Positions 1-64,000 of a DNA stretch of 64,000 bases are shown in pieces. The stretch's first letter is position 1; each line of letters begins with the position of its first letter. A program made the translations under genes and the position numbers. The stretch is from Bolinopsis microptera (Eukaryota > Ctenophora > Tentaculata > Lobata > Bolinopsidae): positions 9,190,411 through 9,254,410 of the forward strand of contig NC_087073.1 in assembly GCF_026151205.1 (NCBI RefSeq), in the 5' to 3' direction. Below the pieces are notes generated by a model. That model saw only the letters and a program-made list of their open reading frames with translations. It had not been told where the DNA came from and did not search any database.

Positions 1-2127
1 GGCCACATTCGTGTTATCACTCGAAGGAACATTTTCAGATGAGTTGGGATAAATGCAATTTTATCTTCCCACGGTGAGATGTTGATAATGTAAGAATACA
101 CTGATGAAGTGCCGTCTCGTGCCTCAGATTCCAATACATTACTCTAAAAATAAGTAGCGACAAGTTAAATTAGCAAAATAATCTGAACCATTCTCATACT
201 CACTTGAAAGGAAAGATTCAAGTCTAATGAAATGTAAATTAAGGGAGTACATGACACATTATATGTATATATATAAATATATATAAATATATAATATATT
301 CGCAGCATAGAGAGTGAGTTGTGTTACACAAGGTACCCCGTAGTTTTAACGGTACTGTGACGTCAATTGTCTGTTAAACAGCGGGAGGGAGGGCGGTGTG
401 GTGGTGTCCTACTGTTTTTTAATAACCTGTAATCTACACACTCCCACCCTGGCCCTCATTTAGTTGTGCACTGCTGCCTGCTGTAAACCACACAATTATA
501 TTTCCTGCGGCCTTGTTGACAGGTTTGGTAGTCAATTTGTCCTCTACCAATTGTGTTCTGCTTATGGTGGAGTATTTTTTGTTTTTCGGGGATTGCGTTG
601 AATATTTATATTTCTGGGAATTAACCATGCATAGTCTAAAGTTTACTTACCTCAGTTAATAGCTCTTTACAACCCTTTAAGTTGACCACCTAAAATATTA
701 CGTTCATTTAAAGAACTCTGTCAAAGTGAGGGATGATGACGGGTTAGGTTTCAAGTGCGACAATTAACTGAAAGTAAAGTCACTTGTTTATTAGCGCCTT
801 TGGCAACCCCTCATACATAAAAAGGGATGGCTTAGTTTTTTATCTTGGTTTTTATGCTTCCAGTCGCCACTGAAGAGCGCTTAATATAATATTGACCGAT
901 CTTTATTAATTAATCGTCTTATTCTGATAAATGCTTGGGTTCAAGATGTCCCTCCGAATAATGATGTCTCATAGCGTTTGAGTTAATTATATCAAGTTAT
1001 ATACTCATACATTAGATATCGATTCCTCCTCAAGAGTAGGGTCAAACGATCAATGATCGTCGATCATAGAATCGTTTAGATTACTATGCAGGTTTGGGTA
1101 CCGCAATTATTCACTTCAGAGTTTAACCCGAATAAGGTTGTTCACACAGGATAACTTGAAATTTCATGTTCTACTCCATACTCACATCTTTATGTTCAAA
1201 ATATCCGCTAGTAGTGGCGGTATATAAACTTATTTAAGTAAAGCTGTTAAAATCAGTTTAATTTTACCAGAACTTAAGTGTTAAGAGTGGACTCTTTAGA
1301 AAGAAATCAGATGAAAAAGATGTGATAAATTCGTATCAAAGGCACTTTCTAAATTGTAAAGAAAAATCCAGGAGCTGTGAAGCTGTGTCTTTGAATCAGA
1401 TATGCTTTTAACATGTTTAATCATGTGCGATATGAAATCAAAGTAAATCGCTGAGAGTCAAACTGATGTAATACGTAGTCGGCTTAGCTCGCGTTTAAGT
1501 AACATTTGTTAATTTAATTCAGCTAACCTCGTACTAAGACCGTAAAATGAGAGGCTTTTAATATTTGAATTATTAAAGGCTTTGGGTTCGGGGTGTGGAA
1601 GTATTTTGACACGTGACATATTGAGTGGAAGTATTTTGACGCGACATATTATTATAATCTCCGGGCAGTGATCAGCCCCTGTGGTTTTACTACCAGCATA
1701 GCTTATCTAAATCCTCTGTTAGATACTAACTGCAAGATATTGACTAAAAGCTTTTTGCTAAAACTATTTAACTCAAAGGCTTTGTCTGCTTTAAGACATT
1801 GTGTGATTTAAGGGATTCATTTTTATCACCTTTAATTTGTCTATCGATAATTTAAAGTTTATTTCGTAACACGTCAGTGAATGATTTTCTGGTTCTTTAT
1901 AAATACCAGTATTTGTATATTTCTATGCTCATTATTTATTACAATGATTAGCAATAAATAGCCTGATCAAACAGCATAATATTATATTGTAACATTAGCG
2001 CAACCCTCACGGAAAAAGTTACATATCCAAAAAGCTATGTTCCACTGGGGTCTACTCAAATTGTGATCATTTGATGAACGCGCATGCCGCGGTTTAGTGC
2101 GCGCGGCTGAAGCATGCGTGCGACATG
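1..2127. other. upstream region without a recognised gene
   Basis: No exon chain or convincing coding segment was seen on either strand. The region is AT-rich with a short TATATA-type tract near 265-300. A short minus-strand open frame at 434-628 has no recognisable domain and was not called. From about 2080 to 2125 the sequence becomes GC-richer, with GCGCGCGG and two GCATGC motifs, directly before the CRE pair. This probably marks the proximal promoter of the downstream bZIP gene. Confidence 0.5.
358..365. promoter_or_regulatory. perfect CRE palindrome (TGACGTCA), distal
   Basis: An exact TGACGTCA octamer lies 2.07 kb before the putative start of the ATF2-like gene. CREB/ATF-type bZIP dimers bind this palindrome. 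Its function here is inferred only; one octamer can occur by chance in 64 kb. Confidence 0.35.
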
Positions 2128-2145
2128 TTACGTCATTTGACGTCA
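2128..2145. promoter_or_regulatory. tandem CRE sites: TTACGTCA and TGACGTCA
   Basis: A CRE variant TTACGTCA (2128-2135) and a perfect palindromic CRE TGACGTCA (2138-2145) lie 10 bp apart, about one helical turn. They sit roughly 290 bp before the first ATG of the ATF2-like gene, in a locally GC-rich stretch. TGACGTCA is the established target of ATF2/CREB-class bZIP dimers, so the arrangement suggests auto- or cross-regulation by bZIP factors. The motifs are seen in the sequence; regulation is inferred. Confidence 0.6.
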
Positions 2146-2430
2146 TTTATTTTAGTTGCTCATACATGGCGCTATTCAGCGATTAGCGACTGACATTCTT
2201 TTGAAGGGGCGTGTATTTTTGTTGTAATGTTGCTTTCTAGCGACATGGTTATTATTCTCATCGCCAACGTTTCAACTAATTGCTTTTTCATCGTTCTTTT
2301 TACTATCTACCCTCGACTTGTAGTTGTTGTTAGAGTCGGTATTTACGAATATATAGCTGTTGCTTTTATTTCCTCTCCAACATAATTGCCCATTTCTGAA
2401 TTTTGTTCACAGTAGTATATATTCTTGACA

Positions 2431-5400
2431 ATGGTCCGATTTAGGCATGTTACCCTGGGTAGCTATGCTTCTGTAGACAACGCTCATTCTGGCTCAAGTA
2501 TTCGGTTCCCTCTGCAAGACCAATTAGCCCAATTCTGTGGCATTGCTCATGCTGTAAGTGCTAAAGTTAGATGATTCATTTATTTTAGACAATATGTTTA
2601 TTGCCAGCGTGTTCCACTCGCTTTGTCACACCTCTTTAATTCCTGGTGACCACAGCCATAAAATCATCATCTCTTAAGAGTGACGTAACATCCTCACTGT
2701 CCACTTCACTACTTGTTCGTAATAAGTCACCATCACTATTGGGTTTAACTCCTCCAGCGAGAAACCTCACAAATGTTACTGATATTACTATACCATCACT
2801 GTAAACATTCCTATATAGGCGTGTAACACAGTTACCAACGTCACGATCTCACCCTTAACATGTCACATGTTTCACGTCCTTTTCCACCACACTCACACTA
2901 TTTACTCACACTAGTTGTAAGAATGTGTCAAATCTGTGTGTGTGTGTGTGTGTGTGTGTGCGCCACATGTACCACCAGGAGTTACGTGCTCTGTCTAATA
3001 TATAGTATAGAGCACAGATTGATCTAATGAGCCCGGATGACGTAAGTTGGAAATGAGAGTGATAGAGCGCCGCTCTGTGCTGCAGGTGGATGTAGTTTAA
3101 TGCGTATTGTGTTTCAGTTCGCCGAGATGAGGAATAACGGTGGTGATACTCCCGCTACATCCAAGCCCAGGCTCATCATTTCTCCCTGTAAGTATCCGTT
3201 TTAACTTTCCCTTTCTGCTGCTATTAAATGATTTTCAGCAATTATCTCCATTTCGTAATAATTTTGGACAAATTGGTTGCACGGGTTTACTACGTCAGAT
3301 ACGTCAGATAATGATATGTAATTATAATACTGTAATAATATTAAATGTTTCAGTTTTGCATATTTCCTAGGTTTGTCTTTAGTCTGTGCTAATCTTTAGT
3401 GTTTCTAATTTTTATTTGTTTCAGCACTGCACACACCTGTGGCAAATCTCATGAGTCCAGTTTTTCCTACGTCACTGTTGACGACTAGCAGCGGCGCACT
3501 TCACACCCCCATTACTTCCTGCATCGAGAGCCCGATCTTCCCTGTTCCTAAACTGTCACCAGTTCCGGGACCTATCAGCTTCTCCCATAAACACGGTACG
3601 CAAGGTAGTGTTAATTTGATGGAATATCAATTAACTTTCTGCAACCATTATGCCTAATTTTGATCTAAATTTTAAATGCTTTTGTGTTCAAATTTTGTCA
3701 TCAACCTGGACTCGATTAAAATGTATTGTGATTAAAACATGTGGGAACATTTGCCTGAGGCTTTTGTCTTAAGGGATAATAATCCACAATTAGATCTGTA
3801 CCAAGTGTAAGATGAGATTAACATCATCCTACTTCACCAGGACTACCACACGTACCGCACATAGATCTGCAGACTATTCTGAGAGGTGGTCTCAGTCAGA
3901 AGATGATACAGCAACATGCTCCCATCCCTGTCAAGTCTGAGAGTATGGACACTGAACTTAATGGAGCTAATTTGGATGTGGATTCTGAGTCTGTGAAGAG
4001 TGAACGTAAGTTTTGAAGACCAGTTCATTTAATATAAGATAATGTAAGTGGGGTCCCGAGACCATGCCTGCACATATTCACAGGAATAGGTGATCATTTT
4101 AATTAAGTTCGTGACTAAACTCAAATGTTCACATTAGGTGCTTTTAATTAACACTAAATATCTCTTTCAGCAACCTCTCCTACAGAATCTAATAGCCGGG
4201 CAGTATTGGCAGAAAGGATTAGAAAAAGGGTGGATATAACCTCGGGTCTCTCGGACCATGAGGGCATGGACGGCTTGTCCTCATCCAGCTCCAGGAAAAG
4301 GTACCCTAGCGAGTTGAGCGGTCACATTGACGAGAAAAGGAGGAAGTTCTTGGAGAGAAATAGGGCGGCTGCTCAAAGATGTCGGGAAAAGAGGAAGCAG
4401 TGGATCAACAATCTGCAGTCCGAGAAGTTCAGTATTCAGGAGGAAAACAGCAAATTGCATGTGAGTTCCATTCTATTTTTGTTGTGGAAAGCTGTTGGAT
4501 TCTTCAAAATTGTTCAACTCCTACTGTTCCGTGCAAAGTAAATCTACGCGGAAGTTAAACGGTTTAGCTTTTAAATTTGTTGGAGTATGTTCAAACTCAT
4601 TTAACGTCTCCGCCCAGATCGAAGTTCACAATTTACGACAAGAGATTATGAACCTGAAACGATTACTACTCCAACACAAAGACTGTCCTGTAACGAAAGC
4701 TAGTAAGGAAGGAAAACTAGATCATAATATCCTGCAACCTACCATTGTCTGTAAGTACATTAACTGTGAGTCTAAAACTGGAAGAATTTTTCATTTGATC
4801 ATATCTATATATAAATAAAACCTCTATATACCGGGCCTTTTGGGGGAGGTGTCTGTAGCCTCTAAAATAACCTGTCAAGCGTCTCCCCCATGTATGTCAT
4901 TAGTGGCTTAATAGAGGCTCGGTTTATCGAGGTTCCCGATATAGAGAGGTTCGACTGTATATGATTTCAGTTCAATCAGCATTTATTCAATTTTTAGAAT
5001 TCAATTAATTCCTGACAGTGATATCATCCTTGAGCGAAACAATTCTTAAGTGAAATCATGATTGAAGCTCTATTTACTATTAAATCATCATGTGAATAAT
5101 TATTTTTGCAGTTCCGAATGTGTCTGAAAACAGTGAGATAAAAAGACCGTCTCCGTCTAAGCCGCAGCCGCATCACACCGTCCGTCTCCGCCCACCACGT
5201 GACTCTAACAACGGAGATGCTAACGGAGTACTAGAGAATCTAAAACGCCGGATTACTCCGACTTCCAGTCTCAACTCGGATCCACTGGGGCCTCTACTTG
5301 AAGGGTTGGTGACAAAAGATGGCTTCAGTCGCTCCAAGTTCAGCCCTCTGTTTAATCCTCTCAGTAACTTGCCCCGCAGCCCCATTATAGGACTCAGCCC

Positions 5401-5605
5401 TTTCAGTTTAGGTCCTAATTTTGGTAGTTTTATGTCAATGAGCGGATCAGTGGAGCCCCAGTACACGATAACAAGTCTAGATTCTCGAATTGAAAAGGCA
5501 AGACAACAAGGGAAAACGTCCCCCAGTCGCCAAGAGAACCCTTGTCTTGACGTGGGTAACGGATTGGTAGTAATACGCGAGGCACTCAGCAACTGTAAAA
5601 CCTAA
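2431..5605 (+). CDS. ATF2-like: ATF2/ATF7/CREB5-like bZIP transcription factor
   Basis: Predicted nuclear CRE-binding bZIP factor. Exons: 2431-2553 (less certain), 3118-3187, 3425-3595, 3841-4005, 4171-4460, 4618-4750, 5112-5605. All junctions are GT/AG and phases agree. Starting at ATG 3127 gives 437 residues; including the first exon gives 481. Counting from 3127, the basic region (DEKRRKFLERNRAAAQRC) begins near residue 186. It runs into a leucine zipper that crosses the 4460/4618 intron and ends in the ATF2-family block LLLQHKDCPVT. A PVPGP segment near residue 70 and two VKSE (SUMOylation-type) sites near 115-131 precede it. The Ser/Pro-rich tail resembles ATF2 family tails only loosely. 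Vertebrate ATF2 starts with a C2H2 finger and a TPTP phosphorylation site; neither is visible, so the 5' end may be incomplete or truly lacks them. Family assignment is firm; the start is uncertain. Confidence 0.9.
2935..2961. repeat. (TG)n microsatellite in the first intron of the ATF2-like gene
   Basis: About 13 uninterrupted TG units lie between the putative first and second exons. Confidence 0.9.
4811..4965. repeat. MITE-like element with AACCTCTATATA ends
   Basis: The left end reads AAACCTCTATATACCGGG. The right end, on the opposite strand, reads CAGTCGAACCTCTCTATATC. They form a degenerate terminal inverted repeat inside the intron 4751-5111. CAGT..AACCTC ends are typical of pogo/Tigger-type Tc1-mariner relatives. 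No transposase frame is present, so it is a non-autonomous remnant. Similar ends occur at 38155-38440 and 54066-54350. Confidence 0.55.
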
Positions 5606-8149
5606 AGTATCCTCTAGCAGATAAGAGGAACATCATCATACAAGTGAAGCTGAGGTGAAGTGAAGTTCAAGATGGAACGAGAAAATGTGGGTTTGTGTGA
5701 TCGTTAAGAGGCCCAGTTTTGGGGGAAAAGGAAGACACCTAACCTACACTGTATCTGCTAGCCATGAGTTAGATGCTGAGTGAAGTTACATCGTTCCGGA
5801 ATACTACCACCCATACCTACATAGAGAAAGACTGTGGACACTCTGGAGGTGCAAGCCAGTCACAAGCGCTTAGGTGAACTTGTGCCAAACATCAAATATA
5901 AGCCTCATTATATAATAATTAAACGTGCAAATTTAGTATTACATTTGCTTTGATGTGTATGATATATATTTCAAGGGTTCTGTTTAGGCGTTGTGATTAA
6001 AGAAAATAATCCCTTAAACCAATTATTGAAGGATTATGTTATATATTCGATACTGATTTATTGAAACTATTTTGCCGGTCCTGTGTTATGTATTTGCAGC
6101 TTCTGTTACCTTTATTTTACGTGTAGCTTCTGCATTTAAATGTTGTTGCGTTGTCCAGTTTTTTTTTGGGTTAGAAATGTTTATTTCGCCATGTATATTT
6201 TCAAAAGAACATGCATTTTCGCATGGAATTCCGAGATCATATTATCAACTGATTCATTATTCATACATTCAAAGAATACTTGCTCAATATTAGCTCTAAA
6301 ATAATGCAAACTGACCCGCTAAGTGTCGGAGTTCAGTTTGTGAAATATAAACCAGAACATCGTCTACTATAATACACACACTGTCAGGGTGTCTTTACCA
6401 AACTTAATCTTAAATCTGTTTTCCGCAGATGTTCTGGTTTATTCTCGAAAATTACTGCAATCATGTGCCAAGTTATGTACAGAAACTTTTTATCAGAAGT
6501 GTTTTTAAAAGATTTTAACTGTTTTAAAGCAAGAAAATAGGCTTGGAAATGCCAGCAAGTATTAAAGGTAGGATGTAAAATGAGGCATTTAGCATGGATT
6601 GTATAGTGTGACGTTCCTTTCGGTTGCATTTGTCGCAATATTTCGCAATAGGATTTATTGCACTTTAGTTCCCCACAAGGGTTGAAAGCTAAATTTGGAA
6701 GATTGTCAAGGTTTTTATTACTTCTGCGTTTTAACGAAATGGACTCTCAATTTTGAACTATGGATTGAACGTGGATAGTGACCTCCACTGAAACAAAATT
6801 GAATGAATGATCATCTGATCATCTTCACAAATTGTAAAGCATAGCAGATTCAACTTTATAATCTGCTCCTGGAAACCTATCCAGGCTGAAAAATTTCTTC
6901 TGGCACTGACTAAAGTTGTGCTAAAAACTATGAAACATTGGACTGATGAATGCGACTGAATGATAGTGTTGTTGCCTAACAATTAAGGCTTATCTCATAC
7001 AATTAATTGAAAGCTTAGGCGACAAATAATGTGTAAAGCTCATATAAATGTATCGGTAAAACTTTACTAGCTTTAACGCTACTGAATTCTATTCAGCATT
7101 ACTCTTCTAGACCCTTGGAATCTGTTCTCCAAAGAGCTATTAAAGTTGATACAATTGAAATTAGTACTGATTAAGCCTATAGAAGATTGATAAAGGACTT
7201 ATAGGCTAATTTGTTTGTTGAGCGTGTTCGGAGGATAGCATCTGAGAATAATCAGGTTTCAGATTGAAGTTTCTAACTTATTAAACCTAGTTCTTATGTT
7301 TCGTATGCTATTTGGCGTTTGAAGTATGCCACTTATCGCAGGGTTTACACCGTTAAATTTATAGATGGTTTTCTCTTTAGCGATTATGTACACGTTTAAC
7401 ACTAAGTTATTTATGGTAAACGCTTGCATGGATTCGATGCCATGGTGATAGATTCCGGTTTTTAATTCTTGCTTAATCAATTCGAAATCATTAAATTTAA
7501 AGTACATTGTATGAAGGATTATGAAAAAATGAAATCGGTAAAATAAATCAAAGAGATATGCATGTTAATTTCCAATAGATTTTGATAGAACTGGAAGTAT
7601 TACTATTGATGGTTATAAGCATTGGATTATGGAATGCTGATGATGATATCTTAAACAAAACAAACTTTGGAGCTTTTTACCTCTTCTTATCTTTTAAAAT
7701 CGATTGTGGATGCAAGGATACTTGATTGCTATATCTAAGATTTTAAAACCACTAATTAGCAATACTTAAACAGGTATGTATGTCTCATTCGAGGTCTCCA
7801 TAAGATATTATAGGCTTTGAATTGCCGCTTTGTTGTTATTATGTCCGTATGAATGAATTTTATCCTATGAAATAACTGTTTTCATTGTCTCCCCTAGAAA
7901 TCAAATTAGACAACATACAAAATTAAACCTGCACCTCTTATCTTTCGGTGATTTCAAAATCTTCAGTTACACCCAAAAGTTAATTCATGGGTGTAATGTA
8001 ATTATACTCTGGTCTATTGCATTTACAACCGAGTTTGTACTTCCAGTTCCACCATACCAGACCTTTGACGGGTATTATTAATTATACTCGTCTAAGATAT
8101 CTTTGACGTGGGCTAAATAAAGAGCAAACAAACTCAAACCCGCGTACAT
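5606..8149. other. 3' UTR of the ATF2-like gene, then AT-rich intergenic DNA
   Basis: The first few hundred bases after the stop are probably 3' UTR; ATTAAA-type signals occur near 5920 and 5997. Beyond that I see only short unrelated open frames, with no splice-consistent exons and no clear repeats. Confidence 0.45.
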
Positions 8150-8240
8150 TGTCATACGTTGTGTGACCCGCCGCGCACGAAGTGCGCGGCTCCCCCTGTA
8201 TCGACCGTGGGGGTCGCAACGTGATACAACGCAACTTGAT
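8150..8240. repeat. dispersed repeat with GCCGCGCAC hairpin
   Basis: The block containing GTCATACGTTGTGTGACCC, a GC-rich hairpin and CTCCCCCTGTATCG recurs in reverse orientation at about 29810-29905. It also recurs in shortened form near 8415-8460. This makes it a family of short non-autonomous elements; no open frame is associated. Confidence 0.65.
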
Positions 8241-8346
8241 ACAACGCGAACAAGCGGAAGAGATGCAAGAAAATCCATTCATCCATAACCATTACAAATT
8301 TAATTCGATTAGGCTAACTATACAAACTCTTGCCATACGTTGTTTA

Positions 8347-9124
8347 CCTGAGGACCCCAGGCTTTAATGTTGGTAAATATAGATTAGGCGGAATGACAGG
8401 CTGAGCGCGGCCCAGTAATACGTTGTATGCCCGCCCCGCACGAGTGCGCGGCTGTATCGTGGCTTTCGCCGTTGTATTGTCGTGAAAACACAGTTAGTGA
8501 CGTGTGCCAGTGCAGTGGTTGTAGCGCGATGCACTACTGGGCCGCGCGCGCATCCAATAATGCTTCTCGCAACCAACAATGCTTCTCGCAACCACACGTA
8601 TGCAGATCGGCGAGATGCGAAGGATTGACATCGTGAATCAAGTGCAGTGGGGGTTAAAGGTTTATAACCTACCAGGACGCGCGCCGAGTTGGACTCGTCG
8701 ACGGTCCTATTTGAAACAACTTTTTTACGAGTATCACCCGTTAAAGTGGGGGTCACAGCGTGATACATTGATACAAGCAGATAAAACTCCTGACAGCGCT
8801 TTCCATTTAATTCTCTTCATCAATCGCTCCGATCCCACAAACACCACAAATTTAACTTTAAGAGAGCTTGTAAGTTTGCAATCTACCTTGTAGGTTTATA
8901 ACCTACCAGGACGCGCGCCGAGTTGGACTCGTCGACGGTCTGCAATATAATATGGAACAGATATTATACAAGTATCACCTGTTAAACCCTAACAGGACGC
9001 GCGCCGAGTTGGACTCGTCTACGGTCCAATTGCAATATATGGATTACTGGGCCGCGCTCAGCCTGTCATTCCGCCAAATCTTTATTCTTTATGTTAATGA
9101 ACATAATAGCCTGGGGTCCGCAGG
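8347..9124. mobile_element. non-autonomous DNA transposon with ~75-bp TIRs and TA target duplication
   Basis: The left end, CCTGAGGACCCCAGGCTTTA, is the inverted complement of the right end (AGCCTGGGGTCCGCAGG). The inverted match continues inward through GGCGGAATGACAGGCTGAGC and the GCGGCCCAGTAAT block, about 75 bp in all with some AT-rich mismatch. TA flanks both ends (8345-8346 and 9125-9126), as in Tc1/mariner-type insertion. The interior has three copies of a GGACGCGCGCCGAGTTGGAC unit (about 8678, 8909, 8994) and repeated TATCACC[CT]GTTAAA blocks. No transposase is encoded, so this is a nested, internally rearranged passenger element. Confidence 0.7.
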
Positions 9125-9126
9125 TA

Positions 9127-10393
9127 ATATATGGAACAAATATTTTACGAGTATCACCCGTTAAAGTAAAAATTTCAAAGTTTTGTCACTTAGCTATGTG
9201 TGAAGAGAAAATGCATCGGTATTATATATATCATATATAGATGGTGTGAAATTTTCTCTGCCGTCAAAAATTCCCAAAATTCTTGAAAAGATAAAATTTT
9301 TGTGTTTTGTGCGCGGCGCAGTTTCGAAAATCAAGAAAAATCGAGCGCTACTGAAGATTTCTGAAACATCATGCTGTGTTTCAACCGATTGCCGATTTTT
9401 CATCGCAAATGTTTGAATAGTCTATTTTAGTTTTCTTCGGAACTGTTCAATTTTATTGAGTCAAAAAACTAATTCGAACTAATCATTGCAACAACATAAT
9501 TGTGCTACAATGCATGTACTATCCAGTACATGTTGCTTATTCGAGATTTCTTATTAGATAGTTACAATTTAGAATGAAGGTAATAAGTATTTAGATGTTA
9601 GGATTTAGAATATAAGATTTAGAATTTGATTAATGTTAAAAGCAGTACTGCTCACGTAAATATAAGTACGTTTGCATCAATGCATCTTGACACTTGGTCT
9701 TAAGAGGGGTCGAGAGTTACGAAGAGTTATAATGGAATAAGTGAAACTGAAATGAAAACAGACAATCTAGTATTCTATCTAGTTGTGATATTTTGTATCA
9801 TATCACTATTGGCAAACTTTAAAATCCTCTGTTATTGGCTTATTTTCCATTCACTGCCTTTCTTGATAAGAAAGATGGGCAGTTAATTAAGTGGGTTGGG
9901 GTGGGTCTTGTTGGATCAGGTTTTGCACACACAAATCACAAAAATGCTGCCACTGACCAGCTGAAAATTGTACCAACAAATTAAGTCTTTTATATAAGTT
10001 ACTAGAAAGCCTGTGGTCACACAGAAGAAGCTAATAGTATTCATTGGTAGTCAGTTTTTATCGCATCAAAAAATATCCATCACAATCGATGATACAGCCA
10101 ATTGAAATGTTGCTCGCACTAAACACAACGTAATCACCACAAAACCGATCAATATTTTGCTCGCAAATCTTTGTATGTGCACGTGCGCTTTTGAACACTG
10201 TTAACATGGTTAGTATGCAACTCCCTATTTTTTGTACAGACATACAGAATAATTCTTTGATTTATAATATAGATACTAACCTAACGCACTTCTCTGATTT
10301 CTACATATGCTTCGGCCTGTCAAAGTCTTCAAAATCATTAAATCAATAATATGAATTTTAGCTAGTAGTGTCGCTGCTGAACACCTTGGAAAG
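9127..10393. other. AT-rich intergenic region upstream of DNAAF4
   Basis: No coding exon was recognised. The last hundred bases before ATG 10394 are the probable 5' UTR of the cilium gene. Nothing else stands out. Confidence 0.45.
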
Positions 10394-13300
10394 ATGCCGA
10401 TAATAATGAAAGATTATCAGTGGACAGAGTCAGAAACTCGATTAGACTTGAGTTTACCTCAGAAAGGAATTAGAAGCAATAAGATTGATGTAATGGTCAC
10501 AAATCTCTATGTAAAGGTAGGTTGGCAATGGAGTGAAATTTTTAATTTGATAATTGGTTTATTATTTCCTTTATACAGATTTACATATTTATTTTACAAT
10601 GTCCACAACATTCATCTGCATTTAATATAATTAAATGAATTCTCTGAACAGGTTAACTACAGTCCATACTTTTTTGATGTTCACCTAAAACATGAAATAG
10701 ATGACTGTAAGACACGAGTGGTCATGGCAGATAATACAATTACATTACATCTGATAAAAGAGGAACCTATCCTATGGGAAACCCTTGTTAATCCTGCATC
10801 AAAAGACTCATCTAGAAGGTAATGATTATACTACTCTAATGATTATGTACATAATATTTGTAAAAAATGTTCTACAAATTATATTGGTTTCAAATTGGTC
10901 TATTTCGAGGCAATTTCAGTTGCTAAACTTAGTTTATGTTTTAGGAAAGAACTGGTGGCAGCTGCGTACAAATATCACGAGGAGAAAGTAAAAAGTGACA
11001 CGGACAAGAGGGCAAATGTCAAAGCAGAGCAAAATAAAATGGCTTTGAGGACAGCCATGGATGTAAGCTTGAATATTATTCCATGTTTTTTACACTGATT
11101 TTCATACTTATCCAGTACAGACATCATCTGATCATGAATATACTATTCTATATGCACATAACTAAATCCTTCGTGTTTTTAAATTGTGTATTGCAGGTGC
11201 AATATAATAATTAATAAGACTTACTATAATTATTTGACAATTCAAACAATTGTGTCATGAAGGTAGATTCGGGTGAAAAGGAAAGAATAGAAGCAGTAAA
11301 GCAAGCAGAACGAGATAAAGTGGCCAAGGAGATGGACGAATGGCAGAACCTTGATGATGATGAGAAAGAGAGACAATACTTGAAGGCTAATAAAACTCGA
11401 AGGCAACCAGGTTTGTAGAATGAAATCTGCGCCACATGTCTACCTGTTAAAAGTTCAAGAAACTTCCCTTCAGTGCATACTGTAAACATAGTACTATTAC
11501 TATTACTAGATTACTATGTCTGTTGGGGCTTGGTGTAGTGATTTAAAAACACTTTCTTTCATAATTCATATGCTATCATTATTATGTTATGTGCTACTTC
11601 TTAGATAAGACAACCATAAAGCCTGCAAGTTGTAGCTACGTCACTATAAGTAGTACCCTTGCAATATAATCACTTTAATTCTACCTTAAATCATAATACA
11701 TTATATACTGTTGTATTCTGTAAAATCATGTCATTCCATTGAAATGTGATGGGAACATGGTATGGTGACTTAATTTACATATTTTTTTCAGAGGATTTAG
11801 AGACAAATGCAAGTGAAGACCACACAACCGAAGATGTCAGCAACGATACTACGATAGTTTCCGACTCAGAAAAATCAAAATCTACTGTTGCAGAGGACAA
11901 TTTATCTCATAATGAAGCCGATGAACGAGCCAGAAAATTTGAAAAGATTAAACACAATTTAGCAAATCCTTTGAAGTCAGGCAAAGACAAAACAAAAGCT
12001 GAGAAAAAGCCTAGTAAGGAGGAGAAACCAATGTGGGAGACAAGTGGTCCAAGACAACAGACAGAAATTACTGTATCATTCACCCCCAGGTTCTTCCCAT
12101 CTGCTGCAAGGGAGTCAACTGCTGCTGACGAAGAGGCTGTGAGTTTGTCATAACAATCATATATGTCGTGAACCTCAATTACTATGTTTTAAAACTATAC
12201 TTACTAATCTATTATATCATTTCGTCATGTTCAACTTTGTCGTTAATAATCCAGTTTTATTGCAGTGGTTCGAAAAGAACGTCAAGGCACAGACAGTGCT
12301 AAAGGCTAAAGATGCGGACACAAAAGAAGATGAGAGGAATCCTGTGTGGCTATCTGACAAGGCTGGGTGAGTTAAATGAGGTTCAAACTGTAGCTCTTTC
12401 TTGGCTTAAACTGTAAATGCTAGTTCCTTAGATCAATATTGAATAATTACAATTGATAATTTGGATGAGATGCAAAATTATTCATGACTAAATTTCAGTG
12501 TATTCTACAAAATGGGAAACTTCCCTGCGGCTATCAATGCGTACTCGGAAGCTATCAAGATCTCTCCAAAACTACCTAAACTGTATATAAACCGGGCATC
12601 TTGCTACATTGTTCTGAACCTGTATGATGATGCTGTTATAGACTGCACTCGAGCGCTGGATCTCTTAACACCTCCTGTCGAGGCTAACCGACTGTCTAGG
12701 GTGCGCACTCTGGCAAAGCGGGGCTCTGCATTTTGTCAGCTCGGATCTTTAAATAGAGGTTAGATTTAACTCTAAAATTCTTCTATTTTATGCCTAAAAT
12801 CATGCTTGTTTTCAGGCCTGGCGTGTAGGATGAAGTTCGTTTCTATTAAGATTTGTCAAGGGTAGATCAACTAAAACAATCATGTATAAAAATGTGTAAA
12901 ATAGATTGCAGCAATAGTAACAATATTTTTATTCTAAGATCAGTTCTGCAAATCATTGCTTATCGGTGCTAAAAACAATTGTCACATGACATGACGTCTC
13001 CTCTAGCTATAATAGTCAAACAATATACGCTGATAATTTCAACAATTGTTATTTTACAGCTTTGACACCTTAGATAAAACACACAATTACACCGAATTTT
13101 CTTCAAAATGTTAGTTCGCCTTAAAAGACGGTTTATATGAAAACTTTTCATTTAACCTTTCTTTATTCTTTACTTTAAAACTTCCGTTAATTTTAACTCT
13201 AACCTCATGCGTCCTAACATCTCCAGCTGTTTCTTCGGCTACTTTATCATAATATTCATATCTGTTAGTTGGTATCAAGTACCAGTTGGGACCGTGAGCT

Positions 13301-15144
13301 TACTCTGCAGGTGTTAATATGATCCAAAGATACATGCCTGACCTCTTTTATCCATCCACAGATAGAGATGACATTGGTCAAAATATTCTTCTAGATAAGT
13401 TTAGTGACTGTCCCGCTCCTTTCAAGCTTTACCAGATCCTCCCATTTTATAACTCTATAAGACTCATTCTTGTCTACCTCTGCAATGTTAGTACACATTC
13501 CCTGCTGCACCACGTCAGCTGTGCTAGTTAGTATAAAATACCGGTTGGGACCGTGAACTTGCTCTGCAGATGCCTGACCACCTTAATCCATCCACAAATA
13601 GAGTGACTGTCCCGCTCCTTTCAAGCTTAACCAGTTCCTCCCATTTTATGCTATCGAGTCATTTTATGACTCGATAGCATTTTATCACTCGATAGCAGAT
13701 CCTCCCATTTTATGACTCGATACCAGATCCTCCCATTTGATTACTCTATAAGATTCATGCTCGTCTACCTCTGCAATGTTTGTACACATTCCCTGCTGCA
13801 CCATGCTAACTACGTTAGTGCTAGTTGGTATCTGAAGTAACAGTTGGGACCGTGAACTTGCTCTGCAGGTGCCTGGCCACCTTAATCCATCTACAGACAT
13901 AGATGACATTGGTCAAAGGACTCCAACATTCTATGTTTGTGTGTCTCTCCATACCCTCGACAAATCATCTGTTTTTATTATCAGACTCTTTTGGCTGAGT
14001 CCTCTCCAGTCGCCTTTAGGATGTCCAGCTTGGGATACAGCTAATGAATGTACGGTGACATGCGGGCATGACGTCTTTAATCCATCTGCAGAGATAACAT
14101 TGATCAAAGTAAAGGACTCCAATCAGAATAAAACTGGATACACATTATATAGCTATTACAATAAGGAGCAAATAAAAGTTACGATGCTCAACAACTAGAA
14201 CATTACTCAGCATCATTGAACGAAATGGACGGTGGTACGTTAGAAATAACCGGTTACACGGATAATATTACTCGTTGGATAATCTCATTAATTTAGCATT
14301 TCGGTATTTACAGATAAGGAGACACCCACCCTGGAGATGGGTGGTATTTGTATTATATTATGATGAAAGAAAGCGTCAATATTGAATATGGGCCAGTTCA
14401 ACGAAAATTATGCTAAGGGATTGTGAAGCTAAATCACATTTCATAAATTTGTCATATATGGGTAATGATATTACTGATAAGATAATAATATTACATCTTG
14501 AGATTACTTGAACTTATGTGTAAATTTAATCAAAAGTGTTATGATGAAACGAAACGTCTGCTAAAACTTTTCCTGCAAAAATATGGTTATCTTTGTCGCG
14601 ACAACGTGATCACAAGAAATTTCAAACGATCAACATTTCATACTTTGTGCTAACAAATAATGTTCCGGACTCCGGTGAAATTAGAGAACTTGACCGTCTT
14701 ATCTTTACAACTGACAACACCACCTGTACGTATCACATGACCGTGGAACAGTAATGTCATTATGGGCCATTATCTATCCGTTCCGGAGATAGCAGTGTAA
14801 TCTTTTGCAGCAGGCATAAATTTAATGGGGACCAGACTTCAGGCAATGAGTAGGATAATGCGGCAGCGTATTTAATTAATTAATTGTAATAAATTCATTA
14901 ATTCAATTGTACTTCATATCAAAACCAACGATGTTCACAAAAACATTTATTAAATAGAGCACCATCTTTTGATATTTTTCACGGTCTCATTTAATTAAAA
15001 CGTATTTCAGCTCTGGAAGACTACGAGCTAGCCTCCAAGTTATCGCCTGACAACGAACCGATCAAAAGAGATCTCGAAGTTCTGCGAGCTCAGACGGGAG
15101 ACAATGCCTTATTACAAGAACAGTCTACCATAACTGTTTCATGA
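10394..15144 (+). CDS. DNAAF4: DNAAF4 (DYX1C1), dynein axonemal assembly factor, CS + TPR protein
   Basis: Cytoplasmic co-chaperone that helps pre-assemble axonemal dynein arms for motile cilia. Exons: 10394-10516, 10652-10818, 10945-11062, 11263-11410, 11792-12138, 12266-12366, 12499-12758, 15011-15144. Phases match throughout and give 465 residues (human about 420). Residues 1-90 form a p23-like CS domain, starting MPIIMKDYQWTESET (human MPLQVSDYSWQQT) and including EEPILWETL. A charged, probably helical stretch follows (about 97-260), then the family signature VSFTPRFFPSAARES near 275. TPR motifs occupy about 330-465, with FPAAINAYSEAIK, LYINRASCY and KRGSAFCQLG. The last intron, 2.25 kb, carries a tandem repeat. 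The extra length is mostly an acidic Ser/Thr insert in exon 5. The family call is secure. It implies an animal with motile cilia. Confidence 0.95.
13266..14115. repeat. tandem ~260-300 bp repeat, three copies, in the last DNAAF4 intron
   Basis: The core, GTTGGGACCGTGA[AG]CTT[AG]CTCTGCAG, occurs near 13282, 13542 and 13843. It is followed by a CCACCTTAATCCATC-type block and CCCGCTCCTTTCAAGCTT. A nested short repeat, TTTTATGACTCGATA, occurs several times at 13640-13735. A fading further copy (TTTAATCCATCTGCAGAGAT) lies at about 14075-14095. The repeat is non-coding. Confidence 0.8.
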
Positions 15145-16354
15145 TGATGAATTTGCCTATCCCAGTTTATCACTCCAGTTTTGATGGCTGATTTTTGTTC
15201 ATGTCCATCATTTTCAGAAATACAAAATCAGGTTGTAACCATCCATATTTATTATTTATATGTATACATGTATTTAATTACATATACCACTACCGGTCAC
15301 CAGTATTTTAACGTTATTTGTTTCAGTTATTTGCTACTTTGATTTGGCTACTTTGTTTCTTGATGCGACACAACATCGTTTTGTTTTTCACAATATTCGG
15401 TAACCATGGCAACGAGTACCTGTGTACATATAACATTTTGTACATATTCCCAAACAATCTGTTTATAAACGTTTCCCACTTTTCAGATGTAATTTTGTTT
15501 CATTTTTACGAGGGTGGGTTTGGGAGGAAACCATGGGGCCTTTAAAAATCTTTTTACTGCAATATTTCATCTTCTGCTCTTTGTGGATACTAAACAATGT
15601 CTTAAATTGCGTTATTAGGCGTAAACAGTGCGTTATTAGGCGAAAACCAGCGAAACAAATAAAAATGACGAGATATCACCTTTTTTGTAGGATCATCGCA
15701 TATAATTAGATCATGTTTTGATTGCCTCATTACATATTCAAACATATGTTGTGAGTCATCTATTACTCAAAATAGGGGTCCACATCGTAAGTCCCGCACC
15801 TGCCACAAAACATCTTGCAGTTAGCTACAATGTAGTTTTCCTGGGTACGACATGGCTTATCACTTATCACTTACAGCTTTACAGACTTTTTTAATTCTGA
15901 CTTTACGAAATAGTTCGGATTTTGAAAAGTTTCAGAGCTGCATTTAGGAGTTCGTTAATGTCTGGTAGTAACTTTTTAGGCAACAACATTTGTTGAACAA
16001 AATACAAAATTTTCAACGTTTCTAACTGACACGCTATTTTGTACGCAAAAAAACGTTAGTTTTTCATTACTCTTTTTTCTGTCCAGGAATTGTTACTTCC
16101 ATTGGAGCACATTTGTCTACTCAATTTTTATCCATTCATGAATGTTTAATTTGAGTTACAAAGGAAAATAAAAAACCGCTTGTTTTAAATTTGCAAATGC
16201 ATTTCAAAACTGAAAATCAGTAATTCAGTCACTGTTTAGTGTTTCTTGAGACGGCATGTAAGTGTCTTAGCTGCACTTTTTTCTGCTTCCCATTGGCTGA
16301 TTTATCACGATTCCACGAATCTCTGATCTCGGTTGATTAACACAGTATACTGTC
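15145..16354. other. DNAAF4 3' UTR and intergenic region
   Basis: The region lies between the DNAAF4 stop and the 3' end of the minus-strand peptide gene. A hydrophobic open frame at 15318-15545 has no splice or homology support and was not called. An ATTAAA on the minus strand near 16146 could serve the peptide gene. Confidence 0.4.
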
Positions 16355-16738
16355 TTACTGATCTTCTTTCTCGAACAATACATGTGCTTTTTTCCTTCCA
16401 GGACCTTCTCTTTTCACCAGACTTTCAAATCCGGCGGTCTCCATATTATCTTCTACTTCGGCTGAAATAATCAATCTTTCAGAATTAAGATTGATTTATG
16501 ATTAAAAAATTATTGCTCCAAAACGTTTACAAACAGTCCGACACTCATGCTGAGATGCAGGGCTAATTTCACTCAAGATACAAAATTTCTAAAAATATTT
16601 GAAAAAATGCAAACCTTCCAATTCGTTGTCGAAGAGAACGAAGGCTCTGTCCTTGCCCTTGCCTTTCTTTTTCTGACCATCTGCATAACTGATCAAAACT
16701 ACGGTGAATAGAAGTACAGTCAACAACAGCTTCATCAT
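16355..16738 (-). CDS. small secreted peptide precursor, two exons, 76 aa
   Basis: I recognise no named family. Exon 1 (16738-16615) and exon 2 (16461-16355) are joined by a 153-bp GT/AG intron with matching phase 1. The product has 76 residues. A strong signal peptide, MMKLLLTVLLFTVVLISYADG, leaves a mature N-terminus beginning with Gln and then a lysine-rich run (QKKKGKGKDR). Two similar segments, RAFVLFDNE near residue 31 and KAHVLFEKE near 65, suggest an internal duplication. A Lys-Arg site in ESLVKREGPG could be a prohormone cleavage point. There are no cysteines. A TATAAAAG box lies about 56 bp upstream of the ATG on the same strand. The gene model is well supported by signal peptide, intron, phase and promoter. 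A peptide-hormone or neuropeptide role is inference; a matrix or defence peptide is also possible. Confidence 0.75.
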
Positions 16739-16793
16739 TTTGTGAATGCACAGAAAGATTTTTAAAAACTAAATTCCTCGTTGAAGCATTCCC

Positions 16794-16801
16794 CTTTTAT
16801 A
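16794..16801 (-). promoter_or_regulatory. TATA box (TATAAAAG) of the small secreted peptide gene
   Basis: Read on the minus strand, TATAAAAGGGG lies 56 bp before the ATG at 16738. This would place transcription start around 16765-16772 and leave a 5' UTR of about 30 bases. The motif is a textbook TATA match, and spacing and strand both fit. Confidence 0.65.
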
Positions 16802-17480
16802 GATCTTTTAGGGTGGTCTGAGACTATGCAGTGCTCCATTAACTCATAAAGCAAGCCTTTGTTTCATGCTTTGAGATTTAAATATCTTAATTGTTTTATC
16901 ATACATCAATAGGCTATGATGAGAAGAAGGCTATGACTTATGAGTATGTCCATTGTCCCTTCGCGTTGTGGGATCGATTCCTTTATTCCCAGTAAGTGAT
17001 GGTGCACATTTTGCACAAATTTGGATGCAAATGATTGAAATGGTGCAGTGCAGATGGTGCTTAAATGTTTCTTTGGAAACGTTTGATTCCAGCAATGAAG
17101 AAATATTATGTTACTATTTCTATGTTTAAAACCACTAATAGATTATTAGTGGCCCTCTGTTTACCAATAACCACCGGTCAGGTTTGCATTAAACTTTAAA
17201 GGCAGCGCTCAGTTTTGCTCTCAAATTAGAATACATAATAAATAATCTTTAAAATGCACAACTCTTAAATCTCACTTTTCTCCACTTCAAAAAACCCATT
17301 AAATCCTTATTCCTTCCCCTTGAAACCCCATGTTTTCTGGGGATCTGCACTAGAATTAAACAGCTAAATGTTATTAATGATAATCTTAACCATACAATCG
17401 TCACACTCAGCACATGTAATTCTACAAAAAACAGGAGAGCGCTAGCAATGTAAAAATGACGGATCAAATAAGGCGGTGCG
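16802..17480. other. divergent intergenic region between the peptide gene and the C16orf89-like gene
   Basis: The two genes point away from each other, so this 0.68 kb probably holds both promoters. No further motif was recognised with confidence. A minus-strand frame at 17249-17467 lacks support. Confidence 0.4.
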
Positions 17481-20400
17481 ATGTGGCGCTATGTAGCACT
17501 GCTCCTTCTCCTCACTCCTTCCCTCTACAATGCAAATAAGTTCTCTGAGATTAGAGAGACTTGCCTGGCTTTGGATGATCTAGTCAGCTGGGCTAAAGCT
17601 CATCACTATCTGCTTATCGTGGACTTCCTATTCGGCATTCGTGTCGCTCAAGGTACCAAATATGTAGTCCGCAGCTTTGATCAAAAACGTACCTTTTTTC
17701 TTCATCTTCGAAGTTGATGATTTAATTATAGTTAAGATAGCAAACATTTCTTTTTGATTAGAGATTTTAGTTGGTATACATTAATATTGTTTGAAGGTGA
17801 GTTAGAGATGTTGTGCCAGAATCCACAGTCCTACACATGGAGCCTGGATATCCTTACTCAAATACATCTACTGAAAAATAAAGTGGACAGACTCGCTTCT
17901 CTCGCCTTCTACGATATGCAAAATGATACTGATAACGAGTGAGTGGAATTGCGTGTTGATCTGATTGATCTGATTGTAAGGGTGCTACTTTCATTTAAAC
18001 GGCTGCCTCTGAATACACGCCCACCTTAAATATATCCACTACTGATGTTTTATTTAATATATATGATAAATTTGAGTACCTGCACAGTGCATCACAGCTC
18101 TTGTAATAGTCAAACAAGGAGTATTAGAAAATATAAAATACTAAAAGTTTAATTACATAATATGCACGTGACATTTAAAGTGACACAACAGTCAACACAT
18201 TTCAGCTACTTCAAGAAGTTCCAGCGCCTGGTTGATACTAAGTACTACATTTCCTCCCACTACTCGACGGAGCGGAGGTTTGGTTCCATCCCCCGCTTTC
18301 CAGATCCGATAGAACAAGATCCCACTTTCTCCGAGCAGCAGAGTGATGGTTGTATGAGAGAAATACTCGGCACTGAAGGTATTTTGCAAAAATGGTAGTG
18401 AAAACTTTATTTAAATATTTAAAAATGTCTTTAAAAACTTGCAGATGTTTATGACACGTTAAGTATTGGACCATGTTTTGAAATAACTCAGGTACATTAC
18501 ATGTTTACTCTACTCCTCAGTTAGAGACAAAAATTTACTTCCATCCCAAAAATATCACTGACCTAGCCGGTTTGCTATCCGATAAAACTCTAGACCCTAC
18601 AAAATTTACTGCCACAGCAAGAGCAATCCATTCAATTCTCTCTGTGAACGAACAATTTACAGCCTACTATAAGAGCCCAGATTTCCACTCAAATACTGGC
18701 CAGTACATAATGCTATAGGACCTCAAAATAAGATCGAACTCTACAAATTCGATCTATTCAAAGAAAAATAGTATTATAAAACATTTCTATTTTATCCCTA
18801 CACATTTGTAAATAACTAGAATCGTGTTGCAATTCTAATGTTAATGTTGCATCGGTGTTCGTTCTAGTTCCCGTGTAACTTTAAATTATTTCAGAATTAA
18901 AATAATTATCACTTTTGTATCCTTGTATCCTTGTATCCTTGTATCCTTGTATCCTTGTATCCTTGTATCCTTGTATCCTAGATAATCATAATGATTATAG
19001 ACATCATAAGACGATGTAAGAATAGTCTGTAGTTAATAATATAATGATGAGTGATAAAGGTTAAGACTTAAGATGCCATCTTTGATTCTTGTTCGACTGT
19101 CAATACTAATAACAGTTGACCAGAAACCCCAACCAGAAACCCCCGCATGCACGATCAGTAGAAAGTGTTACAAACAGATGACTAATCGAGAATCAGAGGA
19201 CTATCAACTAACTCATCAGCTCTTGTACCTCATTCTTGCTCAGGTGTGATTTTAACCATTGTTATGAGAATTTATTTATTTACGTAATGAATCTAAAGGC
19301 AGCATTTGTCTTTTATCAGTATTCAGTTCACAATTTAAGACTGAGGACAAAGAACTTGTACAAACGACTTGTACAACTGCATATTGCATGTGTTGACGTT
19401 GCGCGCGAACGCCGAATGATTTTAATTTGCTGTACACGAGCGGTTTTGTCAGGCAGTTCGTAGATTTCATTGACATTTGACAGACCATGATATATGCATG
19501 CAGTCTAGTTCGCTACGTAATAATAGAACATACATGAACATTTTGAAGTGTCAGCTTCAATAATTAAAATTTCCTCCGGATTGCAATGCCATGACAATGT
19601 ACTTTTCATGTAATATCTCTCTGCCGATGCCATGCCTATCCCATTTTCTGAGGCTTACAACCGCGCATTGGAAAACACGACTATTCACGTTGCTATGACA
19701 ACGCAAAAATGGTTGCCATAGCGATGAGACAGTAGTGTTACCGACGACACACGCAGGTGCGTGGTTGCAGCAAAGAACTAGCGAGAGTTACTTTGATACA
19801 AGACACCTCGGTTATTGAATTGGAGACGACTTTCACAGCTAAAATTTTCCAGAGACTTCCCTCAATACTAGATTCTGGAAGGTTTGAAGAAAAGGGAAAA
19901 AAATTATAAATATGTACTTTATAGATTAATTAGATTCTCGGTACAATGTATCACACTTAGAATTCAGAGTGAAACATCCCTACTATGTTTTTATTCGATT
20001 CTCAACTCATTGTATATGATTGATATTTATTAAAGTATGGTATCCAACAGGTACGATTTGTTCACGGAGATGGTCATGATCGGGCAGATGTTAAATTACA
20101 GGGAGTTTTACAGATCAAAGATACTAGAACTTCTGATGTTGTGGCAGGACTCTACTGGGTGTTACAATGACGATACACTCACTCCACCAGATCTCAAGAA
20201 CCAGACCAATTATATTGGAAGAAAACTCTTTGCTGATGAAATAATTGACGGTTGGTCTTAATATTTAGACTATAGAGTATATCGGTAACTGGTTCCTCTT
20301 ATTATCATTTACTCAATCCATAAGCTCATAGTCTGTTTATAAAACAAGAAGTATGCATGTTTGTTATTTAGTGTTATTAAGAGTTTAACCAGTTTAATTC

Positions 20401-20615
20401 CCTCCACAGATTCCTGCTCGGAGCACATGACAGCACTGGCCCTGATAGTGCTAACCCTAACCCTGCGGCACCAGCTACACTCCCTTCCTCAGGAACTAGT
20501 TACCTGGTCCTTTGCTAACCTCACTCTGATTAGCTTGTGTGGTTTAGTGTTGGTGGGGCTTGTGGTTTGCTTCAAAAAGAGACGCTTCAGAATTCTTAGA
20601 CACTTTCTTGCATGA
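17481..20615 (+). CDS. C16orf89-like: C16orf89-like (DUF4735) secreted/membrane protein
   Basis: Function is unknown even in vertebrates, where the family is secreted and thyroid-enriched. Exons: 17481-17652, 17797-17938, 18206-18378, 19116-19243, 19757-19881, 20051-20250, 20410-20615, all phase-consistent, giving 381 residues. A signal peptide begins MWRYVALLLLLTPSLYN. Family-like blocks are FSEQQSDGCMREILGT, CTISRKCYKQM with LTHQLLYLILAQ, YDLFTEMVMIGQ..EFYR, and DSCSEHMTALALIVLTL. Paired cysteines are kept. Unlike my recollection of the vertebrate protein, the C-terminus adds a hydrophobic segment near residues 348-368 followed by a basic KKRRF tail, so it may be a type I membrane protein. 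The exons are short and easily missed; exons 4 and 5 were placed from family motifs plus phase. Assignment rests on remembered motifs, not an alignment. Confidence 0.75.
18492..18718 (+). other. possible alternative terminal exon of the C16orf89-like gene
   Basis: An AG acceptor (AACTCAG) precedes a 75-codon frame. It is in phase with the donor at 18378 and stays open to a TAG at 18716-18718. It carries none of the family motifs, and joining 18378 directly to 19116 restores the expected family order. It could be an alternative last exon giving a truncated secreted product, or simply a chance open intronic stretch. Confidence 0.3.
18916..18978. repeat. (TATCCTTG)n tandem repeat
   Basis: Roughly eight near-perfect 8-bp units lie in intron 3 of the C16orf89-like gene. 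Confidence 0.9.
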
Positions 20616-21372
20616 AGAAGGCAAATCATTCAACGACTGTTTACTCTAGACTGCTAGAAGATATAACATTTTGTGTATCTATTTCAACATTAAATAACTG
20701 ATTTTATATAATATATTTTCAGTATAAATGTACTTTTGTTTTTAAGTTAAACATAAATGGACTTTGTAATGTAATTACGAATTAAAGTTGATTATGTAAC
20801 ACTCCCTTTGAGACTCGGTTTTGTTGCTAAACTGAGTTATACGAAACTTAATTAATAAGAATTATCCCCGGGTGTTTTCGTAGCGGGTATGTCCGATGTA
20901 TTTTGTACTAATTTTCACACATAACTATTTGAATCTTTCATAATTATAAATGTGAATCTTTTGGTATCAGCTGCTGCTGGCAGGTGGGACGTGATGTACT
21001 GTAATATTTGTCACGGTTTCCTTGCCATGGTTCTAATAGATGATGGATGTTTCATATCTAATTCTAAGTCACGCGATGTAGAGTAGTCTTTGAGCTAGTA
21101 ACGACAAAATAACTAAAATTCGCTAAAATAGCTAGCCTCCTCGTGCCTGCAGCAAGAGACTGAGAAATAAAACACTGAATTTAACAAAGATTTAGACTTC
21201 AACTTGAATCAATAATAAGCAAACAAACACTTCAAAAACTTTTCAAAAAATTAGTTCCAGCCTAATCCCGAAAAGGAAAACAATAAAATACATCATGTTA
21301 TAGAGAGTAGGCATGGTTAATGTGTGTGGAAAGAAATGGAACAATTCTATCCATTGTCCAAAGTTGGTGGTT
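20616..21372. other. tail-to-tail intergenic region
   Basis: The region lies between the convergent stops of the C16orf89-like gene (+) and RAB21 (-). It should contain both 3' UTRs. An AATTAAAG motif near 20780 could serve the plus-strand gene. No other feature was seen. Confidence 0.45.
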
Positions 21373-24300
21373 TCAACAGCAACCGCCTGACCGCTGGTTA
21401 TCCGTAGGTTCATCGTCGACAATAACAACTGGTGGACGGGGACGGCCACCTGATCGACCGTTAGATGTAGGCTTCTCTGTAGCAGCTACCGCCAACATAC
21501 CTGAGGTAAAAGGAGTGAGTCCCCGCTCAGTTAGTTTCTTGTCTGCGATAAATATTCTCCATGCAGTCGAAGGGGAAACATTTTTGGCAAAGGATACCAA
21601 TAATGTGATGTTATTTCCTTGAAGAAAGATTAGATAACAGCGTAGTGCAGTGTGCGCCACTATCTGCTATCTAGAGACTAGAACTTCGGTATACAAGTCT
21701 TTCTTTCTAGGAATCTCTAATTCCTATCGCCGCTAGGATTTTCTCTCGGATCCCATAGGATTTAAACTTCCTATTGGATCCTAGAACAAATCCTTTAGCC
21801 TCTCGGGATTAAAATCCTTGCGATAAGATAATAATCTGTGCTGGGAAACCGAGTTAAATTGGCACTTGAATTGGAGCCATCAGGGAGTCGAAATGGCGTG
21901 TTGTTGGGGTGTAGACCGTATAGTAAGGCGACTTTTGAAAATCAAAGGCAGTCCTTTCGGGTTAAAATACCGGAAATCGCTGTTCTGGCGCGCAACGCGC
22001 GTAATTACAATTCAGCGCTACGTCGTCTACAAATAATCCTTAGCTGATAGCGCTCAGGTCGGAACTCATGTGAGTCGCCAATGCGGAAGTGGTACATTCC
22101 ATGAATTGGCGAATGATGACGTAAGAGCGGTCATATTATGGTCTTCAGCCAAACTACCCAAGTATAATTCCTGCACTGGAACTCACGCTTTGTTAGATCG
22201 AGCATCATGTCTGAGACACCCTTATCAAGTTTCGCTGAAGTGTCGTAATGTTTAGCTCCCACTGACTGCGAGTATCTAGGGATGGATCAGCGTTAAATGA
22301 CAGATCAAAACATCTATAAAAAGGCAAATGATTTATTAGTAAAATGATTAACAATTACCACCTTCAAAATCAACTTTTAGAGTGTCGAGGAAATGTGTTG
22401 GAAATTTAAAGGTGATGAAAGTCTTAAACACGTTTCTTACTGCAATGCTGTGGCTTTGTCAACTTTTCTGTCTTTTTCTAAATCAATCTTGTTTCCGGCG
22501 ATACACAATTCTATGTTATCTCCCAGCATCTTCCTCAGTTCTCTAACCCAATTCTTAACCTGTGGATTCAAATCATTAATTCTTCCCACCCGACCGCAAC
22601 CTCCTTCATTCATTTGATTTCTAATTTAATCTTCTCGCTATTTATACGTGCTGATATTAAATACACACTGATTATATTAAATACACCATGGTGTATGACG
22701 TCATCTGATAACTGAGGAATTCTTTAGAAATAATACAAGATAGAGATTGCATTTTACATAAATTCATATCAGATATTACAACCAATCACCTTCACAAAAC
22801 TGTCTTCATCCGTGATATCGTACACTAGGATGGCTCCATTACTGAGGAGATATTAATGTGAGTAGAAAGTGGTGACTCAGTATTTTACTGGCAATTTCGA
22901 GATCACCGAAGAAAGATCGCTGAATATATCTGAAGTTCTTATATTACAAGTATGATGAATTGCATGATAGAAAGTACACAATATTTTAAGTCAGAAATTT
23001 TCGCTGATAAAATAGAACTCTTATCTCTCAATTAAACCCTCTCTTGTCTCTAAAATAATCTCTAGCTGTAAGCTGTATGGCTTGCTTAACGCAATTAAAG
23101 TTAATTGGTCTTTAACTAATCCAGTAATACTGTATATTATATCTATGACGTTTATCATGTATATCGTGTAAGATTATGCATTTAGACACCTCTCAGTTGT
23201 CGAAATTCGAAACCACTGTTCTAAATTTATCGATTTCAAGGTCAAATTTCATTTCGATGTAGAAGTCATCGAACCACGTAGCACAACATTTTAACATTCG
23301 TCATGGAAATCAGTTTGCTCCTTTGAGTTCAGACTACAGAACAAATTCGATGATAAAGTGAACAATAAAGTGAACAATAAAGTGAACAATAAAGTGAACA
23401 ATAAAGTGAACAATAAAGTGAACAATAGAGTGAACAATAAAGTGAACAATAAAGTGAAAAATAAAGTGAACAATAAAATGATGAATAAAGTGAACAATAA
23501 AGTGAACAATAGAGTGAACAATAAAGTGAACAATAAAGTGAAAAATAAAGTGAACAATAAAATGATGATTAAATGAACAATAAAGTGAACAATAAAGTGT
23601 GAAGAAATGAAACCTGTCTCTGTAGTAGATAGGTCCGAGAGCGTGAAACCTTTCTTGTCCAGCTGTGTCCTAAGAGTTATACGAATTAAGGATCACACAC
23701 TGACAAACTATGGGGCGTACGCCACAATTCTGGGAAATATTCATACAGTTTTTTAAAAGGTTACATTACTGAGTATCGTATAGAATATGGATGTAAACGA
23801 ACGCTGAGTAATGGTTATAGGATAATAGGAAGCACAAATATACTTAAGAAACGGCAGCAGGAACTATTCAGTATGCGTATACTGGAAGGCTGCAACCCTC
23901 CATTAGCAACATTAAATAATGATAGCTCTGACCGCATAGCTCCGCTCGTAATATAACGTAAATATTAAATAGCATTACAGCATATACACATATATATATA
24001 TATTATACAGGGGCCGGGAGAGGGGGACGGGGGCAAAAGTCAGTACCCATACGTTGGGTCTTATTCCACCGCCGTGTTTTATATTTGAGAGTTGTTGCTT
24101 TGCAGATGGCATACTGTACCTACTTGTTCGAGGATTCCGTCACCAAAATTTGAAAATTAGATTTTTGGGGGCCACACCCAATCAACATTGAATTGCTTAT
24201 ACTCGTGTTTGTGAACATGCTAGAGACTCCGTTGTAACATATTGCAATAGGTCATTTAATCCGGAATATAATCTGAAAAGATGGTGCGAAACAGATTTAA

Positions 24301-25543
24301 AATAACGAAGTTATCAAGCATTTTGTTTATCTCGTTAGCAAAATTGATTGGGTAATCAATGATTACCCAATTACGACACCGTAATTGGGCTGTATGCACG
24401 GTTCCCATAATGCAGATCTAGCCTTAACCCAATCACCTGATCACACGTAATAAACAAACTCGATATGCTTCATATCTCTCAGGACAAACGTAATTTAAAT
24501 GGCCAAAAACAATTCAATAAAATTTGGCTCGATCCGACTATCCAAACTATCAAATAAATGCGAAAATGAACCTTCATTTGAAAAATGAACACGAATAATT
24601 TTCGATTTGACAAATTCCTCGAACCAGTGGTGGTAGTAAGTCATACCAGAAGAATTATTTCAATTGGGCACTCAGTGACTTAGCTATTAAGGCCAACGTA
24701 TGGGTACTGACTTTTGCCCTCCCCCCTGTATATATTACAAAACGGTCGGGGATCTTGATACTATTGTCGAGACCTTTATTATATGTGACTCTAGTGAAAG
24801 TGCTGGTGACGATGAGAAAGACCATAAACCAGGGATTCCTTCGGGAGCATGTAAGATTACATCCAAAGTTTGTTCGCCAATGGGGTGTGTCTGGGTGTCA
24901 AATATCTTCAAGGTGGGTGCTACTTGTGATGAACTCTAGAAGGATGGGATGGTAATACTCGGTCTGGCCGCCTGGAAGCCAATAGAATTCCAGTTCAGAA
25001 ACCGAATAAGGAGGTGCGGCTACTGATGAGAAGCCTCCTTAAAGTTTATTTGGGTTAGAAACGACATCTGGGTCCCTACCCTCGCACATGATTATCCTCA
25101 ATTTTCTTGTTGTGTTCCACAACTGTACTTCTGTACACTTCAGTGATTGGGCTGATGACTACAGTGAAAGGGCTGTTGACTCTAGTGAAAGTGCTGGTGA
25201 CGTGATAAAACATTTCCACCTACCCATATTGATAAATGTGCCCTCTGTCCTCCAATGTTTAACTTCTTGTCTTGATATGATGCCTGTAAGTTGTTACATT
25301 TGACTGTTAGTTGTTACATTTTGCGATTTGTTGCGCAAATGAAGTGAGAATTTCAGAAGAAAGTTTAGGCCGTTAAAACTTAAAAGTGAACCTTTTTGAT
25401 ACAAAAATAAGGTAAAATGAAACCTGAAGAGTAGATAGATGGTGATCGTTGAATGTGTTCTGACAATATCTGAGTACGAGAGAGGTTTTACCCACGCAAC
25501 CCTCCCCAAGGAGGACTACTTTAAACTGTTTAGTTCCTGACAT
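21373..25543 (-). CDS. RAB21: RAB21 small GTPase
   Basis: Endosomal Rab GTPase involved in early endosome and integrin traffic. Minus-strand exons: 25543-25424, 25283-25224, 23669-23614, 22841-22790, 22559-22441, 22275-22187, 21500-21373. Phases are continuous, giving 207 residues (human 225). The P-loop is GEGCVGKTS (residues 13-21), with the Cys typical of RAB21. Switch regions include ASYQDKKLNIGGQRAHLSIW and DTAGQERFHALGPIYYRD. NKID lies at 119-122 and TSAK at 148-151. A GRSGGRPRPP-rich linker leads to the C-terminal Cys-Cys geranylgeranylation site (206-207). The short Gly/Ala N-terminal extension of vertebrates is absent. Intron 2 houses a TIR element and intron 3 a minisatellite. The 361 bp before the gene, up to the HMG-CoA lyase stop, show no other feature. 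The product is intact. Confidence 0.96.
23350..23600. repeat. 12-bp minisatellite (GTGAACAATAAA)n in RAB21 intron 3
   Basis: About twenty 12-bp units occur, with variants (GTGAACAATAGA, GTGAAAAATAAA, ATGATGAATAAA). A longer block ending in the ATGATG variant recurs, giving higher-order structure. The array ends about 13 bp from the exon 3 donor (exon edge 23614). Long open frames on both strands here, such as (VNNK)n, are artefacts of a repeat whose unit is a multiple of three. Confidence 0.92.
24007..24729. mobile_element. 723-bp non-autonomous TIR element in RAB21 intron 2
   Basis: The left end runs ACAGGGGCCGGGAG... GGGCAAAAGTCAGTACCCAT. The right end is its inverted complement (ATGGGTACTGACTTTTGCCC ... 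CCCCTGT), about 40 bp with a small indel. AT-rich TATATA sequence flanks both ends, so the exact target duplication is ambiguous. The interior has a short palindrome around TTGGGTAATCAATGATTACCCAA and no transposase. Confidence 0.7.
24786..25203. repeat. short direct repeats GACTCTAGTGAAAGTGCTGG
   Basis: A 25-bp block starting GACTCTAGTGAAAGTGCTGG occurs at 24786 and 25179. A degenerate tandem copy, GACTACAGTGAAAGGGCTGT, stands just before the second. All lie in RAB21 intron 2. Confidence 0.6.
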
Positions 25544-25904
25544 CTCACATAGTTTATACCTCCATCTATCGGATATACATGGTTAAGTGTGTGTACCAGG
25601 TACCTGTGTATTTTATATAATGGATTTCTAATTGTAATATAATCTTGGTTTTTATGATCAGAACTGTGTTTCTTAAACGAAACGTGTCAGACTAATTGCC
25701 CTGTTTTTGAAAATATGAGACGATATAAGGACAAATTTCCAAGGTTTGGATAATAAATTATCTATCTATACAGAATACAATATAATAATAATTCAAAGTA
25801 ATAAAAACAAAAAGAGTATCAAATTTGCAAACCAAAAAGTTCTTATATATTACCTAAACAGCTAAGCTGATCTCTAACAAAAGTATTCAACACAAAGAAT
25901 TAAG

Positions 25905-26867
25905 CTAGGATCTAGGATTTTTAGCGATTCCAACTTTAGAACCATTTATTCTCTCCAGGAAGCCCGAAATAAAATGTCCAGTTTCTATGACACTATCGAT
26001 ATCAACACCAGTGTCACAACCATTGTCATGTAACATGTATAGCAAATCTTCTGTGGCAACATTTCCACTAGCTCCTTGAGCATAAGGACATCCTCCCAAT
26101 CCAGAAACACTGCTATCAAAAACTCGAATACCATGATCAAGTCCGACATAAACATTTGCAACGGCTTGCCCATAAGTATCGTGCATGTGTAATGCTAAGT
26201 TTTCCACTGGTAAATGTGGCAGTATCGCTTGCAATAGTTCTTTGATTTTTCCTGGAGTACCCACTCCGATTGTATCCCCTAAACTGATTTCAGAACAGCC
26301 CATTTCTAACAGTTTTTGAGAAACTTTAGCAACGCTTCCATGATCAACATGACCTTGATATGGACATCCTGCAATGCAAGACACATAACCACGAATAGCA
26401 ATGCCATTTTCTTTTGCCAATTCTATAGTGGGAGCAAATCGCTCAAAGCTTTCTTCAATTGAGCAGTTGATATTTTTCTTGCAGAAAGCTTCAGATGCTG
26501 CTGTGAAAATTCCTATTTCAGTAATACCACAAGTCAAAGCACTCTCCAGTCCCTTCAAGTTGGGTACAAGTACAGGGTACACACAATCAGGGTTCCGAGA
26601 TATTCTTGACATAACTTCTTTACCATCTGCTAGCTGAGGGACCCACTTTGGAGAGACGAAACTAGTAGACTCTATAGACTTGAGTCCACTGAGAGACAGT
26701 TTATCTATAAGCTGCACCTTTATCTCGGTTGGGACAATACTCTTAACATTCTGTAAGCCATCACGAGGTCCAACTTCAACGATCTTGACAAAGTCTGAGA
26801 GAAACCTTGAAAGGGTATGCTGGGTTCTAGTTGGTCTGGATTGTAAGAGTTTCTTTATTACCCGCAT
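25905..26867 (-). CDS. HMGCL: hydroxymethylglutaryl-CoA lyase, mitochondrial
   Basis: Cleaves HMG-CoA to acetoacetate and acetyl-CoA, the last step of leucine breakdown and ketogenesis. A single uninterrupted 320-residue frame is close to the human length of 325. The Arg/Lys-rich N-terminus (MRVIKKLLQSRPTRTQH) looks like a mitochondrial presequence. Key features of the DRE-TIM barrel are VEVGPRDGLQN (catalytic Arg-Asp, residues 35-36), metal-binding LHMHDTYGQ, and the active-site loop GLGGCPYAQGASGN. The C-terminus, KNPRS, lacks the peroxisomal -CKL seen in vertebrates. Coding introns are absent, whereas neighbouring genes are split. AG (CCATTAG) lies 5 bp before the ATG. The 464 bp upstream to the next gene show nothing else. 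The enzyme should be functional. Confidence 0.95.
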   Translation of the reverse strand: MRVIKKLLQSRPTRTQHTLSRFLSDFVKIVEVGPRDGLQNVKSIVPTEIKVQLIDKLSLSGLKSIESTSFVSPKWVPQLADGKEVMSRISRNPDCVYPVLVPNLKGLESALTCGITEIGIFTAASEAFCKKNINCSIEESFERFAPTIELAKENGIAIRGYVSCIAGCPYQGHVDHGSVAKVSQKLLEMGCSEISLGDTIGVGTPGKIKELLQAILPHLPVENLALHMHDTYGQAVANVYVGLDHGIRVFDSSVSGLGGCPYAQGASGNVATEDLLYMLHDNGCDTGVDIDSVIETGHFISGFLERINGSKVGIAKNPRS

Positions 26868-27331
26868 TGACTCCTAATGGAAATTTGAGAATGTGATGAT
26901 TTGAATTTGAAGTAAAAAATTGGAAGTAAAAACAGATTAATAAAATATGATATGATTCTGTAATAGCTGGTTAAATAATTTCACATCGATTCAACAAAAC
27001 CATACTGATAAGAGCGCTATTTCGAAATTTAATTATTTGTTATTTTTAAATCCATTACATTCAAATTGGACAATGGAAATTGAAAATAGATAATCACAGT
27101 AAAATTAAAAAACAAATTATAAAGTTATTGCTTTCAAGCATATAAATTAAAAACAACCTACATATATCTTTGATATTAAAGTATCTAATTAAAGGATACA
27201 TAAATCTTTAATTTAATCACTTGATGTAATCACATAAAGTAGGAGTTGTATGCATTACATCCAATATACATACTAATAATTGCAGTTATTAATTTCACAT
27301 AACTTAATTTTAGGAATCTCTCAACTGAAAT

Positions 27332-28096
27332 CTAAAATCTGACCGGAATTCCACCATCCATTTTGACAGTTTCTCCAGTTATATAGCTGGCATCATCAGA
27401 AACTAAAAAGGCAACAGCTCCCGCACATTCATCTGGTTTTCCTACCCTCCGCATTGGTACATTATTAAGGGTCTTTTTCAAAATTTCTGGATTGCTTGTA
27501 AGAGCAGAACTGAAATCGGTTTCAATTATACCAGGAGCTATACAGTTTACTCTGACATTAGCGGACGCAAGCTCCACGGATAAAGCTTTTGTGAGGGACA
27601 TTAAAGCTGCTTTACTAACAGAATAGGCTCCAATAAAGGGCATGGGACAGAATCCAGAAACCGAAGATACAAAAACAATGTTTCCATTACCAGATTGAGC
27701 TAAAAATGGAGTGAACTTTGCAGCAAGGAGTGCACTGCATGTCACATTGTTGTAGAAAATTTTACCCCATGTTTTCTCATCACACATATTGACAGGTCCA
27801 AAGTGGGGGTTGGTTCCAACATTACTAACAAGAATGTCCATTTTGCCATACTTTTCATTGACATGCTTAGCTAGGTTTTCTCTGTCTTCTGGTTCTGATA
27901 CATTACAAACAACTCCAGATACATCAAGTCCTTCATCCAAACACAGACTAACTGCTTTCTGAACATTCTCATCTTTTCTACTTGATATCACTACACTTGC
28001 TCCTTCATAAGCAAGACGTTTAGCAATTGAGAATCCTATTCCAGCAGAGGATCCTGTAACAACAGCAACTTTATTCACAAGCCTGGAACAAGCCAT
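27332..28096 (-). CDS. DHRS4-like: DHRS4-like short-chain dehydrogenase/reductase
   Basis: NADP(H)-dependent SDR. The vertebrate family reduces retinal and other carbonyls, often in peroxisomes. The start is taken at ATG 28096, giving 254 residues; a GTG precedes it in frame. The Rossmann motif TGSSAGIG begins near residue 14. ILVSNVGTNPHFG gives the NAG-type structural motif. The catalytic Ser is in VFVSSVSGF and the YxxxK pair in GAYSVSKAAL. VNCIAPGIIETDF and DDASYITGETVKMDGG close the fold, as in DHRS4. The C-terminus is PVRF rather than the peroxisomal SRL, so location may differ. The coding region is intronless, like the adjacent HMG-CoA lyase. A TTCTTGTAG acceptor-like string ends 3 bp before the ATG. 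DHRS2/4 subfamily is likely; exact orthology is untested. Confidence 0.9.
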   Translation of the reverse strand: MACSRLVNKVAVVTGSSAGIGFSIAKRLAYEGASVVISSRKDENVQKAVSLCLDEGLDVSGVVCNVSEPEDRENLAKHVNEKYGKMDILVSNVGTNPHFGPVNMCDEKTWGKIFYNNVTCSALLAAKFTPFLAQSGNGNIVFVSSVSGFCPMPFIGAYSVSKAALMSLTKALSVELASANVRVNCIAPGIIETDFSSALTSNPEILKKTLNNVPMRRVGKPDECAGAVAFLVSDDASYITGETVKMDGGIPVRF

Positions 28097-29409
28097 CACC
28101 TACAAGAATTATTCTACAAAGAGTTGAGTACTATAACATCCAAATAATAATTAAAGTTTTACAAACAGATTTTTATATGAATATTGAACTTGCTACCACA
28201 GCTCCACTTGTTTTATATAATGAACCTGATAAATGATAATAGTACTAAGCAGGAGTAACATGAAAAGCATTTGATTCTTTTGACTAGAAACACAAATTGT
28301 AATGTATCTGTGAGTTGATAAAATGCTAAGAGTATTTTGAGAGGAAAGTAAAGTAAAATTTATGACATCACATCATCACAACATTAACTATTTGTGAATT
28401 ATTATCAAATACAATATTTTAAAAAAGGCACAAGATACTGTTTCAGCTTGCAAGATGATGTCAACCCTTCCAGATCGTTGCTCTGCAAATTAACAGAGCA
28501 ACGATCTAGTCAGGTCCTACTTCGATGCGAAGTAAGACTGATAGTTTGCGCGGCGCGTCGAAGCGGATAAGTCCTCCAATGTTTCAGCATGTATATATTA
28601 TAAAAACACTACAAATACACCGGATTAGCAGGTAGATAAGTGAGGAATGTTCAAGAACTTATGGCAAGGGTCATGGTCAGTCAATTAACAGAAACATCCG
28701 CACGGTGGATAATTAACTTCTCGTTCAGAATGCTGCTGCTAAAGCTGTAGTAGGACTTTACTTGTTGCGCAATGTGTTACTGGGCTGCGACGCTCATCCA
28801 ATTATGCTTCTCGTTAGATCGGCGAGATGCGCTACTGGGCCTCGCCGAGCTGCGAAGAATTGACATCGTCAATTAAGACTTTACAAACATGATCATCTAG
28901 GAGATACTCTGAAAGACCTTTATTGGCTGCCTATCAGTTACATAATTTTGAAAACTGGCCACGGGCCTAAATATTACATATCAATCAATTACAATTCATT
29001 GACATTACCAATATTAAAAACTATCGAAAATATACAAGAAAGTATTCTCAGTTACATAATTAAGTTATAAGTACAAGTTGTTGCTCCTTATTCATAAGTG
29101 TTGATAGTATGGGACCAGATTATTTAAATACTTTTTCCTTAAACTTGTATACTGGAAAATGCATGTAACACATTAATGTTTATTTAGTGGCCGTTCACAT
29201 ATTACGTAATTAGCTATAGGGGGTGGGGGTTAGTGTATTAAGTTTAATACCGTTGCCTGGTTTAGAATATAAATGTGGGTTGCTTTGTCAGGTTTTATTG
29301 TGTCCTGAAGTCTGAACTCTTTTTGTGGCACACCTGTGCATTTTAAGTTTTTGTGCCACTATAATATACAAATTTAAATCATTTATTAGTATTATTGATT
29401 ATTAAACTG
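28097..29409. other. repeat-bearing intergenic region upstream of the DHRS4-like gene
   Basis: No gene was recognised. The first part probably holds the promoter of the minus-strand reductase gene. A dispersed GC-rich repeat lies at 28446-28572. A related block at about 28760-28870 (ACTGGGC, GCTTCTCG, ATCGGCGAGATGCG) matches the interior of the TIR element near 8525-8640. Confidence 0.45.
28446..28572. repeat. dispersed short repeat, ATCGTTGCTCTGC family
   Basis: The unit has a hairpin built on AGATCGTTGCTCTGC...GCAGAGCAACGATC, followed by TAGTTTGCGCGGCGCGTCGA. Related copies lie at 61549-61663 and 62210-62310. It is probably a MITE family without coding capacity. Confidence 0.65.
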
Positions 29410-29417
29410 AAGCCAGG

Positions 29418-29529
29418 TTGACCATTGTTAATGGTCTGGCCCGGCGCGCGCTACTTCGTAGCATTTGCCATCTGGCCATAACATTTCGCGCGCTACTTCG
29501 AAGAAATTTAGACGAGTAACATCCGTCAA
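29418..29529. mobile_element. 112-bp MITE, copy 1 of a TTGACCATTG family
   Basis: The element starts TTGACCATTGTTAATGG and ends AACATCCGTCAA. Its core has two facing CGCGCGCTACTTCG blocks. The flanking AAGCCAGG at 29410-29417 and 29530-29537 is a target-site duplication. Sister copies are at 57816 and 59496. Confidence 0.8.
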
Positions 29530-29567
29530 AAGCCAGGTAAAACTGAAGCCAGGTTTCTCGATGTAAT

Positions 29568-30020
29568 TTTTGATGTTATTTGTTATTATACCTTTTTGGA
29601 ATGATTAGTGATTTTCGTCTCGGTGCCAAATTTAATGATGCGCGGCTTTTGGTTAATTGACTATGTCAATTCATCGCAGCTCGGCGTGGCACAGTAGCGC
29701 ATTTCGCCGATCTAGCTGTGAGAAGCCTCATTGAGTGCGCGGCGCGGCACAGTAACGCATCGCACTACAAGGCTTTTGGAGCTTCAATAAGTGCAAAGTG
29801 TAAAAGTTTGTATCACGTGGTGACCCCCACGGTCGCTTCACTGTAGAGTTTCGACGATACAGGGGGAGCCGCGCACTCGTGCGCGGCGTGTCATACAACG
29901 TATGACAAGTAAAAGTCGTGTAATTTGATGTTGGTCGTATTATTAATATACCGTCATATGTTCGGTTCTTGGAATAAGATCATTTTGAAAATTTTTAAGG
30001 ACCTTTTATGTTTTAATTTG
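29568..30020. repeat. dispersed repeat shared with 62570-62770
   Basis: The order TTTTTGGAATGAT, GTGCCA.ATTT, GCGCGGCTTTTGG, GTAAAAGTCG.GTAATTTGA and GTCGTATTATT is shared with 62570-62770. This copy is split by about 250 bp carrying the inverted relative of the 8150 repeat. It is a composite of nested non-coding elements. Confidence 0.6.
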
Positions 30021-30074
30021 TATTTGGACTTAAATTAAATTTTCCGAAAAATTTGGTGGATATAGTCAATAGTA

Positions 30075-30343
30075 CCCAGAAAACCTTACCGCCTGCTGGG
30101 CTTGCTAGAGGTGATAGATTTTCAACAGCACGTTTGGCGTCGCGCGTCACATCGAGTTTACCTTTCACACGCTGCATTTAGCCAAAAATCAAACTTTTCG
30201 CTTTAATTCAGAATCTAAGTTGTCCCAAATTGTGCTCCTGGGGAGCCTCCTTTAAATTTACGAGACGGACATTTTGTTGAAAACCGGAAGGTTCTATTTA
30301 TTTTACTTTTGGAGATATTCCCCGGCCGGTAGGGTTTGCTGGG
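30075..30343. mobile_element. CCCAG...CTGGG MITE, copy 1 (269 bp, internally deleted)
   Basis: The ends CCCAGAAAACCTTACCG and CGGTAGGGTTTGCTGGG are inverted complements with few mismatches. Relative to the 330-bp copy at 61767 it lacks 61 bp between two ATTTAG-type repeats. No clear target duplication was found. Confidence 0.8.
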
Positions 30344-30680
30344 CCGAACCTATGCGCGTTCAAAAGAATTTGCGCTTCATTTTAAAACTTTCACTTTGAC
30401 AAACCATAACTCTCCACCACACACCAATCAAGTCAAATTTCAATTTAAAAATATCAAAAGAAAGTAGAGAATTTCGCCAACAAGAAAGGGGACTCTTGGA
30501 TGAGTAGGTAAAAACGCGATCTTCGCCGTCAAAAACGACTTTAAAAACTTCATACATTTCCGCCGAAATTATAAGTCTAAAACATCCCCCTACCTCCCTG
30601 CAACTCCCCCTCCACTTCTCCCCCCCCTTCCTTCTGCTTTCTTTTGCAGCTGAACTATGAACTCTCTGCTCTCTCGCCTA

Positions 30681-31017
30681 CCCAGAAAACCTTACCGCCT
30701 GCTGGGCTTGCTAGATGCTAGAGGTGATAGATTTTCAACAGCACGTTTGGCGTCGCGCGTCACATAGAGTTTACCTTTCACACGCTGCATTTAGTTTAGT
30801 AGTCATGACAACGACATGACTTTGCAAAGTTTAAAAGCTGCGATCTTTTATTTAGCCAAAAATCAAACTTTTCGCTTTAATTCAGAATCAAAGTTGTCCC
30901 AAATTGTGCTTCTGGGGAGCCTCCTTTAAATTTACGAGACGGACATTTTGTTGAAAACCGGAAGGTTCTATCTATTTTACTTTTGGAGATATTCCCCGGC
31001 CGGTAGGGTTTGCTGGG
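30681..31017. mobile_element. CCCAG...CTGGG MITE, copy 2 (337 bp)
   Basis: Same family as 30075 and 61767. It retains the 61-bp segment and has a 7-bp local duplication (TGCTAGA twice). Its right end abuts an AGCCGGCTAGCC-rich tandem stretch (31025-31100) that leads into a transporter fragment. Confidence 0.8.
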
Positions 31018-31107
31018 CATTCCCAGTTTTAGCCAGCTTAGCCGGCTAGCCAGCCGATTTTTTCTCTTAGCCAGCCGATTGCCGTCGGCTAGCCGGCTCA
31101 CGGCTCT

Positions 31108-31492
31108 AATTGGCGGGATTCTCGGCATCTTCCTTTTAAAGTACGTGAGTTTCCGAACCCTGCAGCCTCTTCTTTCTGTTATCATCGCATCCTGCTACCT
31201 GAGTCTCATTTTCCTGGACCACAGCCTGATTGTCACAGTGGTTGCTATGGGGATATGTAACATGTGTTTTTGTGTAACGAGGTGTGAACTGAGCCTCATG
31301 GAGTTTGATAAGCACTACTTTGGGACGGAGCGGCTAGTTCTGGGGGCGGGGGTGATGTCTGGATGTGCCATGGTGGGCGCTGCAGTTGGCGCTATTGTAG
31401 CCTCGTTCCTGAGCAGTCACCAAGCTGTGATAGTTACTTTTGTGTTGAGCTGTATTCAAGTGGTTACATTCTGCTTCATCACAGAACGGTAG
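31108..31492 (+). pseudogene. 3' fragment of an MFS-like transporter, copy 1
   Basis: The frame is hydrophobic. It contains FLLKYVSFR, MGICNMCFCV, FDKHYFGTERLVLGAGVMSG and a terminal CFITER before TAG. The helix pattern, with a polar GTERL loop, resembles the C-terminal half of major-facilitator proteins, possibly SLC16-like; this is a weak call. Homology to the copy at 55600-55995 begins around 31108. Upstream, the open frame continues into low-complexity AGCC repeats and the end of a MITE, so its N-terminal part is not ancestral. It looks like a truncated gene end carried along by the tandem duplication. Confidence 0.5.
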
Positions 31493-31950
31493 GACAGTAA
31501 ATGGAAAATGTATTTGTGACCCTCAATTATATTTATAAATTATATTTATAAAAATAAAAGTTTTATCCTTAAAGTAACTCTTTGGATATATTAATACCTA
31601 CATACCATATTTTTATTTTTATTTTAATCATTTCTAAATGAGCAGGACTCAGTACACCGTGATATTCACAATTTTGTGATTCATTCTAACTTGATTCTGC
31701 TTTATTACAGACCGAATGAACGATAAATAATTGAACTTGAAAACACTTGTTATTGAAATTATTTCTGACCCTCAGTTATTACTCAGTTAGTAAGCAATAT
31801 ATTCTAGATAGCAAAAAAAACGTAACGTGTTTTAATTGAAAAATTATTCCAGGTTAATCATGTTTAAAGCATGAGTAACAAAAAGTAAAATGAGCTATTT
31901 CTTTGAATCAAAATTTATAATGAAGAGGTGCATTGACTTTGAAACTGCCA

Positions 31951-32319
31951 TTAAATTATGTATATGTATTTGGTAGTATTGAAAATATGATATTTCCTGG
32001 ACCGAAGATATACAGTTTTTATTTTTGAAAGAATTCTTCTCCATAAACCAATTGCACCGTGACCGTTCAATTTGACATTTTTGTAGCCTCTGTGAAAAAT
32101 AAACATAATCTTTTGGGCGTTTATACTTTTCAAAATTTCAAAGGGCTTTGCCAGCAAATTCTTCAATTCTCTGTGCTGTTCTGTGTACCTAAAAGAAGCA
32201 TGTAATCTGTCAGAGAATGTTAAAGACTCCTCATGTGAGATCTTTTCAATGTAACATAAAGATAGAGGTAAAATCAGGTACCCAGACCAATGACAAAACA
32301 AAGCTTTATTCATGAGCAT
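31951..32319 (-). other. conserved minus-strand open frame of unknown origin
   Basis: The segment containing HEESLTFSDRLHASFRYTEQ and LKNLLAKPFE is also present in the duplicated unit at about 56580-56770, with mostly silent or conservative changes over its central part. That suggests a decayed exon. No start, splice context or family could be identified, and the second copy has further indels. Confidence 0.3.
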
Positions 32320-32744
32320 TGCAAGCAGAGGGTTCCTGCTTCATTGTGGCAAGTAAACCCGTTGCTAACTCCCCTTATACCAAGGATTAAAACAAAGGCC
32401 ATTATGAGATTAGAAAAACTATGGACATTGTGCTCAGTCATATCGACGCCACGAACTTGTGAGAGCTGGAGTTTGGTTTTATTTCACAATCTTTACAGTT
32501 GTGCTACACATGGCGTAGTGAATTCTTGAAATGTACGTTTTGCTGTTAATATCATTCCAACTCGTTTCTAGCTCTTCAACAGATCAATCAGTGACATCTG
32601 CTCGCAGAACAGAACAGCCATCTAGCTCTCCAACAGATCAATCAGTGACATCTGCTCGCAGAACAGAACAGCCATCGACCTTTACTTCAGTGACTTACAT
32701 CAAATATAGTCTGACTCCTTCTCCTGAAAAGGGTATATCTTATC

Positions 32745-32935
32745 GGACTTTATTTGAACGGACATTAATTGGACGCTGGAGGCCCTTGCGTTCATTTGAA
32801 TGTCCGTTCAAATAAATTCTGATAAGGTACTTAAATTAGATACTGATCATGAATGCCTTCGAGCGTTTATTTTAATGTCCGTTAAAAATTATATCCGTTC
32901 ACGTAATGTCCGGTTGAGTAACGTCCGATAAGGTT
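32745..32935. repeat. short TIR element in intron 1 of receptor copy A
   Basis: It begins CTTATCGGACTTTATTTGAA and ends GTCCGATAAGG, with internal facing AACGGACATT/AATGTCCGTT blocks. The same element is at 43547-43740 in copy B. Related blocks occur in the third intron of each copy (33850-33955, 44725-44840). It therefore predates the duplication. Confidence 0.65.
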
Positions 32936-35900
32936 TATATAGTAGCTATGATTATGATTATGATTACAGCTTTTAAAAATGTTTGAATTATGGCTCAATT
33001 CGTCAGCCAATAAATCTTTATAATGCCATAATATGTGATTCTCGCCACAATGGAGGAGAACCATATCTTATTTGACACGTGACGATGATCAAACTCCAGC
33101 ATTGGCCAACCAATACCTGGGATCACTGTACGTGCATGAAAAACAAGCATGGACAACCTTCCTTCATTATTCCGACCTCTTTTAGAACAACCATTTCATT
33201 GTGTAGCATTTATATTCCAAATTTTTCCAAAACTAAGCATACGTTGCAACCATAAAACCTTTCAGTTTTTTAGACGTACATTAGGAAAACTTCGCATAAT
33301 ATCATGAATTGTTTCAGATTGGGAGTTTAAGGACGCGACTCTAGTTCGACAACATGATAACGGAACTGTTGCTCCATCTGGAGATGAGGGACTGTTGTAT
33401 GTTACAATCGTTAGCAAAAAAACTGGAGAGGAGAAGACAGGGACAGTATGTGGCGGTTATCATTTAAACACGCAGACAGTTCGTCTATTCTGTCAGAACA
33501 TTGGATACCCTGTTAAAAAGGGAGAGTTTTGGAGTAGACCGAGCTACAAATTTGTTTCCAGGTAAGTTTCTAGTTAAGTTACTATGATTATCAGAAATTT
33601 GAGAAAAGCTTGAACAATTTGATTTTTAAATGCATCAAGTCTGATAGATTTACTTAATCAATGTTACAGGAGTTGGTTAGATTTGAACGATGTACCTTTT
33701 GTAATGAATTTTGTGGAGTGTGACGAAGGTGATAAGAACATCCCAGACTGTATTGCTAGCTTCAGCGATTTCCTCGACTGTGATCACAGATGGGATATCT
33801 GGCTGCGATGCAAAGGTACACCGTAGTATTATTCATGGAAATAATCATGGCATAATTATCGGACTTTTTTTGAACGGAGCCTTATAGGAACCCTACAGCG
33901 TTAATTTTAATGTCTGTTCAAATAAAGTCCGTTCAAATAAAGTCCGTCCAAGTCAAAGTCCGTGTAACAGTATCATTAGTATTACGCCCTCTCAAGGGTG
34001 TCAGCTTTAAAATGTATTGTTGAGAAATATTGTAGCTAGCTTTTATAATATCATTCAGAACCAGTATGCTACATTGAAGAACATGGCGGGTTCCTCAAGT
34101 ACAAATGCCCTCGCCCAGGAGACAACAAAGAGAAGTTCAAGTGTCACAACACGGAAGAGTTTTACTATACATCAATTTTTATGTCATTTGTTGAGCAATT
34201 GTTATGCTCTGAGGACCCCTACTACTATCAGGCTTGTGACACGAGGATGGCTGGTTTCATGATAAGTAGTAATGATAATATATTATGTGAGAATTATTTG
34301 TGTCGGATCAGAGCGAGTAAAAGATTTGAAATAATTTCACTTACAAAGCTAAGAAAATACGGATATCTTTGTGATGGTCAACAACACTGTGAGAATAACA
34401 TGGATGAACAGAATTGTGCAGATAAAACAACATTACGCAGTGGACTAGAAGTAGATCCTCGTTTTATATGTAATGATATATGTGAAACTAGTACCTGTGA
34501 GGACGAAGCGTATTGTAATGGTCTGACTTATGGAATGTATTGTAAATTAGGTAATAAATTAAATCTCGACTATTACATGCCTCTTGATTATATATGTGAT
34601 AGTATAAATGATTGTAATGATGGAGAGGATGAGTTCAACTGCACAACTACTGGGCAAACAAAGATCACTTGTAGATCGCAATGAGTGTTAACTTTTCATG
34701 ATAGACCGATCACAACTTCACCAAGTGCGGAGTACTAAGCATTAATCAACATCAGAATAAGTATTGTGCAGACGAAGATCTAAAGAAATATCAAACAAAT
34801 TGTACAGACCAAGCTAGGGAAGGAGGATCGTGCACTATAAATGGATACAAGTCAACTATTTCTAAATATGTGATTTGCTACAAAGACAAGAATGTTCAAA
34901 TTTGCGATGATCACCTAGAAAGTCAATGTCAGGACATCTCAAAATCATGTGTAAATATACACAAACACGTGATATGTGATAACTTTCCGGATTGCAATGA
35001 CAGATCTGATGAAACACTCCCAATATGTCGTATTCAAACTGAAAACACCTGCCAAAGAAAAGTTGGAAAAGCAACAGCAGGCGAATTGACGTTACCTTTA
35101 ACCTGGCTAGGCGACGGTATAGAGGACTGTGTAAATGGTATTGATGAACTGGAAATCTGGCCAACATGTGGAAAAGGTAAGTCCCGAAGATTAGTAACCA
35201 GCAATAAAACGTGCGAAAACGTTCTCCTGTGCCCCTCAGGAGATCCTGGCTACGTCGAATTGAACGATCTATGTGACGGAATTGAAACATGTGGTAATGA
35301 GAAACAAATGTGTTCATTATCCCAACATTCCTCGACAATCTTCACTTCGGTCTCAAGCAAAGGAAATGGCTTCGTCAAGCAGCTATCATTTTGCATGAAA
35401 GGTCTTAGGAGTATCAAAAATCTCAAAAAGGATAACTGCACACAAGAGCGTTTTATCTTTCCAGATCATCACTTTTTTGGAGTGGACACAAAAACAGAGT
35501 TGCATCTCCCTGAAAGTACACAGAATTGTGAGCATATGTTCGGGGAACAATATGTCTTTACTAGCTGCACAGAAAAATGTAAAAACTCAGCTTGCCCACT
35601 GAAGAACCTGCCAAAATACGATGCCTGTCCCAATCAATACCCTAATAGGATAGGAACCCTTGCTAACAACAAATATCTGGTTTTCTTCACCAAATCACGA
35701 GAAAACTTATTCACGAATAGCTATTTCGTGTGCGATAATAATGTCACATGCATAAATTATTCTCAAGTATGTGACTTGATTGATAATTGCGGCGACCGAT
35801 CGGATGAGTTGGCATGTACCAATGGTTTCACATGCGACTCTGCTCGTATCATTACAAAAGATAAAACATGTAATGGGAAATTCGATTGCTTCGACATGTC

Positions 35901-37386
35901 TGACGAATGTAATCTGGAGTGCTCAAAACAGATACTGGAAAATGTAGCTCTGAAAGTAAGCTCATTGATCATAGGGGGGCTAGCTGTTGTGGCAAACCTG
36001 ATCGTAATGGTAAAGAACGTAGGATCTCTAAAACACTGCAGAACATCTGTAGCCTTGGCTAACAAATCCCTAATAATCTTGATATCTTTGGGAGACTTCT
36101 TAGTAGGTTGCTATTTATTGGTGATAGTAATATATGACGCGGTTATTTTCAAGAAAGACTACTGTAAAAGTCAAATCGAATGGATGACTAGCTTTCAGTG
36201 CTCCACGATAGGTGTTGTCAGTACCATAGGATCCCAGATATCTTTGTTTGCTATGGCGGGATTGAGCACCATTAGGCTAAATGGAATACAGGGTTCACTC
36301 AGAGTCCCAGGCGAAGTCAACATTGTAAAATCTCTTAAGGTTGCACTAGGGGTTCTTAGCATCTTCATGACATCTGCAGCCATTGCTATCACACCAATAA
36401 TTAGTTCATTTGAGAACTTTTTTGTAAATGGACACAAATTTGCTGATGAGCTTAAACTTTTCATCGGAACCCAAAACAAACAAGAAGTCCTCGCAGTCCT
36501 TGAAGCTTACTATGGACGGATGAAAGGAAAAAACCTGAGTTGGGAGACGATCCTAAAGATGTACCGTGGCATGTTCTCCCATGATGTAGGATATCCAGAC
36601 CACACCGATACGGTCACAAAGCTTGATTTCTACGGAAATGACGGTGTGTGCCTGTTTAAGTATTTTGTCGACAACAACGACCCCCAGAGAAACTTCGTTT
36701 GGGCGATACTCGCAGTGAACTTTGTCTGCTTCCTATTCATTTCAATATCCTACATTCTGATAGCTATTGTCTCCAGAGAGTCCTCAAAAGGTCTTACTAA
36801 TTCGCAGAACAATCGACAAATTAGTGACCGAAACCGAAAAATGAGTAGAAGGATAACAATCATCATCACTACTGACTTCTGTTGTTGGGTGCCTTTCATC
36901 GTTATCTGTGTGTTGCACTCCCTAGAAGTTCTTGATGCAACTCCATGGTACGGCATATTCTCAATGATCATCCTGCCAATAAATTCTGTGATAAACCCAT
37001 TCCTTTATGACGATTTTGTCACAGAATCACTCAGAGCACCTTTTCGATCACTCTCAACCAGAATTGCCAATTCAGCCATTCACCAAACTATCATCGCACG
37101 TCTCAGTACTGCTCAACCTGAAGTTTTCAAGATGGAGCAGATAGAAGTTCGAAGAGGAGAACCTGGATGCACTACTTGTAGTGTCCTCGGTACAAAACAT
37201 AAAGAAGCTGACGGACCGAAGACAACAGCAGATCTAGATATTCGAGTTACCTGTCTTCAGAACCAAGCTAGAGATAAATTAGGAGCAGAATCATCTTCAG
37301 CAATAGTTACAGGCGAAGACGGATGTGCTTGGTTGAACAGAACAGATGGTGACGTGATAGTTGAGGTACATGATCCATCTGTGCAG

Positions 37387-37870
37387 CAGAGACAAAATCC
37401 TGAAGTTATCTCTCAAACCATCAACAAAGATCCAGAGATTCACAAAGGTACAAATAAGGGTGGGGTCTTTGAGTCGGAAGTAACACAATACGTTATTGCG
37501 GAGGTGCACCTTTATGAAGGCCAGCATGAGCAGAGACAAGATCCCGAATTTATCTCTCAAACCATCAACAAAGATCCAGAGATTCACAAAGGTACAAATA
37601 AGGGTGGGGTCTTTGAGTCGGAAGTAACACAATACGTTATTGCGGAGGTGCACCTTTATGAAGGCCAGCATGAGCAGAGACAAAATCCTGAAGTTTTCTC
37701 TCAAACCATCAACAAAGATCCAGAGATTCACAAAGGTACAAATAAGGGTGGGGTTTTAGAGTCGGAAGTAACACAAGACGTTATTGCCGAGGTGCACCTT
37801 CAGGAAGGGCAGCATGAGCAGAGACAAGATCCCGAATTTATCATTCAAACTATCAATACAGATGCAGAGG
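37387..37870 (+). repeat. 144-bp in-frame coding repeat, receptor A C-terminus
   Basis: Units start at 37387, 37531, 37675 and 37819 (last one partial), exactly 144 bp (48 codons) apart. Each starts QRQ[ND]PE and includes INKDPEIHKGTNKGG and AEVHL.EGQHE. Adjacent units are almost identical, implying recent unequal exchange. Confidence 0.95.
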
Positions 37871-38043
37871 TCCCAAAAGATATCAGCGATGTCGAAGGTT
37901 TAGAGCTGCGACTAACGGAAGATTTATTGCTAATGTGCATTCTGAGGAGGTGCAACACAGAAACGAATCTGAAATTTGCCCTCAAATCATGGACAAAGAA
38001 TCTGAGATTTAAGATCTTCATCAGAGTTAACCTCGTGGTATAG

Positions 38044-39568
38044 TTTCGAACTTTTGTGGATATTATATTTGTGTATATTGATAGCTTGAGATGAGTTTTT
38101 CGTTTATGTTAACTGAAACTGTAAGAAAAGTAAAATGTATGAACTTATGCAGTGAAACCTCTTTATATTGGGCTTATAGGGAGAAACGAAAATTGCACGG
38201 TACAGCAAAAACTTGGTATAGAGAGTTCCATGATCCTAATCCTTAACCTCTCAAATAAGATATCAAGTCTAGTTTTGCAATGGAATACAATTCGATATGC
38301 AGTATGCACTCACATCATCAATAATAGCGATGTGAGCTCTCACGAATCACGAATTCTCCAAACACAGGCTTCAGATCGGGGAAAGAAATGAGCACGGTGT
38401 AATTGTATAGAGGTTCGCGGTATAGACATTTTTACTGTGATATATTTTTGGTTCACTGTACATGTAAGTGCTTCACTGCACGTATAAGTGCGATATTCGA
38501 TTACAAATAGATATGAGTTCTGATGTCAAGACATTCGGAAAAAGCTCAATGGGAATTTATGGAATACCGTTTAAGAAATATGCTTAAAAAATTAGTAATT
38601 TGAATTCCATATAATTGATTATTTGTTATTCAATTATTTTATTGTGTAGACGATTTTATAAATCTATTGAAGATTTAGATATTATTTTTCTTCATAAAAG
38701 ATAAACTGATGTAAATGATTTTATTTGACTTGATTGATGGATCGCTTTAATGAGCAATAAAAATCAAGTTCTTATTTTAAGTTAGCTGATTATTCCAATC
38801 CTCGTAATAGTTTAAAGCTCATTTCCAAGTAGTATTGGTACGCTTGTTTGAATATCATAGAAACTGTAACTATCGTGATATGCAGATGTATAATATTGTG
38901 TATGATATGAATTATATTTGATTATTTTCTTAATTTTATTCCTCCCTATTCCGCTACTTTTGAAAAATTCAGTGTTTTATTTTGTTACATGACGGCTTTT
39001 TCCTTACCTGATTTGGTTTTAATTCCGAAATTTTCCTAACTTGGGTCCTGGAAGTGGATCAGACGATCAGTGCTGTACAAAACTAAGTTTTTTTAGTTTC
39101 TTCTCTTTTTCACCACATTATTCTGATTATCTTTTTAACTCCGGGATAATTTGAAACTGAGAATAACACGACGGAGGACAATTCAGTGGAACCTTTTTGA
39201 AAATGGTGGACTATTCTGCGGAATCATATGGCACTAAGATATAATACTAAAACGAATATGATTCTTCCAGATCGCTCGTTCTAATTATAGAACTTTTCAC
39301 ATAATAAGCACTCGAATCCCTATTATTTTTATTAAACTATCAGCAGTACACTAGTTTACACGTATTAACAAGTAGATTATTTAAGGGGGAGGTTTGTGTC
39401 ACAGTGCCTGCAAGCACAACCGTCAGTCCTTACACCCCCTTTACTTTTTGCTTTTTATTAAGACTCAAGTCGTTCAGCAGGTTTACATTTATCCAAATTA
39501 TTCTAATTCAATGTTAAAGATGACAGAAATCAACGATAATCATGTTAAGATTCTTATGAAGTGTGTGT
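38044..39568. other. 3' flank of receptor copy A, duplicated in copy B
   Basis: Non-coding. It aligns nearly base for base with 53929-55511 and includes a MITE with CAGTGAAACCTC ends (38155-38440). Similarity stops at about 39568, where this copy runs into unrelated sequence rather than the transporter fragment that follows copy B. Confidence 0.75.
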
Positions 39569-40007
39569 AAATACATGACAGCACTGTGAAACGAAGCCAG
39601 TTGCAAACAACGAAGGAGGGATCGCCATGCTCATAGGCATCGGAGTCATGGACTCGGTAGTCCTTGCAGATTAGGATTATTAATTACCAGTAATTAAATC
39701 TCATCGTTAGTCGCTTTTATCGTGATTTTGAGTACATAATTTTAGATCCTTTCACTTGTTAATGTTTTTACCCCTTTCCAATGAGGGGACATAAATGTAT
39801 CAACTGTTAAAAGTATAACAAGAACGGTGATTCATTGAACAACAAATAATTATTAATAATGAAATTTGTAGGGTGGTCAAGATTCTTGATCAGGTGTTTT
39901 AATTCACAATTTTTTTTACACTATCAACAGACAACAACAGTAAGTTTTTTGAATCTCGAAAAACTCTTCAAGTTTCAATGTTTTCCAGACCAACATACAG
40001 ATCTAAT

Positions 40008-41581
40008 CATCAGACCTATTCTATCATACTGCTGTAGTATATGGATTAGGGCAACCCAAACAGACACCAACGCGAGGAAGTTCAAACGAGTTCAGGCATT
40101 GGCATTGAGAATGATGTCTGGTGCCATGCCTAGTACTCCCTTCATCGCACTGAACCACCTCACTAACACTCCAGATATCGTACTTTTCCTGAGAGGTGAA
40201 GCAGCAAAGGGCACAGCCAGGCTTCAAGCATATGGAAGCCTAACCCTCGAAACTATCGCCCCCAGAAAAGGTACCATCACAACTCACACCACTATCAACA
40301 AACAATTCATGGTAAACCTCAACATACCACCCAAAGCAGAGAGAGACCTATCTATACCAACCATGATGCTTGAACGACGCTTCACGGTCACCACTCCTGG
40401 AGCTGACAACATTGAATATAGAGGCTCACTCCAAAACACCATCGACAACATCCCCAGTGAAACCATCACCTGCTACACAGACGGGTCACGCACAGACTCA
40501 GGTAGCGGGGCTGGTTATATTATCACCACAGACAACAACAACACTACACTAGATGAAAGATCATTCAAGCTTCCTGATTATTGCACCGTTTATCAAACAG
40601 AACTCACTGCCATCATCGAAGCTTGTAAATATCTATCAACTTACACAAACACACATATCATCATATGGTCAGACAGTCTCTCCTCTATTCAAGCTATATC
40701 CTCACCTTCAACGAGGAGTAGAACTACTAGAGACTGCTACGACACCCTCAATACACTCGGATCCACTAACACCTTAGAGATCAGATGGATAGCAGCACAC
40801 ATCGGATTGTGGGGTAATGAAAAAGCAGACGAGCTGGCCAAAAATGGCACAACCAGTGAATCCACTTTGAATTGCCCAATTCCACAATCTTACATCAAAC
40901 GCCTGATCAACGACAAAGTCACAAAACTTAATCAAGAATCATGGATTACTAATGGTCCCAGACACACTAAACTGACACTTGGACATAAAAACATCAACAT
41001 CATCAAAAATCTCAACACTACACTCAGTAACAACAGACAAAATTACAGAACTGCAGTGCACCTCATCACGGGACATTGTGGCCTCAACAAACACCTACAC
41101 ACCATTCACAAATCAGACACAAGTGCTTGTCCTAAATGCGGCGACGGAGAGGAGACTGTCTCACACTTTCTCGGACAGTGCCCGGCTATTGCCCAAATAA
41201 GAGGTCAATATTTCCGGGACTACTACCTCTCTGTCAATGACATATTCGACAACCAACACATCTCCACCATTGTCAACTTTACAAACCACACTAAACGCTT
41301 AGTGGTGCCGGAGGAGTTGGACCAGACAGGTGTAACATAGCGACTACTTTAACGCCGTCTTGCTTCGCCCCTCTCTGCTCTCTTCCACAATCAACCACCA
41401 CTTAAGCGTTTATCTATAACACACCCCACAACACTTACCATCATCCGTGATTACACATCTTGATTCCACTGGCATCCTCCCACAGGACTGCCATACCCCA
41501 GAGGTAGGCAAAGCATCCATATGCTATCCTCTCGTGGGCCAACCAGGCCCAGCCTCTCTTTAAAAATAAAAAAAAATAAAA
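40008..41581 (+). mobile_element. 5'-truncated LINE with RNase H domain and 13-bp target duplication
   Basis: ATACAGATCTAAT flanks the element at 39995-40007 and 41582-41594. The 3' end is an A-rich tail with AATAAA units. The open frame to 41340 covers the end of ORF2. RNase H motifs are CYTDGSRTDSGSGAGY, TELTAIIEAC, IWSDSLSSI and HIGLWGNEKADELAK (the catalytic acid positions are all present). They are followed by a CCHC zinc motif, CPKCGDGEETVSHFLGQC. RNase H in ORF2 points to the I/R1/Jockey-type groups. The reverse transcriptase is lost by 5' truncation. The apparent start at 39859 lies outside the element. Confidence 0.88.
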
Positions 41582-41788
41582 ATACAGATCTAATAATATC
41601 CAAAACAATGACGTATTTTTTAGAAAATAACCATTCAAAAATGTTATATTTTTAAAGCACAAACAAGAAAGCTATGATCACTGATCAGGCCTAATGCTCT
41701 AATGACAATGTAATGATAACAGTTGGTGTCACAGTTAAACATACATTAACAGCACATGTTCATTTCAAGACGTTACCAATGCTGTTCA

Positions 41789-42835
41789 TCACAATTTGGT
41801 TCTCGTAGCCCTCGGTCTTTTCTTAACGGTGAGGGTTTTGTCTCTGGAATCCCCATTTTTGGGTCCTTCATCTTGCTGGGTGATATTTGAGACCAGCCCA
41901 GCTAAGTCTTCCTTCACTTCAGAAAGTCTCAAAATGTAGATGACAGGATTCACAGCAGCGTTCATAACGACACTAAGCCGAGAGAGGAATATGTTGACGT
42001 ACACCACTTTGCCAATGAAAGTAATGTGATCGTCAATACTCAGGAGAACCACCAAGATGCAGAGCCAGATAGGGACGTTGAAGACAGCGTATGTAACTGT
42101 GTAGAGGACGATGGTTATGAAAGCCTTGCTCATAGCAGCAGCTCTCTCCGTCCAGCTTCCTGGGTTTACAGAGGCAGAGAACTGTTGAAGATGTGAGCCT
42201 GGGTTACAGGAAATGGAAGGTTTCTGGTACCTACTCATCCGGGCTCCGGCTCCGGTGCTTGATGGTGATCATCAGGATATATCCGCTGCAGATAAATACA
42301 GGGACTGCAGGTAGGACCCAGGTTATTATAACCAGGGAGTAGGACACTACATTGTATGCTGCTGTGTTGTAATCCAGGAAATTAAGATCAGGTAGGCCCC
42401 AGTAACAGGCCCCTATCTGGGGAGCAAAGTAGATGGGGGGAGACTTGGTGCTGAAGAAGAGGGGAAGGGCTGCCTGGGCTACTTGGAAGAGGAGATAGAA
42501 GAAGACGGAGAGAAGAATATTGCGGTTCGCGGGTTCGTGGGACGAGGTACCAGATCACAGATAGTCATCCATCTGACCACACTTAGTGTGGCTACCACAA
42601 ACACAGACATTTTGGAGGACACATTGAAGAGAAATCCGGTGAGGATACAAAGCGGGGGGCTGGAGAAAAGGACAGGGTGCCTGCTGTATACCATGCTGAT
42701 AGCAGAGGGGAGACAACAGAGGCAGGTCACTATGTTTGTTACTGATGCCACCAGGTACAGGAGAAACGTAGTTTTGTCTGATCGTCTGCAGAATGTGCTT
42801 CATTGTGGAAAGCAAACCCGTTGCTAACTCAATTT
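41789..42835 (-). pseudogene. class A GPCR pseudogene (TM2-TM7, frameshifted)
   Basis: Three minus-strand segments in different frames reconstruct a rhodopsin-type receptor order. TM2-TM3 lie at about 42790-42545 (FLLYLVASVTNIVTCLCCLP; MSVFVVATLSVVRWMTI). TM4-TM5 lie at about 42535-42240 (NILLSVFFYLLFQVAQ). TM6-TM7 lie at about 42235-41789 (FITIVLYTVTYAVFNVPIWL; NAAVNPVIYILR, the NPxxY motif). Net frameshifts fall after TM3 and in the TM5-TM6 loop at a CCGGAGCCGGAGCC slippage-prone run. The TM1 end is cut at 42800-42835, in a segment also present at 32337 and 56830. It cannot encode an intact receptor as it stands. Confidence 0.8.
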
Positions 42836-45800
42836 TTAGTTGTATCACGACTTCGAGTCGATTTATGTTTTTTTGCGCTGAGCTGCTAAGCAACACCTGG
42901 GTTCAGGGTGGAGAAAATTAATTTTGATATGAGCAGATCCTATGCTACAGTGCTCTGTTCAGCTTGGTTCGTGATTACTGAATTTTGTTAATTCGGGCCA
43001 CCCTGTATTTTCCCTATCACACCAGCTTTAATTTTGAGGCGTCAGCTCTGCCGATTAAATCTAGGCGGTACAGTGTACTTGTACCCATAATTTAAGCAAC
43101 TCCCGTTTACTATGAATTATAAGAGTGTACTATCACCCAGGAGTTGCCAGATTATTGGGCACTCTCTTCTGTTTTTGATGCTTTGGTACAGCTAACTTTC
43201 CTTATACTAAGGATTAGACAAACTATGGACATTGTGCTCAGTCATATCGACGCCACGAACTTGTGAGAGCTGGATCTTGGTCTTTTTTCAAAATCTTTAT
43301 ACTCGTGCTACGCAAGGCGTTGTGAATTGTTAAAATGTACGTTTTGCTATTGATATTATTCCAACTCGTTTCTAGCTCTCCAACAGATCAATCAGTGACA
43401 TCTGCTCGCAGAACAGAACAGCCATCTAGCTTTCCAACAGATCAATCAGTGACATCTGCTCGCAGAACAGAACAGCCAACGACCTCTACTTCAGTGACTT
43501 CTATGAAATACCATACTAGTACTACTTCTCCTGAAATTGGTATACCTTATCGGACTTTATTTGAGCGGACATTAATTGGACACTGGAGGCCCTTGCGTTC
43601 ATTTGAATGTCCGTTCAAATAAATTCTGATAAGGTAGTTAAACTAAATACTGATCATGAATGCCTTCGAGCGTTCATTTTAATGTCCGTTAAAAATTATG
43701 TCCGTTCACGTAATGTCCGGTTAAATAACATCCGATAAGGATTATATAGTAGCTATGATTATGATTATGATTACAGCTTTAAAAATGTTTTAATTACGGC
43801 TCAATTTGTCAGCAAATGCCCAATAAATCTTTATAATGCCATATGTGATTCTCGCCACAATGGAGGAGAACCATATCTTATTTGACACGTGACGATGATC
43901 AAACTCCAGTTTTGGCCAACCAATACAGCAATACCTGGGATCACTGTACAGTGTACGTGCATAAAAAACAAGCATGGACAACCTTCCAAAATTATTCCGA
44001 CCTCTTTTAGAACAAACACTTCATTGTGTAGCATTTATATTCCAAATTACTCCAAAAATAAGCAGTCCAAAACTAAGCATACGTTGCAACCATAAAACCT
44101 TTCAGTTTTTTTAAACGTACATTAGGAAAACTTCGCATAATCATGAATTGTTTCAGATTGGGAGTTTAAAGACACGACTCTAGTTCGACAACATGATAAC
44201 GGAACTGTAACTCTGTCCGGAGATGAGGGACTGTTGTATGTTACACTCGTTAACAAACAAACTGGAGAGGAGAAGAGTGAGACAGTAAATGACGGTTATT
44301 TTGAAATGGATATCAACGCACAGATAGTTCGTCTATTCTGTCAGAACATTGGATACCCTGTTAAAGAGGGAGATTATGGGAGTAGACCGAGCTACAAATA
44401 TGTTTCAAAGTAAGGTTTTAGTTAAGTTACTATGATTATCAGATATTTGAGGAAAGCTTGAACGATTTGATTTTGAAATGCATCAAGTCTGATAGATTTA
44501 CTTAATCATTAAATCAATCATCAATGTTACAGGAGTTGGTTAGATTTGAACGATGTGCCTAGTATAATGCTTTTTGTGGAGTGTGACGAAGGTGATAAGA
44601 ACATCTCGGACTGTAGAGCTTCTAGCCTCAGAAAACCCTCCGACTATGATCACAGAAATGATATCTGGCTGCAATGCAAAGGTACATCGTAGTAATATTC
44701 ATGAAAATAATCATGGCATAATTATCGGACTTTATTTGAACGGAGCCCTATAGGATCTCAATATAGCGTACATTTCAATGTCCGTTCAAATAAAGTCTGT
44801 TCAAATAAAGTCCGTTCAAATAAAGTCCGTCCAAGTCAAAGTCCGTGTAACAGTATTATTGACATTAGTATTACACCCTCTCAAGGGTGTCAGCTTCAAA
44901 ATGTATTGTTGAAAAATATTGTAACTAGCTTTTATAATATCATTCAGAACCAGTATGCTACATTGAAGAACATGGCGGGTTCCTCAAATACAAATGCCCT
45001 CGCCCAGGAGAAGACGAAGAAAAGTTCAAGTGTCACAACACGGAGGAGTTTTACTATACATCTAGTATTGTGTCCGTTTTTCAGCAATCGTTATGCTCTG
45101 AGGACCCCTACTACTATCAGGCTTGTGACACGAGGATGTCTGGTTTCATGATAAGTAGTAGTGATAATATATTATGTGAGAATTATTTGTGTCGGAGAGC
45201 GGGTGAAAGATTTGAAATAATGTCACTTACAAAGCTAAGAAAATACGGATATCTTTGTGATGGTCAACAACACTGTGAGGATAACATGGATGAACAGAAT
45301 TGTGCAGATAAAACAACATTACGCAGTGGACTAGAAGTAGATCCTCGTTTTATATGTCATGATATATGTGAAACTATTTCCTGTGAGGACGAAGCGAATT
45401 GTAATGGTCTGACTTATGGAATGTATTGTAAATACACATATAATAAACTAAATCTCAACCATTACCTACCTCCTGGTTATATATGTGACAAACATAATGA
45501 TTGTGATGATAGAGAGGATGAGTTCAACTGCACAACTACTGAGCAAACAAAGAGCACCTGTAGACAACGCAATAGTTTTGATTTTCGTGATAGACCGATC
45601 CACAACTTCACCAAGTGCGGAGTACTACTACTAAGCACTTATCAGAATAGGTATTGTGCAGACGAAGATCTAAAGAAATATCAAACAAATTGTACAGACC
45701 AAGCTAGGGAAGGAGGATCGTGCACTATAAATGGATACAAGTCAACTATTTCTAAATATATGATTTGCTACAAAGACAAGAATGTTCAAATTTGCGATGA

Positions 45801-47312
45801 TCACCTAGAAAGTCAATGTCAGGACATCTCAAAATCATGTGTCAATATGCACAAACACGTGATGTGTGATAACTTTCCGGATTGCAATGACAGATCTGAT
45901 GAAACACACCCAATATGTCGTATCCAAACTGAAAACACCTGCCAAAGAAAAGTTGGAAAAGCAGCAGCAGCCGAATTGACGTTACCTTTAACCTGGCTAG
46001 GCGACGGTATAGAGGACTGTGTAAATGGTATTGATGAACTGGAAATCTGGCCAACATGTGGAAAAGGTAAGTCCCGAAGATTAGTAACCAGCAATAAAAC
46101 GTGCGAAAACGTTCTCCTGTGCCCCTTAGGAGATCCTGGCTACGTCGAATTAAACGATCTATGTGACGGAATTGAAACATGTGGTAATGAGAAACAAATG
46201 TGTTCATTATCCCAACATTCCTCGAAAATCTTCACTTCGGTCTCAAGCAAAGGAAATGGCTTCGTCAAGCAGCTATCATTTTGCATGAAAGGTCTTAGGA
46301 GTATCAAAAATCTCAAAAAGGATAACTGCACACAAGAGCGTTGTATCTTTCCAGATCATCACTTTTTTGGAGTGGACACGAAAACAGAGTTGCATCTCCC
46401 TGAAAGTACACAGAATTGTGAGCATATGTTCGGGGAACAATATGTCTTTACTAGCTGCACAGAAAAATGTAAAAACTCAGCTTGCCCACTGAAGAACCTG
46501 CCAAAATACGATGCCTGTCCCAATCAATACCCTAATAGGATAGGAACCCTTGCTAACAACAAATATCTGGTTTTCTTCACCAAATCACGAGAAAACTTAT
46601 TCACGAATAGTTATTTCGTGTGCGATAATAATGTCACATGAAATGAAATGAAATGAAATGAGGTATTTATATCCCGCTCATATGATTAACCAACAACACA
46701 AGGAAGGTGGTTAACCATGTCAGAGCGGCTGACTGTGAGTGATGTGAGCAAATGTGTAAAAATGAACAAGAGTATAACGTAATATTAATATAAGACCAAG
46801 ACAAAATTAAAACATCTTTTATTTTAAACCACACTAAACTAAAAAGAAGCAGAGACCATACAATACATGTAGGTATAATAAAGGTTAGTACAGTGACAAA
46901 GAAAGGTAGATAACTTAGACATAAAATGGAGTGCGGTAAGAGATAAAAGCCAAGGTGTCTTGCAAAATGAAGACAGATGGAAAGAAAAAACATCAAAACT
47001 GATTATATAAATGGTTCTTTAACATTCGCTTGAAGCAGTTGGTATCAGTAATACATCTCAACATCAGTGGAAGAGAGTTCCATGCAATCGGTGCATGGCT
47101 TGAGAAACGTCTGTCATCAACTTTGGACTTTTTATTCTTTGGTACCTTGAGCATGAGATGGTCACCAGGTCTCTTCGACCTGGTCATGGTCATGGTGTTT
47201 GAGAGTTCTTTATCCGCTATATCCAAATCCAGTAGTGCTTTGAGGTAATCAGGTGCAGTACCGTGAACTGATTTGTGGGTTAATAGACAAACTTTAAAGA
47301 ATATTCGTTGGT

Positions 47313-50300
47313 CTATAGGGAGTATGTGGGCCTTCTTATAGCTTTATAGAAGGGAACCAAGTCCGTGGTTCTGTCTTCTATGTTATAGATGAAACGAACT
47401 GCCCCATTAAGGGTGGATCTAAGTTTGTTTAGTCTGGTCTTGGGTAGATTCATGTATAGAGAATTACAGTAATCTAACTTAGATATAACCAGTTGTTTCA
47501 CCAACATCAATTTAATGCCTTCATCCAGGTAACGACCAATAGTTCTTAGGTTCATCATTGTCCAGCTACATTTCCTTTTGACATTATTGATCTGTCTTTC
47601 CATATTTAAAGTTTCATCAAATTTGACACCCAGACTCTTCCAGCTGTCTCCTTTGCACTCCGTAGGTAGAATTTCAGTGCTTCCAAATTGCAGTCTGACA
47701 CTGAGTTCACACTTTTTTAGAATATGGCTCTTTCCTAACACCAATAGTTCTGTCTTACTTTCATTCAGTTTCATGTAATTCTTCACCATCCATGCTTTTA
47801 TCTCTGCGAGACATTTGTTTGTTCTGTCTTGGACATCAGTGAACTGTACCACACGGTTTGGTTGAAATGAGATGTACAGTTGAGAATCATCTGCATAGAG
47901 CTGTATATCAAGACCATATTTGGCCGCAATTTTCTGGAGAGCTTTGATATAGAGGATGAAAAGAATAGGCCCCAAGAGTGATCCCTGGGGAACTCCAAAC
48001 AAAAGCTCCAAGAAAGAAGAAAGAGTATCATCAATCTTGACACAGAAATGTCTTTTCTCAAGGTAGGACTTTATCCATTGCAGCGCACTTCCAGTAATTC
48101 CATAGTCTTTCATAAGCTTTTCCAATAAGACTGTGTGGTCAATGGTATCAAATGCTGCACTTAAGTCAAGAAGTACAACTATGACAACATTCCCAGCTTC
48201 AATTTCTTTGTTAAGATCATCACACATTCTTACAAGTAATATTTCACAGCTGTGATTAGGGCGGTATCCAGATTGGACTTCTGAGTAAAGGCTATGATTC
48301 GTAAGATGGACATTGAGCTGGTTTAGTACAATTCTCTCTAGGATCTTAGAGAAGGCAGAGAGGTTAGAGACTGGTCGATAGTTACTGAGAATATCAACAT
48401 CAGCATTTTCCTTTTTCAAAGTCGGCTTAATGACAGCTTTCTTCATATCCGAGGGAAAAACTCCAGTCTTCAAGGATGAGTTCAATACGTGGAGTAAAAA
48501 AGGCGTTAGTTCATCAACACAGTTTTTTAAGAGAAATGCTGGGATCGGATCCAAGCAGCAGAACTTGTTGGACATCTTTGATACCAGGTCTTTGAGTTCA
48601 TCAGCTGTTATCTCAGAGAAATTACCAAAGATGCAGTCTTTATCAACAACATGATCTTTGTCTTTGTCTTTGTCTTTGTCTTTGTCTCTGTCTTTGTCTT
48701 TGTCTTTGTCTTTGTCTTTGTCTTTGTCTTTGTCTTTGTCTTTGTCTTTGTCTTTGTCTTTGTCTTTGTCTTTGTCTTTGTCTTTGTCTTTGTCTTTGTC
48801 TTTGTCTTTGTCTTTGTCTTTGTCTTTGTCTTTGTCTTTGTCTTTGTCTTTGTCTTTGTCTTTGTCTTTGTCTTTGTCTTTGTCTTTGTCTTTGTCTTTG
48901 TCTTTGTCTTTGTCTTTGTCTTTGTCTTTGTCTTTGTCTTTGTCTTTGTCTTTGTCTTTGTCTTTGTCTTTGTCTTTGTCTTTGTCTTTGTCTTTGTCTT
49001 TGTCTTTGTCTTTGTCTTTGTCTTTGTCTTTGTCTTTGTCTTTGTCTTTGTCTTTGTCTTTGTCTTTGTCTTTGTCTTTGTCTTTGTCTTTGTCTTTGTC
49101 TTTGTCTTTGTCTTTGTCTTTGTCTTTGTCTTTGTCTTTGTCTTTGTCTTTGTCAGAATCTTTTCCTTCCTTCTCAATGGCTTGTCTGATGGTCGCAACC
49201 TTTTCAGCGAAGAAATCTTTGAAATCTTCTGACAGTTTTACAGGATCCTTGTAATTTGGAAGGTTTTGGGTGTCATTTCCTAAAAGCCTGTTGACTTTTC
49301 TGTACAACGCTTTAGTATCCCCCGAAGAGGACCTAAGAGAGGTTTTGTGGTGAGCACATCTTTTGACAAACTCTAGTCGGGAAAACTCATCTCTTAGCTT
49401 AACATAATCAGATCTCAGGTACTCAGATCTTGTACTGTCTATATAATCTACTTTATCTTTTCTCCACGCACGTTCAGCAGTTCTTCTCTTTCGTCTGAGA
49501 ATACGAAGTTCCAGGTCTAACCAGGGCATTGGCTTCTTAGTAATCCTCTTTTTTATGTAGGGACAGTGTTTATCCATTAATTGAGTAAGCACAGTGTTGT
49601 AAAGGACGACATCATCATTTGGGGACATGTCTTTAGGGAAGTTTGTCAGTTTTGAAATTAAAATATCTTCTTTAAACTGTTCTGTATCAATTAAATTAAA
49701 GTTTCTGTAGTTCATGAATTTAACGTCTTCTTTGGTCTTTGTCTTGATGTCTGCATCGAAGAGGACAAGGAAGTGGTCAGATTTGGTTCTTGAGGGACGG
49801 ATTTCAAATGAAGTCAGTTTTTCCTTGAAGGATCTATTAGTCACTACAAGATCTAGGGTTCCACCTTGGTCATGGGTTGGCTCAAGAGGAACGTGTTGAT
49901 AAAGGTCATACTCCTCCAGGAGTTGGTAGAGTTTCTTTGGGTAGTGTTCTTCAGGTTTTTCCATGTGAAAGTTGAAATCTCCAGCGATGATAGGAAAACC
50001 AGGTTTGACTGTGAGGTCTTTAAGGTAGTCTTCGAATTCTTCTAGAAAGGCACACTCCGTGTACCGAGCCTTCTTGGTATAAGGAGGCCGATACAAGTTC
50101 ACAAGTCTCACAATATCTTGTTGAGATTGTAGCAGTGATTCCATCACTTGGAAGGATTTGTACTTCGTGACTTTACTATTACATTTTAATTGGAGCACAT
50201 CACGAAATAGCATAGCTATACCTCCTCCTCCTCTATGTTTTCGTGGATCCGAAAGTATATTCCAACCGAGTTCTTTGATCTCCATTATCTTAGCTGTGTT

Positions 50301-50387
50301 TCCATCACGAAAGAAAGTTTCTTGTACAAAACAGATGTCACAGTCAACTTCTTGAAGATGCTCTAAGACTCCGACTGTTTTGTTCAC
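47313..50387 (-). CDS. LINE ORF2: EEP endonuclease + reverse transcriptase with a (DK)n linker
   Basis: 1024 residues from the first possible start; the true start is probably slightly upstream. The N-terminal endonuclease has VQETFF, LVNLYRPP, IIAGDFNFH, LDLVVTNR and KSDHFLVL. A linker follows with about 83 Asp-Lys pairs, encoded by the hexanucleotide repeat at 48655-49154. The reverse transcriptase then shows NYRPVSNL, LLDLSAAFDTIDH, GVPQGSLLGPILFILY and the catalytic YADDSQLY. No RNase H is present, as in CR1/L2/Rex-like elements. The (DK)n tract lies between domains, which may be why the frame tolerates it. Confidence 0.92.
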   Translation of the reverse strand: MNKTVGVLEHLQEVDCDICFVQETFFRDGNTAKIMEIKELGWNILSDPRKHRGGGGIAMLFRDVLQLKCNSKVTKYKSFQVMESLLQSQQDIVRLVNLYRPPYTKKARYTECAFLEEFEDYLKDLTVKPGFPIIAGDFNFHMEKPEEHYPKKLYQLLEEYDLYQHVPLEPTHDQGGTLDLVVTNRSFKEKLTSFEIRPSRTKSDHFLVLFDADIKTKTKEDVKFMNYRNFNLIDTEQFKEDILISKLTNFPKDMSPNDDVVLYNTVLTQLMDKHCPYIKKRITKKPMPWLDLELRILRRKRRTAERAWRKDKVDYIDSTRSEYLRSDYVKLRDEFSRLEFVKRCAHHKTSLRSSSGDTKALYRKVNRLLGNDTQNLPNYKDPVKLSEDFKDFFAEKVATIRQAIEKEGKDSDKDKDKDKDKDKDKDKDKDKDKDKDKDKDKDKDKDKDKDKDKDKDKDKDKDKDKDKDKDKDKDKDKDKDKDKDKDKDKDKDKDKDKDKDKDKDKDKDKDKDKDKDKDKDKDKDKDKDKDKDKDKDKDKDKDKDKDKDKDKDKDKDKDKDKDKDKDRDKDKDKDKDKDHVVDKDCIFGNFSEITADELKDLVSKMSNKFCCLDPIPAFLLKNCVDELTPFLLHVLNSSLKTGVFPSDMKKAVIKPTLKKENADVDILSNYRPVSNLSAFSKILERIVLNQLNVHLTNHSLYSEVQSGYRPNHSCEILLVRMCDDLNKEIEAGNVVIVVLLDLSAAFDTIDHTVLLEKLMKDYGITGSALQWIKSYLEKRHFCVKIDDTLSSFLELLFGVPQGSLLGPILFILYIKALQKIAAKYGLDIQLYADDSQLYISFQPNRVVQFTDVQDRTNKCLAEIKAWMVKNYMKLNESKTELLVLGKSHILKKCELSVRLQFGSTEILPTECKGDSWKSLGVKFDETLNMERQINNVKRKCSWTMMNLRTIGRYLDEGIKLMLVKQLVISKLDYCNSLYMNLPKTRLNKLRSTLNGAVRFIYNIEDRTTDLVPFYKAIRRPTYSL
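48655..49154. repeat. (TTTGTC)n / (GACAAA)n hexanucleotide expansion, ~83 units
   Basis: A run of about 500 bp. The only unit change seen is a TCTCTG near 48684, which gives Arg for Lys on the coding strand. Because the unit is six bases, all frames stay open, producing long artefactual frames on both strands. The purity points to very recent expansion or an assembly-sensitive length. Confidence 0.97.
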
Positions 50388-50416
50388 TAAGGATCTTACA
50401 TTGAACGTTCCAATCC

Positions 50417-51673
50417 TTAAACTCTTCCTAGGCGTAGTTTGGTCTCCTTTGTCTTCTGTACGTACCAGTTTTTTGAATTCTCACATCCTGCTGTCCTATT
50501 CATGATTCCAATCCGTTCTCTTACATACGAGGGACATAGGTTGTCAGAGGCTTTGTGGGTCTTTGCTGAGTTCTTCTCAGAGTGTTTACTACTTTTGGCG
50601 CAGTTAGAGCACTTTATCTTTGTGACAATATTTTCACTCTTGCTTCTACAGTCTTTTGACTTGTGGTTTCCTGCACAGAAGAAACATGTTGGGTCTTTAT
50701 CTTTGGCTTTACAGTACATGGAGTTGGCCATGTGACCAAATTCCTGGCAATGATAACATTGGATGACATGAATTCGGTCTGTAACATGGTGTTCCCTAAG
50801 GTCAATATGAACATAGTCTCTGTTTTGTCTGATTGACTCACGTACTGCTGCATTGACACGGATGACAGCCGTTTTCTCTTTATCATCGAAGAAAACCACT
50901 TTAACCGCATCGTCTTTTTCAGATGAGGACTTCAGTATTTCATTCTTTTCCAAAAGTTTCTCTAGCAGTGCCTCCTTGTTTGTGATATCAGAAGGAATAT
51001 TCCGAATAGACAGTTTAGGGTCCAATTTCTTTCCTGGTTCGGACTTTGACGATACCTTGTATTTCTCTTGACTTTTAAATACTGTTTCAGCTTTCTTAAG
51101 TTGATCCTTGGTAACAAACTTGAAGGTTGCAGTATTTCCGGACACTGTATAGTTCTTCACTGGGTTGACTTTAAGGGAACCTTTCATTTCCTTTTCCTCA
51201 TCTTTAGTAATGGGTTCTTCCGTTTGAGTCTTCTCCACTGTGAGTGTGTGTTTTTCTGCAAGCTTAGTTTCTTCTTGTGTTTTCTTTTCTTTGGGCAGTG
51301 TTGCTACCACTGTATTCAATAAATCTGGTAGAATTGTAGGGAGTACTTCTGCTAGTACCTCTTTGAGCTGTGTCTTTATAATTTCCTTGAAATCTGGTGA
51401 TTCCTGTTTAGTAGTAGTTGTGGCTTGTTTTGTTCCTAAAACTGTTTGTGTTAGTTGAAGAGCATTCTTGGAGAAAGTGTACAAATCCTGGATAACGACA
51501 AACATATCTTTTTTGGCAAATCCAGGTAGAACGTCCTCAAATAGCGCTGATTGAACAGTTATCTTAATCTTTTTATCATTCTCATCTTTCTTACCTTTAA
51601 AAGACATTGCCGTGCAGTTTATCTTTTTCAGTTGTTCCTTCATCTTTTCCAAGTCCAACTCCATCTTTTCCAT
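50417..51673 (-). CDS. LINE ORF1, nucleic-acid-binding protein with zinc knuckles
   Basis: 418 residues. The Lys/Glu-rich N-terminal part is probably helical. It is followed by an RRM-like stretch (DPKLSIRNIPSDITNKEAL ... VKVVFF). The C-terminal Cys/His knuckles are CYHCQEFGHMANSMYC, CFFCAGNHKSKDC and CSNCAKSSKH. This is typical ORF1p of Jockey/CR1-type LINEs, which packages the RNA. It ends just before ORF2. The ORF2 frame is already open upstream, with a KSLRIGTFNVRSL-type EEP start overlapping the ORF1 end, so the two frames probably overlap slightly. Confidence 0.88.
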   Translation of the reverse strand: MEKMELDLEKMKEQLKKINCTAMSFKGKKDENDKKIKITVQSALFEDVLPGFAKKDMFVVIQDLYTFSKNALQLTQTVLGTKQATTTTKQESPDFKEIIKTQLKEVLAEVLPTILPDLLNTVVATLPKEKKTQEETKLAEKHTLTVEKTQTEEPITKDEEKEMKGSLKVNPVKNYTVSGNTATFKFVTKDQLKKAETVFKSQEKYKVSSKSEPGKKLDPKLSIRNIPSDITNKEALLEKLLEKNEILKSSSEKDDAVKVVFFDDKEKTAVIRVNAAVRESIRQNRDYVHIDLREHHVTDRIHVIQCYHCQEFGHMANSMYCKAKDKDPTCFFCAGNHKSKDCRSKSENIVTKIKCSNCAKSSKHSEKNSAKTHKASDNLCPSYVRERIGIMNRTAGCENSKNWYVQKTKETKLRLGRV

Positions 51674-53447
51674 GTTATAAACCCTGCTAAAAGATCAAGG
51701 ACCGAAGGGACAAATGACAAATTGTCAGTTCTTAAAAAAACTAAACAACTGTTTTGTAATAATTCGATACCTCAAATTATTTATTATATAGTAGTGTTGA
51801 AAGTATTAAAACTGCATGCATAAATTATTCTCAAGTATGTGACTTGATTGATAATTGTGGCGACCGATCGGATGAGTTGGCATGTACCAATGGTTTCACA
51901 TGCGACTCTGCTCGTATCATTACAAAAGATAAAACATGTAATGGGAAATTCGATTGCTTCGACATGTCTGACGAATGTAATCTGGAGTGCTCAAAACAGA
52001 TACTGGAAAATGTAGCTCTGAAAGTAAGCTCATTGATCATAGGGGGGCTAGCTGTTGTGGCAAACCTGATCGTAATGGTAAAGAACGTAGGATCTCTAAA
52101 ACACTGCAGAACATCTGTAGCCTTGGCTAACAAATCCCTAATAATCTTGATATCTTTGGGAGACTTCTTAGTAGGTTGCTATTTATTGGTGATAGTAATA
52201 TATGATGCGGTTATTTTCAAGAAAGACTACTGTAAAAGTCAAATCGAATGGATGACTAGCTTTCAGTGCTCCACGATAGGTGTTGTCAGTACCATAGGAT
52301 CCCAGATATCTTTGTTTGCTATGGCGGGATTGAGCACCATTAGGCTAAATGGAATACAGGGTTCACTCAGAGTCCCAGGTGAAGTCAACATTGTAAAATC
52401 TCTTAAGGTTGCACTAGGGGTTCTTAGCATCTTCATGACATCTGCAGCCATTGCTATTACACCAATAATTAGTTCATTTGAGAACTTTTTTGTAAATGGA
52501 CTCAAATTTGCTGATGAGCTTAAACTTTTCATCGGAACCCAAAACAAACAAGAAGTCCTCGCAGTCCTTGAAGCTTACTATGGACGGATGAAAGGAAAAA
52601 ACCTGAGTTGGGAGACGATCCTAAAGATGTACCGTGGCATGTTCTCCCATGATGTAGGATATCCAGACCACACCGATACGGTCACAAAGCTTGATTTCTA
52701 CGGAAATGACGGTGTGTGCCAGTTTAAGTATTTTTTCGACAACAACGACCCCCAGAGAAACTTCGTTTGGGCGATACTCGCAGTGAACTTTGTCTGCTTC
52801 CTATTCATTTCAATATCCTACATTCTGATAGCTATTGTCTCCAGAGAGTCCTCAAAAGGTCTTACTAATTCGCAGAACAATCGACAAATTAGTGACCGAA
52901 ACCGAAAAATTAGTAGAAGGATAACAATCATCATCACTACTGACTTCTGTTGTTGGGTGCCTTTCATCGTTATCTGTGTGTTGCACTCCCTAGAAGTTCT
53001 TGATGCAACTCCATGGTACGGCATATTCTCAATGATCATCCTGCCAATAAATTCTGTGATAAACCCATTCCTTTATGACAATTTTGTCACAGAATCACTC
53101 AGTGCACCTTTTCGATCACTCTCAGCCAGAATTGCCAACTCAGCCATTCACCAAACTATCATCGCACGTTTCAGTACTGCTCAACCTGAAGTTATCGAGA
53201 TGGAGCAGATAGAAGTTCGAAGAGGAGAACCTGGATGCTCTACTGGTAGTGTCCTCGGTACAAAGCATAAAGAAGCTGACGGACCGAAAACAACAGCAGA
53301 TCTAGATATTCGAGTTTCTTGTCTCCAGAACCAAGCTAGAGATAAAGGAGCAGAATCATCTTCAGCAATAGTTACAGGCGAGGACGGATGTGCTTGGTTG
53401 AACAGAACAGATGGTGACGTGATAGTTGAGGTACATGATCCATCTGT

Positions 53448-53790
53448 AAGACAAAATCCTGAAGTTATCTCTCAAACCATCAACAAAGATCCAGAGATTC
53501 ACAAAGGTACAAATAAGGGTGGGGTTTTAGAGTCGGAAGTAACACAAGACGATATTGCCGAGGTGCACCTTCAGGAAGGGCAGCATGAGCAGAGACAAGA
53601 TCCCGAATTTATCTCTCAAACCATCAACAAAGATCCAGAGATTCACAAAGGTACAAATAAGGGTGGGGTTTTAGAGTCGGAAGTAACACAAGACGTTATT
53701 GCCGAGGTGCATCTTCAGGAAGGCCAGCATGAGCAGAGACTAGATCCCGAATTTATCATTCAAACTATCAATACAGATGCAGAGGTCTCA
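53448..53790 (+). repeat. 144-bp in-frame coding repeat, receptor B C-terminus
   Basis: The same unit as in copy A, with starts near 53448, 53592 and 53736 (last one partial). There is one full unit fewer than in copy A (two rather than three). Confidence 0.93.
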
Positions 53791-53928
53791 AAAGATATCA
53801 GCGATGTCGAAGGTTTAGAGCTGCGACTATCGGAAGACTTTATTGTTAATGTGCATTCTGAGGAGGTGCAACACAGAAACGAATATGAAATTTGCCCTCA
53901 AATCATGGACAAAGAATCTGAGATTTAA

Positions 53929-55511
53929 GATCTTCATCAGAGTTAACCTCGAGGTATAGTTTCGAATTTTAGTGGATATTATATTTGTGTATATTGATAG
54001 CTTGAGATGAATTTTCGTTTATGTTAACTGAAACTGTAAGAAAAGTAAAATGTATGAACTTATGCAGTGAAACCTCTTTATATTGGGCTTATAGGGAGAA
54101 ACGAAAATAGAACGGTACAGCAAAAACTTGATATAGAGAGTTCCATGATCCTAATCCTTAACCTCTCAAATAAGATATCAAGTCTAGTTTTGCAATGGAA
54201 TACAATTCGATATGCAGTATGCACTCACATCGTCAATAATAGCGATGTGAGCTCTCACGAATCACGAATTCTCCAAACACAGGCTTCAGATCGGGGAAAG
54301 AAATGAGCACGGTGTAATTGTATAGAGGTTTGCGGTATAGACATTTTTTACTGTGATATATTTTAATTTTTGGTTCACTGTACATGTAAGTGCTTCACTG
54401 CAAGTATAAGTGCGATATTCGATTACAAATAGATATGAATTCTGATGTCAAGACATTCGGAAAAACTCAATGGGAATTTATGGAATACCGTTTAAGAAAT
54501 ATGCTAAAAAATTAGTAATTCGAATTCCATATAATTGATAATTTGTAATTCAATTATTTTATTGTGTAGACCGAGACGATTTTATAAATCTATTGAAGAT
54601 TTCGATATTCAGATTTATCATTAAAGATAAACTGATGTAAATGATCTTATTTGACTTGATTGATGGATCGCTTTAATGAGCAATAATTAAAATCAAGTTC
54701 TTATTTTAAGTCAGCTGATTATTCCAATCCTCGAAAAATTTCAAAGCTCATTTCGAAGTAGTATTAGTACGCTTGTTTGAATATCATAGAAACTGTAACT
54801 ATCGTGATATGCATATGTATAATATTGTGTATGATATGAATTATATTTGATTATTTTCTTAATTTTATTCCTCCCTATTCCGCTACTTTTGAAAAATTCA
54901 GTGTTTTATTTTGTTACATGACTGGCTTTTTCCTTACCTGATTTGGTTTTAATTCCGAAATTTTCCTAACTTGGGTCCTGGAAGTGGATCAGACGATTAG
55001 TGCTGTACAAAACTAAGTTTTTTTAGTTTCTTCTCTTTTTCACCACATTATTCTGATTATCTTTTTAACTCCGGGATAATTTGAAACTGAGAATAACACG
55101 ACGGAGGAAAATTCAGTGGAACCTTTGTGAAAAGTGTGGAATATTCTGCGGAATCACATGGCACTAAGATATAATACTAAAACGAATATGATTCTTCCAG
55201 ATCGCTCGTTCTAATTCTAAAACTTTTCACATAATAAGCACTCGAATCCCCATTATTTTTATTAAACTATCAGCAGTACACTAGTTTATACGTATTAACA
55301 AGTAGATTATTTAAGGGGGAGGTTTGTGTCACACTGCTTGCAAGCACGACCGTCAGTCCTTACGGCTTACACCCCCTTTAATTTTTGCTTTTTTATTTAG
55401 ACTCATGGAAAGTCGTTCAGCAGGTTTACATTTAATCCAAACTATTCTAATTAAATGTTAAAGATGATAAAAATCAACGATAATCATATTCAGATTTTTA
55501 TGAAATGTGTT
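53929..55511. other. 3' flank of receptor copy B
   Basis: Non-coding duplicate of 38044-39568, including the CAGTGAAACCTC MITE (54066-54350). It continues directly into transporter fragment copy 2, probably the more ancestral arrangement. Confidence 0.75.
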
Positions 55512-55995
55512 CTTAATACCAGCATTGCTCAACGTGTTTGATAATAAAGAAAGTAAGCTCACTATGGATCAGGAACTTCTTATTCTCGTCTTTCTTTACG
55601 GACTACGGAGTAACCAAACTAATTGGCAGGATTCTCGGCAACTTCCTTTTAAAGTACGTGAGTTTCCGAATCCTGCAGCCTCTTCTTTCTGTTATCATAG
55701 CATCCTGCTACCCGAGTCTCATTTTCCTGGACAACAGCCTGATTGTCACAGTGGTTGCTATGGGGATATGTAACATGTGTTTTTGTGTGAACTGACGCTC
55801 ATGGAGTTTGATAAGCATTACTTTGGGACGGAGCGGCTTGTTCTGGGGGCGGGGGTGATGTCTGGATGTGCCATGATGGGCGCTGCAGTCGGCGCTATTG
55901 TAGCCTCGTTCCTGAGCAGTCACCAAGCTGTGATAGTTACTTGTTTGTTGAGCTGCATTCAAGTGGTTACATTCTGTTTCATCACAGAACGGTAG
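55512..55995 (+). pseudogene. 3' fragment of an MFS-like transporter, copy 2 (frameshifted)
   Basis: Matches the fragment at 31108. It has extra upstream sequence (FFTDYGVTKLIGRILGNFLL) and then a frame break at about 55785, where roughly 8 bases present in copy 1 (around TAACGAGG) are missing, giving an early TGA. A second frame then runs LMEFDKHYFGTERL to CFITER. A further frame change seems to lie near 55590-55600. It is non-functional as read. Confidence 0.55.
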
Positions 55996-57289
55996 ATCAG
56001 TAAGTGGAAAATGTATACCGAATGTATTTGTGACCCTCAATTATATTTATACTAGTGAGTTTTATCCTTAAAGTAACTCTTTGGATTTAACAATAATATT
56101 AATACCTACATACCATATCTTTATTTTTATTTTAATCATTTCTAAATGAGCAGGACTCAGTACACCGTGATATTCACAATTTTGTGATTCATTCTTACTT
56201 GATTCTGCTTTATTACAGAACGAATGAACAATTAAACTTAAAACACTTGTAATTGAAATTATTTCTGACCCTCAGTTATATTACTCAGTTAATAAGCAAT
56301 ATATTTTGAATAGCAAAAAAACGTAACGTGTTTTAATGAGATATTTATTCCAGGTTAATCATGTTTAAAGTATGAGTAACAACTAACAACAAGTAAAATG
56401 AGCTATTTCTTTGAATCAAAAGTTAAAATGAAGAGGTGCACTGACTTTGAAACTGTCATTAAATTCTGTATTTGGTCGTATTGAAAATATAATATTTATT
56501 ACTTCCTGGACCGAAGTTTTACAGTTTTGACTTTTGAAAGAATTCTTCTCCAGAAACCAATTGCACCGTGACGGATCAATTTGACATTTTTTTAGCCTCT
56601 GTGAGAAATAAACCTAATCTTTTGGGTCTCTATATTTTTCAAATGGCTTTGCCAGCAAATTCTCCAACTCTCTGTGCTGTTCTGTGTACCTAAAAGAAGC
56701 TTGAAATCTGTCAGAGAATGTTAAAGACTCCTCATGTGAGATCTTTTCAATGTAACATCAAGATAGAGGTAAAATCAGGTACTTGTCAAAACAAAGCTTT
56801 ATTCATGAGCATTGCAAGCAGAGGGTTCCTGCTTCATTGTGGCAAGCAAACCCGTTGCTAACTCCCCTTATACCAAGGATTAAAACAAAGGCCATTATGA
56901 CATTAGGAAAACTATGGAGTATGGACATTGTGCTCAGTCATATCGACGCCACGAAGTTATGAGAGCTGGAGTTTGCTTTTATTTCACAATCTTTACAGTT
57001 GTGCTAACCATATCTTATTTGACACGTGACAATGATCAAACTCCGGCATTAGCCAACCAATACCTGGGATCACTGTACGTGCATGAAAAACAAGCATGGA
57101 CAAAATTCCATCATTCTTCCGATCTCTTTTTGGACAAACACTTCATTGTGTAGCATTTATATTCCAAAATTTTCCAAAACTACGCTATTCAAAACTAAGC
57201 ATACATTGCAACCATAAAACCTTACAGTTTTTTAGACGTACATTAGGAAAACTTCGCATAATATCATGAATTGTTTCAGATTGGGAGTT
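55996..57289. other. duplicated intergenic segment before receptor remnant C
   Basis: Corresponds to 31493-33317 in unit A with deletions. The signal-peptide exon and the intron TIR element are missing: the sequence jumps near 57007 from the exon 1 leader region to the intron segment equivalent to 33060. A minus-strand SLTFSDR-type frame remnant lies at about 56580-56770. Confidence 0.6.
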
Positions 57290-57780
57290 TAAGGACGCGA
57301 CTCTAGTTCGACAACATGATAACGGAACAATAACTCCGTCAGGAGATGAGGGGCTGTTGTATGTTACAATCGTCAGCCAACAAACTGGAGAGGAGAAGAC
57401 AGGGACAGTATGTGGCAGTAATTATTTAAACACGCAGACAGTTCGTCTATTCTGTCAGAACATTGGATACACTGTTAAAGAGGGAAATTTTGGGAGTAGA
57501 ACGAGCTACAAATTTGTTTCCAAGTAAGTTTTTAGTTAAGTTACTATGATTATCAGAAATTTGAGGAAAGCTTGAACGATTTGATTTTGAAATGCATCAA
57601 GTCTGAAAGATTTACTTAATCAATGTTACAGGAGTTGGTTAGATTTGAACGATGTACCTATTGTAATGTTTTTTGTGGAGTGTGCCAAAGGTGATAAGAA
57701 CATCTCGGACTGTAGGGCTAGCTTCAGAAATGTCTTCAAATCATGTGATCACAGTTATGATATCTGGCTGCAATGCAAAG
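57290..57780 (+). pseudogene. receptor copy C: SRCR exons only
   Basis: Exons 57290-57533 and 57632-57780 match the two SRCR exons of copies A and B, with open frames and intact GT/AG sites. The upstream signal-peptide exon is deleted. About 35 bp after the second exon, similarity ends at a 111-bp MITE. No LDLa or GPCR sequence follows. Confidence 0.82.
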
Positions 57781-57815
57781 GTACATCGTAGTATTATTCA
57801 TGACAGACATTGGCG

Positions 57816-57926
57816 TTGACCATTGTTAATGGTCTGGCCCGGCGCGCGCTACTTCGTAGCACTTGCGTTCGAGAAGAAAGCGGCGCGCGCTACTTCGAAG
57901 AAATTTAGACGAGTAACATCTGTCAA
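57816..57926. mobile_element. 111-bp MITE, copy 2 of the TTGACCATTG family, 9-bp target duplication
   Basis: The ends match copies at 29418 and 59496. ACATTGGCG flanks it exactly (57807-57815, 57927-57935). A 9-bp duplication is characteristic of Mutator-like elements. Confidence 0.88.
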
Positions 57927-57939
57927 ACATTGGCGCCGC

Positions 57940-58905
57940 CGGTCATTATTATTGATACATGTTTCGTATCCTTCGGCGGCGCGCGCTTCGCGCGCGAAAA
58001 GTGGCATGCAACGTATGTCAACATTATTATAACGGCCAAAATATCGAGACTTTGTCCGCAAAATTTTAGAAATCTCGTTTTTACCAACTGCAATTACAAT
58101 TATTTTAAAGTCAAAGAAATTGTAATCCTGGACCATGTCTCTAAATAATACTAATAGCGACAAAACTAATAGTAATATAGCAATATGAAATTCGGCCGGT
58201 ATCCTGCAATTTGTTTTTAAATCGGGCTTTATAAGGTTAGTTATAGAACTGCTGACCTAACGAGTGCCGAAGGCACGAGTTTTGTCAGCAGTTTTATAAT
58301 TTACTTACAGCACGGCTTAAGATCACGGTGATACTTACCGTTTGCGACCAAAAATTTGAAATTTGGAGTTAATTAAGAGGTCGAAAATACCGAAAAACTG
58401 ATTTTTCGCACCTTCAAAAGTGTTCATTGTCCAATGAGAGGCCTTCCATCTGACAGGTAGCGTGCAGGACATCTGGGTATCACGTGGCGATTTCTTAACA
58501 TATTAATGGATGCGTGGTGTTGTTCATGTGACCTCCGTTATAAACTTACTGTATTTTCATAAGTATCAATGACAGGCGAGGGTAGGAGTAATTACCCGCT
58601 GAGTCAAAACCCGGATTAGGCGAGCAATTCTATTCGGAATGCCCTCACGTATCCAATAGTATGCTTAAAAGATAGTAATTCTTAATCAATAATCAATAGA
58701 AATTAACCCTTAACACCATGCACCACACCAGCCTATCATATTATATTTGTGAACATGCATTACATTGTCGTATGAAAGTATGAACTCTCTCTACAGTCCA
58801 AACAGACCGTTTGAGCACTCCCTCCCCTAATAAGTTTATAGTATTATATGACCATGTAATATATACGCCATGTAATATATACGCTACATAATATTATAGT
58901 ATTAT
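57940..58905. other. gene-free region with GC-rich palindromes
   Basis: A CGGCGGCGCGCGCTTCGCGCGCG palindrome block, shorter in its core (GCGCGCTTCGCGCGC), lies at about 57975-57998. A hairpin with arms AACTGCTGAC/GTCAGCAGTT and inner GTGCC/GGCAC lies at 58247-58293. No coding exon was recognised in the rest. Confidence 0.5.
58247..58293. repeat. imperfect hairpin with 10-bp perfect outer arms
   Basis: AACTGCTGAC at 58247-58256 pairs with GTCAGCAGTT. An inner GTGCC pairs with GGCAC around a GAA loop. A TTATA/TATAA continuation adds outer pairing. It could be a tiny MITE or an RNA hairpin; no function is assigned. Confidence 0.55.
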
Positions 58906-58908
58906 GCA

Positions 58909-58931
58909 GAGAGAGAGAGAGAGAGAGAGCT
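58909..58931. repeat. (GA)n microsatellite
   Basis: About ten pure GA units. Confidence 0.9.
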
Positions 58932-59127
58932 AGCCCCGTAACTCTTGCCGTTCTTCTCAAGCCATTTTATGTAACATATTTTGTGGTACAAAACCATCAA
59001 TTAAACCACTTACCACCGGCCGATTTTTATAAAATTTGCTTATTGGCTTCGTCAGAGTTTTGTCGGCACTATACCGAAAAAACCAGTCCCGTAACTATTA
59101 CCGTTTTTTTTGTATAACCGTTCGGAA

Positions 59128-59130
<3 letters not shown>

Positions 59131-59175
<45 letters not shown>
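59131..59175. repeat. (AC)n microsatellite
   Basis: About 22 pure AC units immediately before the left target duplication of the 2 kb TIR element. Confidence 0.95.
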
Positions 59176-59176
<1 letters not shown>

Positions 59177-59495
59177 TCTGGTGTTATTAAGCTAAGATGG
59201 CAAGTACGTACGGTACGTACCTTTAAATTAGCTGTACGGTACGTACTTAATAAAGTAGGCTGAAAGGTACGAATCCAGTTGATAGCAATGGAAACAAAAA
59301 CTAGACGGTACGTGCGCAGAATGCAGATTAATCCAGAAGTAGAAGAATTGGAACCTTCGCGCGAAATTCTCAAACTTTTTTCTGCTTAAACAGTTGGCCC
59401 AAATAGTATTCATTCAGTGTTTTAAGTTCTTCGTCAATTTGTGAGACCAATTTTAGAGATTACAAGTATATTATGGACAAGCGTAGATTAAGGTT

Positions 59496-59606
59496 TTGAC
59501 CATTGTTAATGATCTGGCCCGGCGCGCGCTACTTCGTAGCTCTTGCCATCGAGAAGAAAGCGGCGCGCGCTACTTCGAAGAAATTTAGACGAGTAACATC
59601 CGTCAA
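59496..59606. mobile_element. 111-bp MITE, copy 3 of the TTGACCATTG family, 9-bp target duplication
   Basis: ATTAAGGTT flanks it at 59487-59495 and 59607-59615. Length is identical to copy 2. It is nested in the 2 kb TIR element. Confidence 0.9.
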
Positions 59607-59865
59607 ATTAAGGTTGCGACCTGAGCTAGCTGAAAAGCTGGTGTTCGATACTGCAACAAAAGGATGAAGCTTTGAGTATAACGATAATTACAAGTAGTAG
59701 TAGTGTAGTACCGGTTAAGAGCGATCCGGTACACAAATTTTCCTCTTAAATCTCTTATTGTTTTAACGTATGTAATGTGCAGTTTTTGTTACGTGTTGAT
59801 AATCTAGCTCTCTTATCTCTATTTTATCGCTACATTATAACTGCCATTGTGCGGGTACTGTGTTT

Positions 59866-61007
59866 TTACTTTATACAAGTACAAGTACACGATGGATGAT
59901 GATGAAATGGATATTCTTCAAAGATTGTCAAATTACTCTTCCTACATTACCGATAACCATCAGGTCTATAACTCTTGGGTTACTAAACTCTCGGAAGCTA
60001 TGGGCTGTGTCCATGAAAATTAGTTTTCAGCTGAAACGTTCAAAAAGCCAGTGAAGGCAGTTTTAGTCAAACATTTGTATAATGCGTATCGGACTACCAG
60101 TGATCATGTAGAAACGTTTCTGGATATCAAGAAAGATATGGAGGAGTTGAAGAGCGAGCTTATCCGATCGCAAAGTACTGTTATCAAGCTGCAGGCTGAA
60201 CTTCTGGAAAGCAAATCGAAGCAATTGGAATCCGTGCACTCCACCGTCAAGACCACCGTCCAGGACACTGTTCAAGCTGGGATAATCACATTCAGTCAAG
60301 CTGTTTCGAAAGCCGCACCTGTACTCACAGAAGAGAGCTTGAAAAAGGTTGTACAGAATGTTATATCAGAAGAGGATCGAACTAAGAATGTGTTAATATT
60401 TGGTTTCGAGGAGACTAGTGAAGAGAATCTGAATCATGAAGTTGGCGAGATGTTTCAGCAAATTGAAGAAAAGCCACACTTCGAAGCTGTCCGGGTTGGG
60501 AAGAAGTCAGCTGAAAAGATTAGACCAGTTAAAGTTTCCTTTGAAAACTCAAGTACAGTCCATCAGATATTAGTGAAAGCCAAAGAACTGAGACTGATTT
60601 CACGTCATAAAACTGTTTTCATTTCTCCGGACCGATCACCTGAGGAACGAACTATCCATCAGCAGTTGGTCTTAGAGATGAAACAGATCGCCAAAGAAGA
60701 CACAGATAAACATTATTATATCAGAAGTGGTAAAATTTGTTGTAAGGACAAGATAGTGGAGTGAACGATTTATAATAATGTTTAATGATATACATCCTTA
60801 AGTTGTTTTTTTACCGTTGCTATGCTAACTTTTAATGTCAATAAGTAATTTAGTTTTGGATTTTTATATCATACTCATTAACTGAATATCTTAGTTTGGG
60901 GTATATTCATAGGCCACCCGCTTTGACATCGGCAATCTTTATTTTTATTTGGATTGTTGATATAAGCGGGATAAAAATGCTTTATTTCATTTCATTTCAT
61001 TTCAACC
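59866..61007 (+). mobile_element. ORF1-only non-LTR retroelement (half-LINE)
   Basis: A single ORF is followed by a ~240-bp 3' UTR and a TTTATTTCATTTCATTTC tail. The 3' end (CCGCTTTGACATC at 60918, AAGCGGGATAAAAATG at 60964) matches the 3' end of the LINE at 46641-46728, yet no endonuclease or reverse transcriptase is present. ACTGTGTTT at 59857-59865 and 61008-61016 is a possible target duplication. Boundaries are tentative, particularly the 5' end. Confidence 0.7.
59892..60764 (+). CDS. ORF1p-like coiled-coil RNA-binding protein with one internal TAG
   Basis: The frame from ATG 59892 reads MDDDEMDILQRLSNYSSYIT and meets a TAG at 60021-60023, then stays open to TGA 60762-60764. The 237-residue open part has a coiled coil (KKDMEELKSELIRSQSTVIK) and a domain with KNVLIFGFEE, AVRVGKK, RPVKVSF and FISPDRSPEERT. 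This resembles the RRM-plus-C-terminal-domain ORF1p of L1-like and other invertebrate LINEs and differs from the zinc-knuckle ORF1 at 50417. The TAG makes this copy probably defective. Confidence 0.75.
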
Positions 61008-61548
61008 ACTGTGTTTATTTTCGACTTCTATTTCAAAACTTATGATGATAATACTAATCAAAAATTGCAAGTAATTCACTGAAGTTAATTCTAAAAATTT
61101 GAAAAAAAATTGTACCTTACAGTGCCTGTACGGTACGTAACTTTAAAAGTAGCTGTACCGTACGTACTTAATAATATAAAGCCCTGTACCGTACGTACTT
61201 GCCATCTAAGTTATTAAGTTGATTGGAACTTGTTGTTGCATGCTGAGCTGAAACTGGGAAGGATAAAACAATAATTACTATTAGGTACATGATTGACCAT
61301 TGTTAATGGTCTTAGGTAGTGCGTCATCGACAGTGAGCCGCGCGAGCCGACTGTAGGATGGTTTTTTAGCGCTAATTTTGGCCAGCACAATTTTCTTCAA
61401 ACAAATAGATATTGAGTAAATGAGTATCCTTCCCGACCTCCGTTTGCAACAAAAATTGGTAAGCTTACTCATAGACTTACAAGAGAAGTGTCCAAAAAAT
61501 TTAAAGTATATCCAACCATTAAACATTATGTTACAGCTAAAAGTTGAT

Positions 61549-61663
61549 TGACGATGTCCAATGTCAATCCGTCGAGATCGTTGCTCTGCGAAGCAGAGCA
61601 ACGATCGACGCGAAGCAAGAATGCTAGTTTGCGCGGCGCGTCGAAGCAGCGAAGTCCCCAAAG
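61549..61663. repeat. dispersed short repeat, ATCGTTGCTCTGC family, copy 2
   Basis: It carries GATTGACGATGTCCAATGTC, then a GAGATCGTTGCTCTGC hairpin and GTTTGCGCGGCGCGTCGAAG. Close to the copies at 28446 and 62210. Confidence 0.7.
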
Positions 61664-61766
61664 CTAAAAGCAGTGTATTTTGCCCCATTTTGATCACTAT
61701 ATCAACTCCGATATCCACCAAATTTTTCGGACAGTTGTGAAAGCCCTATTGGAAGGTCGTCGCCAA

Positions 61767-62096
61767 CCCAGAAAACCTTACCGCCTGCTGGGCTTGCTAG
61801 AGGTGATAGATTTTCAACAGCACGTTTGGCGTCGCGCGTCACATCGAGTTTACCTTTCACACGCTGCATTTAGTTTAGTAGTCATGACAACGACATGACT
61901 TTGCAAAGTTTAAAAGCTGCGATCTTTTATTTAGCCAAAAATCAAACTTTTCGCTTTAATTCAGAATCTAAGTTGTCCCAAATTGTGCTCCTGGGGAGCC
62001 TCCTTTAAATTTACGAGACGGACATTTTGTTAAAAACCGGAAGGTTCTATCTATTTTACTTCTGGAGATATTCCCCGGCCGGTAGGGTTTGCTGGG
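61767..62096. mobile_element. CCCAG...CTGGG MITE, copy 3 (330 bp)
   Basis: Full-length form of the family also at 30075 and 30681, with inverted ends CCCAGAAAACCTTACCG and CGGTAGGGTTTGCTGGG. It contains the 61-bp segment missing from copy 1. Confidence 0.85.
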
Positions 62097-62209
62097 TAAT
62101 AAAAATAGAGCAAAAGACTTTGCTTTGAGCTGTAACATATAATGTTTAATGATTGGATATGCCCCAACTTTTTCGAAACGTTTTTTGTAAATCTATCACA
62201 TATCAGTAA

Positions 62210-62310
62210 GTTGATTGACGATGTCCAATGTCAACCTTTCCAGATCGTTGCTCTGCGAAGCAAGAATGCTAGTTTGCGCGGCGCATCGAAGCGCGCAGCG
62301 AAGTCCTCCC
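62210..62310. repeat. dispersed short repeat, ATCGTTGCTCTGC family, copy 3
   Basis: It starts TTGATTGACGATGTCCAATG, as in copy 2, but lacks the second hairpin arm. Confidence 0.7.
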
Positions 62311-62354
62311 ACAATGGAAAATATTGACCATTTTGCAGATTTTAATCTTGCATC

Positions 62355-63197
62355 GATTATCACGCGTTTATCGCGGGTCCGGGACTCTAGGGCGTAAGAC
62401 TCTAGGGCGTGAGACTTTAGGGCGGCGCCCTAACCCTAACCATCACCCTAACCCTAACCCTAACCCTAACCCTAAGTAGGGGGTGCACGATAAAAATAAA
62501 CTTGCTCGGATTTTCAAAATTTGTGTACCATTGTTTCCTAGAGACTGTGAGAATTTTCACAGTACCAAATTTGTTATACTTTTTTGGAATGATCAGTGAG
62601 TTTCGCCTAGGTGCCATATTTGATGGTGCGCGGCTTTTGGAGCAAAATTAGGTGTAAAAGTCGCGTAATTTGACGAAATTCGTTGATTTTTGTCGTATTA
62701 TTTTATCATATCTTCGGTTCCTGAACATGAATCATGCTGAAAATTTGTCAGAACCTTCCTATCATACTTAACTACCGAACCTTATTTAGTTGGGAGAGAT
62801 TGGCCTTGATTAAGAGGTCTAAAAATGACAAAATAGGTATAAATCCGTTGATAACTCAAATTCTGACCATCGAAATTGCTCAAACTAAATTAGGTTCAGT
62901 AGAACATAAGTGTTTACGTACGCTGACCAAATTTCAACTAAATTGTTGTATGGGAAGTATTATAACTTTTTGATTGTTTCCGAAATAATGTGCTGGCCGA
63001 AATAAGAGCTAAAAAACTATTCAATGGTCAGCGCGCGCGTCTTACAGTCGATGGCGCACTGCCTACCCTAAGACCCTAGAGTCTTACGCCCTAGACTCTA
63101 GAGTCTTACGCCCTAGAGTCCGGACCCCGTTTATCGCATGCGAGACGATTATCGCACGATTATCACGGTACTTGACGATAAACGCGTGATTATCGCA
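62355..63197. repeat. large inverted repeat enclosing telomere-like and dispersed repeats
   Basis: The left arm has GATTATCACGCGTTTATCGC, then GGTCCGGGACTCTAGGGCG and TAAGACTCTAGGGCG. The right arm (63060-63197) carries the inverted complements CGCCCTAGAGTCCGGACCCC and CGATAAACGCGTGATTATCG. The interior holds the telomere-like run and the repeat shared with 29568. It looks like a foldback element or a palindromic duplication. Confidence 0.7.
62428..62475. repeat. interstitial telomere-like repeat (CCCTAA)n
   Basis: About eight units of CCCTAA with one CCATCA interruption, i.e. TTAGGG on the minus strand. TTAGGG is the standard metazoan telomere unit. Neighbouring TAGGGCG variants precede it. 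Being internal and flanked by inverted arms, it is interstitial rather than a chromosome end. Confidence 0.9.
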
Positions 63198-63345
63198 GGA
63201 TCGTCTTGTTATCGCACGATAATTGTGATGTCGTACTGTTATCGCACGATAATTGTGATGTCGTACTGTTATCGCACGATAATTGTTATGTCGCACTGAT
63301 ATCGCACGATAATTGTGATTTAATTTCGGACTATGATCGCACGAT
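63190..63345. repeat. 30-bp tandem repeat GTTATCGCACGATAATTGTG...
   Basis: Three near-perfect units (63209-63299) and flanking degenerate ones, each centred on the palindromic TTATCGCACGATAA. The open frames across it on both strands are repeat artefacts. Confidence 0.85.
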
Positions 63346-63399
63346 GATCGAGAACATATCAAAAATAGATTTTACTAAGTTACTACAGTTGACTTGATA

Positions 63400-64000
63400 A
63401 TGTACATGGTATGAATTCTGATCTATTTGAATTCAGAATTAGAAAGATGGTGCATTTGGGTATTCATACTTTGTGATAACAAGAATATAATGATCGCTGT
63501 AATTTAGATACAATAATTGGCACACCGCACCTAGCTACCTAACGTTTACTGATACCAGGTCATAAATACCTATTAAAATTCTTTTTCTTCTATGGTGATA
63601 TTTCACATGATGCATGTACTGTAAGCCTCATATATATTACGATTAACAGTGACACTCTAATTGGTAATGACCATCATAATCAATAATGTTATCATGGTTT
63701 ACTCACGCAAAGAACAGGACTGATGCACGTATTCCGATTTATTTCATATTATCATCGAAATCATAAATATTTCATAACTTCAGTTAAGGCCCCTTCCAGC
63801 CATTGCCACCTGCCACCTAATTTGGCAGGTTTTACATTAAGACTGATAATCAATTTGAAGTCTTAAAATGATTCCTGCAAAATTAACCGAAAACCTGCCT
63901 ATTTATCGTATTCGTGCAGAGATTTATCTCACGTAATTATTTAATCGAGTTGTTGATTTATAGAAAAGCCTGCAAAATTAACACAAAACCTGCCTCACCT
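63400..64000. other. AT-rich end of window, no gene recognised
   Basis: A short direct repeat, CCTGCAAAATTAAC followed by AAAACCTGCCT, occurs at about 63874 and 63969. An ACCTGCCACC/GGCAGGTTTTA pair sits at 63808-63835. No coding segment was seen. Confidence 0.45.

Follow-up and report, generated by a model that had tools for sequence, protein, structure and literature searches.

Generic two-copy prohormones with dibasic sites are built from a signal peptide, a spacer, a dibasic site and two related segments. In the ctenophore Bolinopsis mikado, the mature short peptides of 13 precursors have been detected by mass spectrometry (PMC9525235); in that survey, only C-terminally amidated peptides were kept, both basic and acidic residues are reported at cleavage sites, and the authors expect non-amidated peptides still to be discovered. 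A second point of reference is provided by the colloblast candidates of Mnemiopsis leidyi, which are enriched for signal peptides and over-represent ctenophore-specific genes (PMC6278862).

The locus described here lies in a 64,000-base stretch of the Bolinopsis microptera genome, referred to below as the window (C2:9190411-9254410 of an assembly of 264,652,675 bases in 232 contigs). The product predicted from it is laid out as a secreted precursor carrying two related segments. Below, we compare it with two paralogues of the same genome and with the systems just mentioned.

A three-copy gene family and its promoter

An earlier note on this DNA had placed a two-exon gene on the minus strand, with a 76-residue, Cys-free frame split by a phase-matched 153-bp intron and preceded by a TATA box. 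These coordinates are correct (Table 1): read from the DNA, the coding sequence comprises 76 residues and ends in TAA, the joined exons translate into a product without cysteine, and the TATA box is present.

Table 1. Features of the window copy, in window coordinates and in the order of transcription.
Feature	Position	Strand	Basis
Upstream promoter motif TGGAGCACTGCATAGTCTC, common to the three paralogues	16820..16838	-	pattern search and alignment
TATA box TATAAAAG, beginning 53 bp before the ATG	16784..16791	-	sequence and alignment
Exon 1, coding part: signal peptide and module 1, 41 codons plus 1 base	16615..16738	-	sequence, paralogue matches
Predicted signal peptide, residues 1-19 (cut after A19 or G21)	16682..16738	-	hydropathy
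Module 1 KKKGKGKDRAFVLFDNE, residues 23-39	16622..16672	-	internal duplication; FVLFD invariant across the three paralogues
Intron, 153 bp, GT..AG, phase 1	16462..16614	-	sequence, comparison of copies
Exon 2, coding part with stop: variable spacer, KR, module 2, C terminus	16355..16461	-	sequence, paralogue matches
Lys-Arg site, residues 58-59	16409..16414	-	invariant in all three copies (alignment)
Module 2 KREGPGRKKAHVLFEKE, residues 58-74, ending two residues before the C terminus	16364..16414	-	internal duplication

Searching the assembly with the window protein at an E limit of 10 gave six matches, corresponding to two exons each in the window, on contig C5 and on contig C7. The C5 paralogue (C5:7601066-7601425) is matched at E = 2.4e-10 in exon 1 and 1.5e-6 in exon 2, and the C7 paralogue (C7:2590012-2590474) at E = 1.1e-7 and 0.02, respectively. 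Both are complete frames of 73 residues with GT..AG introns (141 bp in C5 and 247 bp in C7) whose position and phase are those of the window copy, to which they are 79% (C5) and 60% (C7) identical at the protein level. The three copies are unlinked in the genome. Protein searches with different query proteins returned the same three loci and no further family member among the best-scoring candidates, a scope that weak matches could escape. Upstream of the C5 paralogue there is a tandem array with a unit of about 70 bp (L007:682-1317), whose end lies some 750 bp from the ATG.

The copies have diverged under constraint on the protein. Over all codons, dN/dS is 0.15 for C2-C5, 0.24 for C2-C7 and 0.21 for C5-C7, with dS values of 0.74, 1.02 and 0.83, respectively, and differences are in excess at third codon positions in each of the three pairs (p 1.2e-4 to 2.9e-3). 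When the exons are taken separately, five of the six tests give p < 0.05, exon 2 of C5-C7 being the exception (p = 0.33). Between copies, exon 1 is 77-85% and exon 2 65-76% identical at the DNA level; the intron, whose alignment has many gaps, reaches 53-57%. The exons, the frame, the intron phase and selection on the protein are thereby found in all three copies, and the two-exon gene suggested earlier is borne out by this conservation together with purifying selection. Judged from sequence comparison, the locus is a protein-coding gene of a three-member family. The splice donor of the window copy, GTTTGC, looks weak by eye and could be taken to speak for a chance reading of non-coding sequence; such a reading is scarcely credible and is effectively ruled out by the two paralogues with their open frames, same intron phase and selection, to which the unlinked positions and the common promoter may be added. 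Retroposed copies were also considered and rejected: because all three loci retain both the intron and the common promoter, they probably arose by duplication at the DNA level.

The alignment shows TATAAAA in 3/3 copies. Farther upstream, each copy has one exact match to TGGAGCACTGCATNGYCTC, and the 264.65-Mb assembly contains no other; allowing up to two mismatches brings the total to 11 places, compared with 7 for a reversed-pattern control. Identity between the copies is 66-86% over the 120 bp before the ATG, 41-57% over the next 111 bp and 34-45% farther out. When 191 bases of C5, running from the promoter through the 5' UTR to coding base 44, served as the query, no locus besides these three was recovered from the assembly among the best candidates, which were those scored.

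Predicted signal peptide, duplicated modules and dibasic site

Residues 4-16 have a mean Kyte-Doolittle hydropathy of 3.18-3.49 in the three copies, compared with 0.59 for the best 13-residue mean past residue 20. By hydropathy, then, each copy begins with the hydrophobic N terminus of a secreted precursor, which supports the signal peptide suggested earlier. Signal peptide cleavage follows the -3,-1 rule, and on this basis the cut site was judged by eye to lie after A19 or, equally, after G21. The N-terminal Gln that the earlier note had assigned to the mature product is present in the window copy; however, it is not conserved, both paralogues having Glu, and a cut after A19 is equally possible. 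The paralogues have one Cys, which falls within the predicted signal peptide.

Beyond the predicted signal peptide, a variable spacer separates module 1 from the invariant KR and module 2. The two modules, KKKGKGKDRAFVLFDNE and KREGPGRKKAHVLFEKE, align without gaps as a duplicated unit of about 17 residues, one per exon, each opening with two basic residues (KK or KR). This internal duplication is clear in the window copy: when the whole mature part is shuffled 2000 times, no shuffle reaches its ungapped repeat score. It is weaker in the paralogues, in which module 1 is two residues shorter: 144 (C5) and 45 (C7) of 2000 shuffles reach their own best ungapped scores. In a gapped test, for which the halves were chosen by eye, the scores of C2, C5 and C7 are reached by 0, 5 and 19 of 5000 shuffles, respectively. 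The two similar segments originally noticed thus reflect a real duplication, but they are only the ends of longer modules. The AxVLF motif by which they had been described has to be given up, the Ala being absent from both paralogues (RKFVLF; KPHVLF or KGHVLF), and alignment of the three copies gives [FH]VLF[DE]xE as the conserved core instead. The signal peptide and the VLF segments, whose conservation had been named as decisive for the gene, are conserved among these paralogues of one genome.

In each module, basic residues precede and acidic residues follow the short hydrophobic core. Such a polarity could serve head-to-tail assembly by charge and beta-strand pairing, in which case the product would be a peptide secreted for structure, mucus or adhesion, for instance by colloblasts or by gland cells of the epidermis. 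Conservation of the TATA promoter would fit a bulk product, and the enrichment of signal peptides among Mnemiopsis colloblast candidates (PMC6278862) points the same way. We nevertheless regard this function as rather unlikely: there are two repeats only, the mature part contains neither Cys nor a long low-complexity stretch, and assembly of this kind does not require an invariant KR.

The KR site recognized in the earlier note is indeed invariant in the three copies and lies beside a conserved segment. In all three pairs, divergence is highest in the spacer, with a dN of 0.20-0.57 that is based on just 12-13 spacer codons per pair; elsewhere, dN is 0.04-0.13 in module 1, 0.09-0.24 in the signal region and 0.11-0.23 in the part that starts at LVKR and reaches the C terminus. 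Such a distribution is precursor-like, and the repeated module and its dibasic starts speak for a precursor as well. The alignment, however, reports conservation only, and KR and the module residues could be kept for binding by a small secreted protein working in uncut form, as a carrier, inhibitor or co-factor, with KR unused for cleavage. This is in our view unlikely, given that the most divergent stretch directly precedes KR, as in cut precursors, and that the repeat units start at dibasic pairs. The real cut sites are uncertain, since there are many further basic residues, and KR could stay uncut.

The charge of the predicted products bears on another possibility, a host-defence (antimicrobial) peptide precursor, for which the small size, the apparent secretion and the basic clusters KKKGKG and GRKK might argue. 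Across the three copies, the two predicted products have a net charge of -2 to +1 and are therefore not cationic in the sense of a clearly net positive mature peptide; there is no Cys framework, and selection is purifying rather than diversifying. An antimicrobial role is accordingly improbable.

Database searches and other features of the window and genome

The window protein matches no Pfam-A family at E up to 10, and scanning the three members against Pfam-A gave a single weak match in one of them (DUF6169, E 0.21). Matches in the PDB are at chance level (E 1.3 and E 0.93), and ten peptide strings had no match in the main paper texts searched. The original impression that the product belongs to no known family fits these searches, in which nothing rises above chance level. 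The three genes would thus form a family of secreted peptide precursors for which no named relatives were found; the window gene may already sit in an annotation without a name. Rfam gave no match at the gathering score in the whole 64-kb window.

The window also contains two copies of a gene for an LDLa-repeat rhodopsin-type GPCR (33501-39000 and 44349-54930; Pfam assignment made on copy 1), whose main aligned pieces, within the compared stretch, share 92-97% identity. Copy 2 is broken at 46640-51815 by an element that, by eye, is LINE-like and has two long minus-strand frames; one of these frames includes a long run of KD dipeptides (48608-49237), where several frames are open on both strands. 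An HMG-CoA-lyase-like gene (25905-26873) and a short-chain dehydrogenase gene (27332-28099) each consist of one long uninterrupted frame.

Elsewhere in the genome, several iGluR matches lie in open frames of more than 900 aa. Because of these matches and the long uninterrupted frames of the two enzyme genes, intron-poor genes may be common in this genome. Lig_chan has 32 matches in the genome, from which five iGluR loci were taken. When two ligand-domain pieces, from two of these loci, were compared with the PDB, ML032222a scored 108-119 bits and 4zdm 85.9-86.6 bits, all others among the 60 matches listed for each staying below 60 bits; with a full 888-aa iGluR frame, kainate receptors came top and ML032222a lower. 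We take the ML032222a chains to be from Mnemiopsis and 4zdm to be from Pleurobrachia. The PDB holds few receptors from non-bilaterian animals, so these matches would not settle the phylum by themselves.

COX1, glycosyl hydrolase 6, GFP and the let-7 family were looked for as well; none of them gave a match, a result given no weight here in either direction. The B. mikado NPWamide peptide, used as a query, hits one place in the genome (E 0.09, 88% identical), where PGSDIKLAPGGGNPWGRK is followed directly by a stop (C13:11682746-11682793). This peptide is likely an orthologue of the B. mikado NPWa neuropeptide.

Proposed processing and comparison with described systems

We propose, with moderate confidence, that the window gene encodes a secreted precursor whose cleavage at KR gives two non-amidated peptides, related to each other, that act as extracellular signals. 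The hydrophobic N terminus would direct the product into the secretory pathway, and cleavage at the invariant KR, perhaps also at further basic sites, would yield a pair of peptides in which an [FH]VLF core is flanked by a basic head and an acidic tail, the variable stretch serving as the spacer that separates them. The short peptides made from precursors in another ctenophore, B. mikado (PMC9525235), are in keeping with this reading. Once released, the peptides would most likely work in the manner of prohormone or neuropeptide-precursor products. The main rivals to a signalling role are the self-assembling secreted peptide and, beside it, the uncut secreted protein.

The proposed peptides are described as non-amidated because of what follows the core: in the three copies, Gly comes after VLF in 0/6 modules, and D or E in 6/6. 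With no core followed by Gly, amidation directly after the core is impossible. The amide donor of an amidated ctenophore neuropeptide precursor is consequently not found at this position, and another mature end elsewhere is possible. More tentatively, the family may represent a ctenophore-restricted class of non-amidated signals ("VLF peptides"), with one module per exon in each precursor; we consider this a possibility worth naming rather than a probable one. If it is true, this early-branching animal group would have more peptides, and chemically different ones, than those catalogued in PMC9525235. A survey filtered for amidation, as described there, is not expected to report VLF peptides, since their cores are followed by D or E and never by Gly. 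A conserved family of secreted precursors with paired modules, for which no description was found, is in any case a concrete and testable addition.

Among the systems considered at the outset, the generic two-copy prohormones have the same layout as the window family, and no sequence relation to a named family was found. In Mnemiopsis leidyi, the secretory candidates of colloblasts and tentacles (PMC6278862) form a set enriched for signal peptides, and the window product, too, begins with a predicted one. A further comparison is with the amidated precursors of B. mikado (NPWa, VWYa, FGLa, RWFa, WTGa and others; PMC9525235), in which short peptides are cut from secreted precursors, as is proposed for the window family. 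The window family differs from these in that its VLF cores lack a Gly amide donor and in that a single module is present twice in each precursor, once in either exon.
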